A DNA stretch of 64,000 nucleotides from a virus. Shown piece by piece: positions 1-64,000 of the stretch. Location: positions 1 through 64,000 of IMG/VR virus record IMGVR_UViG_3300037804_000252, one strand, 5' to 3'. The translations under genes were made by a program, and so were the position numbers. Within the stretch, counting starts at the first letter, position 1. Every line of letters begins with the position of its first letter. Under the pieces are notes generated by a model. The model was not told the origin of the DNA. It was given only the letters and a program-made list of their open reading frames with translations, and did no database searches.

Positions 1-3000
1 ACTTCCACTAGAACCACTTGAACCAGAAGACCCACTAGTACCAGTTGTACCACTTGAACCACTCGTTCCCGAAGTTCCACTTGTTCCAGAAGTTCCATCA
101 GAACCAGTTGTACCTGATGTTCCCGAGGTACCACTTGTTCCACTACTTCCACTAGAACCAGAAGAACCTCCACTACCAGTTGTACCTGCTGTACCAGATG
201 TCCCACTTGCAATAGTTATACTTTGTTGCTCTAATGCACCAGTTGTTGGGTCATAAGATACAATTGTTGATGAACTACCTACTGGTAAAGTTTCTACAAA
301 TGCACCACCACTGATAATTAAGTCACCTAATATATTCAAACTACCAGTTAATTCTGCCGAACCAGAGAATGGGAATCCATCACCACTACCACCTCCACCA
401 CCATTTAATGCGAATGAAGCAGTTAGAGCAAACGATGAACTTAATACACTCATTGATGCAGTTTGGTCATTTCTTACATAATCTTCAGCAGATACTGCGT
501 TTAGTGCGTATGAAGCAGATACTGCGTAAACTGAGTATGAAGAACTTTGAATACTATCCATTCCAAATGGACCATCTACATTAGATGAAGTTACATAAGA
601 TGCAGTTTCGGAAGACTCGCCTCCTCCACCACCTCCACCACCATTGAGTGCAAATGATGCAGTTACCGCATACGAAGCAGAAAGAACTGTCATCGATGCT
701 GTTTGTGAATTTCTTATAAAGTTTGATAAATCTTGAATTGCTGCGATTGAAGCAGAATCTAAACCTACAACGTTTTGTGCTAAGTCTGATACTTCAGCAC
801 TTATTGCTCTTGATGCAGAAGGAACTATTCCTATTACATTGTCACCACTGATTGCTCCACTAATTTTTGAACCACCACTACCAACAACTACTTGTCCACT
901 CGTTAAAGTACTAAACGTAATTTTTACTCTATTGTTATCTAATGATTCAATAGAAGCAGGTATTAGTTGTGCGTTAGAACCAGTTTCATAAACTTGTACA
1001 ATTGGATAATCTAAATCAAAGTTATGTATAACAGTAACTTGAGTTACATTGTCAAATGGTACAGTTGTAGTTGGTGTTGATTCTGGTACAGGAACAAATT
1101 TGTTTTTTGCACTATCAAATATTAAAATTTCTCTATCTTCGGCATCACCTTCTCCCTCATAAGGGCCTTTAAGTGAACCACTAAATAAACCACCTTCAAA
1201 TCTTGGAGCAAATACAGTATTTTCAACACTTAAATTACCACTAATAGATGCAGATGCGTTTACAACAAATCCAAAGTCAGGTGAAATTTCTGCAGTAAAT
1301 GCCCCACTCTGAAGTAGGTTGGTTTCAAATGCTAGATTTGCAATATTAATGTTTCTAAGTCCACTACCATCTCCATAAATTACACTACCACTATCAACAA
1401 TTAAGTCTCCATCTTGTACATTTAATCCTCCACTAACATTAAGTGATGCAGTAATGTCTACTTTATCAGCAGGTGTAAATATTTCTAAACCTTTGTCAGG
1501 TGATATAATTGCGAATGCAGAACCAGATGTGATTCTATCTAATTGTAAATCAGTTAAGGATTCTGCAGGAATGTTAAATAATTCAGAACCATCACCAGCA
1601 AATACTGATGCTGATAATCTGACATTAACATTCATTTCATTAGGGTCAATGATTGCTTCTGCTGAACCTGATTTAATTCTATCTAATTCTAAGTCAGTTA
1701 ACGATTCAGCAGGAATATTAAATAAACCACTACCATCACCCCTATAAAGAGATGCAGATACTGACCCACTAATATTAATAGAACCAGTAAATTCAGAACC
1801 ACTATCTTCAGATTCTACTCTAAATCCAAATACAGGTGATACCGAAGCAGTTACCGAACCACTTGATATTTTTGGTGCTGCTGCTGCTTGAACATTTTGT
1901 AGATTTGAACCATCACCAAAATATGTTGTAGCAGTCATAGAACCACTGACAAGAACCGAACCACTAAATTCAGAGGTTACTGGATTTACTCCTTCACCCT
2001 CTACCCTAAAGAATCCAGTAGGGTCAACTGATGCTGTTATTGAACCAGTAAAGATACGAGATGAATCAATTGCTAAGTTAGCAATATCAATATTTGTAAG
2101 TCCACTACCATCACCAGTATAGATACCCGTAATTTTTAGGTCTCCATCTACATCTATTGAACCAGTAAACTCAGAACCACTTACTTGAGATTCTACTCTA
2201 AATCCAAATTCTGGTGATACTGATGCAGTTACACCCCCACTTACAATCAATGGAGTATCTTGTGCTCTTTCTGCAATTACACCAGTTAGTTTAGAACCAT
2301 CTCCTACAAATTCAGTTGCAAGTATTGAACCAGTTACATTTATTGAACCAGTCGTATCAACTGAACCTGTTATTTGTTGTAGTGATTCTGTTGTAGAACC
2401 AAATGTATTACTATTTGGTGCAGATAAAGTTTGTAATGTACTTATACCTTGTACATCTAAATTATTTTGTATTTCTAGGTTTGTGTCAATATTAACTGAA
2501 CCAGTTATTTGTAGACTACCTATTATTCTAGAACCACTATCACCAGATTCAACTACAAATCCATCATCGGGTGTTACAGATGCAGTTACCGAACCAGATG
2601 CTATTCTAAATGCATCACCTGTAAATGCTGAACGAGGAATATCAAATAAATTTCTACCAGAACCACTAAAGTTACCACTAATTTCATTGGCAATTAATTT
2701 ATCTGCCTTTAATGTTTTTTCAACTGTTACATTATCACTAATATCAACTCTACCATCAAATACAATATTTGCATTAGTCGGTTCTTCACTTAATACATTA
2801 ATTTGACCACCCATTCCAGAGTGATTAATACAATAATAGTAAAGTGTTGTTGGTGTGTTAGAATCAACATCGATAATTACTCTTGAACCACTATCTCCAG
2901 CATTAATACTACCAGTATCCACACTACCAGTGTAAACATTACCACTATTGTGAGTACCATCCGATGTAATTGATAATCTTAAAGCATGTGTAGCATTATT

Positions 3001-6000
3001 ACTACCCGTTTGCCAAAATGTATAAGTTGAACCAACTAAGAATTGTAATGTAGGTTGTCTTTCTGAATTAATAACATATTTGTTACTACCATCAAAATCT
3101 TGAACATCTACATTTAGACTTTTAATATCTTCGAATGGTTCAAATGATGCAGATACTAATAAAGAACCAGTAGTTTTAACATTTCCACCAACATTTAGTC
3201 CACCACTAATAGATGCAGTAGCATTCACTTCAAATCTGAAGTCAGGTGTTAATGATGCCGTTACCGAACCTGTTGCGATTGATGCTTGTAATGGAAAATC
3301 CTCTGCATTGTCTGAAATAGGGATATCAAATAAATCTCTACCACTACCACTAAATGCTCCACTAACTTCATTTACTACAATTTTATCTCCACTAATTGTA
3401 TTTCCAAAAGAAATATTATCTTGAACATCTAAATCACCATTTAAGTCTAAATTACCTTGTATTAGTGTATTGTTATATAATTCTATTGAAGCACTTTGTA
3501 CATATTCATCTACAACATAAATTGTTCCTGCCATTTCAGCATGATTCTCACAATTATAGTAGTATGTACCTTGTGCAGATGCAGAGAAGAAAATAGAACC
3601 ACTCGTTCCACCATTATTTGTAAATGGAAGTGCGTTACCAGTTCCCGTTCCTGCTGAGGTCTTTAAGTAAAAAGGATGTCCCGATGCTGATATTTCAAAT
3701 TCGTATGCAAGATTTTTAACTAATACTAAATCTGGATTCAATCTACCATCGATTGAGTACGCAGTATTACCAACATTGTATACAAAGAAATGAGTATCTA
3801 AAGAACCCGTAGGAACTATTTGATTTGAGGCAGATACTATAAAACTACCACTTACCCTTAAATCATCTTCAAATCTACCAAATTCATTTACAATAAATCC
3901 TTCATTAGGAGAAACCGATGCTGTTACTGAACCAGATGCGATTCTTGATGCGTCTTCTGAAAGTGCAGATTGTGGAATATTAAATAATCCACTACCATCA
4001 CCTTGGAAAAGAGATGCAGAAATATAATTTTGAGTATCTATCGAACCACTAAATATAGAACGAACTGAACCTTCCGATGAAGCAACGAGAAACTCTCTAT
4101 ATTCAAATACAGAAGCACTTACCGAACCTGTTGCTATTCTTGGAGAATCATCAGATAGTGCTGCTTGTGGAATATTAAATAATCCTCGACCATCTCCACT
4201 AATTATACCATCAACATCTAGTGAATTTGTTACAAATACCGAACCTGTAAATTCTTGTCTATCTGCTAAAGTTTTTCCAAATGTGTTTGAACCTGAAGAG
4301 TAAATTATTGTAGTTTCTACATAGTTTGTATAAAGTTCATTTGATACAATTGCACCTGCTACTACTAAGTCACCATCAATTGATGCACTTGCGTTTACGG
4401 TAAATCCACTTGTTGGGTCAATTGAAGCAGAAAATGCTCCACTAATTATTCTATTTGAATCCAATGCATCTTCAGTTAGTGCATTTCTTGGAATATTGAA
4501 TAATTTTTCACCAGAACCACTAAATGCAGAACCAGATTGTACTCTAACTTCACCAAAGAAAGTAGAACCACTATCAACCGAAGTTACTACAAAACCATCA
4601 TCAGGTGATGTTGATGCAGTTACCGAACCACTAAATATTTTTGATGTATCTAAATCTGCTATGGCAGCAGCTGGTATGTTAAATAGTTTTTCACCAGAAC
4701 CACTAAATGCAGAACCAGATTGTACTCTAACTTCACCAAAGAAAGTAGAACCACTATCTATTGACTCTACAACAAAACCATCGTTTGGTGAAACTGATGC
4801 GGTTACTGAACCACTTGTTATTTCGTTTGATTCTAATGCGTCATCTGTTAATGCAGTTCTTGGTATATTGAATAATTGTTCACCACTACCACTAAAGAAC
4901 GAACCACTACTAATAGAAACTCCACCAAGTACATCAATAGAACCAGTAAATTGTGAACCACTATCTATTGACTCTACTTTGAAACCGTCTTCATTAGAAA
5001 CGGATGCAGTTACATTACCTTGTTGTATTCTCGTTGATGCTACCACTTCTTCTGCAAAAGCAGATAAAGGTATATCAAATAAATCTCTACCACTACCACT
5101 AAAGAATGATGCAGAAACTGAACCACCTGCTGTTACATCAGTACCTACTGTTGCATTTCGAGACACAAAAATAGAACCACTAAATTCAGACCTTGTTCCT
5201 AATATACCTGTTCCAAAATCTTCTACTCTAAATCCTCTATTAGGGTCTACTGATGCTGTTATAGAACCTGATGCTATAAATGATGAAATTAGTGCATCTT
5301 GTGTAAGTGCAGTTCTTGGTATATTGAATAATTTAGCACCACTACCACTAAAGTCAGAACCAGAAGTTAATCTAAGTTCTCCAGTAAATGTAGAACCACT
5401 CACTTCTGATGTTACAATGAATCCATCATTTGGGTCAACTGATGCAGTTACCGAACCAGTTGTTAATATTTTTGCTTCTGCCGCAATTGCAGCATTTATT
5501 GCTTGTTGTGTTTCATCTGAAAGTGCTGCTAGAGGAATATCGAATAACTTTTCACCACTACCACTAAATGAACTACCACTTGCAACTCTAAGTTCACCAA
5601 AGAATGTTGAACCAGTTAATGAAGTTACTACGAATCCCTCATTTGGAGAAACCGATGCAGTTACCGAACCACTTACTATAAATGAAGATAATAAAGCATC
5701 TTCAGTAAGTGCTGAACGAGGTATGTTAAATAAATCCCTACCACTACCACTAAATACCGAACCACTTTGTAGTTTAACATCTCCAATAAAAAGTGAACCA
5801 CTATCAACTGAAGTTACTACAAATCCAGTATCAGGTGAAACAGATGCGGTTACCGAACCAGATGTAATTTGATTTGTAATTAGAGCATCTTCAGTTAATG
5901 CTGAACGAGGAATATCAAAAAGTCCTTGACCACTACCACTAAATACCGATGCCGATACTCCACTTTCTACAAACAATGAAGAACTAAACTCTGCTCTATC

Positions 6001-6939
6001 AGTACCTTCTAATCTAAATCCAAACTCTGGACTAACTGATGCGGTTACTGAACCACTTGCTATGAAAGATGATAATAGTGCATCTTCTGTTAATGCACTT
6101 CTTGGAATATCAAATAAGTCTCTACCACTACCACTAAATACAGAACCACTATCTAATTTTACATCACCAAAGAAAAGTGAACCACTTTCAATAGAAGTAA
6201 CTCTAAATTGATTGTCTGCTGTCGATGCTGTAATTGCTCCACTTGCGATTAAAGAAGCATCTTCTGAAAGTGCTGATTGTGGAATATCAAATAAATCCCT
6301 ACCACTACCACTAAAGAATGATGCAGAAATTGCATTTACTTCTATATCATTTGTAACAAAGACTGAACCAGTTACATTTGCATCACCTCTAAGACCATAT
6401 GAACCAGAAATGGATACTGAACCTGTAAATTCTTGTAAATCAGTTACATCGTTTCCAAATCGATTTGAACCAGAAGAGAATACGATTGATGATGAAATAA
6501 TTTCAACAAGTATCTCTCTTGCTACAATTCTATTATCTACTAATAAATCACCAGTAATTCTAACATCACCATTAACATCCATATCTCCATCAAACGATGA
6601 TGATACGTTTACTAAAAACCCAGTATTTGGTGCGATTGATGCAGATGCAGAACCACTTCTTAATAATGAGGTATCGGGTAAATTATTTAATTCAGAACCA
6701 TCTCCTGCGAATGAACCACTAAAAGAACCCGTTAATTCTTCTAATTGGATTTTAGTTACGAAAAGTCTATTACCATCTGCGTCAGATGCTACAAGTGCAA
6801 TAGAACCAGATGACAGACTCCCACTAATAGGTACACCTAAATTAGGTTCTACCTCCGCAAGTTCTAAAAACTCGTATCTGTCAACCGAAACATCACTCGG
6901 TTTAACTACTCTAACTTTTCCACTTAATAATTGACTCAT
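1..6939 (-). CDS. Giant repeat tail-fibre/adhesin protein, 3' end outside window
   Basis: The minus strand is open from an ATG at 6939-6937 to position 1 with no stop seen, so at least 2313 codons are present and the C-terminus lies outside the window. It begins MSQLLSGKVRVVKPSD. I count about 21 copies of a short motif of the type GDGSGLFNIP or SGSGRDLFDIP, each followed by SALTED-like residues and a GSVTASVSP..GF segment, in units of about 60-65 residues. Short GDGSGL(T/F)NI repeats are common in phage fibres and surface adhesins. Two cupredoxin-like insertions lie near residues 1060-1145 and 1290-1380. The last 60 or so codons in the window are a collagen-like Gly-Ser/Thr-Ser/Thr triplet tract. 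Long plus-strand reading frames across 4496-6934 are antisense shadows. It is probably a trimeric fibre or whisker. Coding status is very confident; exact role is less so. Confidence 0.88.
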   Translation of the reverse strand, partial: MSQLLSGKVRVVKPSDVSVDRYEFLELAEVEPNLGVPISGSLSSGSIALVASDADGNRLFVTKIQLEELTGSFSGSFAGDGSELNNLPDTSLLRSGSASASIAPNTGFLVNVSSSFDGDMDVNGDVRITGDLLVDNRIVAREILVEIISSSIVFSSGSNRFGNDVTDLQEFTGSVSISGSYGLRGDANVTGSVFVTNDIEVNAISASFFSGSGRDLFDIPQSALSEDASLIASGAITASTADNQFRVTSIESGSLFFGDVKLDSGSVFSGSGRDLFDIPRSALTEDALLSSFIASGSVTASVSPEFGFRLEGTDRAEFSSSLFVESGVSASVFSGSGQGLFDIPRSALTEDALITNQITSGSVTASVSPDTGFVVTSVDSGSLFIGDVKLQSGSVFSGSGRDLFNIPRSALTEDALLSSFIVSGSVTASVSPNEGFVVTSLTGSTFFGELRVASGSSFSGSGEKLFDIPLAALSDETQQAINAAIAAEAKILTTGSVTASVDPNDGFIVTSEVSGSTFTGELRLTSGSDFSGSGAKLFNIPRTALTQDALISSFIASGSITASVDPNRGFRVEDFGTGILGTRSEFSGSIFVSRNATVGTDVTAGGSVSASFFSGSGRDLFDIPLSAFAEEVVASTRIQQGNVTASVSNEDGFKVESIDSGSQFTGSIDVLGGVSISSGSFFSGSGEQLFNIPRTALTDDALESNEITSGSVTASVSPNDGFVVESIDSGSTFFGEVRVQSGSAFSGSGEKLFNIPAAAIADLDTSKIFSGSVTASTSPDDGFVVTSVDSGSTFFGEVRVQSGSAFSGSGEKLFNIPRNALTEDALDSNRIISGAFSASIDPTSGFTVNASASIDGDLVVAGAIVSNELYTNYVETTIIYSSGSNTFGKTLADRQEFTGSVFVTNSLDVDGIISGDGRGLFNIPQAALSDDSPRIATGSVSASVFEYREFLVASSEGSVRSIFSGSIDTQNYISASLFQGDGSGLFNIPQSALSEDASRIASGSVTASVSPNEGFIVNEFGRFEDDLRVSGSFIVSASNQIVPTGSLDTHFFVYNVGNTAYSIDGRLNPDLVLVKNLAYEFEISASGHPFYLKTSAGTGTGNALPFTNNGGTSGSIFFSASAQGTYYYNCENHAEMAGTIYVVDEYVQSASIELYNNTLIQGNLDLNGDLDVQDNISFGNTISGDKIVVNEVSGAFSGSGRDLFDIPISDNAEDFPLQASIATGSVTASLTPDFRFEVNATASISGGLNVGGNVKTTGSLLVSASFEPFEDIKSLNVDVQDFDGSNKYVINSERQPTLQFLVGSTYTFWQTGSNNATHALRLSITSDGTHNSGNVYTGSVDTGSINAGDSGSRVIIDVDSNTPTTLYYYCINHSGMGGQINVLSEEPTNANIVFDGRVDISDNVTVEKTLKADKLIANEISGNFSGSGRNLFDIPRSAFTGDAFRIASGSVTASVTPDDGFVVESGDSGSRIIGSLQITGSVNIDTNLEIQNNLDVQGISTLQTLSAPNSNTFGSTTESLQQITGSVDTTGSINVTGSILATEFVGDGSKLTGVIAERAQDTPLIVSGGVTASVSPEFGFRVESQVSGSEFTGSIDVDGDLKITGIYTGDGSGLTNIDIANLAIDSSRIFTGSITASVDPTGFFRVEGEGVNPVTSEFSGSVLVSGSMTATTYFGDGSNLQNVQAAAAPKISSGSVTASVSPVFGFRVESEDSGSEFTGSINISGSVSASLYRGDGSGLFNIPAESLTDLELDRIKSGSAEAIIDPNEMNVNVRLSASVFAGDGSELFNIPAESLTDLQLDRITSGSAFAIISPDKGLEIFTPADKVDITASLNVSGGLNVQDGDLIVDSGSVIYGDGSGLRNINIANLAFETNLLQSGAFTAEISPDFGFVVNASASISGNLSVENTVFAPRFEGGLFSGSLKGPYEGEGDAEDREILIFDSAKNKFVPVPESTPTTTVPFDNVTQVTVIHNFDLDYPIVQVYETGSNAQLIPASIESLDNNRVKITFSTLTSGQVVVGSGGSKISGAISGDNVIGIVPSASRAISAEVSDLAQNVVGLDSASIAAIQDLSNFIRNSQTASMTVLSASYAVTASFALNGGGGGGGGESSETASYVTSSNVDGPFGMDSIQSSSYSVYAVSASYALNAVSAEDYVRNDQTASMSVLSSSFALTASFALNGGGGGSGDGFPFSGSAELTGSLNILGDLIISGGAFVETLPVGSSSTIVSYDPTTGALEQQSITIASGTSGTAGTTGSGGSSGSSGSSGTSGTSGTSGTTGSDGTSGTSGTSGTSGSSGTTGTSGSSGSSGSSGS
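2790..3070 (-). other. Cupredoxin-like domain copy 2 with type-1 copper ligand set
   Basis: Within the left-hand fibre gene this segment encodes a small beta-rich domain. It has a His in THALRLS (codon 2986-2988, residue 1318) and the cluster YYYCINHSGMGG, giving Cys1370 (2830-2832), His1373 (2821-2823) and Met1376 (2812-2814). His...Cys-x2-His-x2-Met is the type-1 copper ligand pattern, and C-x2-H-x2-M is the amicyanin spacing. Copper binding is inferred from the motif. Confidence 0.7.
3510..3800 (-). other. Cupredoxin-like domain copy 1 with type-1 copper ligand set
   Basis: This is a second domain of the same type in the same fibre gene. HPFYLKT supplies His1088 (codon 3676-3678). The cluster YYYNCENHAEMAG supplies Cys1130 (3550-3552), His1133 and Met1136. 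The His to Cys distance is 42 residues, close to that in small blue copper proteins. It differs from copy 2 by more than half of its residues while keeping all four putative ligands, which argues for selection on metal binding. Confidence 0.7.
4504..4758 (-). repeat. 72-bp perfect direct repeat inside fibre gene
   Basis: Positions 4504-4575 and 4687-4758 are identical over 72 bases, with an offset of 183 bases (61 codons, one protein repeat unit). Neighbouring units have diverged at the DNA level, so this pair reflects a recent unit duplication or a conversion event. Confidence 0.85.
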
Positions 6940-6964
6940 CTACCCTAGTATATAATAGTAAATA

Positions 6965-7831
6965 TTACTCATTTGCACTTTCAAGTATAGAAAGTATAAC
7001 TTTTAAGTCTGTTGACCCAGAAACTACCAACGAGAACTCCTCTTCCATAACCAACTTACCTGCGGTAATTGGTGAAAATGAGTCTCCCTTTCGTATCGGA
7101 AAGTCTTTAACTAATTCTATTTTTTCTTGTGGTGCTCTCACTGGTAAGAAGTTTGTATTTGCAATTACTTCTAGCAAATCTTCTATAATAGCAGGAGAAC
7201 CAGATTCTGCGGTTAGTGTTGTATCAAAAGACTGAGTAAATGTTGTCTGATATAATCTATCTACTTCAATAGAACCCGTAACCGATTCGTTATTTAATAT
7301 TTGTTTTGATAAAGTATTTACATAATTTATCGTGTTATATGATGCTGTTACTTGTAACAATTCTGTATCTAATCTAACACCATTTTTATCGTAATATGAT
7401 AATGCTTCTTTTTGAGTTTTTAATGTACCACCATTTTCAATATCAAATCTTACTGCAGTTAATGTCTCATCTACATATGTCTCATATTTTGATGAAGTAA
7501 ATGCAAATGGAATATCTTCTAAATTATTTAAGAAGTTTGCATAAGCCGCTGATTCTTTTTTTAAGAAAGTTCTGTTTATCTCAAGTAATTGTGATGAACT
7601 AATAAAACTACCAGTATTTTCAATATTTTCAATTTGTGGTACTGGTATTTCTCTGTTCGAATCTAATTTAATTGTAACGTTATTATTTTCAGCTACATTT
7701 TGATTAGTAATTTGTGCTGAAAGTAAAATGGTAGAAACTCCTGAAGGAGTAGTATATACTATATCTTCCTCCCCAGTTAATGAAGTTACTACTGATTTGA
7801 ATGCGTTAAGTGGTACAAATACATCTGCCAT
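6965..7831 (-). CDS. Hypothetical virion structural protein, 288 aa
   Basis: I do not recognise a named family. The protein begins MADVFVPLNAFKSVV and is Ser/Thr/Asn-rich with alternating polar and hydrophobic residues, consistent with a mostly beta structure. It contains SGSxxVxLYQ-like and NTGSFISSS stretches similar in composition to the giant proteins on either side. It has no signal peptide, membrane segment or catalytic motif. It starts 12 bases after the stop of the 4585-aa gene and ends 25 bases before the start of the left-hand fibre gene, so it is very probably co-transcribed with both. Its position suggests a connector or accessory subunit of the fibre/whisker assembly. That role rests on context only. 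Confidence 0.75.
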   Translation of the reverse strand: MADVFVPLNAFKSVVTSLTGEEDIVYTTPSGVSTILLSAQITNQNVAENNNVTIKLDSNREIPVPQIENIENTGSFISSSQLLEINRTFLKKESAAYANFLNNLEDIPFAFTSSKYETYVDETLTAVRFDIENGGTLKTQKEALSYYDKNGVRLDTELLQVTASYNTINYVNTLSKQILNNESVTGSIEVDRLYQTTFTQSFDTTLTAESGSPAIIEDLLEVIANTNFLPVRAPQEKIELVKDFPIRKGDSFSPITAGKLVMEEEFSLVVSGSTDLKVILSILESANE

Positions 7832-7843
7832 ATCTTTTTATTT

Positions 7844-10800
7844 TTAGTCTTGTAGTGCAAGTGAGAATGGTGTTACTAACGAGAACAATGAACGAGAGAA
7901 TGTTCGACCTTGTAAAGTACCTGTTGCTTGATTAATTACAAGACCAGCACCAATTCTAAAGTCACCAAGTTCATTACCCGAAGTAAAGAATACTCTACCT
8001 CCACCGATTTCGGTTATTTCTTTGTCTGGGTCTGGTATACCTGCACCACCTTGGTTAGGAGGTAATGCTTTATAAGTTACACCAGCACCTGAGTATGAGA
8101 AATCATGTCCAGTAGTAATTATCAAGGAACCAAAGTTTTCTAATGGAGAGTTCCTAACAATTCTCTGGAATTGAGTTCTCAAAAATCTATTAGCATCCGC
8201 AGTTTCATATTTTTGCTCGTTTACTACTGCGGAAGCATCACCATACACACCATTGTAGTATGATTTTGCTGCTTCGATACTTCTTTCATTTCCACCATAG
8301 AATAAATCGGTTGCGATAGCATCTAAGATGAAACCAGTATCTCTATAACATTTTTCTTCATTATAAACAAAGTTAGGGAATGCTCCATTTGTATACGAAA
8401 TTGCCTTACCTTGTAATATTTTTTTACTTGACTTTAATAAGTCAACTGATACTCTTGTATTGAATGGTGGTCTTGTTAATTGATTTTTAAGAATCACATT
8501 TTCAGAAAGACCTTTTGCAAAGTCAATACCATCAATTGTTTGAGGTTTTTGTTCAGTTATTGCGACTGAAGGTATGTAATAGTAGAATCTACCTGCTTGT
8601 AAACTTCTCTCATTACCACCATAAACCATGTCAGTTCTAACTGCGTCAATTATATATCCAACATCTCTAAAACATTTTGATTGATTATATTCAAACTCAC
8701 TCCATGATGAAGATAAGAATGTAATAACTTCTGTTTGAATTAGATTTTTATTACCAATCAATAATTCAGCACCAACAAGTGTTGCATTTGAAGGTGTTGT
8801 AAACTCAACATTTTGAATTACCTTTTGTGATAATCCTTTTGCATATCTAACTCCATCAATTGTTGGGTCTAGTTGATTTTCTTCAGAAGGAACTCCACTA
8901 TTAGTTGCTCTTGATGGATATCTCCAATAGTAACTACCTGCGGTTACACTTCTTTCATTACCACCATAGAATAAATCAGTAGCAGTAGCATCAATTAAAT
9001 GACCAACATCTCTTTTACACTTGTCTTCATCGTAGTAAACACCACTCCAAGAAGATGATACAAAAGCAATAACTTCGTTTTGAATAAACTCTTTATTATC
9101 TCTTAATAAATTCCAAGATGCCGATACCTCGTTAGAAGCAGTTACAAATTCAATATTTTGAACTAACTTTTGTGATATACCACTTGCGTATTTAATACCA
9201 TCAGTTGTTTGGTTTACTTGAGTTGTAGTTGCCTCTGATGGGTATAAATAGTAGTATTCTCCTCCAGTCCTACTTCTTTCGTTACCACCATATAAGAAAT
9301 CAGTAGCAACAGCATCTAGAATGTATCCAGTATCTCTACTACAACTTGCTTCATTATAGTCAAAATTACTCCAAGATGAAGAAATATATGCTATAACCTC
9401 ATTTTGAATAAATTCTCTATTTTCTAATAATGTTTTATTACCTGCTATTCTTTCAGAAGAAGCAGTTACAAATATATTATTTTGAACTAAGTTTTCCATC
9501 AAGTCACCAGCATACTCAATACCTGTTGTTGTTGGGTCAACTTGTGCGTTTGTTGCAGATGATGGATACTTGTAGTAGAAGTTTCCTGCATTAATACTTC
9601 TCTCATTTCCACCATAAAGAACATCAGTTGAAACTGCATCAATTATATGAGTTATATCTCTCTTACATTTTTCTTCGTTATAATCAAACGAACTCCAAGA
9701 AGATGATAAGTAAGAAATAGATTCACTTTGAATAAATTCTCTATTTTCTCTTATTAAGTTATAAGAAGATGATACTTCTAAAGATGCCGTAACGAACTCC
9801 GTGTTCTGAATTAAGTTTTGTGTAATTCTACTTGCGTAGAATATTCCATCTAATGTTTGATTTATTTGTGAACCTGTACCATTTGCTTCTGATGGGAATT
9901 CGTAATAGAATTTACCATTTACAATTGATGCAGAATAACTATTATAAACTAAGTCTTCTGCTGCTCCACTAATAATAAATCCAACATCTCGTTTACATTT
10001 CTCCTCATTGTACGATGATGTACTCCAAGAAGATGATAAGTAAGCAATTGTTTCATCTTTGATAAAGTCAATATTTTCCTTGATAATCTCGTAAGCAGCG
10101 AGAGTAGACGGGTCAGTAGAACGTACTCCATATAAACTTGCAGTTTCATATGAACCCGTTCCATTTGCGATTATCGTAGTGACTAAATCAATTGAAGATG
10201 AAACAAATGCTATATTTTCTAAACTACCACTTAACGAACCAGTAAACTGATTGTGTGTAAAGAACTTAATATTAGAATTTGTATTAAGTGTTCTTTGTGG
10301 TATTTCTAGTGTTTCTTTATTTGCTATTTTTTCTATTAAATCTTTTATGTAAACAATACCATCAACTGTTGAATCTAGTTGATAACTAATTGCTTTAGAT
10401 GGGAATCTATAATAGAATTCACCAGCAGTAATACTTCTTTGATTACCACCCCATCTTAAATCAGTTGCGATTGCGTCTACAATGAATCCAGTATCTCTAC
10501 TACAACTTTGTTCGTTGTAGACTAAGTTAGGATATTTAGCATTTATAAATGAAACTGTTTCATTTTGAATAAATTCTCTATTTTCTCTAATTGAATCATA
10601 AGTGTATTCAACTTCATTACTTGATGTTACAAAAGTAGAACCACTTACAATTTCACCAACTAAACCTTTAATATAATTTATTGCAGTTACAGTTGGGTCT
10701 TTTTGTTGGTTTTCACTTGGTATACCACCAACGATTGCTGCTGATGGGTATTTGTAGTAATATTCTGCCGCAATAATACTTCTCTGATTTCCACCATAAA

Positions 10801-13800
10801 GAAGGTCAGTTGCAATAGCATCAACAATATGTCCAGTGTCTCTTCTACATTTTGATTCTGAGTAATAGAAATCACTCCAAGATGAGGATACAAATGCGAT
10901 TGTTTCCTCTTTAATGAAATCTCTATTGTTACTCAATAATTCAAATGACGCAGAAACATTTTGTGAAGCAGTTACATAAGTTCTACCTCTAACAATATTT
11001 TGTGCCATATTACCTGCGTAGATAATACCATCAAGTGTTTGTTGTAATTGAGAACCAGTTGCTTGAGATGGATATTCATAGTAATATACTCCATTAACAA
11101 GTGACGCAGAATTTGCGTTCCAAATTAAATCTTCGGCTGCTCCACTGATAATAAAACCAAGGTCTCTTCTACATTTTGTTTCATTATAATCAAATTCACC
11201 CCAAGATGAAGAAAGGAATGCTATTGTTTCATCTTGAATAAATGAAATATTATTTTTTAATAAATTATATGCATTGACACTTTTTGGAGCATCAATTGTT
11301 TCAGTATATTCAACAAGATTTGGTAATGAACTTGTTCCATTATTTAGTATATCAACAATAAGTCCAAATGATGAAGAAATTATTTTTTCTTGAACTCTAT
11401 CACCACTACTTCCAATTGTTTGACTAGTATTAGTGTATTTAATTAAATTATTAATATCACTATTTGTTTTAACTAAACTTGGTAAAGAACCTGTACCATT
11501 TTGGACTACATTTTCTATAATACTTCCTCTTTCTTTAACTAAATCAATTTCAGTTAATGAACCACCATATATTCCAATAAATTGTTCTACATTTCCAACC
11601 TTTATATTGTTAGATGTATTTGAAATTTGAATAGGTAGTGAACCAGTACCATTTTCTATGATATCATTTATAATTTTAACAGAAGAACTTACAATTTCTA
11701 ACTCATCAGTAACATTATATGTACCACTTGCTGTTACATAAGAACTAGTAGTTAAATTTTGTGGATTATCGAGTTCTGATGTTTGGAAATGTTTTGCTAT
11801 TGTAAATGGAATTTTGTCAGTTCCGAATCTAATAACATCATTTATTAAATCAACACTTGATGATATAATTCCAACCTCAGTAGAAGTACCACTTGTTGAT
11901 AAAGTAAATTGGTCTATATTGTTTACTTTAGTTTTTGAGTCTATATTTTTTACTTCAAATGGTAAAGTACTAACTGAATTATTTACTACTCTCTTAAACG
12001 TATGATTAGATTGAGGTAGGTGTTTTAATGCACCATTCGAAGCTGATACGAAAGTGTGAACTGATTGAGGTTCATGTTTTACTGCATTGTTAGATGCAGA
12101 TACAAATGTATGAATTGAACCACTTGCACTTCCACCATCACCTACATTAATTGTAAACGTTCCATCTTGTCTTTCTAATCCGTTAGTAGTTGCTGATACA
12201 AATGTATGTGAACCTACATATGGTGAAGAACCTATATTAATATCGAATGTATTTGTAGTTACATTAGAAATTTCTAACCATCTTCCACTTGGATAATCGT
12301 AATTAGGTCTTGGGTAAGATTTGGTAGTTGTATTACCATCTAATACACAAGTATAAGTTAGAGAGTTATCATCTAATTTGATGTAATCTCCATTTGAGAA
12401 CCCATGAGATGCGATTGTTATAGTAACATCACCAGTTGCCGAATCATATGGTGCATTAGTTACACTATGAGAAGTTGTACCAACTGAAGTAATTACAATT
12501 GATTTTCCTGCATATGGGTCTGAACCTGGTCTTGGGTAAGAATGAGTTGTAGCATCATTATCTTGGTCACAAGTAAATGCGAATGATTCATCTTCTAATA
12601 CCACACTTCTACCAACACCCAATCCATGTTGTCCAACAGTTACAATCATATCACCAGTTGATGCGTTATAATTAGCATCGGTTGGTGTAAAGTATTTGTT
12701 CGGACCAGATGCACCAACATTAAATGTTAATGTAGTATCGGTTACCGATGTGATTGGAATTGAACGTACTGCGAATGGGTCGATTCCTTCTCTTGGATAA
12801 GATTTAGTTGACTGGTCATTGTCCATATCACAAGTAAATGCGAATGATTCTGGTGACATAACAACACCCTCTCCAACACTTAAACTATGAGTTCCAACTG
12901 TAACTACAAACTCACCATTTGATGGGTCATAAGTTGCGTTAGTTGGATTAAATTCTATATTAGGACCTGATTTACCAACGTTTACAGTTATAGTATTTGT
13001 TGTTGTTGATTTTATTGGTAATCTATTGTTATATGCAGGTTGACCAACCGATGGTAATATATGTTCAGTCCTATTTCCATCCATATCACAAGTGAATACG
13101 AATGAATCTGGTCTTAGGTATAAACCATTTAATTTAGTTAATGTGTGATTTGGAATAGTCATTACAAAATCACCATTAGCTGGATTATAAGTTGCGTCTT
13201 CTGGAGTGAATGATTTTACACCATCAGTTATAATTCCAATAACTGACTCAAATGAAGAACTAATTTCTGATACTGAACTTCCACTTATTGCTATTGAATT
13301 AGTGTATTGTGTAGTATCAGTAAATCTAATATTATTTTCACTATTTTTTATTATAGAAGGAATAGTCAATAGTTCACTTTGTACTAGTTTTTTACTAACA
13401 GAATCTGCATATCTTATTGCTTGTATAGTTTCTTCTAATTGAACAGTAGTTGCTTCAGATGGGTATAAATAATAGTAAATACCAGCAACAACACTTCTTT
13501 GATTACCACCATATAAAAGGTCAGTTATGACTGCATCTATAATATACCCAGTGTCTCTTCTACATTTAACTCTATTATAAGTAAAATATGGATATGTTTG
13601 GTCTATAAAGTCTATAACATTATCTTGAATAATATCTTTGTTATTTAATATTAAATCATATGATTGTTTTTTGTCTAAAGAAGTAGTAGTAAATATAGTA
13701 TTCTGAATAAGTTTTTCTGCAACCCCAGCTGCGTGTCTGACTCCATCAACAGTTTGTTGTAATTGAGAACCAGTTGCTTCACTTGGGAATAAGTAATAGA

Positions 13801-16800
13801 ACTCACCAGCAGTTACACTTCTTTCATTACCACCATAAAGTGTATCGGTTGCAACTGCATCAATAATATATCCAGTATCTCTTCTACATTTAGACTCTAT
13901 ATACTCAAATCCACTCCAAGAAGATGAAATATAAGAAATAACTTCATCTTGGATAAATGATTTATTTTCAAATAATAAGTCATATGTTGCTTGTCTTTCT
14001 AAAGAAGCAGTTACTAGAGTTGTGTTAGTAATTAATTTATTTACAAGTCTTGACGCAAACGATATACCGTCTGATGTTTGTGATAGTTGAGAACCAGTAG
14101 CGTCAGATGGATATAAATAATAGAATTCACCAGCATTTACTGCTCTTTCATTTCCACCATATACAAAATCAGTTACAACTGCGTCTAAAATATATCCAAC
14201 ATCTCTTTTACATTTAGATTCATTGTAATCAAATGTACTCCAAGAAGATGATAGATAAGAAATTGTCTCATCTTGTATTAGTTGTTTATTTTCAGTTATT
14301 AAACTTGCTACACTTAATTTTTGTTCTGATGCTGTTACAAATAATTTATTTTGTAAAATGTTATCAGACATTGATTTTGCCCACTTAACACCATCAACTG
14401 TTTGAGATAGTTGTGAACCAGTAGCATCTGAAGGATATAGGTAGTAGAACTCACCTGCTACTCTACTTCTTTCGTTTCCTCCATAAAGTAAGTCAGTAGT
14501 AACTGCATCTAAAATATATCCAACATCTCTTGCACATTTAACATCATCATATTCAAAGTCTGCCCAAGATGAAGAAATGTATTCTACAACTTCAGTTTGA
14601 ATTAAGTTTCTATTTTGGAAAATTAAATCATATGCATTTGTTCTACTAAATGGTGCAGATGCAAATTGTGTATTTACTACAATATTTTCAGACAATCTTC
14701 TTGCGTAATTAATTGCGTCAACTGTTTGAGAAAGTTGAGAACCAGTAGCATCAGATGGGTATCTGAAATAGTAGTCTGCTGCCTCTATGGTTCTTTCATT
14801 ACCACCATAAAGAACATCAGTAGCAACAGCATCTATGATGTATCCCACATCTCTTTTACAAGTGGATTCTACATAATCAAATTCAGACCAACTTGCAGAG
14901 ATATACTCAATAGTTTCATCTTGAATAAATTGTTTGTTATCTCTTAATAATTGATGAGATGTAGATACCTCATTTGATGCAGTTACAAAAGTAGTTTGTT
15001 GTATTACTTTATCTGCTAATCTTCTTGCATAATCAATACCATCGAGTGTTTGTTGTAATTGAGAACCAGTTGCAGATGATGGATATAGATAGTAGAACTC
15101 ACCAGCATTTACACTTCGTTCATTACCACCATAAACTACATCAGTTTTTACAGCATCTATAATGTGACCAACATCTCTCTTACAAGTAATTTCAACATAA
15201 TCAAATGTAGACCACGAAGAACTTAAATAAGAAATTGTTTCATTCTGAATAAACTCTGTGTTTTCAGTTAATAAAGTTTGTGTATCTAATCTTTCTTGTG
15301 ATGCAGTTACAAATTCAATGTTCTGAATAAGTTTTTGTGCCAATCTACTTGCATAATTGATACCATCTAAAGTTTGATTTATTTGTGATGTTTCTGCAAG
15401 TGATGGGTTTTCAAAATAGAATCTACCATTAACAACCGATGCAGAGTTTGCATTGTATATTAAATCCTCTGCCGCACCACTTACAATAAATCCAACATCT
15501 CTTCTACACTTTTCTTCATCATAAGATGCGGTAGACCAAGATGAACTTAGATATGTAATTGTTTCTTCTTGAATAAAATCAATATTTTCTTTTATAATTT
15601 CATATGATGCAATTGCATTTTCAGTTGTCAATCTTGTTGTATAATCAACAAGAGTTGGTGCAGAATTTAATCCATTAGTAATAATACTTGTTACTATTGC
15701 AAATGAAGAAGATACAAAATCAACATCTTCAAGTGAACCACTATAAGATGATGAAATATATTGACCTACATTTCCAACTTTAATATTTTCGTTTACATTT
15801 TCAACAATTGTAGGAATACTACCAGTTCCGTTTTCAACTATATCTAATACAATTGCAAATGAAGAACTTACTTTTTCAATTTCAGTATTACTAACACTCA
15901 TTGAAACATTTTGATAAATGTTTGTATCAGTTACTTTAATACTTGCTGATGTGTTAAGAATTTCGGTTGGTAATACACTTGTACCATTTTTTAGAACATC
16001 AATGATTGTTGCATAAGATGAACTAACTAATTCAACTTCAGTATTAGTTGCTGATATAGATGAGGTAACTTGATTTGTAGAAGTTACTTTAATTAAATCC
16101 GAAATATTGTCATCTAATATAGGTAAAATATTTACTGAATTTTCATCTGTTCTAACAAAAGTATGAACTGATTGTGGTAAATGTTTTACTGCTCCATTTG
16201 ATGCTGATACGAATGTGTGAACCGTTTGTGGTTCGTGTTTTATAGCATTGTTTGATGCTGATACAAATGTGTGTATTGAACCACTTGCACTTCCACCATC
16301 TCCTACATTGATTGTAAATGTACCATCTTGTCTCTTTAATCCATCAGAAGTTGCTGATATAAATGTATGCGTGTTTGTGTAAGATGAAGAACCTATATTA
16401 ATATCAAATGTATCAGTTGTTACGTTTGATAACTCTAACCATCTTCCAGAAGGATAATCATAACCAGGTCTTGGATATGATTTTTCAACAGTATCACCAT
16501 CCAATACACAAGTATAAGTTAGAGAGTTATCATCTAATTTTATGTAATCCCCATTAGAGAACCCATGATTAGTTATTGTAATAGTTACATCACCAGTTGA
16601 TGCATTATAAGGTGCGTTAGTTACTGTATGTGATGTTGTTCCAACTGATGTGATTGGTATCGATTGTTCGGCGTATGGGTCAGAACCACTTCTTGGGTAA
16701 GAATGTGTAGTTGAATCTCCATCTTGGTCACAAGTGAAAGCAAAAGATTCATTTTCTAATACTACACTTCTATTTACACCTAATCCATGTTGACCAACTG

Positions 16801-19800
16801 TAACTACCATATCTCCACTCAATGCGTTGTAATTTACATCAGAAGGAGTAAAGTATTTATTTGGTCCAGAAGCACCAACATTAACAGTCATTGTTGTATC
16901 AGTAACATCCGTTATAATCATTGAACGACCAGCGTATGGGTCAATTCCAAATCTAGGATAAGATTTAGTAGATTGGTCATTGTCCATTTCACAAGTAAAT
17001 GCGAATGAACCAGTATCTAATACGATACCTTCCCCAACACTTAATGTGTGAGTTCCAGTTGTGATTACGAAATTACCAGTTGCAGGGTCATAAGTTGCGT
17101 TGGATGGAGTCCATTCAATATTCGGACCTGATTTACCAACGTTTACAGTTATAGTATTTGTTGTTGTTGATAATATCTCTAATTTATTATTGTAAGCAGG
17201 TTGACCAACTGATGGTAATTTATGTTCGGTTTTGTTACCATCCATATCACAAGTGAATACAAACGATTCTGAATTAAGATGTATATCAGTTCCAACAGAT
17301 AAACCATGGTTTGGAATTGTCATTACAAAGTTTCCATTTGATGGGTCATAAGTTGCCGTTGTTGGTGTAAATGAACCTACTCCATTTTCCAATATATTAA
17401 TTATTGTATCAAAAGAAGATGTTACAATATTTCTAATTCCATCAGTTGCATCAGTTGAAGATGTGTATTGTGAAATATTACTCTTTTTAATAGAACCAGT
17501 AATATTACCAACAACCGTTGGTAAGTTATCTAAACCATTTTCTAAAATATCAATTACGGTTGCGAATGATGAACTTACATTATGTGTATCATTTACAGAC
17601 GCCGATAACGATGAACTAAACTGACTATTGTTTGTTACCTTAATATTGTCTATCGTGTTGTATACAACCTCTATTTCACCCTTAGAAGGTACATCTATAT
17701 ATCTTTGAGTGTCTGATAGTGGTAAAGTGTCTACGATGTTAATAATACCACTAGATGAAACATTGTTTCCATTCACATAGAATAATCTATCAGGTGCATC
17801 AAATGGTACAATAAATGTTAATGTTCCAAAAGTAGTTCCATTGTTTGTTATACCACTTGTATATTGAAATTCAGTACCAGATTTTCTTTGTGTTTTAATA
17901 TAGAAAGGTTGTCTTTCATCTGGATTTATACTTCCACCATCTACTATATTTAGAGAGTTAACAGAGAAAGTATATAGTTCTCCTCTTTTTAGAGTAAGTG
18001 TTGGGTCTTTAATTCCATCATCATAAGAACCACTATCTTCTGGTAAGTTTTCTCCATCAATGTCATCAAAACTTGATAATTGATTTTTATTAAAATAAAA
18101 TGCATTGTAGTTACTATCTAAGGTAACCACTTCAAAATAAGTTGAAGCAGTTGATGAACCACTTAGTAAAGAACTTCCAGTTATTCCAAATTCTATTATA
18201 TCAGAAATACTAGCAAATGAAGATGAGACTTTATTAATTTCTGTTGAAGATGCCGTTACTGATGCTGTGTATTGTGAGTTATTATTAAATTTAATATTTC
18301 CATCAGTATTTTTTACAATAGTAATATCATTAGGTATATCTACACCTATTACAGTTTTTACCAAATTATCTCCATAAGAATCTTTTGGTATACCAACTGT
18401 TGATATAGGACTACCCTTTGAATCTGTTCCTACTGTTTCTTCAGTAACTATGGATGAACCACTTTCAATTATTTTTATTACAGTTTCATAGTTACTTGAA
18501 ATACTTTCAGTATATACGTTATCAAAACTTGTACTACTAGTTATTTGATTTCTACCACTTGTGTTTATGGGATTGGTTGTAGTCCAATCAATATCACTTG
18601 AATTTGCTGCTATAGCACCCAACACATTAGTGTCACCATATCTTATAATATCTTCAATAATACCAAATGACTGAGATACTATTTGTATTTCTGTTTCTCC
18701 ACCACTAACTGAACTCGTTGTTGGTGTATATGATGTTACTCTTATATTACCATCGGTGTTTAGAACAATCTGTGGTGTACTAATATTATTCGATAATACT
18801 ATTTGTCTTAAAAACCCTTGAGAGTATCTAATACCCTCTAATGTTTCTTCTAACTGAGTTGTATTAGCAATTGATGGATATAAGTAATAATATAATCCTG
18901 CTAACTCACTTCTTTCATTACCACCATATAATAAATCAGTTATTACATTATCAATAATATATCCAGTATCTCTTCTACACTTTGATTCGTTGTAAGAAAA
19001 TGTTGGATATTTTGTGTTTATATATGTAATCGTTTCGTTTTGTATTAAGGAACGATTTTTTCTTGCTAAATCAACTGCCGATTGTATTGATACCGATGAT
19101 GTTACGAATGTGTCATCGTTAACCAATTTTTGTGACAATCTTTTAGCATACTTAATACCATCTATTGTTTGTTGTTTTTGACCAGTTGTTCCATTATCAA
19201 CTGTTGCTAATGATGGATATTTGTAATAGAAGTTTCCTGCCTCTAATGTTCTTTCATTACCATCATACAATAAGTCAGTTCCAACTGCGTCAATTATGTA
19301 TCCTAAATCTCTTCTACACTTTGCTTCATTGTAATCAAAGGTTGACCAAGAAGATGATAGATACGAAATTGTTTCTTCTCTAATAAAATCTTTATTATTA
19401 AATAAAACATCATACCCATTATCAATGTCAGAATTTGTGTCTCTAAATGTTCTATTCTTTAATACATTTTCAGTAAGACCTCTAACGTATTTAATTGCTG
19501 TTAAAGTTGGGTCTTTTTGAGTTGTTGTAGCATCTGATGGATACTCATAGTAAAAAATACCATTTCTTACAGACTCTTCGTTACCACCATATAATAAATC
19601 ATGTGCTGCACCACTTACAATAAATCCAACATCTCTTTTACAAGTTTCTTGATTGTATTCAAACTCACTCCAAGAAGAAGATAGGTATTCAATAGTTTCA
19701 TCTTGTATAAAAGGTATATTGTTAATCAATAACTCATATGCGTTCTGATATTCAATGGTTGGGTTTGCTACCGAACTACTTTGTATGATGTCAGGTACGA

Positions 19801-21601
19801 TATTTGAACCTGTTCCATTGTCTAAAATATTATACACAATAGATATTGATTCACTAACACTTTGAACAAGTTCATCAGATGAAACTATATCTGTTTGATA
19901 TCGTGTTTGATTAGAAAATTTGAAACTTGCAGATGTATTTGTTATTAGTGTATCTGCGAATTTAGGTCCATTTGTTATAATATCAATAACCTCATCAAAT
20001 CTATCACCAATTATTTCTTGTGTTGTTGATGTTGCAGAAATACCACTACTATATTGGTCTACATTACCAACAAAAATTGATGCGTTTGTATTTTCGACTT
20101 GGGTATATGATGATGTTGCTACATTTCCTCTATCAATTATATCTAATAAAATTGTATAGTTTGTGTCAATAGTTGTTATATCACCAGAAGACGCAGTTAA
20201 TGAAGATGTAATTTGTGAATCACCACTAATATTATAAACCGATGCAGATGAATATCCAGTTGTACTACTTTTTGCTACCAAAGCAACTTCATTCGTATCA
20301 CCATTTTCAATTACAGATGTTACTAATCTAAAATCAGATTTTGCAATTTCTGCAACTTCTGCACTTGAATCTGCTGAGGTAAAGTATTGAGGAATTATAT
20401 TAGGGTCTGTTGCTCTATATCCATTTTCGGTATTTGTTACCAAAGGTGGTATTGCAGAAAGACCATCTTCAATAGTGTCTACAATAATTGAATAATTATT
20501 TTGTACGTTTATAAATGCGTTTTGGTTACCACCACTACCAGTAATAAATCGAGAACCAGATGCGTACATACCAAAATCACCAAACGATGTGTTTGAGTTT
20601 AGAAGTACTGCTTGTCCACCATCAATTACTTTTACTGAGTATGCGGAGAAGTTTGTAAAGAATGATACCAACTGAATGAATCCTCTACCCACAACTTGAC
20701 AACCCACACCATTTGGTGCAACCTGTGTATATGCATCAAGTACCATAGATGCAAGTGGAGAATCTGGATGGATTCTATTACCATCTACATTTAATCCCCC
20801 ACCACCAGGTGGAATTTCTTCATATGCTTCTAAAAATGAATTTTCTTGGTTCGAAATCATCGAACAGTTTTGAACATAAGGAGATGTTGTAATAAATGCG
20901 TTTGGTGCAAATGCAACAGCAAATCCTTTTGCTGATACATCTACCGATGGGAATACTCGTAAACCACCAAAAGTCATCTCTGCTAGATAACACCCACTAT
21001 TTACCCAAAATAAATCTTCATTTTCGTTTTTAGCAATAATTTTTGTTACCCTTAAACCACTTCCCCAAACAGTTGTGTTTCTTGGAAGTTCAATTGGGTT
21101 ATCTTCTAAGTAAGTACCAGTATCAACATCAATTCGGAAACCACTAAAGTTTGAACCAGTTGGTAATCCGAATCTACCATCGTTACCTGGTGTTGCGATT
21201 TCTGCTGCTTTACCAATTGTTTTTAATGGAAACTGTGGTGAACGACCATCATTATCATCACTACCTCTTGTAGCAGATACATAAATTGTTGCGTCACTAC
21301 CACCAAAGTCTTTTACTGAAATTCCACCAAACTTTTGTGTATCAACAGATATATCAGAAAATGATGCGGTTGCATCTAATCTACTTTGTGCATCCTTAAA
21401 TGATAATTGACCATCTAGTTCAAGTGAACCAGTAATTTCAACCGAACCTGTTATTCTTTGTGGTGTGTCTGGATTAGACCCAATGTTAATTGATTGAGAT
21501 ACTAAAAGTGAACCAGAAATAAATACAGAGTTATTTACGGATATCGAATCCCTAAACTCATTTATTTCTTCTATCTGCTTTTGTGGTATTAATCTAGCCA
21601 T
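7844..21601 (-). CDS. Giant 4585-aa repeat virion protein with N-terminal beta-helix
   Basis: This is one uninterrupted frame of 4585 codons. Residues about 100-400 resemble a right-handed beta-helix: VSATRGSDDNDGRSPQFPLK followed by GTYLEDNPIELPRNTTVWGSG is the usual opening of pectate-lyase-like phage proteins. Downstream, three repeat families alternate. I count 19 copies of a unit of about 95-110 residues with the core C(K/R)RDxGyIIDAVxTDLLYGGNERS and SSSW before it. A second family of roughly 45-residue units has SSSFxxIxxIIxNG. The third is a module with SFAFTCDMD and HTFVSASN, present twice as a block of about 1.25 kb. A degenerate cupredoxin-like segment lies at about 17735-17995. It overlaps the upstream gene by one base. 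It is probably a long fibre or a baseplate-attached adhesin, as in marine T4-like phages. Catalytic residues of a lyase were not identified. Confidence 0.88.
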   Translation of the reverse strand: MARLIPQKQIEEINEFRDSISVNNSVFISGSLLVSQSINIGSNPDTPQRITGSVEITGSLELDGQLSFKDAQSRLDATASFSDISVDTQKFGGISVKDFGGSDATIYVSATRGSDDNDGRSPQFPLKTIGKAAEIATPGNDGRFGLPTGSNFSGFRIDVDTGTYLEDNPIELPRNTTVWGSGLRVTKIIAKNENEDLFWVNSGCYLAEMTFGGLRVFPSVDVSAKGFAVAFAPNAFITTSPYVQNCSMISNQENSFLEAYEEIPPGGGGLNVDGNRIHPDSPLASMVLDAYTQVAPNGVGCQVVGRGFIQLVSFFTNFSAYSVKVIDGGQAVLLNSNTSFGDFGMYASGSRFITGSGGNQNAFINVQNNYSIIVDTIEDGLSAIPPLVTNTENGYRATDPNIIPQYFTSADSSAEVAEIAKSDFRLVTSVIENGDTNEVALVAKSSTTGYSSASVYNISGDSQITSSLTASSGDITTIDTNYTILLDIIDRGNVATSSYTQVENTNASIFVGNVDQYSSGISATSTTQEIIGDRFDEVIDIITNGPKFADTLITNTSASFKFSNQTRYQTDIVSSDELVQSVSESISIVYNILDNGTGSNIVPDIIQSSSVANPTIEYQNAYELLINNIPFIQDETIEYLSSSWSEFEYNQETCKRDVGFIVSGAAHDLLYGGNEESVRNGIFYYEYPSDATTTQKDPTLTAIKYVRGLTENVLKNRTFRDTNSDIDNGYDVLFNNKDFIREETISYLSSSWSTFDYNEAKCRRDLGYIIDAVGTDLLYDGNERTLEAGNFYYKYPSLATVDNGTTGQKQQTIDGIKYAKRLSQKLVNDDTFVTSSVSIQSAVDLARKNRSLIQNETITYINTKYPTFSYNESKCRRDTGYIIDNVITDLLYGGNERSELAGLYYYLYPSIANTTQLEETLEGIRYSQGFLRQIVLSNNISTPQIVLNTDGNIRVTSYTPTTSSVSGGETEIQIVSQSFGIIEDIIRYGDTNVLGAIAANSSDIDWTTTNPINTSGRNQITSSTSFDNVYTESISSNYETVIKIIESGSSIVTEETVGTDSKGSPISTVGIPKDSYGDNLVKTVIGVDIPNDITIVKNTDGNIKFNNNSQYTASVTASSTEINKVSSSFASISDIIEFGITGSSLLSGSSTASTYFEVVTLDSNYNAFYFNKNQLSSFDDIDGENLPEDSGSYDDGIKDPTLTLKRGELYTFSVNSLNIVDGGSINPDERQPFYIKTQRKSGTEFQYTSGITNNGTTFGTLTFIVPFDAPDRLFYVNGNNVSSSGIINIVDTLPLSDTQRYIDVPSKGEIEVVYNTIDNIKVTNNSQFSSSLSASVNDTHNVSSSFATVIDILENGLDNLPTVVGNITGSIKKSNISQYTSSTDATDGIRNIVTSSFDTIINILENGVGSFTPTTATYDPSNGNFVMTIPNHGLSVGTDIHLNSESFVFTCDMDGNKTEHKLPSVGQPAYNNKLEILSTTTNTITVNVGKSGPNIEWTPSNATYDPATGNFVITTGTHTLSVGEGIVLDTGSFAFTCEMDNDQSTKSYPRFGIDPYAGRSMIITDVTDTTMTVNVGASGPNKYFTPSDVNYNALSGDMVVTVGQHGLGVNRSVVLENESFAFTCDQDGDSTTHSYPRSGSDPYAEQSIPITSVGTTSHTVTNAPYNASTGDVTITITNHGFSNGDYIKLDDNSLTYTCVLDGDTVEKSYPRPGYDYPSGRWLELSNVTTDTFDINIGSSSYTNTHTFISATSDGLKRQDGTFTINVGDGGSASGSIHTFVSASNNAIKHEPQTVHTFVSASNGAVKHLPQSVHTFVRTDENSVNILPILDDNISDLIKVTSTNQVTSSISATNTEVELVSSSYATIIDVLKNGTSVLPTEILNTSASIKVTDTNIYQNVSMSVSNTEIEKVSSSFAIVLDIVENGTGSIPTIVENVNENIKVGNVGQYISSSYSGSLEDVDFVSSSFAIVTSIITNGLNSAPTLVDYTTRLTTENAIASYEIIKENIDFIQEETITYLSSSWSTASYDEEKCRRDVGFIVSGAAEDLIYNANSASVVNGRFYFENPSLAETSQINQTLDGINYASRLAQKLIQNIEFVTASQERLDTQTLLTENTEFIQNETISYLSSSWSTFDYVEITCKRDVGHIIDAVKTDVVYGGNERSVNAGEFYYLYPSSATGSQLQQTLDGIDYARRLADKVIQQTTFVTASNEVSTSHQLLRDNKQFIQDETIEYISASWSEFDYVESTCKRDVGYIIDAVATDVLYGGNERTIEAADYYFRYPSDATGSQLSQTVDAINYARRLSENIVVNTQFASAPFSRTNAYDLIFQNRNLIQTEVVEYISSSWADFEYDDVKCARDVGYILDAVTTDLLYGGNERSRVAGEFYYLYPSDATGSQLSQTVDGVKWAKSMSDNILQNKLFVTASEQKLSVASLITENKQLIQDETISYLSSSWSTFDYNESKCKRDVGYILDAVVTDFVYGGNERAVNAGEFYYLYPSDATGSQLSQTSDGISFASRLVNKLITNTTLVTASLERQATYDLLFENKSFIQDEVISYISSSWSGFEYIESKCRRDTGYIIDAVATDTLYGGNERSVTAGEFYYLFPSEATGSQLQQTVDGVRHAAGVAEKLIQNTIFTTTSLDKKQSYDLILNNKDIIQDNVIDFIDQTYPYFTYNRVKCRRDTGYIIDAVITDLLYGGNQRSVVAGIYYYLYPSEATTVQLEETIQAIRYADSVSKKLVQSELLTIPSIIKNSENNIRFTDTTQYTNSIAISGSSVSEISSSFESVIGIITDGVKSFTPEDATYNPANGDFVMTIPNHTLTKLNGLYLRPDSFVFTCDMDGNRTEHILPSVGQPAYNNRLPIKSTTTNTITVNVGKSGPNIEFNPTNATYDPSNGEFVVTVGTHSLSVGEGVVMSPESFAFTCDMDNDQSTKSYPREGIDPFAVRSIPITSVTDTTLTFNVGASGPNKYFTPTDANYNASTGDMIVTVGQHGLGVGRSVVLEDESFAFTCDQDNDATTHSYPRPGSDPYAGKSIVITSVGTTSHSVTNAPYDSATGDVTITIASHGFSNGDYIKLDDNSLTYTCVLDGNTTTKSYPRPNYDYPSGRWLEISNVTTNTFDINIGSSPYVGSHTFVSATTNGLERQDGTFTINVGDGGSASGSIHTFVSASNNAVKHEPQSVHTFVSASNGALKHLPQSNHTFKRVVNNSVSTLPFEVKNIDSKTKVNNIDQFTLSTSGTSTEVGIISSSVDLINDVIRFGTDKIPFTIAKHFQTSELDNPQNLTTSSYVTASGTYNVTDELEIVSSSVKIINDIIENGTGSLPIQISNTSNNIKVGNVEQFIGIYGGSLTEIDLVKERGSIIENVVQNGTGSLPSLVKTNSDINNLIKYTNTSQTIGSSGDRVQEKIISSSFGLIVDILNNGTSSLPNLVEYTETIDAPKSVNAYNLLKNNISFIQDETIAFLSSSWGEFDYNETKCRRDLGFIISGAAEDLIWNANSASLVNGVYYYEYPSQATGSQLQQTLDGIIYAGNMAQNIVRGRTYVTASQNVSASFELLSNNRDFIKEETIAFVSSSWSDFYYSESKCRRDTGHIVDAIATDLLYGGNQRSIIAAEYYYKYPSAAIVGGIPSENQQKDPTVTAINYIKGLVGEIVSGSTFVTSSNEVEYTYDSIRENREFIQNETVSFINAKYPNLVYNEQSCSRDTGFIVDAIATDLRWGGNQRSITAGEFYYRFPSKAISYQLDSTVDGIVYIKDLIEKIANKETLEIPQRTLNTNSNIKFFTHNQFTGSLSGSLENIAFVSSSIDLVTTIIANGTGSYETASLYGVRSTDPSTLAAYEIIKENIDFIKDETIAYLSSSWSTSSYNEEKCKRDVGFIISGAAEDLVYNSYSASIVNGKFYYEFPSEANGTGSQINQTLDGIFYASRITQNLIQNTEFVTASLEVSSSYNLIRENREFIQSESISYLSSSWSSFDYNEEKCKRDITHIIDAVSTDVLYGGNERSINAGNFYYKYPSSATNAQVDPTTTGIEYAGDLMENLVQNNIFVTASSERIAGNKTLLENREFIQNEVIAYISSSWSNFDYNEASCSRDTGYILDAVATDFLYGGNERSRTGGEYYYLYPSEATTTQVNQTTDGIKYASGISQKLVQNIEFVTASNEVSASWNLLRDNKEFIQNEVIAFVSSSWSGVYYDEDKCKRDVGHLIDATATDLFYGGNERSVTAGSYYWRYPSRATNSGVPSEENQLDPTIDGVRYAKGLSQKVIQNVEFTTPSNATLVGAELLIGNKNLIQTEVITFLSSSWSEFEYNQSKCFRDVGYIIDAVRTDMVYGGNERSLQAGRFYYYIPSVAITEQKPQTIDGIDFAKGLSENVILKNQLTRPPFNTRVSVDLLKSSKKILQGKAISYTNGAFPNFVYNEEKCYRDTGFILDAIATDLFYGGNERSIEAAKSYYNGVYGDASAVVNEQKYETADANRFLRTQFQRIVRNSPLENFGSLIITTGHDFSYSGAGVTYKALPPNQGGAGIPDPDKEITEIGGGRVFFTSGNELGDFRIGAGLVINQATGTLQGRTFSRSLFSLVTPFSLALQD
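11960..13212 (-). repeat. Repeat block B (about 1.25 kb) in 4585-aa gene
   Basis: This segment encodes, in order, four domains beginning with ATYNPANGDF-like residues and containing SF(V/A)FTCDMD or CVLDG. They are followed by three HTFVSASN units. The same domains occur in the same order at 16125-17378. Limits are approximate and were read from the protein. Confidence 0.75.
16125..17378 (-). repeat. Repeat block A (about 1.25 kb), paralogue of block B
   Basis: Same domain order as block B, from TATYDPSNGNF to HTFVRTDENS, with about four fifths of residues identical by eye and many synonymous differences. It is an in-frame segmental duplication within one gene. Limits are approximate. Confidence 0.75.
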
Positions 21602-22080
21602 TACTTAATTTCTACAATTTTACCTTTAATCTCAAAGTCAGTCCTTACCACATCATTTGGTACTCTGGTTATACTTTGGTTAAAAATGATTTTGATTGAT
21701 ACCCCGTTCATCAAATTACCAGTAGTTATTTCACCACCAATAGAATTGAATATTTTAACAATGTATCTATCTCCCGTCTGCTTTACTCCATATAAATATA
21801 CATCAATGTAATCTTTCACATCATCTACGACTAAATCTTCATAAACAAATCTGTATCCTTTTATGTCCCCATAATCTGCGTAATCTCCATCACCAGGACT
21901 TGAGTTATCAACTGGTCCTAATTCAACCGTAAACAATTCACCCGATAAGGATATTGATGTTGGAATAAACTCACTTATGAATGTATCTTTTATTACATCC
22001 AATACAAAAGTTCTAAAAGATTTTCTATCTCTTTTCTTTTCAATATTACCTAATTCAATATGTGGTCTTTTTCTTGCCAT
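21601..22080 (-). CDS. Hypothetical tail/neck-region protein, 159 aa
   Basis: I do not recognise a family. The protein has a basic N-terminus (MARKRPHIELGNIEKKRDRK) and then a soluble, mainly beta-type body with GDGDYADYGDIKGYRF and VYLYGVKQTGDRYIVKIF. There is no signal peptide or transmembrane segment. It sits between a tail-terminator-like gene pair and the 4585-aa adhesin, and its stop shares one base with the start of that adhesin. Such tight coupling suggests it anchors the adhesin or caps its assembly. That is inference from position only. Confidence 0.75.
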   Translation of the reverse strand: MARKRPHIELGNIEKKRDRKSFRTFVLDVIKDTFISEFIPTSISLSGELFTVELGPVDNSSPGDGDYADYGDIKGYRFVYEDLVVDDVKDYIDVYLYGVKQTGDRYIVKIFNSIGGEITTGNLMNGVSIKIIFNQSITRVPNDVVRTDFEIKGKIVEIK

Positions 22081-22457
22081 TAGTTAACTTGTTCTAAATC
22101 ACCTTCTATTTTAATTTTATCACTAGATTCAATTTGCCATGCTTGACCAAAGTTTGGGTCATTTGGATTTTCAATTATAGATGGAAAGTTTGCACGAATA
22201 AATTTTATATGAAAATCATTTCCAACTTGTTTGTATTTATAATCTCTTTGAGAAATATAACCTCCCCAAATAAAAACATCAAAACGATGTTCAGTTTTTC
22301 TTTTATCAGAAACTCTACTATCTAAAGTTTTTAATCTACAATTTTGAACTCTCCATATCCAATATAGTGGATGAGTACCATTGTATTCTTCCATATCGAA
22401 CTCATTGGGTTCATTAACCTCTTTCATTATATTTTTTATAGTCTTTATACTACTCAT
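22080..22457 (-). CDS. Hypothetical tail-region protein, 125 aa
   Basis: This is a small protein of unknown family. It has a polar N-terminus, MSSIKTIKNIMKEVNEPNEF, and aromatic-rich beta-like segments (THPLYWIWRVQNCRLK, FDVFIWGGYISQRDYKYK). It overlaps the preceding gp15-like gene by four bases and abuts the next gene by one base, so the three are translationally coupled. The position, after the tail terminator and before the giant adhesin, suggests a minor virion or assembly protein. No enzymatic motif is visible. Confidence 0.75.
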   Translation of the reverse strand: MSSIKTIKNIMKEVNEPNEFDMEEYNGTHPLYWIWRVQNCRLKTLDSRVSDKRKTEHRFDVFIWGGYISQRDYKYKQVGNDFHIKFIRANFPSIIENPNDPNFGQAWQIESSDKIKIEGDLEQVN

Positions 22458-23515
22458 AATTGTTCAAATTTACCAACAATATCTACTTCATCGTTTGCAT
22501 CTAAATTAAAACCAAGACCAGAAAATACAAATGTTATTTCATTTGTTGCACCGTTAAATGAATAAGAATAAATTGATGCTGGTTTGAACTCTGAATTAAT
22601 ATAGATTCTATACCAATTAACTGTATCAAAAGAACCAATTAACTCAGGTGGTAAAACAGGTTGTCTTACATTTGTTAATTTAACTTGATTTGCACTTACA
22701 AACTCAGCTCGTTGAGAACTTCGTATAGTGACAAAATCTAATACATTTTGATATTCATTTATAATATTTGGATTCGTAAATGTTAAACCACTCAAATCAG
22801 TTTCAACACCCCAAACAACTCGTTTAGGTGTAAATGATTTTTTAACAGTTGGTTTTTCATCATATGTTTCTGGAAGTAAATATGCATTTACTGCCATCGT
22901 AAATGAAGTTCTAATAATTCTTTCCGAACCTTCTCCTACTTCTTGTTGATTATCAAACGAATCAATACGAGTCCTAAATTTGAATCCATTCTCCTTACCC
23001 CAATACCTATCAGTTGCATATTGAAATTGTTCAACTATGGTATTCATATGTTCGGTAAACGATGTCCAAATCATTACCTCATACGATACAGTTACATAAT
23101 CAGGTACCGAAACTTCATATTGTTCTATGGGTGGTCTTGCGTTTGATTGTAAACTAAACCTTTCATATTTATTTTTTGAAGAATATTTTTTATATGCAGG
23201 GAGTGTATTTACATCTTTGAATTGAGAAAGATTTCCATCCCTTTCAATAGAGTTTCTTTTGAACATTACTAAAGGAATTTGAATCTTACCTCTTTGGTCT
23301 CTCAGATATCCCTTTTGTCTAGCATTATTCCATCGTTCAGCATTACCATACAATAAAGGAACTTTAACTTGATTTCCATTTTCTTCAACATCAGGTATCA
23401 CAGTATGTACCATATATTCTGCTATAGCAGTATCTACATCCAAAAGTTTTACACCTTTAGTGTATTCAGGTTTTATACCCCTCTGTAATGCTCTATTTGT
23501 TTCTTTTTTATTCAT
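22454..23515 (-). CDS. 15: Tail completion / sheath-stabilising protein, T4 gp15-like
   Basis: A 353-aa protein. The N-terminal half has a segment VKVPLLYGNAERWNNAR followed by IQIPLVMFKRNSIERD. The middle has VTVSYEVMIWTSFTEHMNTI, then VEQFQYATDRYWG. I recall T4 gp15 having the same order: VPITYASKEHF, then a PRI(N)..L.DF segment, then YELSIFTRYEDDMFQIVEQI. gp15 forms the hexameric ring that terminates the tail tube and sheath and docks to the neck. The C-terminal 100 residues here are an extra beta-rich extension (T4 gp15 is about 270 aa). Its position after a neck-like gene fits. The match is by memory of motifs, not alignment. Confidence 0.65.
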   Translation of the reverse strand: MNKKETNRALQRGIKPEYTKGVKLLDVDTAIAEYMVHTVIPDVEENGNQVKVPLLYGNAERWNNARQKGYLRDQRGKIQIPLVMFKRNSIERDGNLSQFKDVNTLPAYKKYSSKNKYERFSLQSNARPPIEQYEVSVPDYVTVSYEVMIWTSFTEHMNTIVEQFQYATDRYWGKENGFKFRTRIDSFDNQQEVGEGSERIIRTSFTMAVNAYLLPETYDEKPTVKKSFTPKRVVWGVETDLSGLTFTNPNIINEYQNVLDFVTIRSSQRAEFVSANQVKLTNVRQPVLPPELIGSFDTVNWYRIYINSEFKPASIYSYSFNGATNEITFVFSGLGFNLDANDEVDIVGKFEQL

Positions 23516-23970
23516 TAGATAATTCGCATTTCAGTTTGAATAGAACTTCTTCTAGTCATAAATGTTGAACAAATGATTGAGAATTTCTCTCCACTCTGCC
23601 CACCAATTAATTGGTCCTCTCTCACATTATCGATTTCAAAATATGCATCATTGTGCATAATAATATCTCCAATCTCTGGATAGAATTCTTTTCCTTTTAA
23701 TGTAATTCGATTAAATCTAAATTCTACGTTTTGTCCACTATCTGAACCAAATCCTTCATATGAAACCGAAGTATCATCTCTTTCAATAACTGCACTACAT
23801 TCAGTACCTTGATAATAAGATTTATTTAAGGATTCTCCATAAAGATTTGTTGAAATATCTTCAATAGCAAGTTTGAATAGAACTACTGTTGTTTCAATTA
23901 CAGTATCTACTAATTCCTTTGAAATAGATTCAAAGAATCTTATGTCTCTATCTAATGCAAATCTTGGCAT
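23515..23970 (-). CDS. Neck / head-closure protein, possibly T4 gp14-like
   Basis: A 151-aa protein starting MPRFALDRDIRFFESISKEL. It contains NLYGESLNKSYYQGTEC and GDIIMHNDAYFEIDN, a pattern I associate with head-to-tail joining proteins of T4-like marine phages (YGES, then GD-I-x(6)-YFEIDN). It is shorter than T4 gp14. It shares one base with the gp15-like gene downstream and lies two bases after the gene upstream, giving an order of candidate gp13, gp14 and gp15 as in T4. The function is supported by gene order and weak motif similarity; another connector protein is possible. Confidence 0.6.
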   Translation of the reverse strand: MPRFALDRDIRFFESISKELVDTVIETTVVLFKLAIEDISTNLYGESLNKSYYQGTECSAVIERDDTSVSYEGFGSDSGQNVEFRFNRITLKGKEFYPEIGDIIMHNDAYFEIDNVREDQLIGGQSGEKFSIICSTFMTRRSSIQTEMRII

Positions 23971-23971
23971 T

Positions 23972-25120
23972 TTATCCAGTGTATATCGTTAGTGGAACTT
24001 TTCGTAACATTTCTTGCTGATAATTAGATTCGTTATTTCTAATTTCAAACTGATTTTTTCTACTTAACTCTTCTAAGTTTTCTCTGAGTTGTTCAATCAA
24101 AGCGTCTTTTTCAGTTTGAGCCTCAGCTCTTAATGCTGCTCCATCCAACGATATTTCGGAACCAGGAATAGGTACTGAACTATATTTTTCTCTGATTGCT
24201 CCTAATAGTTCTTTAGCAAGAGCAAGTGAATATTTTCTAATCCATTGTTTACCAACATCATTTATAGAAGTATATGGGATGAAATCATATCCAATATTTG
24301 AGTAATCAGAAACTACATCTTCAGTTACGTTTGTTGAGTTTTGAACAAATTCATCTCTTACAAAATACTCAAACCATAATTTACCAGTTGAAGTTGGAAT
24401 AGGAAAAATTTGTAATTTATTATTTGTTATATTAAAAGAGTGAGCAGATTTTCTAAATTGGTCATTAAACTCAATTGCTTGAATTCTTAACATATCCTCA
24501 AAGACAGGCATCAATACGAATTGTGCTGCTGGTGAGAATGAACCAAATCCAAATTCATCAATTAAGTTAAGTGTTCCTTGACCACTTACTGAATAAGGGT
24601 CGAAGAATCTATTAATTGCTGGTGTTGTTTCGTGAAATACCTTTACTACATCAATTCGTTTACCACCTTCCGAAGAACTAGCAAACAATTCATTTAAGTC
24701 ATATTTTTGTTTACCTATTTCTAAATCAATAGAACCACTGTTTACATCAGTTGCACCACCAACACCCGCCAGAGTCCCATATGCGTCTGATATACCTATA
24801 ACTGTTGGTAAAAATGAACCTTGTACCAACTTTCCACTATAATTTGTACCGGTTGGGTTTCCTTTTAATGTATCTAAGTTATTTCTAATATTAAACTGAT
24901 TTACTTGTGAAGCATATTCTGAAGTTGCTTCTTCAAAACAAGCAAATAAACTTTCATCAACCAATTCTACGTTTTGTACCGGATATCCTAATCTTTTTGC
25001 ACACCAATTAGCTATCTTAGGTGCATCGGTTTGGAACTCATAATCACTATCATAAGTACCAAAAGGAGTTGAACCCGTAGCAAATGATGATGAACCAGGG
25101 TATATGTATTCTACTGCCAT
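23972..25120 (-). CDS. Neck protein, T4 gp13-like candidate
   Basis: A 382-aa soluble protein directly after the capsid terminator and a promoter-like motif. The N-terminal part has APKIANWCAKRLGYPVQNV, then LVDESLFACFEEATSEYASQ. The middle is beta-rich. The C-terminus (residues about 330-382) is a charged helix rich in Glu, Lys and Gln. Its size and position (first gene of the neck cluster, before gp14- and gp15-like genes) match the gp13 neck protein of T4-like phages, which binds the portal vertex after packaging. I see no catalytic motif. The assignment is mainly by synteny. Confidence 0.6.
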   Translation of the reverse strand: MAVEYIYPGSSSFATGSTPFGTYDSDYEFQTDAPKIANWCAKRLGYPVQNVELVDESLFACFEEATSEYASQVNQFNIRNNLDTLKGNPTGTNYSGKLVQGSFLPTVIGISDAYGTLAGVGGATDVNSGSIDLEIGKQKYDLNELFASSSEGGKRIDVVKVFHETTPAINRFFDPYSVSGQGTLNLIDEFGFGSFSPAAQFVLMPVFEDMLRIQAIEFNDQFRKSAHSFNITNNKLQIFPIPTSTGKLWFEYFVRDEFVQNSTNVTEDVVSDYSNIGYDFIPYTSINDVGKQWIRKYSLALAKELLGAIREKYSSVPIPGSEISLDGAALRAEAQTEKDALIEQLRENLEELSRKNQFEIRNNESNYQQEMLRKVPLTIYTG

Positions 25121-25148
25121 AAATTATTCCTCTCTTTAGTATAGTATC

Positions 25149-25158
25149 TATAAATATA
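25149..25158 (-). promoter_or_regulatory. TATATTTATA candidate late promoter element, neck operon
   Basis: On the coding (minus) strand this reads TATATTTATA, 28 bases before the start of the neck gene at 25120. The identical 10-mer lies 20-50 bases before five other late or structural genes in this window. It resembles the Bacteroidetes -7 element TAnnTTTG with a final A, but no TTTG is found 20 bases upstream. The role is inferred from recurrence. Confidence 0.5.
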
Positions 25159-25190
25159 AAAAAATATAAGAATAGTGTTTTTCAAAAAGG

Positions 25191-25222
25191 CAAAAAAAAG
25201 AGGGGAACTTTCGAACCCCTCT
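25191..25222 (-). terminator. Intrinsic terminator after major capsid gene
   Basis: On the minus strand a 7-bp GC-rich stem AGAGGGG/CCCCTCT (25216-25222 with 25199-25205, 10-base loop) is followed by TTTTTTTT. It lies 26 bases after the capsid stop codon and before the neck operon's promoter-like motif. It is the only textbook terminator I see in the window. Confidence 0.88.
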
Positions 25223-25247
25223 AATTTAATTTAAGAACTAACTAAGA

Positions 25248-26843
25248 TTAGATAGATGCTAAATCTTTAACATAAATCTTACCATAGAATTCTGGTCTAA
25301 CCATCTTCTTAGCGTATCTTGTCATAACTCCTCTTCTTGGAGTGAAGTTAGTTGGGTCATACACTAATGGAGTCATGATTAATGGTACATAAGGTGCGTA
25401 AACTGCTCCTGTTTCTAGGAAGTTTGAACCTCTAAATCCTAACAAGATTTCATTTGAATTCATGTAAGGGTTTTTGTACACAGTATATCTATTTGCTAGA
25501 GAACCAACAGTAGTTACACCAGCTGCGAAAGACATTGCATCTTTATCAGCAGAAACTGTAAATCCTGGGATTGATTCTAGAATAGTACACACATCAGGAG
25601 AAGCTACTACAAAGTTAGCACCACCTCTTAATGTTAATTGGTGAATCTTATTAGAAACTTTGTTAATCTTAGTTCCTAAAGTTTGGAACCAAGTATTTTT
25701 CTGATAAGCTTGTCCTGCAGTTGCAGCAGTCCATGCAGAGTTTACATACTCTTCACCAATTGTTGCTGACCAGTACTCAGTAGTCAATGCGTTAGAAGCT
25801 AACATATCTAAGATTTCTAAGTCAATCTCTAATGAGATGTAATCAGATAACATAGAAGTTAATTCAGCTTCAGCATCGATTGAGTGGTAAGCGTTAAGGT
25901 CTTGTGCCAACTCAGGAGTCCACACAGCCTTTAGTTTTCTAGTCTTAGCAACGATTGCTTCAGACTTCAATTCTAAGTCTACTTCTGGAATTGCGATATC
26001 AGCATCGATAGTAGCACCTTTTTGAGGTTTACCAGCTTCGAAGTCACCTCTATCGTAATCAGCAGGTACTCTTGAATAGTTTACTGAAATAGCGTTTTGG
26101 TCAACAGCTACTTGAGAGAATACAAACGCAGTAATGTTTGTTCCATCTTGAGAGTTGAATTGACTAAAGTTTACATCATTAGTAATGTCAGTACCAGAAA
26201 TTCTGAAACTTCTTACTGCATCTAAATCAGCGTTGTCTAATTCAGTTTTAGCGAAAGTTACTTTTTGAACATCACCTGCAGCAACTGAAGCAGAAAGTAC
26301 TGCGTCAAATCCTACATCAGCCCAAGAAGCAGAAGCCCAAGTCTGAGCACCAGTTGCAACTGAAGCAGTGTACTCATTTACAGAGTATCCATAAGAACCT
26401 GACCCGTAAAGACCACCTTGTGCAACATCAGTTGAACCTAAGTCAGCACCAGAACCACCAAATAGTGAACCACCTGATGATTTTCCACCATTAGCAGAAC
26501 CATACTTAAAGTCTAAGTAAAAAATTAGACCTGAAGGTAAGTTCATTGGTTGTACTGAAACGAATTCTTTAGAAGCAATCTCACCAAAGATTCTTCTTAC
26601 TAAAGGTAGAGCAACACCGCTCCACTCTTCAGAGTTACTTGCGACACCAGTTTGTGATGCCTCATCAAGCAATTGTTTTGCTTGGTTTTCTAAAAGAACG
26701 GCCATTGAGCCTTGTTCTTTTTGTCCTAAACCTTCTAAAAGACCAGTGTTTTCCCACTTAGATTTCAGTTGTCTTGTTTCATTCAACATTACCGACTGCG
26801 GGGTCTTGCCTTCCATTAGTTTAGATAAATCAAAATTTGCCAT
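25248..26843 (-). CDS. 23: Major capsid protein, T4 gp23-like
   Basis: A 531-aa protein of HK97 fold, T4 gp23 family. The N-terminal region MANFDLSKLMEGKTPQSVML resembles the assembly segment removed by the prohead protease. Possible (I/L)-x-E cleavage sites occur at GLLEGLG and VLLENQ. Conserved gp23-type blocks follow: LPLVRRIFGEIASKEFVSVQ, PMNLPSGLIFYLDF, KLKAVWTPELAQDL, and near the C-terminus LIMTPLVYDPTNFTPRRGVM. It lies 28 bases after the scaffold gene and is followed by a strong terminator, as expected for a very abundant product. Its codons appear to prefer a narrower set than its neighbours, which is plausible for high expression but not measured. Confidence 0.95.
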   Translation of the reverse strand: MANFDLSKLMEGKTPQSVMLNETRQLKSKWENTGLLEGLGQKEQGSMAVLLENQAKQLLDEASQTGVASNSEEWSGVALPLVRRIFGEIASKEFVSVQPMNLPSGLIFYLDFKYGSANGGKSSGGSLFGGSGADLGSTDVAQGGLYGSGSYGYSVNEYTASVATGAQTWASASWADVGFDAVLSASVAAGDVQKVTFAKTELDNADLDAVRSFRISGTDITNDVNFSQFNSQDGTNITAFVFSQVAVDQNAISVNYSRVPADYDRGDFEAGKPQKGATIDADIAIPEVDLELKSEAIVAKTRKLKAVWTPELAQDLNAYHSIDAEAELTSMLSDYISLEIDLEILDMLASNALTTEYWSATIGEEYVNSAWTAATAGQAYQKNTWFQTLGTKINKVSNKIHQLTLRGGANFVVASPDVCTILESIPGFTVSADKDAMSFAAGVTTVGSLANRYTVYKNPYMNSNEILLGFRGSNFLETGAVYAPYVPLIMTPLVYDPTNFTPRRGVMTRYAKKMVRPEFYGKIYVKDLASI

Positions 26844-26871
26844 TTTATTTTTCCTTTTTAATGTTAGTTAA

Positions 26872-28023
26872 TTATTTGATATTAGCTAATTGTTTGAATC
26901 TTTCAGCTAATGCATTTGTGTTCTCAGAAATAATGTTTTTTACTGGAGCAGTTGAAGCAACTGGTTTAGAAGCACCTTCCGATACTACTTTCTTAGTTCT
27001 TTTCTCAGTTCCTGTAAAATTCATAGATTCTGCTAACGTAGCGTAAACTAATTTTACTTCTCTAACAGATGTTGTTCTGTCTAAGTTTTCTACAACTTTA
27101 GATTTTTGCTCGTTTGTTAACGAGTATCCTCTAAACAACTTGTTAGCGTATAATAATTTTGCGTTGAGAAGGTTTACTTCATTGATAGTACCTTGTAGAG
27201 TCTTAATAGTAGCATATGCTTCTTCTAAGTCTTTTCCAAGTTCTTCGTACTTTTCTTCCATGTCTTCTTCTTCAGAGTGAATTTCTTCTTCTTCAGATTC
27301 TTCATTTACATCATTTCCGTATCCCATTTCTCTAAGGATTTCATCTAAGTCGATTTCATCATCCATGTCTTCTTCTTCTTCTTCACCTTCGTGAGAATCT
27401 TCAGAATGCACTTCTTCTTCTTCTTCTTCTTTAACTTCTTCCTCACTAGGTACTTCTTCTTCAGATTCTTCTTCAGAGTGAATTTCTTCTTCTTCTTCAG
27501 AAACTTCTTCATCATCTTCCATACCCATTTCAAGTTCTCTAATGATAGACTCTAAATCTAACTCATCATCTTCTTCAATTTCTTCTTCTTCAGAGTGAAT
27601 TTCTTCTTCTCCTTCTTCTTCAGAAATTTCAGCGTCATCAGCGTTAGTTGGGTCATCATATCCAACTCCATCCACTTCTTCTTCAGATACTTCTTCTTCA
27701 GAGTGGTCACCTTCTTCCAACTCATCACCTACTTCTGCAGTTTCTTCTTCAGATTCAGGTCCAAGTTCGGTGTGTGCGTCTGAAGCGTCTGCTGATGGTT
27801 CAACTGGAGTCTCTTCATCACCATCACCAATATCACTTGAATCTAATTCCTCTTCGATTTCTTCATCATCACCTTCCATTTCAGCTTGTAGCTTCTTTGA
27901 TAGGATTGATTGTAATCTTGGAGTAAATGCTTCCTCAAGTGCAATCTTAGCGTTAGCGATTGCAGTTTCTCTTACAGCTTTAGCATCGGCAATTGCTTCT
28001 TTTAACAATTTTGAATTTGCCAT
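26872..28023 (-). CDS. 22: Prohead core scaffold protein, T4 gp22-like
   Basis: A 383-aa, extremely acidic protein directly before the capsid gene. The N-terminal helix is LLKEAIADAKAVRETAIANA. Residues about 70-255 are dominated by Glu/Asp with five copies of an HSE(E/D) unit (EGDHSEEE, EEIHSEEE twice, EEVHSEDS, EEIHSEEED). A helical region follows with a coiled-coil look (KYEELGKDLEEAYATIKTLQ), and the C-terminus is NALAERFKQLANIK, as in gp22 proteins of marine T4-like phages. The scaffold fills the prohead and is degraded by gp21 before DNA packaging. The acidic tract produces several misleading reading frames on both strands. Confidence 0.9.
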   Translation of the reverse strand: MANSKLLKEAIADAKAVRETAIANAKIALEEAFTPRLQSILSKKLQAEMEGDDEEIEEELDSSDIGDGDEETPVEPSADASDAHTELGPESEEETAEVGDELEEGDHSEEEVSEEEVDGVGYDDPTNADDAEISEEEGEEEIHSEEEEIEEDDELDLESIIRELEMGMEDDEEVSEEEEEIHSEEESEEEVPSEEEVKEEEEEEVHSEDSHEGEEEEEDMDDEIDLDEILREMGYGNDVNEESEEEEIHSEEEDMEEKYEELGKDLEEAYATIKTLQGTINEVNLLNAKLLYANKLFRGYSLTNEQKSKVVENLDRTTSVREVKLVYATLAESMNFTGTEKRTKKVVSEGASKPVASTAPVKNIISENTNALAERFKQLANIK

Positions 28024-28137
28024 TTTACTTTTACTTTTTTTAATTTGCTGAAGTTATTTGAGGAACCTCAATATAGAATAGTGTAATTTGGTTGTTCGGT
28101 CACTTCACATTATACGCGAGTATTCATTAACCAACAG

Positions 28138-28158
28138 AACCCACATAGATTGTGGGTT
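28138..28158. repeat. Perfect inverted repeat between core gene and scaffold gene
   Basis: AACCCACA (28138-28145), a 5-base loop, then TGTGGGTT (28151-28158). It lies in the 200-bp gap between the stop at 28224 and the scaffold start at 28023. No T-run follows on either strand, so it is not a classic terminator. It could be an RNA-processing or attenuation hairpin, or a protein-binding dyad. The rest of the gap is AT-rich with no further feature I can support. Confidence 0.6.
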
Positions 28159-28223
28159 ATTATAGGAATAAATATATAAAAATTTATAAAAACATAAAAA
28201 ACTAAAGAAAATATAAGTTTTTA

Positions 28224-28754
28224 TTATCCTTTTTTAATAACAGAATGAGTTTTTGTTGCAATCCACTGACCATCTTTAACACCAGCCATCTTAGCAGCCT
28301 TCTTTATTGCTTCAACAGTGTTTCTTGCTTTAATAGTGTATTTATTTTTTTTAGATAGTTTTACACCACTTAGATTCATATTATCAAATATTACTTCCCA
28401 TGTAGAAAATCCTTCTTTGATGATTGATTCTTTAATTTTGAAATATTTCTTAAATTCTTGTCTAACTATTTCGCCTTGGTCATTTTTAGTTTTGTTTTGT
28501 TTCAAAATAGTCTCCAATCCCTTTTCCATTTTTGGAATATTATTGTTGTATTTTTGTTTTAACATTCTGAAAATGTTTTTTGATTGTATTCTGGTATTTT
28601 CCCATTGGTCTTCGTTTACTGATTCTTTTTCATCATCAGTAGATTCATCCTTACCATCTTTTTTCTCTATTGCTTTTTGAAGTGCTGGTGGTAATTTTTT
28701 CTGAGCATCTGTTAATTCAGAAACTTGTTCTTTCATTATGTCTTTTAGTTTCAT
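28224..28754 (-). CDS. Hypothetical prohead-core-region protein, 176 aa
   Basis: I do not recognise this family. It is a basic, mainly helical protein. It starts MKLKDIMKEQVSEL, an N-terminus like those of several neighbours in this cluster, and carries the tetrapeptide-like ESVNE (KESVNEDQWEN, near residue 45) that recurs in other genes of the block. The C-terminal 60 residues (WEVIFDNMNLSGVKLSKKNKY, then TVEAIKKAAKMAGVKDGQW) look like a small alpha/beta domain. It lies between the prohead protease cluster and the scaffold, so it may be an internal core protein packaged with the DNA. Location and N-terminal similarity are the only grounds. Confidence 0.7.
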   Translation of the reverse strand: MKLKDIMKEQVSELTDAQKKLPPALQKAIEKKDGKDESTDDEKESVNEDQWENTRIQSKNIFRMLKQKYNNNIPKMEKGLETILKQNKTKNDQGEIVRQEFKKYFKIKESIIKEGFSTWEVIFDNMNLSGVKLSKKNKYTIKARNTVEAIKKAAKMAGVKDGQWIATKTHSVIKKG

Positions 28755-28766
28755 ATTGTTTTTTCC

Positions 28767-29423
28767 TTATTTATTATTTTTTTGAACATGCTGAACAATC
28801 TTCTTAGCAAATGCAGGAGAAGTGATTTTAGCTATCTGAATAATAGTTTCTCTTCCATTAGGTCTTACCGATTTTGAACTTGCATGACCTTTCATATCAG
28901 GAAACTTACCATCGAGTGAATATCCATAATCACGAATATCAATTAGGTTGGAATCTTTATCAAAAATAAATCCATATGCACTTATTCTTGAATTGTAAGT
29001 TTTTCTTACGTTAAGTTCGTATCCATTGTTACCTTGTTTATCAGAACCGATAACCATTCCAAATGATTCACCAGTTTTGTTGTTTCTACCTTTGATTACT
29101 TCGGTTATTGATTTACCACCACATCCACCTGGAGTAGTTCCAGCACACCCACAACCACAATCAGTAGATTCATTTACTGATTCTTCATTCATTTCAGAAA
29201 TAACTTTTTCTCTCATTATCTCTCTTACGATTTTTCTAAGTTGTTCTTTCATCTTTGGTAATCCTTTATGTTTCGTTGCTGCAAAATCTTCAATCTCCTT
29301 TTCACTCATTCTATCAGCTATTCCTTTTATTTCATCTGAAACCTCTGAGGCTGGTATTTCACCTCGTTTGAATGCTAATGCCAATCCAAATAACTTTTGT
29401 TGTTGTTGTGATTGTGCGGGCAT
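28767..29423 (-). CDS. DUF3008-like small core protein with Cys-rich linker
   Basis: A 218-aa protein. Residues 1-57 (MPAQSQQQQKLFGLALAFKR through to ATKHKGLP) match the DUF3008 pattern (MPAKS..Q..F.G...A.K.G.........DFA.TKHKGLP) found as a short domain in phages and bacteria. A helix with ESVNEST follows, then a Cys/Gly-rich linker (STDCGCGCAGTTPGGCGG) with five cysteines that could bind metal or form disulphides. The C-terminal part (residues 110-218) is a beta-rich domain of unknown family. It sits 12 bases before the 176-aa gene within the prohead cluster. The N-terminal domain call is good; its function is unknown. Confidence 0.75.
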   Translation of the reverse strand: MPAQSQQQQKLFGLALAFKRGEIPASEVSDEIKGIADRMSEKEIEDFAATKHKGLPKMKEQLRKIVREIMREKVISEMNEESVNESTDCGCGCAGTTPGGCGGKSITEVIKGRNNKTGESFGMVIGSDKQGNNGYELNVRKTYNSRISAYGFIFDKDSNLIDIRDYGYSLDGKFPDMKGHASSKSVRPNGRETIIQIAKITSPAFAKKIVQHVQKNNK

Positions 29424-29427
29424 AGTC

Positions 29428-29892
29428 TTATAACAATTTTAATTCTTTATCTTTGTAGGTATCTGCGAAATACCATTTTTTATCTTTTTCATTGTAAAGG
29501 TAAACATATTCAGCACCAGATTGATTACCAGCATTTTTAATATAGTCAGAAACTTTATCAAATTTACCTTTCGTAAATTTTCCACCCTTTTCACCTCTAT
29601 CTCTACCATAGAAAATAGTTTGGTCTTTGCCTGGGGTTTGGAATGTGTGGTCTTCACCACCATCCATTTTTTTATTTAATGAAGAAATACCACCACCTTT
29701 ATCAACTTTAAGTAGTTGTTTGATTTTACCACCACCATAATAATTTTTTGCAATTTTACCTACCCCATCAGGATAACCATCGTAATGTACATAAGTAGAA
29801 ACAATATTTCCGCTTCTATCAATTACACCAATCTGTGAACGAGTTCCTTCGGTAATTAAATCTTCCGATAATAAGTTTTTTAATTTAATCAT
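29428..29892 (-). CDS. Hypothetical prohead-cluster protein, about 154 aa
   Basis: No family is recognised. I prefer the ATG at 29892-29890 (MIKLKNLLSEDLITEG) to the one seven codons earlier at 29913. It gives an N-terminus like MKLKDIMKEQ and MNLKELIEDL of neighbouring genes and leaves a 4-base gap instead of a 17-base overlap with the gene upstream. The body is Gly/Lys/Asp-rich (YYGGGKIKQLLKVDKGGG, YGRDRGEKGGKFTKGKF) and ends in a compact aromatic segment, EYVYLYNEKDKKWYFADTYK. It is probably an internal head protein. That is inferred from position and the shared N-terminal pattern. Confidence 0.7.
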   Translation of the reverse strand: MIKLKNLLSEDLITEGTRSQIGVIDRSGNIVSTYVHYDGYPDGVGKIAKNYYGGGKIKQLLKVDKGGGISSLNKKMDGGEDHTFQTPGKDQTIFYGRDRGEKGGKFTKGKFDKVSDYIKNAGNQSGAEYVYLYNEKDKKWYFADTYKDKELKLL

Positions 29893-29896
29893 AATA

Positions 29897-30448
29897 TTAC
29901 CTTTTTTCTCCAAGTCTTTTTTTCATAGTATCTGGGTCAATATCAGATATTTCATAATATCTACCTAAAATATGTCCCATATCTTCATACAATGAATGTA
30001 ACCTTTCATCTAATGCTCTTGCCTCAGATGCAACTTTATCAAATGACTTATCTAATTTATCTAACTCACTCATATTTCTTTTGATGGTTACGGTATCAAA
30101 CCAATCACCAGCTTCAGAAAGAGTCAAAGTTTTTGCTGCCTCAACAACACCACCTAAAGTTTCTGCAACTTGAACAATATCAGATTGTATATTCATTTGT
30201 TCTTGGAATGTTTTATAAGTAGAAATGATTTCTAAGAAATGTTTCTTAACTTCATTCGTTAGAGGTTTATTAGCTTCAATGGATTCTGATAATGAAAACT
30301 TACCATCAACAATTTTTACTTCGTTAATGTTAGTTTTTCTAATATCATTATATCCTTTAAATACATTAGTTTCTTTTTTGTTCTCAACCTTTAATTCAAA
30401 TTTATTGTTGTGAACGTAATCGTATATGTCAAAGTTTTTCTTACTCAT
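29897..30448 (-). CDS. Hypothetical prohead-cluster protein, 183 aa, helical
   Basis: No named family is recognised. It starts MSKKNFDIYDYVHNNKFELK and is largely helical and charged, with a likely coiled-coil in residues 60-165 (MSELDKLDKSFDKVASEARA, then LDERLHSLYEDMGHILGRYY). Its start shares one base with the stop of the prohead protease gene, so translation is coupled. In T4-like phages the genes next to gp21 encode core components such as gp67 and gp68. This protein may play that part, although I see no direct sequence match to either. Confidence 0.7.
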   Translation of the reverse strand: MSKKNFDIYDYVHNNKFELKVENKKETNVFKGYNDIRKTNINEVKIVDGKFSLSESIEANKPLTNEVKKHFLEIISTYKTFQEQMNIQSDIVQVAETLGGVVEAAKTLTLSEAGDWFDTVTIKRNMSELDKLDKSFDKVASEARALDERLHSLYEDMGHILGRYYEISDIDPDTMKKRLGEKR

Positions 30449-31035
30449 TATGCTAGTTCCGTTATAATTTCTCTCATTAAGTTTTGTGCTTTACAAAAAT
30501 CTCCACAAACATCAGTACCAATATTCTTTACTACTGATTCGTTCATTGGAGTCATAAATGCACCATGTGTAGATGGATTGGAAACAAAGTCCCAACCTAT
30601 TAGTTCAAAATCTTCACCAACTAAAAGTTTGTTATCTTTTATTGGTTGAGTAGAACCCATACCTCTTGATGAGATACCTAAAAGGATTCCTGCTCTTAAT
30701 AATTCTTTTAGAATATTACCAGAAGGAGTAGGTAAGATTTCCACTGTACCTACCACATCATCACCTTCCCAATGTATTTCTTTAATATTATGTGATACAT
30801 TCTTTAGGTTGATAACCGAAGAGTCTGGGTGGTCTAATTCACCTAATGCTCTTCTTTCTTTAATAAGTGTTTCGTACTTTTTTATTTCTCTTTGTAATAT
30901 TTCTTTTGGGTACACTCTACCATTTTGGTTTTCTGCACTTGCTCTTTGAAGGATACCTTTAACCATAGTTCTCCCTGATGAATCTTCGTTCACCTTTCCT
31001 TCAAATAAGTTTGTTTCTATTAATAGGTTCTTCAT
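30448..31035 (-). CDS. 21: Prohead core protease, T4 gp21-like
   Basis: A 195-aa serine protease of the T4 prohead protease family, responsible for removing scaffold and the capsid N-terminus during maturation. Visible signatures are GELDHPDS with the catalytic His at residue 69, the segment TPSGNILKELLRAGILLGIS, and the nucleophile in ISSRGMGS (Ser122/Ser123). The N-terminus MKNLLIETNLFEGKVNED is processed or autocleaved in relatives. Full length for the family. It starts 11 bases after the preceding 359-aa gene. Clear assignment. Confidence 0.93.
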   Translation of the reverse strand: MKNLLIETNLFEGKVNEDSSGRTMVKGILQRASAENQNGRVYPKEILQREIKKYETLIKERRALGELDHPDSSVINLKNVSHNIKEIHWEGDDVVGTVEILPTPSGNILKELLRAGILLGISSRGMGSTQPIKDNKLLVGEDFELIGWDFVSNPSTHGAFMTPMNESVVKNIGTDVCGDFCKAQNLMREIITELA

Positions 31036-31046
31036 ATTGGTTATCC

Positions 31047-32126
31047 TTATTTATATTTTTTTAGTAAATCTGCAAATTCCTTCTTCACTCCAGAAGATAA
31101 TCTTTTATGTACACCAACTTTTGCTAACATAGAAATTGCATCTTTCATTTGTGCATTATCAATAGCAATACCAGTTCTTGTTCTTGCTAAAAGAGGTCTT
31201 TGTAAAAACATTCTTAATTCAAATGCTAAATCTTTTGAAATTTTAACTCCTTCAACTCTTGAGGTTTCACCATCTTCAACACTTCTCAATAAATCAACTT
31301 TTCCCAATCTTCTTTCAGAAATTGTTGTTTCTTTAAGAGTTACAGGATAAGTTTTACCATTAAACTCAAATTCGGTTTTACCTTCTTCTTTTGCTTTTCT
31401 TGCAGCTTGCACAAATGCTCTACCTTCGTTTACTGATTCTGCTTTAACTTTTCCAAACTTTTTTTCCATCTCTTCATAGATATCATATAAAGCACTGAAC
31501 CAATTGTTAAATTTTTTGAAATTCTTATTTCCATTCAATCCACTACCACCATCGTTCAAGTAATCTATAATAGAAACATTAGTTGGTAATCCAATCATTT
31601 TTGCAATCTTTGAGTCAAGATATCCCTTTCCATCTATATTATCTCGTATAAATCCTTTGAATATATCAGCTCCTGCGTTTTTTCCATATCCATCTATGAT
31701 TTCAGGATGTGTGTTCCATTGAGACGGTGGTATATTATCGTATAGGTTATATCCTCCTCCAAATAATTTTTTTGATGGAGTATTCCAATACTTTTTGGCA
31801 GATGATGAAAGTTTAAGATTACCTTCGTTTACTGATTCAACTTTATATGTTTTACCATCAACTTCAAATTCATCTTCACCTTTTTCTTTTGCTTTAGTAA
31901 CAGCAGCACCAAAGGCATTACCTTCGTTTTTCTTTTCACCCTTTCCACTCCATGCCTTATCAATTTTATTGAAGAACTCTTTCTTTTCTTCATCTGACAT
32001 TGATGGAATAGATTTACCTGCTTTTTCTAAAGTTTTTCTAAAAAATTTTTGATAGTCAGATTCTTCTGACATAATCTGTCTAAGTGTTTCTTTGATGTCT
32101 TCTCTGGTAATATTCATAATTGCCAA
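31047..32126 (-). CDS. Hypothetical prohead-core protein with internal 32-residue duplication
   Basis: A 359-aa protein of no named family. A short module occurs twice: AFGAAVTKAKEKGEDEFEVD-GKTYKV (residues about 72-97) and AFVQAARKAKEEGKTEFEFN-GKTYPV (about 237-262). The two are nearly alike, and each is preceded by NEG. The strings ESVNEG also occur twice. Between the modules lies a globular segment (SKLFGGGYNLYDNIPPSQWN). The C-terminal 85 residues are helical and basic. It lies directly upstream of the protease. The recurring charged module followed by (V/I)-x-E-like sites would suit an internal core protein that is cut during maturation. This is inference. Confidence 0.7.
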   Translation of the reverse strand: MAIMNITREDIKETLRQIMSEESDYQKFFRKTLEKAGKSIPSMSDEEKKEFFNKIDKAWSGKGEKKNEGNAFGAAVTKAKEKGEDEFEVDGKTYKVESVNEGNLKLSSSAKKYWNTPSKKLFGGGYNLYDNIPPSQWNTHPEIIDGYGKNAGADIFKGFIRDNIDGKGYLDSKIAKMIGLPTNVSIIDYLNDGGSGLNGNKNFKKFNNWFSALYDIYEEMEKKFGKVKAESVNEGRAFVQAARKAKEEGKTEFEFNGKTYPVTLKETTISERRLGKVDLLRSVEDGETSRVEGVKISKDLAFELRMFLQRPLLARTRTGIAIDNAQMKDAISMLAKVGVHKRLSSGVKKEFADLLKKYK

Positions 32127-32133
32127 TCTTGTT

Positions 32134-32571
32134 TTATAGTTCCGATATCGATTTTGATATTCTATTTAACCTTTCTCTTATCTTAAAGAGATGACTTTGT
32201 GTTCGTTTCCATTGGTCTTCGGATTTTAATCCACTTTCTTGTTTAATCTTACCATACCACTTTAGAAATGATTCCATTTCTGAAAGTTGTTTGTTGATTC
32301 CTCTAATCCCTAAACCAATTTTTTGTTTTGGAGTTCCATCAGATTTTCTAAGTTCATTCCAACGATTCTCATTAACTTTAGTATAACCACCACTTACTTT
32401 AATAATATGGTCTACATCAGACTCTGCTTCATCATCAGTCCCATCGGTATCTGTAAATGCATTTGGGGTATTATAACCTGCTACATTACCAGTAGTGGTT
32501 GCCTCATCAACATCTAAGTTTTCTTGCTCTATTTCTGCAATTAAATCTTCAATTAATTCTTTCAGATTCAT
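32134..32571 (-). CDS. Hypothetical prohead-cluster protein, 145 aa
   Basis: It begins MNLKELIEDLIAEIEQENLD, an acidic amphipathic helix like other N-termini of this cluster. The motif EATTTGNVAGYNTPNAF (residues 23-39) follows; I have the impression it recurs in marine T4-like head genes but cannot name a family. The C-terminal half is a basic helical hairpin, KQLSEMESFLKWYGKIKQES then HLFKIRERLNRISKSISEL. It overlaps the upstream gene by four bases. It is possibly a core or scaffold-associated protein; no enzymatic motif. Confidence 0.7.
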   Translation of the reverse strand: MNLKELIEDLIAEIEQENLDVDEATTTGNVAGYNTPNAFTDTDGTDDEAESDVDHIIKVSGGYTKVNENRWNELRKSDGTPKQKIGLGIRGINKQLSEMESFLKWYGKIKQESGLKSEDQWKRTQSHLFKIRERLNRISKSISEL

Positions 32572-33431
32572 AGTTTACTCTTCAATTCTTTTATTAATTC
32601 ATATGACATCATTATTGATGAAACATGATTATCCGAAACATTTTTACCAATCTTAACTTTAGATAAAACAGAAATAGTTTCCTTTAACTTAATTTTAGTT
32701 ACTTTATCGGTAACCTTAGATTCAATTGAGTTTAATTCTTTTATAATAGTTGGAATCTGTTTTGTTACATACGATTTGAATCCAGTTGTATTAGTTAAAT
32801 TATTGATGTACTCTTTTAATAAAGATTTTTGCGATTCATTTAAGTTAGAATATTTTTTATTGAAAGTTTCTACTAAAATTTTATAAGTAAGTAATCTTAA
32901 ATCTTTTTCTTGTTTTTTATAAGATTCAACTAATTTATCTTTTTTTAATTGAGTTTTAGTTGCTGTATTAGATGTAATACTTTCAATAAGGGTAATTTTT
33001 GAATTGAATACATCCTTAACATCGTAGTTATTCATCTGTTTAGATTCAAAAATCTTATAGATAGATGCCATCAAACGATAATTAGATATAGGAGAAGATA
33101 AGAATTCATCCATATTGAATGATTCGTTAATCTTTTTAATTAGATTATACTTCTCTTTATGTAATTGTTTCTGGTCAATACGATTATGAGCTTCGTTAAC
33201 AGTATCAATGAACTTTTCAGCTCTGGATTCTGAACTATACTTTTCCTTCATAAGAAGTTCGTATAATCTCAACTCTTTGTTTAACTCTGTTTTTGGACTA
33301 AAAAACTCACTTACGATTTTTTTAGCTTTTTCCGTGGTATCACCATTAAGAACTTCTAACGTAATTTGTCTTACGAGAAGTTCAAACAGTATACCTGTAT
33401 TCTTAAATTTTGAATGTTTTACCCTCTTCAT
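32568..33431 (-). CDS. Conserved hypothetical helical protein between portal and protease, 287 aa
   Basis: A Lys-rich, almost entirely helical protein. It starts MKRVKHSKFKNTGILFELLV, followed by RQITLEVLNGDTTEKAKKI. No catalytic or membrane motif is visible. It is the first gene after an 84-bp gap that holds a dyad symmetry and the TATATTTATA motif, and it overlaps the next gene by four bases (ATGA type). Position between gp20 and gp21 is occupied in T4 by small core proteins (gp67, gp68). A helical protein of this size could be an enlarged counterpart or an initiator of core assembly. The function is unknown. Confidence 0.7.
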   Translation of the reverse strand: MKRVKHSKFKNTGILFELLVRQITLEVLNGDTTEKAKKIVSEFFSPKTELNKELRLYELLMKEKYSSESRAEKFIDTVNEAHNRIDQKQLHKEKYNLIKKINESFNMDEFLSSPISNYRLMASIYKIFESKQMNNYDVKDVFNSKITLIESITSNTATKTQLKKDKLVESYKKQEKDLRLLTYKILVETFNKKYSNLNESQKSLLKEYINNLTNTTGFKSYVTKQIPTIIKELNSIESKVTDKVTKIKLKETISVLSKVKIGKNVSDNHVSSIMMSYELIKELKSKL

Positions 33432-33459
33432 TGTGTTTTTATCCTATAATAATATATGA

Positions 33460-33491
33460 ATATACGATAGCATACATCGTATATAAATATA
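33460..33491 (-). promoter_or_regulatory. Dyad plus TATATTTATA motif before portal-distal head genes
   Basis: A perfect 9-bp inverted repeat, ATATACGAT (33460-33468) and ATCGTATAT (33476-33484) with a 7-base spacer, overlaps the end of TATAAATATA (33482-33491, which reads TATATTTATA on the coding strand). The 14-mer CGTATATAAATATA here is also present at 42629-42642. A repressor or activator site over a promoter start is a reasonable guess. Confidence 0.5.
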
Positions 33492-33515
33492 AGTTAATTT
33501 TGATTTCCTAAATTT

Positions 33516-35276
33516 TTATTCATCAATCAAATTTGCGTCATCTAAGAAGTCTCCGTTTTCACTCATCAACCTTCTTTTTGCTGAAACTCCGTTAACGTAT
33601 TCTTTCGCAACTTTTTGCGTAGTTTTACTAACTTTACTTTCAGTTTTCTTTAACGCTTTTTGATTTTCTTTTTTACCAAGTGGGTCTCTCCCAAGTGGAT
33701 GTTTATCTTTTCCATAGGTGTTTCCCTCTCTTGGTCTACCACCTTTGTTTTTTAACTCAGTCTTTAATTCTTCCAATTCATCTTCAATATCAGTAGGTTC
33801 TGCTTCCATTGCAGGGTCGTTACCTTCATCCTCAATTGAACGATATCTGAACCTATCTTTTAGGTCATCAATAAGTTGTTCTTTTTGGGAATCAACTTCA
33901 TCTTCACTAAAGTTAAATATATTTTTATATGTCCAATCTTTAGATACCATATTTAGTTGTTGAATATCAGAAACCAATCTAACCTTTTCACTCCAAAGAT
34001 TTACTTTTTCTTGCTCATAGATTGTAGATGGATTAACTAAGTCTAATTCAAAATCTACCATATCAGTTCCCTCAATACCTTGAGCAGCTAAATGAGTTAC
34101 TGCAATCTTAGTTAATTCTGATATTAAAGTTCTTTGTATTCTTTCGATTGTTCTTGCGAATCTTACATCTTCTGCAGCAAGAGTTGCTTTACCATTTACA
34201 TTCTCATCATATCCCAAATATGCTTTTGGAATCTTTAGAGCTGCGAATAGTTTATTCTTTAAGTAATCGATATCATCAATAGCAGTATATTCTAAACCAC
34301 CTAATGAATCTATTTGAGTTCCACTATCACCACCCCTAACAGGTAAAAAGAAATCTTCAGTTAGGTTTTGGATATTATATTTTAAGTTGTAATCTCCAGT
34401 TCTTTTATCTACGAATGGAGTTTTTTTCATTTTACTAATAATTTTTTGCATATAGTTATCAACCTCTTGTGGAGGAATGTTACCAATATCAATTTTGAAA
34501 ACTCTCTTGTCTGGTGCTCTCATGATTCTATGAATTAACATAGCATCTTCCATAAGAGAAACTTGTTTCCAAATTCTTCTACCATTTTCAATCATTGCTT
34601 TTCCATATGGTAAGAAGTTAGTATCTGATAATAATCTAAAGTGTACTACCTCATAGTTTTCATATTCACCTTTACCTGCGGGGTCATGGTTTAATTTGAA
34701 CTTTACATAGTTTGGATTATTTGGGTCAGTATTTTCCATTCTTTCAAGTTCATAAACAGGAAGTGGTTTTACATTAAGAATACCAACACCTGGTTGAATT
34801 TCTTGTAGTAAAAAGAAATCACCATACTTTACCATATTTCGTGTCCATGACCATAGGTTAAATTCTATATTCAAAACATCATAGAAAAGGTTTTCTAGTA
34901 TTTCTTTTATTTTTTCGTTTTTTGATTTTATTTGTACAACTTCTCCAAATTCATTTTTAAGTGTACATTCATCTGCGTAGATATCTAATGCTGATGAGAT
35001 AATTGGGTCATTATCCATTGCATCATAATCTCTAAAAAGTTCTCTACGAACTTGATGGTATGCCATTGATTGAGCTGCCATCTGGTCTCCATAAAAAGAC
35101 CTTTGTAGTTTAGTGTACCTATCTCTTATATTCATAAGATTAGTACCACCTTGTTGTCTATCATCAGTATCAACAACTCTCCTTTTTCCATCTTTATCAA
35201 CCTTTACGATTGCTTGAGTAGAAAAAAGTTTTGTTAATCTTTGAAAGAATGAACTATTGTTTTGTGCTTCTGCCAT
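33516..35276 (-). CDS. 20: Portal vertex protein, T4 gp20-like
   Basis: A 586-aa portal protein that forms the dodecameric DNA entry ring and docks the terminase and the neck. Typical gp20 blocks are visible: LMNIRDRYTKLQRSFYGDQM (about 45-65), YDAMDNDPIISSALDIYADE (about 79-98), FYDVLNIEFNLWSWTRNMVK, and DKRTGDYNLKYNIQNLTEDF followed by FLPVRGGDSGTQIDSLGGLE. The C-terminus is charged and low-complexity (NKGGRPREGNTYGKDKHPLG), possibly a flexible tail. Length is slightly above T4 gp20 (524 aa). It lies 31 bases after the small gene following terminase. Confidence 0.93.
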   Translation of the reverse strand: MAEAQNNSSFFQRLTKLFSTQAIVKVDKDGKRRVVDTDDRQQGGTNLMNIRDRYTKLQRSFYGDQMAAQSMAYHQVRRELFRDYDAMDNDPIISSALDIYADECTLKNEFGEVVQIKSKNEKIKEILENLFYDVLNIEFNLWSWTRNMVKYGDFFLLQEIQPGVGILNVKPLPVYELERMENTDPNNPNYVKFKLNHDPAGKGEYENYEVVHFRLLSDTNFLPYGKAMIENGRRIWKQVSLMEDAMLIHRIMRAPDKRVFKIDIGNIPPQEVDNYMQKIISKMKKTPFVDKRTGDYNLKYNIQNLTEDFFLPVRGGDSGTQIDSLGGLEYTAIDDIDYLKNKLFAALKIPKAYLGYDENVNGKATLAAEDVRFARTIERIQRTLISELTKIAVTHLAAQGIEGTDMVDFELDLVNPSTIYEQEKVNLWSEKVRLVSDIQQLNMVSKDWTYKNIFNFSEDEVDSQKEQLIDDLKDRFRYRSIEDEGNDPAMEAEPTDIEDELEELKTELKNKGGRPREGNTYGKDKHPLGRDPLGKKENQKALKKTESKVSKTTQKVAKEYVNGVSAKRRLMSENGDFLDDANLIDE

Positions 35277-35307
35277 TTTATTTTCTTATTTTATAACCTT
35301 TATTTAT

Positions 35308-35715
35308 TTACCATGCTTTACAACTCCAATACCTAGCCTTATGTCTTGGTCCTGGTGTATCACAATTATGTCTTGCTCTAAATGCTTTTTTTCGGTCTGG
35401 ATTATCTTTCTTAATCCTCATAGTTTTCTCACCTGCTTTTTTTGCAGATGTTCCACCATGTCCAAAGTTAACCTTCACAACATTTCCTTTTGGATTTTTA
35501 ACATACACTTTGAACTTCTTTACATCACCAGCCATCGGTTTGTTTAACTTAATATCTCTACCTTGATATTCTGCTTCAGTAATGTCCTCTTTTATGTTTT
35601 TTAGAAAGTGAACAAACTCTTTCAAATCTTGATAGTTTTCAACATCGTATTCTTCGATAGTTTCATCTATTGATAATTTGAATTCATTATAAAGTTCTTT
35701 AGAATAATTTTTCAT
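35308..35715 (-). CDS. Conserved hypothetical protein with RHNC...YWSCKAW C-terminus, 135 aa
   Basis: The N-terminal 45 residues are an acidic helical segment. The C-terminal 80 residues form a compact basic domain, FKVYVKNPKGNVVKVNFGHG, then FRARHNCDTPGPRHKARYWS and CKAW. Its two Cys and several His could coordinate a metal. I recall similar C-terminal domains in uncharacterised proteins of T4-like marine phages near the portal, sometimes fused to other head proteins, but I cannot name the family with certainty. It sits between terminase and portal with a candidate late promoter motif in front, so a role in packaging or portal assembly is plausible. Confidence 0.7.
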   Translation of the reverse strand: MKNYSKELYNEFKLSIDETIEEYDVENYQDLKEFVHFLKNIKEDITEAEYQGRDIKLNKPMAGDVKKFKVYVKNPKGNVVKVNFGHGGTSAKKAGEKTMRIKKDNPDRKKAFRARHNCDTPGPRHKARYWSCKAW

Positions 35716-35741
35716 ACTTAATCCCTATTTAACCTATACTA

Positions 35742-35751
35742 TATAAATATA
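35742..35751 (-). promoter_or_regulatory. TATATTTATA candidate late promoter element
   Basis: Coding-strand TATATTTATA, 26 bases before the start at 35715, in the only gap between terminase and the portal block. The same 10-mer is seen at the other late starts. Confidence 0.5.
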
Positions 35752-35762
35752 AAACTTTTATT

Positions 35763-37346
35763 TTATAACCATTTAGTTAAGTCCTCTACATTATCCTCAC
35801 CAATTTTCATCTGCCATGGATTTTCATCAACATCAGTTGAACCATATACTCCACTATAAGTATAAGATGAAATACTGTTGATTGCTTGTTTAGTTAAATC
35901 AATTCCTTCTTGTCTTAATCTAAGTGCGGTATCACGAACCCATAGTGATATTGCTAATGACATTGTTAAGTCATCATTATATCCACGCATTGCTTCTGCT
36001 CTACCATTCATCCATATAAATGTGAATAATTCATCAATAGTTCTAACTGAACGTATTATAATTGATTTCTCTCTTATATACTCCTCTAACTTTGAAATAA
36101 TCAAAGGTCGAGTTCTTGATGTAGTTGAGAATCCTGCAATCATTCCTTTATCTTGTGACCTGTATCTATTCGAATGTTGGTGTTCAACATCTACATATTT
36201 CAAGTCCTTACTCATGTAATATAAGTTAGGATAGTTTCTATCAATCACTTGTTGAATAGTTGCCCAACCAATATTTGCGTTTTCAATTACAAGTAATGCT
36301 TGATTATATTCAGTTGCTAATGCAACTAAAAAATTACCAAAATCTTTTGTATCTAGTTTGCCCCTATACTCAGCAACTTGTTCAGAATCTTCAACATCAA
36401 TTACATGAGCAGCTGAATAATCCGATGAATCTCCTCTAGAAACATCGGCAACAACCATATATGATTTATTGTAATCTGGGAATTGCCATTTCCATAAGTT
36501 TCCATCAAAACCAGTTTTTTCTAAAGGTTCTTGTACATAAGTTTCCTTATAAAATTGAAGTACTTGTGGGTCAATTACCGAATCACCAGAAGATACAAAA
36601 TCACAATCACATTCTTGTGCTGCTCCTTTTGGTCCTAATAGAGTTTCTTGTTCATCTCTCCAATCTTGGTTTCTTTCTGGATGAACTGACCAATGTAGTC
36701 TAATATTATTAAATCCATTAGTACCATCTTCAGAACCTACCCAAGTTTTGTGAAAGAAGTTACCTACACCATTTGGAGTAGATAAAATAATTGCGTTACC
36801 ACCAGTAGATAATGTAGATTGTGCCGATACCCATATCTCTTCAATCTTATCAATGAATGCTGCCTCATCGAATACTAAAAGGGATAGTGCTTCAGAACGA
36901 CCTGCATCTCCTGCTGCTGATGTTGCTTTTATCTGAGACCCATTTGAGTATCTAAGGGATAGTTTATTATCTTCAATAGTTGTTAACTTTAACCAAGAAG
37001 GAAGATAACTATTCATTACTCTAACCTTTGTTACCAAGTTTTTGGCAACTTCTTGTTTTGTTGCAATTACTAAACAATTAAAGTCATCGTTAAACAACAT
37101 TTTCCATAAAGAGAATCCTGCCGTTAAAGTCGATATACCAGTTTGTCTGGATTTAAGAATGATATTATATCTATGGTCTTTGAACTCATTTAGAGTTTCT
37201 TCTTGGAAAGGATATAGGTGAAAAGGAATTTTACCCCTAACAGGATGTTGAATCATACAATATTTACGCATGAAATAGGTTGGGTCAGAAGCACACTTCT
37301 GATACTCAATCTTAATTATTTCTTTTAATGATGATTTCTTAGCCAA
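35763..37346 (-). CDS. 17: Terminase large subunit, T4 gp17-like
   Basis: A 527-aa packaging motor ATPase and headful nuclease. The Walker A variant SRQTGIST lies at residues 66-73 and Walker B LLVFDEA at 156-162, followed by AFIDKIEEIWVSAQ and the coupling motif ILSTPNGVGNFFH. The RNase H-like nuclease domain shows VVADVSRGDSSDYSAAHVID (first Asp), LLVIENANIGWA (Glu) and GYNDDLTMSLAI (last Asp). Length is somewhat below T4 gp17 (610 aa). No small terminase gene was identified in this window. It lies seven bases after the membrane-protein gene and before the portal block. Clear assignment. Confidence 0.95.
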   Translation of the reverse strand: MAKKSSLKEIIKIEYQKCASDPTYFMRKYCMIQHPVRGKIPFHLYPFQEETLNEFKDHRYNIILKSRQTGISTLTAGFSLWKMLFNDDFNCLVIATKQEVAKNLVTKVRVMNSYLPSWLKLTTIEDNKLSLRYSNGSQIKATSAAGDAGRSEALSLLVFDEAAFIDKIEEIWVSAQSTLSTGGNAIILSTPNGVGNFFHKTWVGSEDGTNGFNNIRLHWSVHPERNQDWRDEQETLLGPKGAAQECDCDFVSSGDSVIDPQVLQFYKETYVQEPLEKTGFDGNLWKWQFPDYNKSYMVVADVSRGDSSDYSAAHVIDVEDSEQVAEYRGKLDTKDFGNFLVALATEYNQALLVIENANIGWATIQQVIDRNYPNLYYMSKDLKYVDVEHQHSNRYRSQDKGMIAGFSTTSRTRPLIISKLEEYIREKSIIIRSVRTIDELFTFIWMNGRAEAMRGYNDDLTMSLAISLWVRDTALRLRQEGIDLTKQAINSISSYTYSGVYGSTDVDENPWQMKIGEDNVEDLTKWL

Positions 37347-37353
37347 ACTAAAT

Positions 37354-38043
37354 TTATTTTTTTCCTATTTTCCAATACATACCACCAGTAATAAATGGTG
37401 CTAATTGTGAGGTATTAGAATTATTCTGAATACCTATACCCAATTGATATAAATTATTCTTTTTATTTTTTAGGATTAACCCAGCTCCAACATTACTGAT
37501 TATATCTTCTTTGTTGAAACCACCATTCAATCCCCAATAAAATTCATTCTTTGGTAATTCTTTTACAATTGTTGTGTTATACACAGTTGGGATTTGGAAG
37601 AACCAATCCACATCTCTTGATTGGATTTGGTTTTGTGAAATGATATCAGTTAGGATACCATATCCTAAAGTTGGATTTGGTTTCTTTCCTAATGAATCAG
37701 TAACACCTTTTGGAAAATCATATGTAAGATTAAGTGTATCCTTTACTTCGTACTTTGCGAAATAATCTTCTACAATTTTCAATGTATCAATATCGATAGG
37801 AACTTCAACTTCAACAGTTTCAGTTACTACTTTAGTAATGTACTTTGGTACATATGTTGGAACTTTAACTGTTTTCTCTACAACAATAGTATCAACTTTT
37901 TGTTCTAACAATTCATAATCTTTACCATCTACATTTACTATTTCTTTTTCCCCTTCTTCACCACCACAACTTCTTAATAACAATACCACACATAGTGCCA
38001 TTATCATTATTGTTTTCAAATCAAATTTCTTTAACCAACTCAT
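37354..38043 (-). CDS. Membrane-anchored or lipoprotein-like protein with beta-rich C-terminus
   Basis: A 229-aa protein with a hydrophobic N-terminal segment (TIMIMALCVVLLLRSC, residues 11-26) ending at a Cys in a loose lipobox. It is followed by GGEEGEKE, an acidic stretch reminiscent of the surface-export signal after the lipidated Cys of Bacteroidetes lipoproteins. Residues 45-90 are Val/Thr/Lys-rich (VEKTVKVPTYVPKYITKVVT). The C-terminal 60 residues alternate in a beta-strand pattern (FYWGLNGGFNKEDIISNVGA, then GAGLILKNKKNNLYQLGIGI), like outer-membrane-type strands. It overlaps the preceding gene by 23 bases. Possible roles are a spanin-like lysis protein or a superinfection-exclusion surface protein. 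Neither is proven. Confidence 0.7.
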   Translation of the reverse strand: MSWLKKFDLKTIMIMALCVVLLLRSCGGEEGEKEIVNVDGKDYELLEQKVDTIVVEKTVKVPTYVPKYITKVVTETVEVEVPIDIDTLKIVEDYFAKYEVKDTLNLTYDFPKGVTDSLGKKPNPTLGYGILTDIISQNQIQSRDVDWFFQIPTVYNTTIVKELPKNEFYWGLNGGFNKEDIISNVGAGLILKNKKNNLYQLGIGIQNNSNTSQLAPFITGGMYWKIGKK

Positions 38044-38692
38044 AATTCATAGGTTTTAATTTCTCGTAGGCAGCGTTTCTTTTTTCTATAACTTCGATAA
38101 GTTCTTTTTTACCATTTTCTATATCAGACTCTATTTGTTCTCTTAATACTTTAACATCTTCATTAGATGTCCACTTCTCAATAGAACCATCATCATTTAC
38201 ATATTCATGAATATTTTTAACTTCATTCAATGCTTGATTCCACTTTTCTAAAACTTCAGTACCGTGTGCTGCCATATTAGAATATATCTTATACTCATTA
38301 TAAAATTCCCACATACCATCAAGTTTTATTTGTGTTTCTCTACTTGATAAACAAGCTCCACAAAAACCAGTTTTCTTTATTAGTTTTTTATCGGCATCTG
38401 AATATTTTGTGTTTTCACAATTATCCCCCTTACCTTTGGTTTGTTCTTCTAAATATTTTCTAACCTTTGATAACTCCGAAGATGCTTTAGACTGTTTTAC
38501 TCTACCATATGATTTTTGTTCCCAAACTACACCATTTTCTTCCCATATATCACCAACATTTCTTTTTGTTGTTTCTTTGATATTGGATAATGATATTTGA
38601 GTATCTTTATCATACTCACCAGTTTGAATCATGTTAACCAACTTTCTACGAGTTGGGTGCATATATTTTTTATTGAATTTTTTCTCAGTCAT
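38021..38692 (-). CDS. Conserved hypothetical protein, 223 aa
   Basis: No family is recognised with confidence. It is a soluble, charged, mostly helical protein starting MTEKKFNKKYMHPTRRKLVN. Middle residues show GDIWEENGVVWEQKSYGRVK, then Cys residues in GDNCENTKY and GFCGACLSSRE, which may form a metal site (C...CxxC). The C-terminus is a long helix. The gene follows an inverted repeat and precedes the membrane-protein gene with a 23-base overlap, so it belongs to the terminase operon. It may act in late-gene control or packaging. That is only an inference from its place. Confidence 0.7.
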   Translation of the reverse strand: MTEKKFNKKYMHPTRRKLVNMIQTGEYDKDTQISLSNIKETTKRNVGDIWEENGVVWEQKSYGRVKQSKASSELSKVRKYLEEQTKGKGDNCENTKYSDADKKLIKKTGFCGACLSSRETQIKLDGMWEFYNEYKIYSNMAAHGTEVLEKWNQALNEVKNIHEYVNDDGSIEKWTSNEDVKVLREQIESDIENGKKELIEVIEKRNAAYEKLKPMNYELVKEI

Positions 38693-38701
38693 AAAATCGT
38701 A

Positions 38702-38725
38702 ACTTATATATCTGTATATATAAGT
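38702..38725. repeat. Perfect 10-bp inverted repeat in intergenic gap
   Basis: ACTTATATAT (38702-38711), loop CTGT, ATATATAAGT (38716-38725), in the 46-bp gap between the stop at 38739 and the start at 38692. It could be an operator or an AT-rich hairpin. The segment ATATAAGTAT is also present near 47470-47479, in the gap upstream of the small coiled-coil gene. Confidence 0.6.
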
Positions 38726-38738
38726 ATTAAGTTTTTTA

Positions 38739-41700
38739 CTATTCGTAAAATAAACCGAGAATCTGATTGAGAGGTGCGAATGTTCCTGTTAGTTTGAATG
38801 TCTTACCACCATATACAAATACGATTCCCTCATTAGGAACTATCTTATCAGTACCACCAATAGCGTTCAACCTTTGTAGTTCTAATTTAAGTTTATTAAT
38901 TTTCTTAACATCACCTGATTTCTTAACATCTTGGATTGTTTTATCCAATCTCTTTTTCATATCCCTAACTGCTTTATCAGGGTTAGCAGCCAATACTGAA
39001 CTCATAAATGAAAGTATATCTGCTCCGATACCTAAGAAGATATCTTCGAATGGTCTAATATTATCTTTAGCCATTTTAGCATGGTCATTCTTATCAATTC
39101 CTTTTGCCCATTCCAAAGTTTTCTCATCACTAAAATTCTTCTTATCTAATCTAAATGATTTATCATAGAATGCCCATCTCTTAACTAATCCCATTAAAGT
39201 TCTATTATCTAACTTAGTTGGAGATTTTTTATTTACAAAATCCATCCAAAATGCTTGATGATAATCAGCAATTCCATCGGTATCTTTTAATTTGAATTTA
39301 GATTGTAATTTTGAAATTTTAGAATTGTAAGGACCTTTTAGTTTTCTTAAATCTTTTGATTTAGGTAATTGATTAATTGGAGGACCAGAAATAGTATATG
39401 CTGATTGTACATCTGCATTTACTTGTTTAATCATTCCTGCTAACATTCTTGCTGCGTCTTGGTTCTCACCAATAGCAACACCATCTTCATTATACTCCAT
39501 TGTTCCATGGAATACTAATAGTGCTTGTCCATATGGTATTACATTAACAGAAGTTGGATAGATTACTTCCAAATTCATAAAACATGCTCCTCCTTTGAAA
39601 ATCTTATCTTTTTGTTTTTCACTCAACTTAGATATTGCTTTCGTTAAATCTTTCATTGCGAAGTTGTATGCCTTTTCCAATTCTCCTCTACCAGCAAACT
39701 TCATTGCCACACCATTAATATCTAATGCACCTTCTCCTTTGTTTTTCAAATGTCCTTTGTTTCTTGCCGCAACTAATCTTCCATCTCTCCAACTAACTGC
39801 TAATGCTTGACCATCTGTCTTTTCTCTAGCTAAATCTAAGTTTCCTTCTAATGCTTTATTTACAATATCTTTAAGTTGTCCAAAAGTTAAATTTATTTCG
39901 GTATCGAATGGGTGATTCATATGTCCATAAGCACCTCCTTCCAAAATCAATGATTCAGTAATACCACCACCTAATGCGTATGGTACGAGTTCATCCAATT
40001 CACTATCTCCTAAACCTTTTCTACTTGGAGTTGATTGTATGTTACTCTTAAACATTACATATTCTTTGAGTGAACTATATTTTATAATTAATTCACCCAA
40101 AACCTCAAGTCTACCCATTTCTTCTTGAAAATCAATATCTTTCATATTGAAATTAATTTTTTCATGAGTTTCTTTGAATTCTTCTTTAGCTTGTTCTAAG
40201 TCAAATTTACCATTTGATGCTTTTTCATAGTAAGGAAGTTTTACATCAAAATGATGGTGTGTTAATAGTGAATCGCCACCTTTTTCTTTTGCATTACTAG
40301 AAATTGTTCCAGCTCCATTTCCTCTACCTTTAGCAAAGTCATTAAAGGGACTGTCAGTATCTTTGTTTTCTTTTATATAAAAGAAATCATTCACACCTTC
40401 GAATTTATATTTTGGGTCTGGTGTTTTGAAATCATCTTTTCTCATTATGGTTTTAGCAATCACTTTGTTTGCTTGTTTCATAAATGGAATGTTAAGGTTT
40501 GTTCTATTATCTTTTGCTACAATCTGTCCATACAAATTAAGAAAGTTTAAGAAATCTTTTTTCTTTTTTCCTAACCTCTTAAAGAATCCGATTAATTCGG
40601 CTTGGGATATTTCTTTTTTATTTCTTGGGTCAGTTAATCTATCGAAGAAATGTTTATCAGTCAGAACCACATCTACTGGATTAAGTTGTTTGTCAGCATA
40701 CTGGTCAATCTTTTGTAAATCAGCCATAGGGATTTCATCTAACTGAACTTGTATACCTTCTTTTAAGATTCTGAAGTTTACAACTTTTCTACCATTGATT
40801 GTTGGCATTCCATGTTCATCCTTACCAATAGTTTTAACAACTGTCTTTTTATTCTTAAATCTACCTGTTAGAATAGTATCACCAACATTTACTGGAAGTT
40901 TAATGTCTTCATTAATATTGTTTGATTTTTTCCATGCTTCAAATTTTTCCAAATCATACTCTTTTGATTGATTGTCAAATCCACAATTGTGGCATAAATA
41001 TTTCTGAGTATCATTTGTTTCTATTTCCCACTGATGGTCGCATTTTTCACAGTTAATTGAAGTATCATTATTTTCTGTTTTTTCATAAGACTCTCCCACT
41101 ACATTAGTTACTTCTTCTTTTTCTTTATCTAAATCTCGTAATGACTCATCTCTTTCATCTGCCAATTCAATAAAGTCAACTAATGAATATCCAACTAACC
41201 CAGATATTCTTGTCACATGCTTGAACCATTTATCATATGCATCTGAACCGTAAAAATCTTTTTGGTTGGTTGCGGTTGTTTTACCAGCAACACCTGCTGG
41301 GAATGGAGTTACTGCTTTTACAGGTCCATCGGGATAAATTGGATGTGGGTCTATATCGGTAAGGTCATCACTCATAATTTGTGATAAAACAGTGTATCCT
41401 ATTTCTTCTGCTCGTTTTTGAGAAACTCTATCGAATGTTGTATAAGATGGAAATAAAAAGTTTGGACCATCATCAACTTCAGATGAACCTAAAACTTGTG
41501 AGGCTTCTTTAATTAAATCACTACCCTCAATTATTAACCAATTTTGTAATAGTTCTTCCGAAATACTAAATTCTTCGTTTAATGTATTTGTTATAAAATC
41601 AAATATCTTTTTATCAAATTTTGGATATGCTCTTTTTGAAAAGAAATCTTTCTTATCTTCATCTGAACCTGCTGATAATCCATTACGAACTTCAGTTCCA

Positions 41701-42176
41701 CTTATAGGATTAGATTGTTGGGGAGCGATGTAAACATATCCCTTATCTTCATATCCTTCGAAATCTAAGTTATCTTTATAAGGTGTAAAGAACTTACCCC
41801 CACTACCTAATCTACCAGCGTCTTTCTTACCTACAACAGTAATAAACGCAGTTGTATCTTTATCAAACTTCGTTAGTACCTCAGTTGGTACATAAGGATT
41901 TTTTACTTGAAAAATTTTGTTTTTTGGAATCCCAAACATTTTGGTAATAATCATTACCTTTTCTTTGAAGTTGAATGGGGATTTATCATTATCGGTTTTA
42001 TTGGATGTACCGATATACACATTATTCTTTCCGAACTTTTTTACTAAGTGGGAATAGGTTGCGTAATGACCTTTATGAAAAGGTTGAAAACGACCAGCAT
42101 AGACTACAACTTTGTTGTCTACACTGCTCGTTTCTCCTAAAATACTTTCTATTAAGAATTGAGATAATTCGTTCAT
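38739..42176 (-). CDS. 1145-aa double nucleotidyltransferase: HxGH domain, zinc ribbon, KxDG ligase-like domain
   Basis: Residues 20-190 are an HxGH nucleotidyltransferase of the NMNAT/cytidylyltransferase type: VVYAGRFQPFHKGHYA with H34-K-G-H37, and ISGTEVR at 158-164. Residues about 370-402 form a zinc ribbon (CEKCDHQW...CHNCGFD). Residues 480-570 include DKHFFDRLTDPRNKKEISQ. The C-terminal region carries EKTDGQALAVS (Lys786), then ACFMNLEVIYP and EDGVAIGEN, in the order of motifs I, III and IV of covalent nucleotidyltransferases (ligases, capping enzymes). The N-terminus MNELSQFLIES resembles capsid-targeting segments of T4 internal proteins (MKTYQEFIAEA). It may therefore be an injected enzyme acting on RNA, DNA or a cofactor. 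Substrates are unknown. It is a single unbroken frame. Confidence 0.78.
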   Translation of the reverse strand: MNELSQFLIESILGETSSVDNKVVVYAGRFQPFHKGHYATYSHLVKKFGKNNVYIGTSNKTDNDKSPFNFKEKVMIITKMFGIPKNKIFQVKNPYVPTEVLTKFDKDTTAFITVVGKKDAGRLGSGGKFFTPYKDNLDFEGYEDKGYVYIAPQQSNPISGTEVRNGLSAGSDEDKKDFFSKRAYPKFDKKIFDFITNTLNEEFSISEELLQNWLIIEGSDLIKEASQVLGSSEVDDGPNFLFPSYTTFDRVSQKRAEEIGYTVLSQIMSDDLTDIDPHPIYPDGPVKAVTPFPAGVAGKTTATNQKDFYGSDAYDKWFKHVTRISGLVGYSLVDFIELADERDESLRDLDKEKEEVTNVVGESYEKTENNDTSINCEKCDHQWEIETNDTQKYLCHNCGFDNQSKEYDLEKFEAWKKSNNINEDIKLPVNVGDTILTGRFKNKKTVVKTIGKDEHGMPTINGRKVVNFRILKEGIQVQLDEIPMADLQKIDQYADKQLNPVDVVLTDKHFFDRLTDPRNKKEISQAELIGFFKRLGKKKKDFLNFLNLYGQIVAKDNRTNLNIPFMKQANKVIAKTIMRKDDFKTPDPKYKFEGVNDFFYIKENKDTDSPFNDFAKGRGNGAGTISSNAKEKGGDSLLTHHHFDVKLPYYEKASNGKFDLEQAKEEFKETHEKINFNMKDIDFQEEMGRLEVLGELIIKYSSLKEYVMFKSNIQSTPSRKGLGDSELDELVPYALGGGITESLILEGGAYGHMNHPFDTEINLTFGQLKDIVNKALEGNLDLAREKTDGQALAVSWRDGRLVAARNKGHLKNKGEGALDINGVAMKFAGRGELEKAYNFAMKDLTKAISKLSEKQKDKIFKGGACFMNLEVIYPTSVNVIPYGQALLVFHGTMEYNEDGVAIGENQDAARMLAGMIKQVNADVQSAYTISGPPINQLPKSKDLRKLKGPYNSKISKLQSKFKLKDTDGIADYHQAFWMDFVNKKSPTKLDNRTLMGLVKRWAFYDKSFRLDKKNFSDEKTLEWAKGIDKNDHAKMAKDNIRPFEDIFLGIGADILSFMSSVLAANPDKAVRDMKKRLDKTIQDVKKSGDVKKINKLKLELQRLNAIGGTDKIVPNEGIVFVYGGKTFKLTGTFAPLNQILGLFYE

Positions 42177-42204
42177 CTGATATAGTACTATTTCCTTTGT
42201 ACTA

Positions 42205-42214
42205 TATAAATATA
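42205..42214 (-). promoter_or_regulatory. TATATTTATA candidate late promoter element
   Basis: Coding-strand TATATTTATA, 28 bases before the start of the 1145-aa gene. If real, it places that enzyme among the late genes, in agreement with a virion-packaged role. Confidence 0.5.
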
Positions 42215-42219
42215 GAGTT

Positions 42220-42591
42220 TTATTCTTTTGGTAATTCAGTTGCTGGAATATCTTGATTCTTTAGTTGTTCCTTCATTTGTTCCAACACTGCAGGGTTATA
42301 TGTAATAGTGCCCTTTTGTAAATCTAATTGTCCTCTTGGATATTCTTTCTCAAGTGCTGCAATCATCTTTCTCATTTCTTGATTGTCAGATTTGAAGTCA
42401 TTTTCAAGTTTATCTCTGTCAGAGTGTAATAATTCCAATTCTTCACCTAACTCCTTTTCACGGATGTATAATTGACCGAAACTATTTACTGCTTGATTTA
42501 GTTTATTATTTTGGTCTACAATCGGTTTAATAACACCTTCATCTAAGGTAACTGTTACTAATTCAATTTGTTGTTTTTCTTCGTTTGCCAT
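42220..42591 (-). CDS. Small coiled-coil protein with YPxGQxDLxKG motif, 123 aa
   Basis: An acidic helical protein. Residues 25-90 are heptad-like (LYIREKELGEELELLHSDRD, then KLENDFKSDNQEMRKMIAAL). The C-terminal part has EKEYPRGQLDLQKGTITYNP. A second gene at 47173-47445 has the same layout and nearly the same motif (KKYPNGQIDLEKGIIIF), so the two are paralogues flanking the sugar cassette. No function is known. A coiled-coil chaperone or a structural fibre-attachment protein would fit. Confidence 0.75.
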   Translation of the reverse strand: MANEEKQQIELVTVTLDEGVIKPIVDQNNKLNQAVNSFGQLYIREKELGEELELLHSDRDKLENDFKSDNQEMRKMIAALEKEYPRGQLDLQKGTITYNPAVLEQMKEQLKNQDIPATELPKE

Positions 42592-42632
42592 ATTACTATA
42601 AATTAATTAATTTTTGTTTTTGAATATTCGTA

Positions 42633-42642
42633 TATAAATATA
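42633..42642 (-). promoter_or_regulatory. TATATTTATA candidate promoter element
   Basis: Coding-strand TATATTTATA, 41 bases before the start at 42591. It lies within the same 14-mer (CGTATATAAATATA on the plus strand) as found at 33478-33491. Confidence 0.5.
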
Positions 42643-42646
42643 TAAA

Positions 42647-43402
42647 TTATAAGTTTTCGTAATCTATTGTTGTAACACCTCGTTTTTGTACAACTTGTGC
42701 TGAACATCGATTTCCGAATTGTATTGATTTTGGAATATCGTTAGTATCTAAGAACTCTTTCACAAATCCTGCTACAAATGTATCACCAGCCCCTGAGATA
42801 TCCATAATCTCTACTTGTTCGGTTGGATATACTATATCATGATACATACATCCATCTTTATCTAATGTAACTATTAATTTTTCTACCAACCACCCATTGT
42901 CATTAATATATTCTATACTATTTTGAAATTCTGAACGGTTCTGTTTTATAAATCGTAAATTTTCACACCAATCCCCTAATTGTTTTTTCGTATCACAAAT
43001 TACATTTGGGTGTCTGAATGAGATAAAACTAATAACTTCTTCCGTTAAAAACCCTTTATTATAATCAGAGATTACAACCATATCATAATCAGAATAATTA
43101 ATAGAAAGAAGTTGTGCATCGGTTATTCTATCTATTCGTTCTTCCTCATCTATTCTTAGTAGTAAACTGTTTGATGCTTCATGAATGTGTCTTGTCTTTT
43201 TTATAGTAGATTCATGTGTAATAAAGTCAACTTCTAATTTTAGTGATGTAAGATTACTCAATACATTCAATCCCATTCCACCATTACTAACTGTCCTTAA
43301 AGGAATAAATACAGGAGCAGGTCCTTCTGGTGATAACCTTGGTGTATCTCCATAAATGAAGATATCATCACATTGTTCTCCTATTAATAAAACCTTATTC
43401 AT
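42647..43402 (-). CDS. Heptose-7-phosphate kinase, HldE N-terminal-domain-like (PfkB family)
   Basis: A 251-aa ribokinase/PfkB kinase. The N-terminal VLLIGEQCDDIFIYGDTPRL followed by SPEGPAPVF corresponds to the HldE kinase opening (VMVVGD..LD.Y.YG...R.SPEAPVPV). GGMGLNVLSNL matches the GGAANVA motif, LLRIDEEE the HldE sugar-lid segment, and VISDYNKGFLT then CDTKKQLGDW follow. DISGAGDTFVAGF (about residues 200-212) is the PfkB anion-hole and catalytic-base signature. In bacteria it phosphorylates D-glycero-beta-D-manno-heptose 7-phosphate at C1. It is shorter than the usual domain (about 320 aa). It overlaps the adenylyltransferase gene by eight bases, so the two halves of HldE are coded side by side. 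Confidence 0.82.
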   Translation of the reverse strand: MNKVLLIGEQCDDIFIYGDTPRLSPEGPAPVFIPLRTVSNGGMGLNVLSNLTSLKLEVDFITHESTIKKTRHIHEASNSLLLRIDEEERIDRITDAQLLSINYSDYDMVVISDYNKGFLTEEVISFISFRHPNVICDTKKQLGDWCENLRFIKQNRSEFQNSIEYINDNGWLVEKLIVTLDKDGCMYHDIVYPTEQVEIMDISGAGDTFVAGFVKEFLDTNDIPKSIQFGNRCSAQVVQKRGVTTIDYENL

Positions 43403-43784
43403 TGTTTAATATTTTTGTTGTACTAAAATTATCTATTCTATTAAAATAAACAATTGATTTTGCGTATTGTCCACCTATTATAGATTTATTTTTATAATCA
43501 GAACCAATTACAAAGACATCTGGTTCAAATGTTTTTATTAATTGTTCTAGCATTTCAGATGAATCAAATATCACAACTCGTTTAACACCCTTTATTCTTT
43601 CTAAGTTGTACTTTCTTTCCTCTTGTGAGTGAAAGGGTCTATCATCACCTTTAAGTTCTTTAACTCGTTTATCAGAGTCTATTCCTACTACCAATAGTTC
43701 ACCAAAACTAGCTGCGTGTTCTAATAATCTAAAATGAGCATGATGTAAGACATCAAAACAACCATTCACCCAAACTTTTTTCAT
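43395..43784 (-). CDS. Heptose-phosphate adenylyltransferase, HldE C-terminal-domain-like
   Basis: A 129-aa nucleotidyltransferase. VWVNGCFDVLHHAHFRLLEH has the HxGH-type site H14-H-A-H17 (Gly replaced by Ala). VVGIDSDKRVKELKGDDRPF is the phosphate-binding loop segment of HldE and glycerol-3-phosphate cytidylyltransferase relatives. VFVIGSDYKNKSIIGG precedes FSTTKIL, the position of the ISSTxxR motif. With the adjacent PfkB kinase it would make ADP-heptose from heptose 7-phosphate. The isomerase (GmhA), phosphatase (GmhB) and epimerase (HldD) are not in the window and may be supplied by the host. Four-base overlap with the heptosyltransferase gene upstream. Confidence 0.82.
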   Translation of the reverse strand: MKKVWVNGCFDVLHHAHFRLLEHAASFGELLVVGIDSDKRVKELKGDDRPFHSQEERKYNLERIKGVKRVVIFDSSEMLEQLIKTFEPDVFVIGSDYKNKSIIGGQYAKSIVYFNRIDNFSTTKILNNE

Positions 43785-44935
43785 AAGAACTTTTTTAATT
43801 CAGTAATTACCATATTAGAAGTTATTGATTTAGTACACTCAAAATGTCTTTCTGTTCCTTTATGTTCTGGACACCAATTCCAATCTCCTGCATCTAACCT
43901 ATGTTTATTAAAACACCCACCACATTTATCTTTAGGTGCACCGATTCTTATACAATCTTGCATTTCTGCCCATTTTTCTGAAAACCCACTGATTAAAACT
44001 GTCTTTGTTCCTAATGCCCAACTTAACCAACTTAATCCACTACCAATACCAATAAATGCTTTAGATTTTTCCATTTGATTCATAACCGATTGTAAACTTC
44101 CCTCTGGGTGTTTTTTGATACCATCTGGGTGGTAGTTACCCATATATCCACTCTCTTCTCGTGAAAGTAATTTTACTTTATACCCTTTATCATTTAACCA
44201 ATCTACCACATCTTGCCAACCAGTTGGATTATTCCAATATTTTGGTTGTGCAGTTCCATGAAAAGCAATCGTAATTAACTTATCATCTTTTTTAATTTTT
44301 TTATTTGAGATTTTAGGTTTTATTTCTACATAATCAAGTCCTAAAATATCAGACCCCATTTTTTGTAAAGGTTGTTCTAAAAAGTTATTTGGATTTAATA
44401 AAGGGTTTGGATTATTATTATCAGTATAATAAATTCCTAACTTGTACATAGCATATAGGTTATGTACGGTTGAACCAGGATTTACAAACTTTAGTGTTGG
44501 GTAGTGTTCTTCAAATAAATAATTATGAAAAGTTGATACAATTAATTCACAATTATGCTTTTTTCTAAAAGTTTCTATATATGGAAACCATGCTAATGTA
44601 TCACCAAGTGCTTTTGAATCAAATGCAATAAATACTTTTTTATTTTTTAGATTAATTTTGTGAGTATGAACCAAATCATCACCATGGTAAATATCAATTT
44701 TCCAATCTATAAAATATTCATAATTTGATTTAGCCCAATGACCTGCCTTTAATTTGTTTTCGTATAAAGTTTGTCCATTTTTTTGATTTACAAATTTTAC
44801 TAAATATTCGTTATCACTATTACCAACAACCTCTACATATGGACCATTTACAAAATGAATGTTAAATGTATCACCATCTACACTTGGTAGTTGTTTAATA
44901 TTATTTTTATTTATTTTTATATTATCGTAAATCAT
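43781..44935 (-). CDS. TibC/Aah-like protein O-heptosyltransferase with four-Cys finger
   Basis: A 384-aa GT-B fold glycosyltransferase. VFIAFDSKALGDTLAWFPYI corresponds to the donor-fold opening of heptosyltransferases (GT9-like) and of the autotransporter heptosyltransferase family (TibC, Aah). ITIAFHGTAQPKYWNNPTGW, then SGYMGNYHPDG and FIGIGSGLSWLSWALGTKTV, are nucleotide-sugar-site segments. The C-terminus has Cys338-x2-Cys341-x13-Cys355-x11-Cys367, like the iron-binding four-Cys finger of TibC-type enzymes, which transfer heptose from ADP-heptose to Ser of adhesin repeats. The N-terminal 90 residues are beta-rich (TFNIHFVNGPYVEVVGNSDN). It directly abuts the upstream glycosyltransferase gene. 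Acceptor protein is unknown; the neighbouring Ser-rich fibres are candidates. Confidence 0.82.
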   Translation of the reverse strand: MIYDNIKINKNNIKQLPSVDGDTFNIHFVNGPYVEVVGNSDNEYLVKFVNQKNGQTLYENKLKAGHWAKSNYEYFIDWKIDIYHGDDLVHTHKINLKNKKVFIAFDSKALGDTLAWFPYIETFRKKHNCELIVSTFHNYLFEEHYPTLKFVNPGSTVHNLYAMYKLGIYYTDNNNPNPLLNPNNFLEQPLQKMGSDILGLDYVEIKPKISNKKIKKDDKLITIAFHGTAQPKYWNNPTGWQDVVDWLNDKGYKVKLLSREESGYMGNYHPDGIKKHPEGSLQSVMNQMEKSKAFIGIGSGLSWLSWALGTKTVLISGFSEKWAEMQDCIRIGAPKDKCGGCFNKHRLDAGDWNWCPEHKGTERHFECTKSITSNMVITELKKFL

Positions 44936-47101
44936 TTATGACCATTTTTTATCGTATAAATCTAAAAGAGAAAAACCATCTGCTTGAAGTGAATATACTT
45001 TATTTGTAGTGTATCTTGGTCTTGGGTGTGTGTAAAAAACATGATTAAACCAAAGGTCACCAACATCCCACTCACAATCGTTTATTCTATCAACCCACCA
45101 ACTTTTTTCTCTATTTGGTATCAGATAACAATGAGCAAGATTTTGATTATGACCTGTCTTTGTAAATAAATCATCTATCACTTCTTTATATTGAGACCCA
45201 TTATTTGCAAAAGATAAAAAAGGAACTTTATCTCTTTCTGAAATAAAACATGCCTTGTGTACAATATTAGTAAATTCTTCAAGTCCAACACTCAAGTATC
45301 CATCTGCTTCAAATATTAATGTATAATCAAAATTTTCAGTATCTATTGTTTCTATTGCGGTTTTATGAGCAAGATAACAACCATAATGTCTACCAGTAAT
45401 CCAACCCAAACCAGCACCTGGATAAAGTTCACCTGGTTTATTATCTTTACTGAGATGGTCTGGTCTTCTACAAAATTCTTTTGGTGCGAATCCATCATAG
45501 ACTTCATTTATAATTGGTTCGTAAACCATACCATATCTTTCTAATTGTTTTAATGAGTTATGTGATATAGTTTCTCGTAAGTCATCAGGTCTTGTTAATA
45601 AGTGTTTAACTTGAATTCTTGGTTTTCTTCTCATATAAGAATGACCATCAATTGCAACTTGATTATAAAAAAACGTTTCAACTGATTTATTGACCTCATT
45701 AAATACATTAAAATCATCACCTGCTATAATTCCACCTGGTTTTATTTTATGATACCATATATTCAGATTTTCTTCTGTTGATTGATAATCAGAATCTATC
45801 ATCATAAAATCAATAGAGTTATTTTCAAATAATTTTACTGAACTTTCTGAGGTGTCTTTTATAACATTAAATGAATCTTTGTTGTTTGAAATTAATGTGT
45901 TATCTATAAAATCACAATAAATGTCTCCATCAAAATCATTTACAATACTTTGTTTAGAGTTTTCTTTATATTCAGAAAAAGTATCAATAGTAGTAAAATT
46001 AATATTTTTTTTAGATTTTTTAATTAACTCTGCCATTTTGTTTGATGACTTACCCATCCAAGAACCAAGTTCAACAAATGTAGAATTGTCATTAAACTCA
46101 TTGACCATTCTTTTGTACACCTTTTCATATGAAAACCAACCAGGAATTTCATTAAACTCTGGTTTAAGTATTTCTATAATTGTCTTTTTTGTTTTTAATA
46201 AATCATCATCAATGTAAGTAACCAATGGATTATTATCGTAAGTATCTAAATAAGTCTCTAACTTTCTAAATATTGATTTTAATGAATACTCCAACGCTTC
46301 TTTAACTGATAGTGGGTTTAGTTCTAATGTTGAACTAAAATAAAATAAATCGGCTGCTTCGTAAAAACTACTAACATCATCTCGTTCTCCCCAAACAATA
46401 CAATTATTTGGTTTATTATCCATTAGGGGTTTCCAATAATGTTCAAAGTTTCCTGCTTGGTTACCAATGAAATGAAATTTTATTTTATACTTTTCTAACT
46501 GTCTTGCTATTCTAAAAATTTCACTTTGGTTTTTACCAGGTGTAAATAAACCAACCATGATTACATGCTTCCAATCATGCTCAAGATTTAATTCTTTTTT
46601 TGCTTTAGATTGATTTTTTTTCTTTTTTATAATTGGATATTCCCAAACATCGGTGTCTATATTCAAATGTTCAAATTGTCTTCTACTCCACTCAGACACT
46701 AAAACATATTTGTCTGCATGAAATCTTATTTCATTTGGATTTGTTTTTGAACCATGTGTGGTTACAACTATTTTATAATCTCTTTTTTTATTATTAAATA
46801 TTTTTTCTAAAGAGTTATGTGGAAGATAATGTTCTGGTATTTCTTGAAAATGAATAATGTCTGGAGTTTGACTTTCTATAATAGATTCTATTTCAGATTT
46901 GTCATCACCCAACGTATGTAATTTAACCAAACTATTTATTTGATTTTTTTGAACTACAAACGTATTTCCCGAATGATTGTTGACTTCTACTACTTGTATA
47001 TGAAAATCATCTACAAAGTTTTCTATTTGTCTTAAAAGATATTGTGGCATCCCTCCCGTAGATAAATGGGGGGCAATATATAGTAACTTTTTTTTATCCA
47101 T
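44936..47101 (-). CDS. Three-domain sugar enzyme: GT-B glycosyltransferase, SAM methyltransferase, GT25-like
   Basis: A 721-aa fusion. Residues 1-290 are a GT4-like GT-B transferase: LLYIAPHLSTGGMPQYLLRQ at the start, DIIHFQEIP, VIMVGLFTPGKNQSEIF, and ADLFYFSSTLELNPLSVKEA near the donor site. Residues about 310-475 are a class I SAM methyltransferase: TFVELGSWMGKSSNKM (motif I), IDFMMIDSDYQSTEEN and KPGGIIAGDDFN. Residues about 490-721 resemble GT25-type or related transferases, with GLGWITGRHYGCYLAHKTAI followed by FDYTLIFEADGYLS, whose EAD can serve as a metal-binding site. It has a strong Bacteroidetes-type promoter in front and heads the cassette with the heptosyltransferase and HldE halves. 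It probably extends or methylates a glycan on fibres or the host surface. Confidence 0.82.
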   Translation of the reverse strand: MDKKKLLYIAPHLSTGGMPQYLLRQIENFVDDFHIQVVEVNNHSGNTFVVQKNQINSLVKLHTLGDDKSEIESIIESQTPDIIHFQEIPEHYLPHNSLEKIFNNKKRDYKIVVTTHGSKTNPNEIRFHADKYVLVSEWSRRQFEHLNIDTDVWEYPIIKKKKNQSKAKKELNLEHDWKHVIMVGLFTPGKNQSEIFRIARQLEKYKIKFHFIGNQAGNFEHYWKPLMDNKPNNCIVWGERDDVSSFYEAADLFYFSSTLELNPLSVKEALEYSLKSIFRKLETYLDTYDNNPLVTYIDDDLLKTKKTIIEILKPEFNEIPGWFSYEKVYKRMVNEFNDNSTFVELGSWMGKSSNKMAELIKKSKKNINFTTIDTFSEYKENSKQSIVNDFDGDIYCDFIDNTLISNNKDSFNVIKDTSESSVKLFENNSIDFMMIDSDYQSTEENLNIWYHKIKPGGIIAGDDFNVFNEVNKSVETFFYNQVAIDGHSYMRRKPRIQVKHLLTRPDDLRETISHNSLKQLERYGMVYEPIINEVYDGFAPKEFCRRPDHLSKDNKPGELYPGAGLGWITGRHYGCYLAHKTAIETIDTENFDYTLIFEADGYLSVGLEEFTNIVHKACFISERDKVPFLSFANNGSQYKEVIDDLFTKTGHNQNLAHCYLIPNREKSWWVDRINDCEWDVGDLWFNHVFYTHPRPRYTTNKVYSLQADGFSLLDLYDKKWS

Positions 47102-47136
47102 AACAAATTTATTTATAGTGTAAATACACTACAATA

Positions 47137-47168
47137 CAAATATAAGAAAAAATTATTTGAATACCAAA
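47137..47168 (-). promoter_or_regulatory. Bacteroidetes-type promoter of sugar cassette
   Basis: Coding strand: TTTG (47168-47165), exactly 20 bases, TATATTTG (47144-47137). It matches the Bacteroidetes consensus TTTG near -33 and TAnnTTTG near -7. The start codon is 35 bases downstream. The identical arrangement occurs before primase and before the small gene at 62795. Confidence 0.8.
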
Positions 47169-47172
47169 TATT

Positions 47173-47445
47173 TTAGAAAATAATAATTCCTTTTTCTAAA
47201 TCAATTTGTCCATTAGGATATTTTTTATCAATCTCACCTAATTCAAGATTCATTTCGTTGATTGACTTATCTAATCTTAATCCAAATTCATCTTCCTTTG
47301 AATCCAACTCATCAAGACTTTTTTCAAATTGTCTTCTCTGAACTGCTAATTGACCTAGTGCAATTACAAGATTGTTTTGTTCATCTTGAATTCCTTTTAG
47401 TTTTTCAACTAATGATTGTTCTAATTGTTCTGTTTTTTGTTCCAT
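47173..47445 (-). CDS. Small coiled-coil protein, paralogue of the 123-aa gene
   Basis: A 90-aa helical, acidic protein. Residues 1-70 are heptad-like (QLEQSLVEKLKGIQDEQNNL, then RRQFEKSLDELDSKEDEF). The C-terminal motif KKYPNGQIDLEKGIIIF matches EKEYPRGQLDLQKGTITYNP of the gene at 42220-42591. It lies between the fibre chaperone and the sugar cassette. No known function. Confidence 0.75.
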   Translation of the reverse strand: MEQKTEQLEQSLVEKLKGIQDEQNNLVIALGQLAVQRRQFEKSLDELDSKEDEFGLRLDKSINEMNLELGEIDKKYPNGQIDLEKGIIIF

Positions 47446-47502
47446 GTTAAATCCACTTTATGTATACATATATAAGTATATACTTTTTTTATTTAACGAA
47501 AA

Positions 47503-47895
47503 TTATTCTGGTTTTGTTGGGAGTGTATATGGTGGAGTTTGTGAAGTTATATCTCTCAAGTCTTGTCTATATTGAACCCACTCATCTAATTTAGAACCAG
47601 TAATAGGAGAATGAGGAAGTACTACCCAATCACTATCATTCAATAATGAGTTTCGTGTATTTCTAATACCAAGTAATTGTTCAGCGTTTATTTCATCGGT
47701 AGTAAATGGTACTTCGGTGTGAACACCATCAATTACTCTGTATCTAATATTACTTCTAGCTTCTATCCATTCCTCTTTAGTTAGTTCTATATTTGGAGTT
47801 GGTATAGAATCATAGTCAGTCCATATATCAGTTGGATGATAACTTTTGTAATCACCACTACCAGTATCATAATGTGCGAAATATTGTATTGCCAT
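47503..47895 (-). CDS. Tail-fibre assembly chaperone-like protein, 130 aa
   Basis: The C-terminal half, NTRNSLLNDSDWVVLPHSPI then KLDEWVQYRQDLRDITSQTP, matches the R..LL..tDW......P......W..YRq.LRdi pattern of phage fibre-assembly/tail-chaperone families (also seen in XkdW-like proteins). The N-terminus is an aromatic-rich beta segment. It starts 14 bases after the stop of the 3162-aa fibre gene, the usual place for a fibre chaperone. The motif supports the call; the exact family is uncertain. Confidence 0.75.
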   Translation of the reverse strand: MAIQYFAHYDTGSGDYKSYHPTDIWTDYDSIPTPNIELTKEEWIEARSNIRYRVIDGVHTEVPFTTDEINAEQLLGIRNTRNSLLNDSDWVVLPHSPITGSKLDEWVQYRQDLRDITSQTPPYTLPTKPE

Positions 47896-47909
47896 AATTT
47901 ATTTTTTTA

Positions 47910-50900
47910 TTAATGTCCTATTGCTATCCAAAACCCAGATGTTCCATCTAATATGATATCCATTCCATTCCTATCCACATTAGATACATGATTAAATCCA
48001 CTTCCACCTGCTGAGTTTCTTAGAGTAGAACAAACAGCTGCACTTATTGAGGTTGGGAATTCAGTTGGAAATCCAACATTCTTTATACCATAAGAAGTAC
48101 CTTGATTAACACTTCCCCATTGTATTATTACACCACCAGGAAGTTTTACATAACTATCTTTATTATTAACGACTGTTGTTTGACCCGTGGTTCCTGTTAT
48201 AGAATTGACAAGTGAAACTGCCAGTCCACTAATATCTATACCATTTAGATATTTCCATCTATTTCCATCTTTACCTAATGCAAATGGTCTATAAACTCCA
48301 CCAGTTGCACTTATACTATTAGTACTAGCTACATCAGGGTTCATTGGTAATATGTTACCCATTGCAAATATTGCTTGTGCATTAGTATCATCGTAGGCTG
48401 AAGCTGCTGGGTCAACAGCAAATGCTCTTGATGTAATTTCTAAATGACCATCACCTACTTCTAATAATTTTGTGGCAGTATCAATCAATTCTCTTCTAAA
48501 AATTCTTACAAATCTATCGTTATTAGATACAACTTGTATTCCTGCTGGTCTTATTTCTACAAAGTTATTTTCTGCTTGAACTGTAATATCCTGGTCCCAA
48601 CCTCCATAACTATAACCACCATTACTAAAAAACTCTTCAGTATAATTTGATGTAGAGGTATTTGTTTTGAATGTTGTAGTATGAACGTTCCAAGGTCCAG
48701 CCGTAAACCCACCACCTGATGTAACAGAAAAACTCTGTCCAGAAGCAGATGCAACTTCCCATCTATATCTAAGTCTAGCAGGTCCACTTTCTTGAATAGA
48801 GATACTTTTTTCAACCGTTTCTGAAGATGAAGATTTATTACCTCCACCTGAAGATGCTCCGTCAATTATTTGATATACCCATTCTAAAGTATCCCCACCG
48901 ATGATGTTGTGAGAAATAATACCATTTGAAAGATAGTTTACATAGTGAGGTACACTAAAGGTTATTACCTCTTCTTCTTTTTCAATTATTTCAACTTTGC
49001 TTATTTTAACTGCTTTTATAGAGTCACCATCTTTAATACGAACATGGTAACCATCTTCTTCTAGTAAATCAGTATGATTTTTATAAACATCATATAAATT
49101 AGTTACTTTTACCTTTCCACTGTTTAATTGTGTACCAAATAACCAAAAACAGTGATTTTTGGAAACTTCAATCTCTTTTCCATCAGTAGTTGTTACTTTA
49201 TAGACTTTAGATACATCTCTTTTATGAATTTTAGATAATTTAGCAGATACCCATTTTTTATTTATATCATCCCATGCTAAAATCGTATCATTGATGGTAA
49301 TATATTTTGCTAACTTCGTAGTACCATCCGATAAAGTTATCTTAGTATCACCCACTACCGAAAGCTGACCACCACCACCAAATGTTTCCTCTGCCTGATA
49401 ATTGGAATATGAATTTGTTGGACCGTAAGTGTAAAGAGTTTTTAGTAATGTCTCTCCAATTACCACATCATCATTATTAATAACTTCTAGATAAACCGAA
49501 CCTCTTCGTTGTTGAGGAGATGGGTATGCTTGTATCCCCCCATGTATCTCACCTGAAAAGACCGGGTCATTGGAAGGTTGAGCAATTGTTGGATTTTGCG
49601 GTGATGTCATTCCAGTTTGTTTTAACTGAAGATATGGTATGGTAATATCCTTAAATGTTTTTACACCCGCTGAGATTGTTATAGGAGTGTTTGATGGTAT
49701 TGAAGTTCCTGTTGTTTTCGCAAAAGTTTTACCATTACTAGTAGAGGTTGCGGATATATTACTTCGAAGACCTCCAACAGAGGTTGCTGCGGAACCAGAC
49801 CATGTAAAACTTGTGTTTAGTGCTGCTGTTGATGAGAAATCCGAAACCGAATCTATTCGTATTTGTTCTCTACTTGATACCGGAATCAACTCTGATGGGT
49901 TCGAACCTGCTTCATATAATTGAACAGGTGCCCCATAACCAGTTGCATTTTCATTATAATAATAGAAATTGGTTGACGGTCTAGATGCTCCTAATACTGG
50001 TGAATTACCAAAAAGGTCAAAACTTTCAGATGGAAATATCGTAAGATATGCACCCGCATTACCTGGTAATGCACTTGAGGTTTGGATTAAGAATGGTTGG
50101 TTTTCAATGTTACTTGTATCTAAAGTTGTTGGTCTATTATACCTACCACCATATGTACCAATACCATCTTCTCTAACTGAGAAACTAAATAACTGATTTA
50201 ACATTGATGGGTGAGATAAATCAAAGTAATAACTACCACCATTATCTGTTGCAGGGGCCTGTTGCTCCAGTCGGGTTTGGGTTGGAGTAAATGGTAAAAA
50301 CTCTGACATGATTAAGTTAAGAGAAGCTTTGGATTCAGTGACATCAGAACTAAGACCTATGGCGAACGCATTATTCTCAACAAATACAGACATACTTCTA
50401 GGTGCACTTGTATCCACTTCTTCATATGACTGACTAAATATTTTTATACTAGGTGGTATCCCTATGTCAGCATCACCTGGATTTAATATAATTTCATTAC
50501 CATCATCTCTAAGTGTATTTGTTGTCTCATCAATAATCCATTCACCAATTTTACCAGAACTTGCTTGAACCGTACCTGCTATATTTGCGTCTGATGCCGA
50601 AACAATTCCAAGTATATCAACAGTAAATCTATATTCATTTGTATTTGGTCCAGTTTCTCCTATGAATAGTGATGGTCCTATAATTGCAGAACCAGTACCA
50701 GTAAATGATGCATCTGATAATGTAATTGCTCCATCTTTATATCTTAAAAATCTAGAACCAGTAGACATTGACAAAACAGGTAAACTTCCCGTGTATCCTA
50801 AGTATATTCCATCTTCTCCAAAATCTTGAACTACCTGCCCAATAGATATAAATGGATTTTCGTTATTGTTACTTGCGTCAGCATTTAATGCAATTGTTGG

Positions 50901-53900
50901 AGTTCCTGTATTATCTGCACCAATGTTAATTGTTTGGTCTACATAAACTTCTTGAGCTAGAAGAATATCAGTTGCAACTGAACTAAACTGAGCTCCAAAT
51001 GATGTCCAATCACTACCACCAACTGGATTATCCCAAGTATCTAATCCATTTTTATTTGAATTATCAACTATATAGTAATTACCATCACTACCCTCTACAA
51101 CATCAGTTCTCTCAGTAGATTGAAAGTAAAGTTTAGTTGAATCATAAACTCCTCTGAATACTACTCCTGCTCCAGGTGCTCCAGGTGCACCAGTTGCTCC
51201 AGAGGAACCAGCAGTTCCAGCAGTTCCCGAAGTACCATCGACACCAGCATTTGCTCGTGTAAATGATTGTTTCTTAACAAGTCTAACAATATCACCATTT
51301 GCTTTTTTATGTTTTAGTACATGATTGATAAATCCATTGGCTGTACTAAAGTTTGTTAAATTTCCTATTGTACCCGTTGTAGTACCACCTCCACCAATTG
51401 TTGGAAATTGTCCACCTGTAAATCCTTTATATAATGATGCTTCAATTGTGAATTCAGAATTATTCAATGCTGAAGGATTACTTGTACGAATTTGATAATC
51501 ACTATCACCATCAAATGCACAAAAATCAAATAAGATACCAGATGCACCTTGTCCACTAATTTCGTATTCATCTGAAAGTACTACTTCCCAATTTGTACCA
51601 CTTGTATTATTGATAGCTTTAACTTTTGCGTAATCGAATCCACTTTGTACATCAACTCCCTCGGATTGAAAACCACCATCAACATTCACATCATGTACCC
51701 AAAGAATTCCTAACTCCGCAAGAATTTGCATCAGTTGAAGCATCGATGCTTGTCCTGAACTTATATCACTTTCACTAAATGTAATTACCGCATCTCCTTG
51801 ACCTTCGTTTCCAGGACCCTGTATTTCAAAATTAACATTAATATCAATATTTTGGTCTGGGTTTTTGAAAGTTAATGGAGTTGTTCCTTCATATGCATTT
51901 ATTTCAGTTCCACTATCTGAAAAGTTGGTTATAGTTCCAGTAGAATTTGCTTGGAATGTGTGAGATTCATTTGATAATACGGATGTGATTGCATTAGAAC
52001 CATCTGTGAGTCTAACAACAGTTATTTCATCAGATTTACCACCAGCAGTAGCAGTAACAGTAACTGCGGTGTTTGTACCAAAATCTCCTTTTCTCAAATA
52101 AACAGTATCACCAGTTGTGGTTGAACTACCACCAGTTGATGCATCATAAAGAGTTACCGATGGTGAAGTTGTCCAAGATGTTGCAGTTCCTATATTTTCT
52201 TTATTAGCAGTAAACTCAATAAAATCAGGAGTTAGTACACCATTTGTTCCTTCTACAAAAGATTGACCATCTGTGGTTAATCTTAATGTTTTTGCTGCCA
52301 AATTGGATTCTTGCCAATATGTTGTGTATGAAGAACCTACACCAGGTTCATCGTTACCAACACCCTTATCATGAACTAAGATACATTCCCAAGTTATACC
52401 ATTATTAGATGTTGTATCTCCTACTATAAAAGAAAACCCACTTACGAGAGTACTCCATGCTGCAAGAATTCTGCTTTCTACCTCACCTTCAGGTGTTTGT
52501 CTAAGTGCACCTCTGATAGTTAGTGTTTCACCATTCCATTCTAACGATTTATACTTTCCACTAACGGTGTTACTTTTCATTGACATCTTTGGAAGGATAC
52601 TTGTTCCCGCATCCCCTGCCGAATTGGACATACCCATCCAAATTCCTTGTTCTTGGAATCCGATAGTACCCGTTTGTCCTACTGCAATATAAGGTTCATC
52701 AGTACCACCTGCAATTGTAATTTGTGGATTGACTGCGTATGAAGTTGGTGGTGTACCAACATTAAGTGTATTTTTTACAAATGACTCTTCAAATATTGCT
52801 AACTTTGCTGCTACGAAGAATTCTTCTTGACCAAGTGATACCCAATAATCAGTATTTACTTCTCTACCACCACTACCATCATCTCTTGTTGGTGCTTGAG
52901 CGTCTCCTGCACCAGGTGATGAATCATTAGGAGTTATAAAAGAAGAACCACTGTCTTTTGTTGCGTAATAGGTATCATATGGTTCATTACCACTTTCAGA
53001 ATAAAGTACAGAATCTCTTCGTTTAGATTCTTTGTTATAGATATATTCTATTGAACCAGTCCAAGGCCCTCTAAACACAAGACCAGGACCCACATCACCC
53101 TCTTTTGTTGATGCTATTGATTGTGATAAGAAATAAGTTGCTCTACCATTTTCAATATCAACTTTGTAAATTACAGTTGCAGTTGGATTGTCTTGTGGTA
53201 AAGTCCAATCAGTTAATGGTCCTACTGACGCAGGGTTTCCTTGTGGGAAACTTGGTTGAGTAATGTATGTATCTAAGTTAAATATAGATGAAGAAAACTC
53301 ACCAAGTGTACCAATAGGGTCACCTACATTATCAAGTTGTTGACTAGAGTAGTTCTGAACATTAGTTAGTTCTTGAGTACCCTTAAATGCTTTTATCTGA
53401 GTACCAGTTGTACTTAAATCAAGTTCTCCATCAACCTTAACTGTAATTGTTGGTGATGGGTTAGTTAAAAATACCTGATAATTATTTGCTCCACTTTGTA
53501 CACCCGATATAGTTACTTCCTTACTTGCGAATACTGGTCCACTTATTGAACCATCTCGTAAATCAACTCTATACGTTGTAGTTGTACCAGGTGCAGGTAA
53601 ATCACCAGACCCAACTTCAAACTGATTGTTTGTACCAGGAAAAGTAACTGCGAATCCTTCTTGAAAGAATTCATAATATGCTTGAGATGATGTTATATTA
53701 AATGGTGTTGCTGTAAGAAATATAGATGTTGGTTCTAAAGATGATGCGTCTACTGGTGATGTTATAATACCATCCTTATCATAATTTGCTACCTCGGTTG
53801 TGGTTGATAGTTCAACACTTCTTGCTCGTATACCTTCTTTATTTTTTGAAAATAGTTGTTTTCTATTTACGGTTTGAGACCCACTTAATATTCCACTTGT

Positions 53901-56900
53901 AATTGAGAATGGATATATTTTAATTTGGTAATCAACACTACCACTATCAGTTAAAAAGTTATTAAAGTCTCTAAAATGTAGTGTATCATCTAAATTTCTT
54001 TCAGTTGAATTATCATTTGAAGATGAGAATGTACCAATTGATATTTGGTTTGGAGAAAGAGACGCACTAAATGTACCAGGTAAAACTAAAGAAGATGTAC
54101 TAAACTCCATGTAAGTATCACCCTGTTTAACTCTCAATGTTGTATTTGCAGAACTAAAGTCAACTATTCCTCCGTTTTCTTCTGCATCTATTGTTACTGA
54201 CACTGGGTCTAATTCTATATTGATTGCATCTGCACCTTCTAGTGTTTTCTTAAACTGTTGAACAAAACTTTGTGTATAAAATGAACCCGTAAAGTATGGA
54301 TGGATTTCCAAATCATATGTAACACTTGCTGTTAGGTCTGTCATTCTTCGGAAACCACTTAAAGACATTGTTGCGTCTCCAAGAATTTCATCAAAAGTTG
54401 TATACTCAATCCCTAAAGGAGTTATTGATGATGTAGTAAATGTACCAGGTTTTTTTGTATCATCAAATATAAGTGGTAATCTACCTTGTGTTACAGTAAT
54501 TGTTGTATCTGCATTTGAATAGTTAAATACATTTCCTCGTTGGTCTGCATTAAGAACTACTGGTCTTGGGTCTATATCAACTATAATAGAATCTACACCA
54601 GGTAATCCATCAGGTACAGAAAAAAATGTTTTATCTACTGAAATCGATGCTGATGTGATATCCTCAGTATATGTAAATGTTGTAGTTAATTGTTTTCGTT
54701 CTATTGGTACGAAATATGAAACTTCCTCACCAGGTCTACCACTATCTACAATGTTGTTGTCTTTATCAGTTACTACAATATCGATTCTTCTATCAAACGA
54801 ATCAGTAACGTAGAACATATAATAAAATGGTTCTTTTGTCTCAGGGTCAACCGACATTGATGGGTAGATATCTAAAGTACCACTAATTGGACTTGAGTTA
54901 GTTCCTCTTAAATAGAAAGAACCAGTAACTCTACCAATCTCTGGAGTGAAAACTCTTTCATCTCTCGGTTTTATTCCAAATTGTTCTGCATCAAAACTAA
55001 TAAATCCACTTGCAAGACCATCTTGTAAATCATTTAGAATAATAGAAGTTAATATAGATTCAGAAGTAGGTCCATCCATTAAATAAACCGTAAGTTCTTT
55101 ATCTATTGAATCTCTGTTAAAAGTTGCGTTATAATCTATTTCACCACTACCAGTTGTACCCGCAGTTAAACCTCTTATAAATCCACTTGTCTGTACTTCA
55201 GATAATAAAAAATATGATGATGATACATCAGATGTGATTGGGTCAATTGATGAGGATAATACCCTAAGTTTGGCATCTGAAAATCCTGTCTGAGGTAATC
55301 CATCCTTTAACTCAATTCTATTTATACCATCAATACGATATGCTTGTATTTCTAAATCTTTATCAGAATTATTTTTTATCGATGTTCCTCTAAATGGTGT
55401 TATTTCAAAATTTACACCACCCTTTCCATCTTGAACCCGTGTAATAACAACTTCATCTGATATACCTTCTGCGAATCCAGTAAATCTAATATATTGAACT
55501 ACGATATCACTTCTTGAACCAGTAAAATCTGCAACATTAAGAACAGGTGTTCTTGTATCTATATTTCTTAATAATCCAGGATATTGTCCTCCTGCGTATT
55601 CTGACGCAGATAGGAAGTTCCCAAACTCATCGTATGCACCAGATGTAAATGATATGGAACCTGTCAATAAACTTGTTTCAATATCAAATATTATTGATGT
55701 TGGTGGCATTGGATTTGCTGGAAGCGATGCCGAATCAAATGTAAAATATAAATTAGATGGAGTTATTTCAAGTTCTTTATCAAATAAGTTTAAGTTACCA
55801 CCATCAAACCTTTTTGTTGCTTCTACTAAAACAGGAATGTAGTTGTTATTGATATCATAAAATTCAAACCTATAATCAAATGTTTCAACTGCTAATGTCT
55901 TTGGAACATTTTGAATAAATGTTATGACATCAGGTGAAAATGATGTTTCTTGAGATGCTTTCAGACTTAAATTGTTTATATACCAATTAGAGCCATTTAC
56001 ATCAAAGTATAGTTGTGCAGAATCAAATTCATCTGCTATAAAATTTTCATTAAAGTTTGTTTTTTGAAAAAGTCCATTAGAAGAAGGTATCTCGATTATC
56101 GTTTGAGACTTTGCTACATTATTTAGAGAACCACTCAAAAACACAGTTAGTTTTTCTCCTGCTACTAAACTTCCAGAAAGTCTTGTATTAAAGTCAAGTG
56201 AGTATTCAATATCATTTTCAATATCTAAACTTTTTGTTGTAAAAAATAAATTATCACCTGTTGAGTTTAACCTTGCTGAATTATATAAAAAGTTTTGGTT
56301 AAGGGAAACACTTAAATCATTAGATGATGTTACCCAATACTCTTCTATTATAGGTTCAGTAAAAAACCCGTAAAGTTCTTCTGGTGCTGAAAAGGTTTCA
56401 ATGTCTCGTAGTAACTCATTTGATTCTAATTGTATTTCTTGTACAAATTCGAAATCGGTTACATTGGATTGAGACCTTCTAAATATTTTTACTCTCGCAG
56501 CATCTCCTACGAAAGTTTTCATATCAGTTATTTTTATTTTTGCGAAAGAACCAGTTAATGCAGTTGCTAAGTCATTAATACCCTCTAAATATGGGAACGT
56601 TACTGAATAGTTTTCATTGGTAAGTGATTTTACCAAACCATTTTCGGAATATGGTGGAGTTACTATTAACTCAGTTTCATTTACAACTTCTTCAACTATT
56701 GGATTATAGTTTATATTATCAAAATTTATAGGGTCTCCTTCAATAGAGCCTGTCCAATTATTTCCTGTTTTAATTTTTAATCTATATGAAGTTGGTAAAC
56801 TAAAATTAGATAAATTTGTATTTTCAATCGGAACTAATGGAATACCATCAACAGTACCAGTTTGAGTAACTAATCTTGAATTATTGCTAAAAATTGGTTT

Positions 56901-57398
56901 GTTTATCTCATCAATAGTAACTTCGGGTCTTCTATAAAACCTAACTCTATCTTCATTCGATATATTTTTATTTACTTGAAAAGTTCTTTCCCACTTAACA
57001 TTATAAACACCCTCCCATTGGTCTGGTACAACTCTTTTAACTCCCTCATCATCATACTCCTTTAGTTCACCTAAAACAGTAATCTTACCCAATCCAATTG
57101 GAGTATCATTATAAATGTAAACAGCTATTAGTTTAGATATACCTTCGTAGTATTCCGGAATACCATTACCTGGTTCAAAGTAGATTGGGTCTCCATTAAC
57201 ATCTAAAAGTTCAATCTTTATTTCGGTTGATTCTTTTAGATATTCTGAACCCTCTATAAGAAATCCATTCTTACCACCAGTAAACGTATCCTTAAATTCG
57301 GTTATTCTAAAGTAATCTGAATTTGGATTTTCATCATTTATAAATGTTTGAAATGATGATAAATTTTGAAGTGGTGAATATTTTTTAATTCTTGCCAT
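47910..57398 (-). CDS. Giant 3162-aa tail fibre/receptor-binding protein with Hint domain
   Basis: A single frame of 3162 codons. The N-terminal ~350 residues (MARIKKYSPLQNLSSFQTFI) form a probable virion-attachment region. Residues about 360-500 look like a carbohydrate-binding jelly-roll. Then come many Ig-like units of about 100 residues with TVxxKxGxxGxxxI character. Two modules of the FRGVYDSTKLYFQSTERTDV type may bind sugar. Residues about 2052-2076 are collagen-like (GTSGTAGTAGSSGATGAPGA). A Hint domain spans 2680-2831. The C-terminal ~100 residues (GGVIIQWGSVNQGTSYGIKN to FWIAIGH) match the gp53-like fibre tip domain common in phage receptor-binding proteins. Its start shares a divergent intergenic region with the ribbon-helix-helix gene. 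A chaperone gene follows. Fibre assignment is strong; receptor unknown. Confidence 0.9.
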   Translation of the reverse strand: MARIKKYSPLQNLSSFQTFINDENPNSDYFRITEFKDTFTGGKNGFLIEGSEYLKESTEIKIELLDVNGDPIYFEPGNGIPEYYEGISKLIAVYIYNDTPIGLGKITVLGELKEYDDEGVKRVVPDQWEGVYNVKWERTFQVNKNISNEDRVRFYRRPEVTIDEINKPIFSNNSRLVTQTGTVDGIPLVPIENTNLSNFSLPTSYRLKIKTGNNWTGSIEGDPINFDNINYNPIVEEVVNETELIVTPPYSENGLVKSLTNENYSVTFPYLEGINDLATALTGSFAKIKITDMKTFVGDAARVKIFRRSQSNVTDFEFVQEIQLESNELLRDIETFSAPEELYGFFTEPIIEEYWVTSSNDLSVSLNQNFLYNSARLNSTGDNLFFTTKSLDIENDIEYSLDFNTRLSGSLVAGEKLTVFLSGSLNNVAKSQTIIEIPSSNGLFQKTNFNENFIADEFDSAQLYFDVNGSNWYINNLSLKASQETSFSPDVITFIQNVPKTLAVETFDYRFEFYDINNNYIPVLVEATKRFDGGNLNLFDKELEITPSNLYFTFDSASLPANPMPPTSIIFDIETSLLTGSISFTSGAYDEFGNFLSASEYAGGQYPGLLRNIDTRTPVLNVADFTGSRSDIVVQYIRFTGFAEGISDEVVITRVQDGKGGVNFEITPFRGTSIKNNSDKDLEIQAYRIDGINRIELKDGLPQTGFSDAKLRVLSSSIDPITSDVSSSYFLLSEVQTSGFIRGLTAGTTGSGEIDYNATFNRDSIDKELTVYLMDGPTSESILTSIILNDLQDGLASGFISFDAEQFGIKPRDERVFTPEIGRVTGSFYLRGTNSSPISGTLDIYPSMSVDPETKEPFYYMFYVTDSFDRRIDIVVTDKDNNIVDSGRPGEEVSYFVPIERKQLTTTFTYTEDITSASISVDKTFFSVPDGLPGVDSIIVDIDPRPVVLNADQRGNVFNYSNADTTITVTQGRLPLIFDDTKKPGTFTTSSITPLGIEYTTFDEILGDATMSLSGFRRMTDLTASVTYDLEIHPYFTGSFYTQSFVQQFKKTLEGADAINIELDPVSVTIDAEENGGIVDFSSANTTLRVKQGDTYMEFSTSSLVLPGTFSASLSPNQISIGTFSSSNDNSTERNLDDTLHFRDFNNFLTDSGSVDYQIKIYPFSITSGILSGSQTVNRKQLFSKNKEGIRARSVELSTTTEVANYDKDGIITSPVDASSLEPTSIFLTATPFNITSSQAYYEFFQEGFAVTFPGTNNQFEVGSGDLPAPGTTTTYRVDLRDGSISGPVFASKEVTISGVQSGANNYQVFLTNPSPTITVKVDGELDLSTTGTQIKAFKGTQELTNVQNYSSQQLDNVGDPIGTLGEFSSSIFNLDTYITQPSFPQGNPASVGPLTDWTLPQDNPTATVIYKVDIENGRATYFLSQSIASTKEGDVGPGLVFRGPWTGSIEYIYNKESKRRDSVLYSESGNEPYDTYYATKDSGSSFITPNDSSPGAGDAQAPTRDDGSGGREVNTDYWVSLGQEEFFVAAKLAIFEESFVKNTLNVGTPPTSYAVNPQITIAGGTDEPYIAVGQTGTIGFQEQGIWMGMSNSAGDAGTSILPKMSMKSNTVSGKYKSLEWNGETLTIRGALRQTPEGEVESRILAAWSTLVSGFSFIVGDTTSNNGITWECILVHDKGVGNDEPGVGSSYTTYWQESNLAAKTLRLTTDGQSFVEGTNGVLTPDFIEFTANKENIGTATSWTTSPSVTLYDASTGGSSTTTGDTVYLRKGDFGTNTAVTVTATAGGKSDEITVVRLTDGSNAITSVLSNESHTFQANSTGTITNFSDSGTEINAYEGTTPLTFKNPDQNIDINVNFEIQGPGNEGQGDAVITFSESDISSGQASMLQLMQILAELGILWVHDVNVDGGFQSEGVDVQSGFDYAKVKAINNTSGTNWEVVLSDEYEISGQGASGILFDFCAFDGDSDYQIRTSNPSALNNSEFTIEASLYKGFTGGQFPTIGGGGTTTGTIGNLTNFSTANGFINHVLKHKKANGDIVRLVKKQSFTRANAGVDGTSGTAGTAGSSGATGAPGAPGAGVVFRGVYDSTKLYFQSTERTDVVEGSDGNYYIVDNSNKNGLDTWDNPVGGSDWTSFGAQFSSVATDILLAQEVYVDQTINIGADNTGTPTIALNADASNNNENPFISIGQVVQDFGEDGIYLGYTGSLPVLSMSTGSRFLRYKDGAITLSDASFTGTGSAIIGPSLFIGETGPNTNEYRFTVDILGIVSASDANIAGTVQASSGKIGEWIIDETTNTLRDDGNEIILNPGDADIGIPPSIKIFSQSYEEVDTSAPRSMSVFVENNAFAIGLSSDVTESKASLNLIMSEFLPFTPTQTRLEQQAPATDNGGSYYFDLSHPSMLNQLFSFSVREDGIGTYGGRYNRPTTLDTSNIENQPFLIQTSSALPGNAGAYLTIFPSESFDLFGNSPVLGASRPSTNFYYYNENATGYGAPVQLYEAGSNPSELIPVSSREQIRIDSVSDFSSTAALNTSFTWSGSAATSVGGLRSNISATSTSNGKTFAKTTGTSIPSNTPITISAGVKTFKDITIPYLQLKQTGMTSPQNPTIAQPSNDPVFSGEIHGGIQAYPSPQQRRGSVYLEVINNDDVVIGETLLKTLYTYGPTNSYSNYQAEETFGGGGQLSVVGDTKITLSDGTTKLAKYITINDTILAWDDINKKWVSAKLSKIHKRDVSKVYKVTTTDGKEIEVSKNHCFWLFGTQLNSGKVKVTNLYDVYKNHTDLLEEDGYHVRIKDGDSIKAVKISKVEIIEKEEEVITFSVPHYVNYLSNGIISHNIIGGDTLEWVYQIIDGASSGGGNKSSSSETVEKSISIQESGPARLRYRWEVASASGQSFSVTSGGGFTAGPWNVHTTTFKTNTSTSNYTEEFFSNGGYSYGGWDQDITVQAENNFVEIRPAGIQVVSNNDRFVRIFRRELIDTATKLLEVGDGHLEITSRAFAVDPAASAYDDTNAQAIFAMGNILPMNPDVASTNSISATGGVYRPFALGKDGNRWKYLNGIDISGLAVSLVNSITGTTGQTTVVNNKDSYVKLPGGVIIQWGSVNQGTSYGIKNVGFPTEFPTSISAAVCSTLRNSAGGSGFNHVSNVDRNGMDIILDGTSGFWIAIGH
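48906..49361 (-). other. Hint / bacterial intein-like domain inside fibre
   Basis: Residues 2680-2831 (152 aa) of the 3162-aa protein. The first residue is Ser in SVVGDTKITLSDG (codon 49359-49361). Block B is EVSKNHCFWL. The C-terminal blocks are ITFSVPHYVNYLSNGIISHN, ending in His-Asn (Asn codon 48906-48908). The next residue is Ile, not Cys, Ser or Thr. Hence Asn cyclisation and C-terminal cleavage are possible, but classical splicing is not expected. No homing endonuclease domain is present. Confidence 0.85.
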
Positions 57399-57423
57399 TA
57401 AGTAATAGTTCCTTTAATTCCAG

Positions 57424-57465
57424 TATAAATATTTCAAAAATATAATTTAGAATATTTATTCTAAA
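57424..57465 (-). promoter_or_regulatory. Candidate promoter of 3162-aa fibre gene
   Basis: Coding strand has TATTTTTG (57442-57435), fitting TAnnTTTG, with TTTA 19 bases upstream as a weak -33 element. Just downstream AATATTTATA (57433-57424) is one base off the late motif. The start codon is 25 bases further. The 90-bp gap also has to hold the divergent promoter for the plus-strand gene at 57489. Confidence 0.45.
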
Positions 57466-57488
57466 GAAAACTAAAGAGTTCTAAAGAA

Positions 57489-57656
57489 ATGAATAAAAAA
57501 TATGCAATGTTACAAATTGATGCTGAGGTTCATCAATTATTAAAGTCTTTTTGTAAAGAAAAGGGATATAAGATGAATGGATTAGTAGAGTCTCTTATAA
57601 AAGAAAAAGTATCACCGAAACAAACTCAACCACAAAACATTTTAAGGTCTAACTAA
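57489..57656 (+). CDS. Small ribbon-helix-helix-like protein, only plus-strand gene
   Basis: A 55-codon frame. It begins MNKKYAMLQIDAEVHQLLKS, continues FCKEKGYKMNGLVESLIKEK, and ends with an unstructured Pro/Gln tail. The pattern of a short strand with alternating residues (AMLQID), a helix (EVHQLLKSFCKEKG) and a second helix (MNGLVESLIKEKV) is that of Arc/CopG-type DNA-binding proteins. It is divergent from the giant fibre gene and converges on the sugar-dehydrogenase gene, whose end it overlaps by eight bases. It is not listed among longer frames because of its size. It may regulate the divergent fibre promoter. The RHH call is from pattern only. Confidence 0.72.
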   Translation: MNKKYAMLQIDAEVHQLLKSFCKEKGYKMNGLVESLIKEKVSPKQTQPQNILRSN

Positions 57657-58470
57657 CTGCTCTACCTTTCATCTGTTCCCAATCTCTATTCTTCCTAACC
57701 GAATCATTTGTTTTTTGGGTTGCGGATAAAACATTATTTGTTGTTCCCATAATTTGAGTAATGTAAAGTAGTGCCGATAAATCTTTTGGAAAACAATGTC
57801 CACCGAATCCAAAATCACCATCATGACCAGGTACGTTCCAATGTGAGTTACCCAATCGGTCATCATGAGTTGCATATTCAACAACTTTATCATAGTCAAT
57901 ATTCAAACCTTCACATAACTGATATATCTCATTCGCGAAAGAAACCTTTACCGATAAGAATGTATTAGTTAGATACTTTACCATTTCAGCATGAGTTGAA
58001 TCGGTTTTGATTATATTTGCTTTAGGAAATACTTTTGAAAATATCCTTTTTAGATTTGTTGTTGATGGTCTTGGTCCTCCTAAAATAATTCTATTTTGAT
58101 TATTATAATCTTCTATCGCATTCCTTTCAGTTAAAAACTCTGGGTTAAATACAATCTGTAAAGATGGAAACTTTTTATTTAATCTTTCGGTAGTTCCTGG
58201 TGGAATAGTTGATTTAATAACAACAGTTTTGGTTACACCAAATTCAAAACATCTTTTAACTGCATATTCTACAATTGAGGTATTACATCTACCAACCTCA
58301 TCCATTGGAGTTGGTAAACAAATAAATACAATTTCATTATCTAATGTTTTTTGTTCTGATGAATTACTTTTAGATGAGTCTAAATCATAAGTACTTATAT
58401 TGTAATACTTTTTGAATTTTTGATAAACTGCATTTCCTACAAAACCTTGACCTATTATTCCTATACCCAT
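57649..58470 (-). CDS. UDP-glucose/GDP-mannose dehydrogenase family protein, C-terminal domain missing
   Basis: A 273-aa NAD-dependent nucleotide-sugar dehydrogenase. IGIIGQGFVGNAVYQKF is the Rossmann NAD site. IKSTIPPGTTERL, then IVFNPEFLTERNAIEDY, are substrate-domain signatures. AEMVKYLTNTFLSVKVSFAN is the central dimer helix, and FGFGGHCFPKDLSALL contains the catalytic Cys226. Family members are usually 390-450 aa with a third UDP-binding domain, which is absent here. It ends soon after LSATQKTNDSVRKNRDWEQM. It may be a phage-reduced enzyme, a partner of a host subunit, or inactive. It lies 3 bases after the fused recombination nuclease and may feed uronic acid sugars to the glycan cassette. 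Confidence 0.88.
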   Translation of the reverse strand: MGIGIIGQGFVGNAVYQKFKKYYNISTYDLDSSKSNSSEQKTLDNEIVFICLPTPMDEVGRCNTSIVEYAVKRCFEFGVTKTVVIKSTIPPGTTERLNKKFPSLQIVFNPEFLTERNAIEDYNNQNRIILGGPRPSTTNLKRIFSKVFPKANIIKTDSTHAEMVKYLTNTFLSVKVSFANEIYQLCEGLNIDYDKVVEYATHDDRLGNSHWNVPGHDGDFGFGGHCFPKDLSALLYITQIMGTTNNVLSATQKTNDSVRKNRDWEQMKGRAVS

Positions 58471-58473
58471 TTA

Positions 58474-61400
58474 TTAAAATTTAATGTTACTGAATCCATT
58501 TACTTTTTTAATTTCCATAAGAGAGTCTACCACATCTCTCATTGAATCAATATGTGATATAATCATTACAAAATCAAATTGTGTTTTTAGATATGCAAAC
58601 AACATATACAAAGATGTTAGGTTCTCATTATCTAATGTTCCAAATCCTTCATCAATTACTAAGAAGTTTGGTCTTGGTAAGTTACATACGTTGATTAGAG
58701 CGATTCTAATTGCCAATCCACTAATAAACTTCTCCATACCACTACACATCTCTAAACTCCACTTCTGGTCATCATAGACAATGTTAGCATTAATATTCTT
58801 ACCATCCATTTCTAATTGTAAACCAAACTCTACGATTTGACCCAAGATGTTATTTACTTCACCCTCAATCATTGGTAGTGCTTTAGAAATTAATTCATAA
58901 GATACACCATCTTTTCCTAATGAGTTTAGGTAGTATTCAAACAAACCATGTTGTTCTTCCAACTGAGATACCTCCTCAATTCTATCTTCTATTGTTTTCT
59001 TTTGATTCTTCAAAGAAGATACTGAACCATTTAGAACTAAGATGTCTGATTCACTATTTAACAAGATTTGTTTTGATTTGCCCAAGTCATGTCTTACATC
59101 TACAATCTCATCTCTAAGTTCTTTATTAATTTTTATTTGCTTCTCATTCTCTAAATAATCATCTATAATTTGTGTAACTTGAATAAGTTCACTATTTAGT
59201 TTGATTTCTTGAGTTTCGAATGTTGATAACTTGTTGATAAGTATGTTAATATCTCTACTTACTTTGTTTTCATCTTCTTTAAGTTTTTTCAACTTTTCAT
59301 ACTCTGCTTGAAATGGTGCTAACTCGTTTCGTTTAGATACCAACTCCGATTGTTTGTTTTCTAAATCACTTAGTTCTGATTTGATGGTTTCTAATTCACT
59401 CTCTACCTTTTCTTTTTGTTCTAAGATAGTTTGTGAGTTCTCCATACAAATATCACACTCTTCATTGTATTTATGGGAATCCAAATGTTGTTTTCTCTCA
59501 TTAAAGGATTCACTCTTTATAAGATGTTTCTCAATATTGTTTTCAACCAATGTAAGGTCATATCCCAACTCAGTATATTCGGTTAGACCCTTATCGATTT
59601 TATCCTCATCATATGAATCAATTTTTTCCTCTAATTCAATTTGAGTTTCTTCTAACTTACCAATCTTAGATTGTGTCTTATCTCTTTGAGATAGCAATTC
59701 GGTTAATGAAGTTTCCGAAGTCGATTTTTTATTTTCTAGGTCGGTCAAAGAATAATTGTCGGATTTAACTTTTACAATCTTTTCGTTGAGGGAGATTAAT
59801 TTCTGATTGTGCTTCTCCACCTTTTCTTTAGCAGTTTTTAGATGTACCTCCTCCAACTTATACTCTGCTTCTGCTCTTTTTAAGTCAGTTTGAATATCTG
59901 CCAACTTTTGAGTAAAGTCATCTTGTTTGAACTTTCGTATTAAAGAAGCATTATCTCTATTTTCTTCTTGAGCATGTGAATACAATTTATCAAAGATGTC
60001 CACACCCATAAATTGTGCTAAGATTTCTTTTCTTTCACTTTGTGATTTATCAATAAAGAGAGTGTTGTTTCCTTGTAAAGAAAGAGTAGTTAAAACAAAA
60101 TCTTCATACGTTCCTAAGTATTGTTGAATGATGGAGTTGGTATCCCTTCTCTGCTCTCCGTTCAGTGAATGAATACCACTCTCATCTTCTTTCCAGAAGG
60201 ATACATCTACTTTTAGATTTTTCCCCCTATTAATTAATTTAGCCCTTCTCTCAATAAAGTAATCTACATCTTGTATTTGAAAGTGTAGTTTACAATAAAA
60301 GTTAGACTTTCTATTATTAAGAATATTCTTTGCTATATAGGTTCTACTTGTTTTATCAAATATACAAAAGGATAGTGCATCGAATAAAGATGATTTACCT
60401 GAAGCATTTGGTGCGAATATACCCACTATACCATTTGCATTATTAAATCGTATCTTATTGTTCTCACCATATGAAAACATATTAGAGAATTCGAATTGTT
60501 TAGGAACCCACTGTATATTAGGTGTTACATCATCATCAACCAACTTTGTGTTGATTTGTCTATTGATTTGTTTTATCTTATCAATAGTTACATCATCTGC
60601 AAGATATTGTCTTTCCAAATAATCTTTAATCAATTCGTTTTGGAATTCAATATCTTTAACGTTTCCAATTGCTAATCTATCATCGAAGTTACCAGTCTTT
60701 TGTTTAGATAAGGTATCCATTCGAGTAACAGTGAACTCTTGTACTTTATATTGTTTTTTAATTTTTGTTAATGCCTTTTTAATCTGAGAAGGGTCAGTAT
60801 TCGAAACTCTAACTCTTAATCTAGGTTTCTTTGGCATATTAGTAACTGTTGGAACTATACCATCGTTTACATCTAAAGTATAGAAACCATAATCATTAGG
60901 AATATCAACTTCCTCAAAAGTTCTACTTTCAACATCCCATAATAGATAACCATGCTTCTCTAATGATTCTCCGTGGTTTTGTTGAATCATAGAACCAGCA
61001 TATGCTATTGTTGGAGTTCCTAATGTTTGTCTTTTGTGTATATCACCTAACATCACCATATCAAATCCATCGAACATATCAGTTGTGAATGAATTAGATG
61101 ATACAGTATATCCTATATCGGTTTGTGCTAAGTTAACAGGTCCGTGGAATAAACAAATAGTATTCTCACCTTCTACCAATTCTCCCTTTGGCCAATTCTC
61201 TTGGTTATCGAGTATCGAATATACCACAAAAGTAAGATTATGGAAGGGATACACACCAGTGTCTTTAAGATAATGGATTCTATCATTTTCTAAGTTTTCT
61301 ACAATTGGAGTAAGTACATCCAATCTATAATTATTGTTTAAGTTACAATCGTGATTACCTGTAATTAAGAATGTGTGTTTTCTATTTGCACATTCAGTTA

Positions 61401-61605
61401 AGAACCAACTGATTTCTCTGATTAACTCAGGACTCATTTCAGTTTTTGCGTGTGCGATATCACCAGCTAAATAGATAACTGAATTCTCAATGTTATCTTT
61501 ATCTACGTTGTTTAAGAATTTTTGGAATACTTCTCTATATTCCTTATGTCTTTTTAGATTACGAATATGTAAATCTGCTAAATGGTAGATTTTTTCTACT
61601 ATCAT
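58474..61605 (-). CDS. 47/46: Fused gp47-gp46 (SbcD/Mre11-SbcC/Rad50) recombination nuclease
   Basis: One 1043-aa frame with both halves of the complex. Residues 1-340 are the Mre11-type phosphoesterase: HLADLHIRN, YLAGDIAHAK, ITGNHDCN, CLFHGPVNL and MLGDIHKRQ carry the metal ligands. From about 375 the Rad50-type ATPase starts: GIFAPNASGKSSLFDALSF (Walker A, about residue 400), long coiled coils, a zinc hook EECDICMEN near residue 716, signature CSGMEKFISGLA near 955 and Walker B NFLVIDEGFGTLD near 985. T4 codes these as separate genes 47 and 46. The complex resects DNA ends for recombination-dependent replication and host DNA breakdown. Four-base overlap with primase. No frameshift is seen at the junction. 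Confidence 0.94.
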   Translation of the reverse strand: MIVEKIYHLADLHIRNLKRHKEYREVFQKFLNNVDKDNIENSVIYLAGDIAHAKTEMSPELIREISWFLTECANRKHTFLITGNHDCNLNNNYRLDVLTPIVENLENDRIHYLKDTGVYPFHNLTFVVYSILDNQENWPKGELVEGENTICLFHGPVNLAQTDIGYTVSSNSFTTDMFDGFDMVMLGDIHKRQTLGTPTIAYAGSMIQQNHGESLEKHGYLLWDVESRTFEEVDIPNDYGFYTLDVNDGIVPTVTNMPKKPRLRVRVSNTDPSQIKKALTKIKKQYKVQEFTVTRMDTLSKQKTGNFDDRLAIGNVKDIEFQNELIKDYLERQYLADDVTIDKIKQINRQINTKLVDDDVTPNIQWVPKQFEFSNMFSYGENNKIRFNNANGIVGIFAPNASGKSSLFDALSFCIFDKTSRTYIAKNILNNRKSNFYCKLHFQIQDVDYFIERRAKLINRGKNLKVDVSFWKEDESGIHSLNGEQRRDTNSIIQQYLGTYEDFVLTTLSLQGNNTLFIDKSQSERKEILAQFMGVDIFDKLYSHAQEENRDNASLIRKFKQDDFTQKLADIQTDLKRAEAEYKLEEVHLKTAKEKVEKHNQKLISLNEKIVKVKSDNYSLTDLENKKSTSETSLTELLSQRDKTQSKIGKLEETQIELEEKIDSYDEDKIDKGLTEYTELGYDLTLVENNIEKHLIKSESFNERKQHLDSHKYNEECDICMENSQTILEQKEKVESELETIKSELSDLENKQSELVSKRNELAPFQAEYEKLKKLKEDENKVSRDINILINKLSTFETQEIKLNSELIQVTQIIDDYLENEKQIKINKELRDEIVDVRHDLGKSKQILLNSESDILVLNGSVSSLKNQKKTIEDRIEEVSQLEEQHGLFEYYLNSLGKDGVSYELISKALPMIEGEVNNILGQIVEFGLQLEMDGKNINANIVYDDQKWSLEMCSGMEKFISGLAIRIALINVCNLPRPNFLVIDEGFGTLDNENLTSLYMLFAYLKTQFDFVMIISHIDSMRDVVDSLMEIKKVNGFSNIKF

Positions 61606-62540
61606 ATATTATTTAGTTTTGAAAGGATTAAATCATCCCAACCGGTTTCTTCGGTTTCTTTTAACAAGTTATTTATTTTATCAAATCCCAATTCACCAGC
61701 ATCACCACCTTCAGGTATAACATTCTTTACCTTTATACCATTTTTGATAAAATAGTTTGCATGCTTAGTAGAATCATCTATTGCATCGGAATCTAACAAT
61801 ATGTTGATTTCCTTTACACCCTTCTCTTTAATTTTGTTTTGTAAACTTCGAGGTATAAACTTTCCTAAAATAGGAATAACATTTCTCTTAACTGAGAATG
61901 AATCAAAAACACCTTCTACTAATGTAATAGGTTCTTTCCAATCAATTTGATTATCAAATACAATTACATTCCTACTGACAGGTGGATTCTTATATTTCAT
62001 CTTTTCATCTTCATAAAAAGAACGAGCAATGAAATAATTTAATTCACCATCTTCATTATAAGATGGAATAATTATTCTACCACTATATAATCCTTCCTCA
62101 CAATAACCAATGTTATATTTCAAAACCTCATCCATAGAAATACTTCTTTGTTTGAGATAATGAATTGCTTGATTATAACTTGGATTAATTGATTTTGGTT
62201 TTTTAGAAAGTGTTTTGAATTCCTTTGGAAGTCTGAGAACTATCTTCTCAACTTCTACTTCGTTTCGTTTTGGTTTATACTCACCATATATAGAATGAAT
62301 TCTTGCTAATTCACTCTTATCAAGATTTAGTTTATAAAGTAAGGATTGAATACTCCTACCCTTAGAGTCACATACCCAACAATGCCAATATTGAGATTCT
62401 AAATTTATTTGGAGTTTTTTCTTATGGTGATGGCAAAAAGGACAATGATGTGCTTGTTCATTTCCTTTCATTGATGTACCAACACCTAATGCAGAATCCA
62501 ATACGTTTATAACAACTAACTTATTTCTTGCGGAGAGCAT
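61602..62540 (-). CDS. 61: DNA primase, T4 gp61-like
   Basis: A 312-aa primase that makes RNA primers for the lagging strand with the replicative helicase. A zinc finger is visible at the N-terminus: HHCPFCHHHK (Cys33, Cys36) and WHCWVCDSKG (Cys54, Cys57). A Toprim domain follows with TLVEGVFDSFSV (Glu near 204) and INILLDSDAIDD (Asp pair near 248). GFDKINNLL is near the C-terminus. Length is close to T4 gp61 (342 aa). It is read from a strong Bacteroidetes-type promoter 15 bases in front of its start and is coupled to gp47/46 by an ATGA overlap. The helicase (gp41) is not in the window. Confidence 0.92.
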   Translation of the reverse strand: MLSARNKLVVINVLDSALGVGTSMKGNEQAHHCPFCHHHKKKLQINLESQYWHCWVCDSKGRSIQSLLYKLNLDKSELARIHSIYGEYKPKRNEVEVEKIVLRLPKEFKTLSKKPKSINPSYNQAIHYLKQRSISMDEVLKYNIGYCEEGLYSGRIIIPSYNEDGELNYFIARSFYEDEKMKYKNPPVSRNVIVFDNQIDWKEPITLVEGVFDSFSVKRNVIPILGKFIPRSLQNKIKEKGVKEINILLDSDAIDDSTKHANYFIKNGIKVKNVIPEGGDAGELGFDKINNLLKETEETGWDDLILSKLNNI

Positions 62541-62555
62541 AAATTAAATTTTATA

Positions 62556-62587
62556 CAAATATACGAAAAATATTTGGATTTACCAAA
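62556..62587 (-). promoter_or_regulatory. Bacteroidetes-type promoter of primase operon
   Basis: Coding strand TTTG (62587-62584), 20 bases, TATATTTG (62563-62556). The primase ATG is 15 bases downstream, so the leader would be short. The 12-mer CAAATATACGAA on the plus strand is shared with the next promoter at 62829. Confidence 0.82.
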
Positions 62588-62591
62588 TTAT

Positions 62592-62795
62592 TTATGTAAG
62601 ACTTGAATCAGATACATCAAATAGGAATTCTCCTAGTTTTTTTATATCATTTATGGTTTGGGGGTCAGTTTTTCTTTTTTCAAGAATAGGAATCAACTGT
62701 TGAATTGATTTTACTGCTATTTTTAATCCATCATCCTTTGCATTCAAAGAATTTGGATTTATACCATGTTTTTTTGCTATTTGGTCTAAAGTCAT
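62592..62795 (-). CDS. Small hypothetical protein, 67 aa
   Basis: I take the ATG at 62795-62793 (MTLDQIAKKHGINPNSLNAK). A longer reading with a TTG start at 62831 would begin inside the promoter -7 element and is unlikely. The N-terminal DQIAKKHGINPNSLN looks like the first helix-turn-helix part of a small DNA-binding or sporulation-like fold. The rest is helical, IAVKSIQQLIPILEKRK then TINDIKKLGEFLFDVSD. It lies between a GIY-YIG gene and primase and has its own promoter. It may be an early regulator, but the family is not recognised. Confidence 0.65.
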   Translation of the reverse strand: MTLDQIAKKHGINPNSLNAKDDGLKIAVKSIQQLIPILEKRKTDPQTINDIKKLGEFLFDVSDSSLT

Positions 62796-62828
62796 AATAT
62801 TATTTTTTGTGTATATACAATTAATAAA

Positions 62829-62860
62829 CAAATATACGAATAATATTTTAATTATCCAAA
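62829..62860 (-). promoter_or_regulatory. Bacteroidetes-type promoter of 67-aa gene
   Basis: Coding strand TTTG (62860-62857), 20 bases, TATATTTG (62836-62829). It overlaps the last codons of the GIY-YIG gene. The ATG chosen at 62795 is 33 bases downstream of the -7 element. This site decides against the TTG start at 62831. Confidence 0.8.
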
Positions 62861-63312
62861 TCTTTTTTATAAAATTTTCCTAATATATTACCATTTAGAC
62901 AATTATCATCTGAAAGTACATCATATTTGAATTGATAATGTACTTCATAATAAGATAATGATTTTTTTGAATAGCAGAATTGTAATACACTTCGTTTGAA
63001 CTCTTCTTCTTTACCTTCTGAGATTTGTTCTTTAATCCAATCGTTTGATGAGTAGTATTTCTGCCAGTCAGAAGATTTTCTAACTTTTTTCTTTTTGGGT
63101 AGTGAACCTCGTACACCTTTTAACTTTCGTTCTTCTTTGATACGTTGTAATTCTCTAACTCCGATTTTTACATTACGAACACTTTGTAATGATTTTTTAC
63201 CAATGTAGTATTTACCAGAAGGAATATGTTCTATTTTGTAAACAAATCCTACGGCATTTTCAGGTATAACATCTTCGGTAACATCGTTACCATTCCATAA
63301 CCAATTGACCAT
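62848..63312 (-). CDS. SegE-like GIY-YIG domain protein, 154 aa
   Basis: GFVYKIEHIPSGKYYIGKKS (residues 22-41) is a GIY-YIG signature (G-F-V-Y ... Y-Y-I-G). KKKKVRKSSDWQKYYSSNDW follows, where SDWxxYYSS(N/S) resembles the SegE-like family of phage nucleases. The C-terminal part has RSVLQFCYSKKSLSYYEVHY, then QFKYDVLSDDNCLNGNILGK, also typical of that group. Such proteins act either as free-standing homing nucleases or in DNA processing. It starts nine bases before the small gene upstream ends. Catalytic Arg and Glu were not located with certainty. Confidence 0.75.
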   Translation of the reverse strand: MVNWLWNGNDVTEDVIPENAVGFVYKIEHIPSGKYYIGKKSLQSVRNVKIGVRELQRIKEERKLKGVRGSLPKKKKVRKSSDWQKYYSSNDWIKEQISEGKEEEFKRSVLQFCYSKKSLSYYEVHYQFKYDVLSDDNCLNGNILGKFYKKDLDN

Positions 63313-63320
63313 AAATTATT

Positions 63321-63503
63321 TTATTTGTGAGAATCTGTATAAGGTTTGGTATTTAATTTACCACCCCTTGCTTGTTTTAGTGCACTTTCATTTTTAGAAA
63401 GGTCTAAACCACCATCTGCTTCTAATTTAGTTTTGTCCCCACCTTTAAGGTTTGCTTTTGATACTGCTGGAGGAGTTTGTGCTAATCTTTCTTCTAAAGT
63501 CAT
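63321..63503 (-). CDS. Small hypothetical protein, 60 aa
   Basis: A Lys/Gly/Ala-rich, probably disordered protein: MTLEERLAQTPPAVSKANLK, then GGDKTKLEADGGLDLSKNES. No family is recognised. It has a TATATTTATA motif 20 bases upstream of its start, like the late genes, so it may be a small virion protein. Weak coding evidence other than frame, spacing and promoter. Confidence 0.6.
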   Translation of the reverse strand: MTLEERLAQTPPAVSKANLKGGDKTKLEADGGLDLSKNESALKQARGGKLNTKPYTDSHK

Positions 63504-63523
63504 AATTGTTTTCCTTTATATAT

Positions 63524-63533
63524 TATAAATATA
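63524..63533 (-). promoter_or_regulatory. TATATTTATA candidate promoter element
   Basis: Coding-strand TATATTTATA, 20 bases before the start at 63503. An ATTG lies exactly 20 bases upstream of its TATATTTA (63557-63554), so here the late-type motif has a partial -33 element too. Confidence 0.5.
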
Positions 63534-63536
63534 ACC

Positions 63537-64000
63537 TTATGTATCGAAACGAACAATGAAATTTACAGGATAATCTGGTAATGATTTGATTGCTTTTGGT
63601 AGTTTTGCTACTGCAACCATATTATTATCATTATCATATAAACCTATTGTTGTAATAAATGGTGCTATGTAAGAACCTGTTGGGTCTACCGAAGATGATA
63701 TCATATAGTCATCAAAACTACCAACACTTGAATTCAAAGATGATACAAATGGATGTGATGAGTTTTTAATATATCTTGCACCAGGTTGATAAAATGATGC
63801 GGTGTAAAATTCATTTGATGAAAGTGGTCTATCTCTTCTATTTGCTAAGATACTTAATTTCTGTCCTCCAACTTCATGTATTGCTGTTGGATTTTGTGAT
63901 ACATTAAATTCGTTTTCTAATACCGAAAGAAATATTTCATTTTCGTAAATAGTCATTGTAGAACGATATGTAACTGTATATTGTGTTAATTCAGAATTAT
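63537..64000 (-). CDS. Virion structural protein fragment, 5' end outside window
   Basis: The frame stays open upstream of the ATG at 63956 to the window edge and reads NSELTQYTVTYRST before TIYENEIFLSVLENEFNVSQ, continuing NPTAIHEVGG. TIYENEI...NEFNVSQNP is a pattern I associate with marine T4-like phage structural proteins, usually preceded by more protein. I therefore treat this as the C-terminal part of a larger gene and not as a complete 139-aa protein. The remainder is Ser/Tyr-rich (SHPFVSSLNSSVGSFDDYMI) and ends in FIVRFDT. The exact function is unknown. Confidence 0.75.
   Translation of the reverse strand, partial: NSELTQYTVTYRSTMTIYENEIFLSVLENEFNVSQNPTAIHEVGGQKLSILANRRDRPLSSNEFYTASFYQPGARYIKNSSHPFVSSLNSSVGSFDDYMISSSVDPTGSYIAPFITTIGLYDNDNNMVAVAKLPKAIKSLPDYPVNFIVRFDT

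What the first reader, a model, noticed from the sequence alone, without database searches (positions are those of the whole stretch)
2790..3800. Two type-1 copper (cupredoxin) ligand sets inside a phage fibre
Two domains about 230 residues apart each keep His, Cys, His and Met in the order and C-x2-H-x2-M spacing of amicyanin, while the rest of the sequence has diverged. Blue copper sites are electron carriers. A phage fibre has no obvious need for redox, so the domains may bind Cu for stability, sense copper or redox state, or bind a host copper protein site.
Basis: partly seen in the sequence, partly recalled or inferred. Interest (0 to 1): 0.78.

Follow-up and report, generated by a model that had tools for sequence, protein, structure and literature searches.

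The report
Blue-copper-protein domains in phage tails
A giant tail-fibre protein of a virus of aquatic bacteria contains two domains folded like blue copper proteins with all four copper-binding residues in place, and the same domain, with those residues kept, sits in tail and baseplate proteins of many ocean phages, so many phage tails probably carry copper for a reason that is still untested.

Summary
In the 2313-residue minus-strand ORF (window 1-6939, cut by the contig end), D1 (3505-3816) and D2 (2782-3135) each carry His plus C-x2-H-x2-M. The protein has only two cysteines, both at ligand positions. AlphaFold2 gives confident folds (pLDDT 94.0 and 94.4). Their nearest solved structures are type-1 copper proteins, rusticyanin first. 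A profile of D1 relatives finds mostly blue copper proteins in the PDB. Several hundred related viral loci exist. Most keep the full ligand set at roughly 30-50% identity, and lost ligands tend to go together while the fold stays. A third copy in the neighbouring 4585-residue protein has lost all four. The domain also ends gp9, the baseplate/tail-fibre connector of cultured marine T4-like cyanophages, and occurs in bacterial proteins of marine Flavobacteriaceae. The nearest cultured relatives by core genes lack it, so it behaves as a transferable module. I conclude that these are genuine cupredoxin domains, probably copper-binding, used as non-enzymatic display or contact modules on the virion. 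Fold and ligand set are computed; copper binding, metal identity and function are inferred. I found no paper in the searchable open-access library describing this; subscription literature could not be checked.

The parts
1..6939 (-). Fibre ORF, 2313 residues, open at the contig end; close relatives have a 3539-residue version
3505..3816 (-). D1, cupredoxin domain (residues 1042-1145) with ligands H1088, C1130, H1133, M1136
   Evidence: Coordinates; model pLDDT 94.0; PDB fold matches; profile matches
2782..3135 (-). D2, cupredoxin domain (residues 1269-1386) with ligands H1318, C1370, H1373, M1376
   Evidence: Coordinates; model pLDDT 94.4; PDB fold matches
3676..3678 (-). D1 first ligand His1088 codon
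3532..3552 (-). D1 loop C1130-x2-H1133-x2-M1136
2986..2988 (-). D2 first ligand His1318 codon
2812..2832 (-). D2 loop C1370-x2-H1373-x2-M1376
17732..18010 (-). D3, diverged copy inside the 4585-aa ORF (7844-21601); all four ligands replaced (Q, N, N, S)
   Evidence: tblastn E 3.3e-4, profile E 4.6e-12, sequence and orthologues

Best explanation
D1 and D2 are true cupredoxin (type-1 copper) domains that serve as non-enzymatic display or contact modules on the phage tail. SHOWN by computation: the fold, the full His-Cys-His-Met set at the canonical places, conservation of that set in most of a large set of viral relatives, and a tendency of its members to be lost together while the fold stays. 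INFERRED: each domain binds one copper ion. It is probably made metal-free in the host cytosol, where free copper is scarce, and loaded at lysis or outside the cell. The metal ties the first-His loop to the Cys-His-Met loop and fixes the shape of one end of the beta-sandwich, giving a firm exposed contact face on a fibre or baseplate protein that meets the host envelope or a neighbouring virion protein. The module moves between aquatic phages and bacterial secreted proteins, and in some virion proteins (D3) it has been kept as a metal-free beta-sandwich.
For: Fold: models at pLDDT 94 with nearest PDB matches among type-1 copper proteins. Sequence: the profile of relatives finds copper nitrite reductase, pseudoazurin, plastocyanin, amicyanin, auracyanin, rusticyanin and azurin; 16 of 41 relatives match Pfam Copper-bind, best 1.5e-7. 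Selection on the site: 100 of 121 representatives keep all four, 9 none, against 68.5 and 0.04 expected from shuffles; the first His is lost with Cys, His and Met but not with equally conserved Tyr, Gly, Phe. A sample drawn by a motif outside the ligands keeps H..C-x2-H-x2-M in 51 of 62, with 4 more at the plastocyanin spacing C-x2-H-x4-M. Met-to-Gln variants occur, as in stellacyanin-type sites. Purifying selection: dN/dS 0.025 (D1) and 0.10 (D2) against close relatives. Virion context: C-terminal domain of gp9 in P-SSM7 and S-RIM8 with ligands kept. Modularity: absent from the nearest cultured relatives by terminase and major head protein, present in distant aquatic phages and in bacteria.
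Against: No metal has been measured. Side-chain geometry could not be computed. The domains score below the curated cut-offs of Pfam and NCBIfam copper-protein models. On the tree, supported independent losses are too few for significance. About a tenth or more of copies lack the set. Assembly in the cytosol makes metal loading uncertain. Virion location of this particular ORF is inferred from repeats and neighbours.
Confidence: 0.57

Rival explanations
1. Plain structural beta-sandwich: the domain is an Ig-like spacer or decoration module, and the site is mostly unfilled in real virions.
For: D3 keeps the fold under purifying selection without any ligand; phages assemble in a cytosol poor in free copper (general knowledge); clades exist with ligands replaced by aromatic residues.
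Against: The ligand set is kept in most copies at low overall identity and is lost as a set; loop variants match natural copper proteins.
Confidence: 0.17
2. Copper bridge or bait: copper held by the domain is recognised by, or shared with, a host envelope copper protein or uptake system, helping attachment, as has been proposed for iron in tail fibres (Trojan Horse hypothesis).
For: Position in fibres and in the baseplate connector; related domains in proteins of marine bacteria with lipoprotein-like signal sequences; precedent proposed for iron (PMC11705849).
Against: No host receptor known; in many proteins the domain is internal, not at a tip; the His-x-His iron motif is absent here.
Confidence: 0.14
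3. Redox or copper sensor: a change of copper oxidation state on reaching the cell surface alters the fibre and triggers the next step of infection.
For: A complete type-1 ligand set is suited to fast redox change (established for cupredoxins).
Against: No redox partner or switch seen; type-1 sites change little in shape on redox change; ligand loss is tolerated in D3 and elsewhere.
Confidence: 0.08
4. Chance resemblance: the His and C-x2-H-x2-M pattern arose by accident in a non-cupredoxin domain.
For: Single-domain scores against curated families are below cut-off.
Against: Fold, profile and conservation results; none of 20,000 shuffles has even one such loop.
Confidence: 0.01

Closest known systems
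Rusticyanin (e.g. PDB 1e30, 2cak, 1a3z)
   Same: Best fold match of both domains; same four ligand types in the same order
   Different: Rusticyanin is a free periplasmic electron carrier of about 150 residues with a longer ligand loop (own knowledge); here the domain is about 105-118 residues inside a giant fibre
Amicyanin
   Same: Same short ligand loop spacing C-x2-H-x2-M; found in the PDB profile search
   Different: NCBIfam amicyanin score 12.9 against a cut-off of 110 bits; no methylamine dehydrogenase genes seen in the part of the genome scanned
Pfam PF00127 Copper-bind (plastocyanin/azurin family)
   Same: 16 of 41 relatives match at E <= 0.01, best 1.5e-7
   Different: D1 itself scores 13.2 bits against a cut-off of 21.2; D2 does not match
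PHROG 677, baseplate wedge tail fibre protein connector (gp9 of marine T4-like phages)
   Same: Its last hundred residues are this domain
   Different: gp9 is about 410 residues with a T4 gp9/10 N-terminus; the window protein is a long repeat fibre. PHROG does not name the domain
His-x-His iron sites of T4 long tail fibre gp37 and marine phage fibres
   Same: Metal sites proposed or seen in a phage tail fibre (PMC11705849)
   Different: Iron in His-only sites; the 2313 residues held here contain no HxH (His positions)

Membership tests
Cupredoxin superfamily (fold level) | Greek-key beta-sandwich of about 100 residues, seven or eight strands | tested here: met
   Models with eight strands, pLDDT 94; best PDB matches are cupredoxins
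Cupredoxin superfamily (fold level) | His, Cys, His, Met ligands at the canonical places in the topology | tested here: met
   Positions relative to predicted strands; His, Cys and His line up with those of pseudoazurin, and the loop with the engineered amicyanin-length loop of nitrite reductase
Cupredoxin superfamily (fold level) | The four side chains meet at one point | not testable with these tools
Type-1 (blue) copper proteins | Binds copper with a charge-transfer band near 450-600 nm | not testable with these tools
   Needs experiment
Pfam PF00127 Copper-bind | Score over the gathering cut-off | tested here: not met
   D1 13.2 bits against 21.2; D2 no match. Not filed in this family
Amicyanin (TIGR02657) | Score over the equivalog cut-off | tested here: not met
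   12.9 bits against 110.2. Loop spacing alone is shared
Multicopper oxidases | HxH motifs for the trinuclear copper centre | tested here: not met
   No HxH in the 2313 residues held (His positions)
Iron-binding HxH tail fibres (T4 gp37 type) | Repeated HxH motifs | tested here: not met
   No HxH in the 2313 residues held; the rest of the fibre is beyond the contig
Phage tail fibre or other tail protein | Part of the virion tail | tested here: inconclusive
   Repeat-built protein in an array of giant same-strand ORFs with portal, head protein and terminase in the window; domain-level matches to PHROG tail families; no virion proteomics

The most novel reading that the evidence does not exclude
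A large share of marine tailed phages carry copper-loaded cupredoxin domains as a working part of the tail machine, used to find the host or to sense contact through copper or redox chemistry, making phage particles a copper-binding pool in seawater comparable to the proposed iron pool.
Probability: 0.13. Interest if true: 0.87.

Novelty: new variant of a known kind. Interest (0 to 1): 0.64.

Why it matters
Blue copper domains are known as electron carriers and as parts of oxidases. A conserved type-1 site in tail and baseplate proteins of very abundant ocean phages is unexpected, and no description was found in the literature that could be searched. If copper is really there, it adds a second metal to the debate about metals in phage tails, gives a testable handle on how marine phages attach, and offers a name for part of several hundred unannotated virion proteins. 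It is directly testable in cultured cyanophages, because gp9 of P-SSM7 and S-RIM8 ends in the same domain.

Tried and rejected
Single-sequence PDB search with D1 gave mostly designed Pizza propellers through low-complexity matches, not informative. NCBIfam and Pfam single-domain scans gave only sub-threshold copper-protein hits. I first took L094 for a ligand-bearing orthologue of the 4585-aa protein; flanking comparison showed a different, collagen-like protein, so D3's loss is not claimed as a loss within one orthologous position. Simple Fisher and shuffle tests for joint ligand loss ignore relatedness; the tree-based pairing agrees in direction but lacks power. Counting ligand retention from loci fetched with ligand-containing patterns is biased, so a motif outside the ligands was used for an independent count. 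The genome scan with A4 failed for lack of a conserved stretch; A1 worked. The HxH iron-site idea was considered and rejected for the part held. Literature searches on cupredoxin, blue copper, copper-binding and plastocyanin-like with phage or cyanophage terms found nothing relevant.

Full report
WHAT IS THERE. The minus strand of window 1-6939 encodes a 2313-residue protein that runs off the contig end; G000 is an 88.7-kb viral record and the window starts at its first base. The protein is built of fibre-like repeats (an L-F-[DN]-I-P type motif recurs about every 60 residues). D1 (residues 1042-1145, window 3505-3816) and D2 (1269-1386, window 2782-3135) interrupt the repeats. Ligand candidates are H1088, C1130, H1133, M1136 and H1318, C1370, H1373, M1376.

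FOLD. AlphaFold2 models from alignments of natural viral relatives have mean pLDDT 94.4 for D2 (23 sequences) and 94.0 for D1 (40 sequences), each with eight strands. In D1 the first His (model residue 47) lies between strands 38-43 and 49-52, Cys 89 ends strand 83-89, and His 92 and Met 95 lie in the loop before strand 96-102. D2 has the same arrangement. Foldseek against the PDB: D1 best hits are rusticyanin (E 3e-6, TM-score by query up to 0.71), then three-domain nitrite reductase, multicopper oxidases, CuA domains, plastocyanin and auracyanin; D2 best hits are rusticyanin (3e-4), the cupredoxin AcoP and a nitrite reductase with an engineered amicyanin-length loop. By sequence alone, a profile of D1 relatives finds 93 PDB sequences below E = 1, and the 60 shown are copper nitrite reductases, pseudoazurin, plastocyanins, amicyanins, auracyanins, rusticyanins, azurin, other cupredoxins and a cytochrome oxidase subunit II. 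D2 is more remote: by sequence only the ligand loop is seen.

FAMILY. In cultured phages, tblastn hits 150 (D1) and 84 (D2) records, almost all Synechococcus and Prochlorococcus phages with some Pelagibacter, Methylophilales, marine single-cell and lake phages; no enterobacterial phage appears in the listed counts. The domain matches parts of PHROG families annotated as tail fibre, baseplate wedge and virion structural protein, none of them named cupredoxin. In gp9 of P-SSM7 and S-RIM8 it forms the C-terminal hundred residues with all ligands kept; P-SSM7 gp9 has a T4 gp9/10 N-terminus over Pfam's cut-off and matches PHROG 677 over its whole length. Cellular relatives occur in marine Flavobacteriaceae and other bacteria, many in proteins with lipoprotein-like signal sequences and one such domain, and in OCS116, PS1 and Rhodobiaceae proteins of about 427 residues with two; that scan used an HPF-type pattern, so its ligand retention is biased. 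On a rough tree, cell and virus rows interleave with at least 12 changes.

ARE THE LIGANDS UNDER SELECTION TOGETHER? Among 121 domains under 80% identity, Cys is kept in 108 of 119, the second His in 104 of 116, Met in 103 of 115 and the first His in 105 of 121, on a level with structural Tyr, Gly and Phe positions. All four are kept in 100 and none in 9; shuffling columns gives 68.5 and 0.04 on average. The first His goes with Cys (Fisher p 3e-10), His (2e-13) and Met (6e-9) but not with the equally conserved Tyr85, Gly24 or Phe29 (p = 1). These p-values ignore relatedness. On a tree made without the ligand columns, the first His changes about 10 times; only four pairs rest on supported branches, where the loop follows in about three and never goes the other way, too few for significance. 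A sample drawn by a motif outside the ligands gave 62 domains: 51 with H..C-x2-H-x2-M and 4 with C-x2-H-x4-M, the plastocyanin spacing. Over 239 representatives, 195 have the amicyanin-type loop, 2 have Gln for Met, 3 have other Met spacings, and 39 are incomplete, some of them cut by contig ends. The tolerated variants are those known from natural copper proteins (own knowledge), which is hard to explain without a metal.

THE NATURAL CONTROL. In the same virus, the neighbouring 4585-residue protein carries D3 (window 17732-18010), found by tblastn and by profile. All four ligands are gone (Q, N, N, S), as in its orthologues in other viral contigs, yet dN/dS against a close relative is 0.046. 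So the fold is useful without metal in that protein, while D1 and D2 (dN/dS 0.025 and 0.10 against close relatives) and a further copy near the C-terminus of the 3539-residue fibre of close relatives keep the site.

MODULARITY. By terminase and major head protein the nearest cultured phages are Microcystis phage Mel-JY01, Flavobacterium phages of the immuto group and a metagenomic phage. Mel-JY01, an immuto phage, the metagenomic phage and the more distant Rhodothermus phage RM378 show no copy of the domain. The module is therefore not tied to the core of this virus lineage; it is shared among otherwise distant aquatic phages.

HOW IT MOST LIKELY WORKS. Best supported: a cupredoxin module displayed on tail and baseplate proteins, binding one copper per domain, with the metal acting to fix the loops at one end of the sandwich and so a contact surface. 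Metal loading is likely to happen at or after lysis because the cytosol offers little free copper (inference). The contact could be with the host envelope or with another virion protein; the gp9 case suggests that the latter is possible. Rivals are an unfilled structural sandwich, a copper bait or bridge to the host analogous to the iron Trojan Horse idea (PMC11705849), and a redox trigger. None can be excluded without metal analysis.

COMPARISON AND NOVELTY. It works like, and at fold level belongs to, the cupredoxin superfamily. It is not filed under PF00127, amicyanin or multicopper oxidases because their tested criteria are not met. No paper in the searchable open-access library was found to describe such domains in phage tails; subscription papers and automatic superfamily annotations elsewhere could not be checked. 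I rate it a new variant of a known kind: a known fold and site in a new place, as a widespread virion part.

Noticed in passing
window 7844-21601 (minus): The 4585-aa protein holds 19 copies of a C-x-R-D-x-[GT]-x-[IL] motif, mostly 108 residues apart, followed by a Y-G-G-N-E-R-S-like motif: an unnamed tandem repeat of about 108 residues.
   Followed up: partly
window about 48906-49262 (minus), in ORF 47910-57398: A Hint/intein-like splicing domain (Pfam Intein_splicing, below cut-off, E 1.8e-6), ending in SHN, lies inside a 3162-aa tail-fibre-like protein with a gp53-like C-terminus.
   Followed up: partly
window 2791-3075 (minus); L223: D2 and a cellular relative match, below cut-off, Pfam PF25489 (At5g54830-like domain of plant proteins), hinting that this eukaryotic domain is related.
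   Followed up: no
L126, L133, L166, L139, L161: A clade of the domain has its ligands replaced mainly by aromatic residues (patterns such as Y-C-Y-Y), as if the metal site had become a packed hydrophobic core.
   Followed up: no
L305, L308, L318, L325: Domains that keep the HPF motif but have the Cys-His-Met loop region replaced by a different stretch with a WCVVMP motif.
   Followed up: no
L220, L224, L226, L232-L235: Proteins of about 427 aa in OCS116, PS1 and Rhodobiaceae-type bacteria carry two such domains in tandem with ligands kept.
   Followed up: no
BFVD hits, e.g. A0A481Z6J5, A0A7D3QVK4: Predicted beta-sandwich proteins of giant viruses (Pithovirus, Marseillevirus) and a protein of Fadolivirus named blue type 1 copper protein resemble D1 in fold.
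   Followed up: no
window 62848-63312 (minus): A SegE-like GIY-YIG homing endonuclease (Pfam PF19835, E 2.8e-25).
   Followed up: no
window 4496-5872 (plus): A 458-aa open frame lies antisense to the fibre repeats; most likely a by-product of the repeat's codon pattern, not a gene.
   Followed up: no

What the first reader, a model, noticed from the sequence alone, without database searches (positions are those of the whole stretch)
42647..47101. Phage ADP-heptose and protein-heptosylation cassette beside a giant fibre gene
Four coupled genes encode an HldE-kinase-like enzyme, an HldE-adenylyltransferase-like enzyme, a TibC/Aah-like heptosyltransferase with its four-Cys finger, and a GT-B/methyltransferase/GT25-like fusion. 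In bacteria TibC-type enzymes attach heptose from ADP-heptose to Ser of repetitive adhesins. The phage carries enormous Ser/Thr-rich adhesins next to and around the cassette. The simplest idea is a self-contained system that heptosylates phage fibres, hiding them, stabilising them or changing host range. An alternative is modification of the host surface to block superinfection. The motifs are seen; the system and target are inference.
Basis: partly seen in the sequence, partly recalled or inferred. Interest (0 to 1): 0.88.

Follow-up and report, generated by a model that had tools for sequence, protein, structure and literature searches.

The report
Phage enzymes for sugar-coating tail fibres
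A T4-like phage carries a small gene set that very probably sticks a heptose-type sugar on serines of its own giant, partly collagen-like tail fibres; the same enzyme family turns up in hundreds of uncultured phage genomes, where it tends to travel with serine-rich collagen-like fibres, and we found no paper describing it in phages.

Summary
Four coupled minus-strand genes lie exactly at 42647-47101. 43781-44935 is a real TibC/Aah-type protein O-heptosyltransferase: NCBIfam TIGR04414 273 bits (cut-off 200), AlphaFold model pLDDT 92, Foldseek to TibC TM 0.84 (WaaC 0.48), catalytic Asp, donor Thr/Lys/Trp and four iron-finger Cys kept. 42647-43402 and 43395-43784 are divergent HldE kinase and adenylyltransferase halves. 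44936-47101 is GT4 + optional methyltransferase + GT25-like domain. The cassette sits at one fixed place between a giant fibre gene and the terminase in dozens of related contigs. At least 598 IMG/VR contigs encode a relative, several fused to a GT4 enzyme.

A better target emerged: Ser/Thr-saturated collagen-like (Gly-Thr-Ser/Gly-Ser-Ser) fibres. The record's left-end tail fibre contains them. Contigs with (GTS)3 carry the enzyme in 16 of 50 cases, against 0 of 50 with (GPA)3; TibC-positive contigs carry the repeat in 13 of 21, against 0 of 10 TibC-negative T4-like relatives. Target and donor remain inferred: Arg286 of TibC (adenine contact) is Val here.

The parts
44936..47101 (-). 721-aa three-domain protein: GT4/GT-B glycosyltransferase (about aa 1-320), Methyltransf_24 domain (about 343-464, missing in some relatives), GT25-like C-terminal domain (about 480-721; EADG/EADA motif)
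   Evidence: Pfam, Foldseek GT4 matches such as BshA E 8e-12, PF01755 in 10 of 12 homologues, alignment A1
43781..44935 (-). 384-aa TibC/Aah-type protein O-heptosyltransferase with N-terminal beta-barrel, GT-B core, D112 (=TibC D110), T228, K232, W303 and iron-finger C338/C341/C355/C367
   Evidence: TIGR04414 273 bits, PDB 4rb4 E 4e-49, AF2 pLDDT 91.6, Foldseek TM 0.84, residue conservation
43395..43784 (-). 129-aa HldE-C/RfaE-II-like nucleotidyltransferase
   Evidence: TIGR02199 108.6 bits, best family; phrog_7878; FDVLHHAH signature motif
42647..43402 (-). 251-aa shortened HldE-N/RfaE-I-like PfkB kinase (DISGAGD catalytic motif)
   Evidence: TIGR02198 116.7 bits, best family; phrog_8133; the same short form in cyanophages
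47910..57398 (-). 3162-aa giant fibre next to the cassette, conserved at this place in relatives; gp53-like fibre C-terminus; 9 Gly-X-Y triplets at about 51165-51245; intein-like domain inside
47503..47895 (-). 130-aa tail fibre assembly chaperone-like protein
   Evidence: PF16778 42.9 bits, phrog_8716 and others
1..6939 (-). left-end giant tail fibre (2313 aa seen, runs off the record); candidate acceptor substrate
   Evidence: phrog_677 baseplate wedge tail fibre connector E 2e-20, phrog_1806 collagen-like minor tail
7..204 (-). 22-triplet Ser/Thr-saturated collagen-like run GTSGTAGTT...GSSGSSGSS in the left-end fibre, where the record breaks off; a relative's homologue has 365 Gly-X-Y triplets
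42220..42591 (-). small coiled-coil-like protein (cc1) flanking the cassette, conserved in relatives
47173..47445 (-). small coiled-coil-like protein (cc2), similar to cc1, flanking the cassette on the other side

Best explanation
The cassette is a phage-encoded O-glycosylation system for the phage's own virion fibres. The TibC-like enzyme puts a heptose (or a closely related ADP-activated sugar) on Ser residues of giant fibre proteins in the cytoplasm before assembly. The most likely acceptors are Ser-rich collagen-like G-[ST]-[ST] stretches, which in relatives offer hundreds of Ser per fibre. The GT4 and GT25-like domains then extend the sugar and the methyltransferase caps it. The two HldE-like proteins raise or complete the supply of the nucleotide-activated heptose from a host precursor. 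Shown here: family and fold of the enzymes, conserved catalytic and iron-finger residues, gene coupling, linkage to fibres and to collagen-like repeats. Inferred: the sugar, the Ser acceptor, the order of steps, and the benefit (stiffening or protease protection of long triple-helical fibres, or changed adsorption).
For: TIGR04414 273 bits over a cut-off of 200; TibC structures as top sequence and fold hits, TM 0.84 against 0.48 for WaaC; D110, T226, K230, W305 and four Cys equivalents kept. Cassette fixed between giant fibre and terminase: GT-fusion plus TibC together in all 18 first-found contigs. At least 598 IMG/VR contigs encode a relative. GT4 is fused to TibC in several branches, including the isolate Mel-JY01 and huge phage LR756501. 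Collagen-like G-[ST]-[ST] fibres neighbour the TibC fusions, one with a Peptidase_S74 fibre chaperone. Reverse test: (GTS)3 contigs 16/50 with TIGR04414 against 0/50 (GPA)3 contigs, p 7e-6; at 60 kb or more 12/15 against 0/9. TibC-positive contigs with (G[ST][ST])3 13/21 against 0/10 TibC-negative T4-like relatives of 34 kb or more, p 0.001. This phage's own left-end fibre has the repeat; a relative's homologue has 365 triplets.
Against: No biochemical or mass-spectrometric evidence. TIGR04415 target repeats absent. TibC R286, which contacts adenine and is needed for activity, is Val in the window and in 54 of 68 viral rows; P300, which sets stereoselectivity, is Gly. No GmhA/GmhB, and Flavobacteriaceae, a possible host family, mostly lack convincing HldE-C and GmhA. 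The HldE halves score below curated cut-offs. The repeat-bearing fibre lies about 36 kb from the cassette here.
Confidence: 0.62

Rival explanations
1. The cassette glycosylates the phage's fibres or another virion protein, but not specifically at collagen-like repeats: the acceptor is a strand-loop-strand or beta-helical part of the adjacent 3162-aa or the 4585-aa fibre, as in autotransporters.
For: The cassette is beside the 3162-aa fibre homologue in relatives; the fibre is large; 8 of 21 TibC-positive contigs lack the (G[ST][ST])3 DNA pattern, though the pattern misses AGY serines and the contigs are fragments.
Against: TIGR04415 absent from the record; strong enrichment of collagen-like repeats with the enzyme across unrelated phages.
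Confidence: 0.2
2. The enzymes modify the host surface during infection (a host adhesin, S-layer, glycolipid or LPS), blocking superinfection or changing host behaviour.
For: Known for other phage glycosyltransferases (general knowledge); cyanophages carry HldE halves and GmhA in sugar clusters that could serve a surface polysaccharide.
Against: TibC fold rather than WaaC; the cassette sits inside the structural region beside fibre and terminase genes; association with collagen-like phage fibres.
Confidence: 0.12
3. The TibC-like enzyme uses a different nucleotide sugar: the kinase and nucleotidyltransferase act on another sugar phosphate, so this is protein O-glycosylation but not heptosylation. 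(This concerns the donor and can be true together with the fibre target.)
For: R286 to V and P300 to G in most viral copies; no GmhA/GmhB; a cupin sugar-isomerase-like gene next to the HldE halves in L104/L125; HldE halves missing in 13 of 36 relatives.
Against: Best-fitting families are the two HldE domains, next to a heptosyltransferase-family enzyme; donor residues T226, K230 and W305 kept.
Confidence: 0.3

Closest known systems
TibC / Aah, bacterial autotransporter heptosyltransferases (BAHT; TIGR04414; PDB 4rap, 4rb4)
   Same: Full-length domain layout, fold (TM 0.84), catalytic Asp, donor Thr/Lys/Trp, four-Cys iron finger, family score above cut-off
   Different: Phage-encoded, R286 to V, P300 to G, no autotransporter or TIGR04415 target, linked or fused to GT4/MT/GT25-like enzymes and to phage fibres
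HldE (RfaE) kinase and adenylyltransferase; cyanophage HldE halves (P-SSM2, S-SM2, P-TIM68, S-CAM3)
   Same: Separate kinase and nucleotidyltransferase genes of the same short form, near tail fibre genes in some cyanophages
   Different: Cyanophages also carry phosphoheptose isomerase and gave no TibC-like match; here no isomerase and TibC next door
Mimivirus L230, GT25-like collagen glucosyltransferase with lysyl hydroxylase (PMC9614988)
   Same: A virus glycosylating collagen-like proteins; a GT25-related domain is also present here
   Different: Sugar on hydroxylysine by a different enzyme; here proposed on Ser by a GT-B TibC-type enzyme in a tailed phage
BclA-type glycosylated collagen-like proteins of bacteria (general knowledge; title cited in the reference list of PMC9614988)
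   Same: Gly-X-Y stretches carrying O-glycans
   Different: Spore surface protein with other sugars and unrelated enzymes
Phage virion glycosylation, for example suggested for mycobacteriophage capsids (PMC11256854 abstract)
   Same: Phage-encoded glycosyltransferases thought to act on virion proteins
   Different: Other target (capsid); no TibC-type enzyme reported there

Membership tests
BAHT / TibC-Aah (TIGR04414) | Score above the curated cut-off of the equivalog model | tested here: met
   273.3 bits against 200
BAHT / TibC-Aah (TIGR04414) | TibC fold with N-terminal beta-barrel and GT-B core, closer to TibC than to LPS heptosyltransferases | tested here: met
   Foldseek TM 0.79-0.86 to TibC chains, 0.39-0.50 to GT9 enzymes such as WaaC
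BAHT / TibC-Aah (TIGR04414) | Catalytic Asp110 and four-Cys iron finger (C339, C342, C358, C370) | tested here: met
   D112 and C338/C341/C355/C367; invariant in 88 rows
BAHT / TibC-Aah (TIGR04414) | ADP-heptose-binding residues T226, K230, R286, W305 | tested here: inconclusive
   T, K and W kept; R286 is V284 in the window and V in 54 of 68 viral rows
BAHT / TibC-Aah (TIGR04414) | Autotransporter partner with strand-loop-strand repeats (TIGR04415) | tested here: not met
   No match at E 10 in the whole record, nor at E 0.001 in 17 genomes carrying relatives; so it is filed as a TibC-type enzyme, not as an autotransporter modifier
BAHT / TibC-Aah (TIGR04414) | Heptose transfer to Ser of a protein; dodecamer | not testable with these tools
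   Needs protein; the two hydrophobic thumb-tip residues have counterparts Y264/M265
HldE / RfaE halves | Curated equivalog score | tested here: not met
   116.7 of 345 and 108.6 of 181.5 bits, yet the best family for each
HldE / RfaE halves | Complete ADP-heptose pathway with GmhA and GmhB | tested here: not met
   Absent from the record and GmhA from 18 related records; the records are fragments
GT25 (PF01755) | Pfam cut-off | tested here: inconclusive
   10 of 12 homologues match at E up to 1, best 5e-5; window copy 17.3 bits of 24
WaaC/WaaF-type LPS heptosyltransferase (GT9) | Curated score and fold | tested here: not met
   TIGR02193 27.1 of 185 bits; TM 0.39-0.49

The most novel reading that the evidence does not exclude
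A large, undescribed family of phage TibC-type enzymes, often fused to a second glycosyltransferase, heptosylates Ser of Ser-saturated collagen-like triple-helical tail fibres: glycosylated collagen in tailed phages, made by an enzyme class unrelated to animal or mimivirus collagen glycosyltransferases.
Probability: 0.47. Interest if true: 0.88.

Novelty: new variant of a known kind. Interest (0 to 1): 0.78.

Why it matters
TibC/Aah enzymes are known as modifiers of bacterial adhesins. Finding at least 598 viral contigs with a relative, in fixed gene neighbourhoods with extending glycosyltransferases and linked to Ser-saturated collagen-like fibres, would make protein O-heptosylation a phage trait. 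It would also give a reason for the puzzling (GTSGSS)n fibres of aquatic phages. It bears on how phages stiffen, protect or retune fibres, and it is directly testable because a cultured phage (Mel-JY01) has both parts.

Tried and rejected
LPS heptosyltransferase: rejected on family score and fold. Canonical autotransporter repeats as target: searched in the two large fibres and the whole record, none. Self-contained ADP-heptose synthesis: GmhA and GmhB not found. Host inferred only loosely: the terminase is nearest to Mel-JY01 and Flavobacterium phage immuto, 58-59%; Flavobacteriaceae mostly lack convincing HldE-C and GmhA, so the host and precursor source stay open. The first control for the repeat test, (GPA)3 contigs, is probably GC- and host-biased, so a second one from T4-like terminase relatives was made. 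The AlphaFold model of the 721-aa fusion is only moderate (pLDDT 73) and its fold search was dominated by GT4, so the GT25-like end rests on weak Pfam scores. A PDB profile search of that end gave nothing useful. Literature searches found no phage O-heptosyltransferase (open-licence library only).
Full report
1. Observation. The window is bases 1-64000 of an 88,699-base IMG/VR virus record. Major head protein (25248-26843), portal (33516-35276) and terminase (35763-37346) make it a T4-like phage. The nearest terminases in sequenced phages are Microcystis phage Mel-JY01 and Flavobacterium phage immuto, 58-59%.

2. The TibC-like enzyme. 43781-44935 scores 273 bits against NCBIfam TIGR04414 (cut-off 200), while LPS heptosyltransferase models score about 27 bits. 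The only PDB sequence matches are TibC. An AlphaFold model (pLDDT 91.6) matches TibC crystal chains with TM about 0.84; WaaC follows at about 0.48. The residues shown to matter in TibC (eLife 2014, PMC4358343) are largely kept: D110, T226, K230, W305 and all four iron-finger Cys. Two are not: R286 (hydrogen bond to adenine) is Val, and P300 (stereoselectivity) is Gly, in most viral copies. So the chemistry 'sugar to protein' is well supported by membership, but the exact donor is not.

3. The partners. The 251-aa and 129-aa proteins are best matched by the two HldE domains, below curated cut-offs; they keep the DxxGAGD and HxxH-type signature motifs. The same short forms occur in cyanophages, there with a phosphoheptose isomerase and in some cases between tail fibre genes. 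The 721-aa protein is GT4 + methyltransferase + GT25-like. Relatives can lack the methyltransferase (L007, L008) or one or both HldE halves, but in the 36 dereplicated loci with both ends of the cassette the kinase never occurs without the adenylyltransferase (20 have both, 3 the adenylyltransferase alone, 13 neither). GT-fusion and TibC were together in all 18 contigs found first with either gene.

4. Wider family. On a tree of 88 dereplicated rows the window lies in a 41-row all-viral clade, with chromosomal Methylococcaceae copies nested among viral branches. In several other branches the TibC domain is fused to a GT4 domain: Mel-JY01, LR756501, L088, L093, L100, L104, L105, L109, L122, L125 and others. 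Such fusion in several branches is good evidence that a GT4 enzyme and the TibC-like enzyme act on the same product.

5. Target. The canonical target repeat TIGR04415 is absent. In unrelated phages the neighbours of the TibC fusions are large proteins made of collagen-like (GTSGSSG)n, up to 50% Ser+Thr, two of them matching Pfam Collagen at E about 1e-110; one ends in a Peptidase_S74 fibre chaperone. The left end of this record is a tail fibre whose last visible residues are a 22-triplet G-[ST]-[ST] run; the record breaks inside the run. A relative's homologue (L449, 1450 bits) has at least 3652 aa and 365 Gly-X-Y triplets. Reverse test: of 50 viral records holding a (GTS)3 pattern 16 have TIGR04414, against 0 of 50 holding (GPA)3 (p 7e-6); among records of 60 kb or more, 12 of 15 against 0 of 9. 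Closer control: of 29 records with a T4-like terminase related to immuto, one has TibC and it also has the repeat; none of the 10 TibC-negative records of 34 kb or more has the repeat, against 13 of 21 TibC-positive records (p 0.001). Two TibC-negative fragments of 20-23 kb do have the repeat. These p-values treat records as independent, which they are not entirely.

6. Mechanism. Most likely the TibC-like enzyme O-glycosylates Ser in collagen-like fibre stretches in the cytoplasm, GT4 and GT25-like enzymes extend and the methyltransferase caps, and HldE-like proteins help make the donor from host precursors. No GmhA or GmhB was found, so it is not shown to be self-contained. Flavobacteriaceae, a plausible but unproven host family, mostly lack convincing HldE-C and GmhA, which leaves the precursor source open. 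The use of glycans (stiffness, protease resistance, adsorption) is inference. Mimivirus L230 shows that a virus can encode an enzyme that glycosylates its collagen-like proteins, by another enzyme type (PMC9614988).

7. Novelty. No phage O-heptosyltransferase paper turned up in the open library. The enzyme belongs to a known family by score, fold and catalytic residues; the phage setting, the fusions and the probable collagen-like acceptor are new. Rated a new variant of a known kind.

Noticed in passing
window 47910-57398 (aa 2681-2832 of the fibre): An intein/Hint-like domain (TIGR01445 26.6 bits, cut-off 24.5) sits inside the giant fibre; the first residue looks like Ser or Val rather than Cys, and His-Asn is followed by Ile, so it may cleave or be inactive rather than splice.
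   Followed up: no
window 42220-42591 and 47173-47445: Two small coiled-coil-like proteins with similar C-termini (YPxGQxDLxKG) flank the cassette on both sides, also in relatives; a possible duplication marking the insertion site.
   Followed up: partly
L013 (PP395634.1) 2-3052, + strand: Mel-JY01 has an unannotated 1016-aa ORF, 40% Ser+Thr with about 199 Gly-X-Y triplets, overlapped by two opposite-strand hypothetical CDS; probably a collagen-like fibre at the record start, just upstream of its GT4-TibC fusion.
   Followed up: partly
L017, L019 (P-SSM2, S-CAM3): Cyanophage HldE half or halves, phosphoheptose isomerase, cysteine dioxygenase-like and epimerase genes lie between tail fibre genes, without a TibC-like gene.
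   Followed up: partly
window 57649-58470: 273-aa protein matching phrog_9148 (UDP-glucose dehydrogenase), near the giant fibre; another possible sugar gene.
   Followed up: no
L104 11130-11516, L125 11127-11513: A cupin gene with weak sugar-isomerase similarity lies between a GT4-TibC fusion and the HldE halves, perhaps replacing a missing pathway step.
   Followed up: partly
L027, L028, L030, L033: Methylococcaceae genomes carry relatives nested among the phage branches, without TIGR04415 targets; role unknown.
   Followed up: partly
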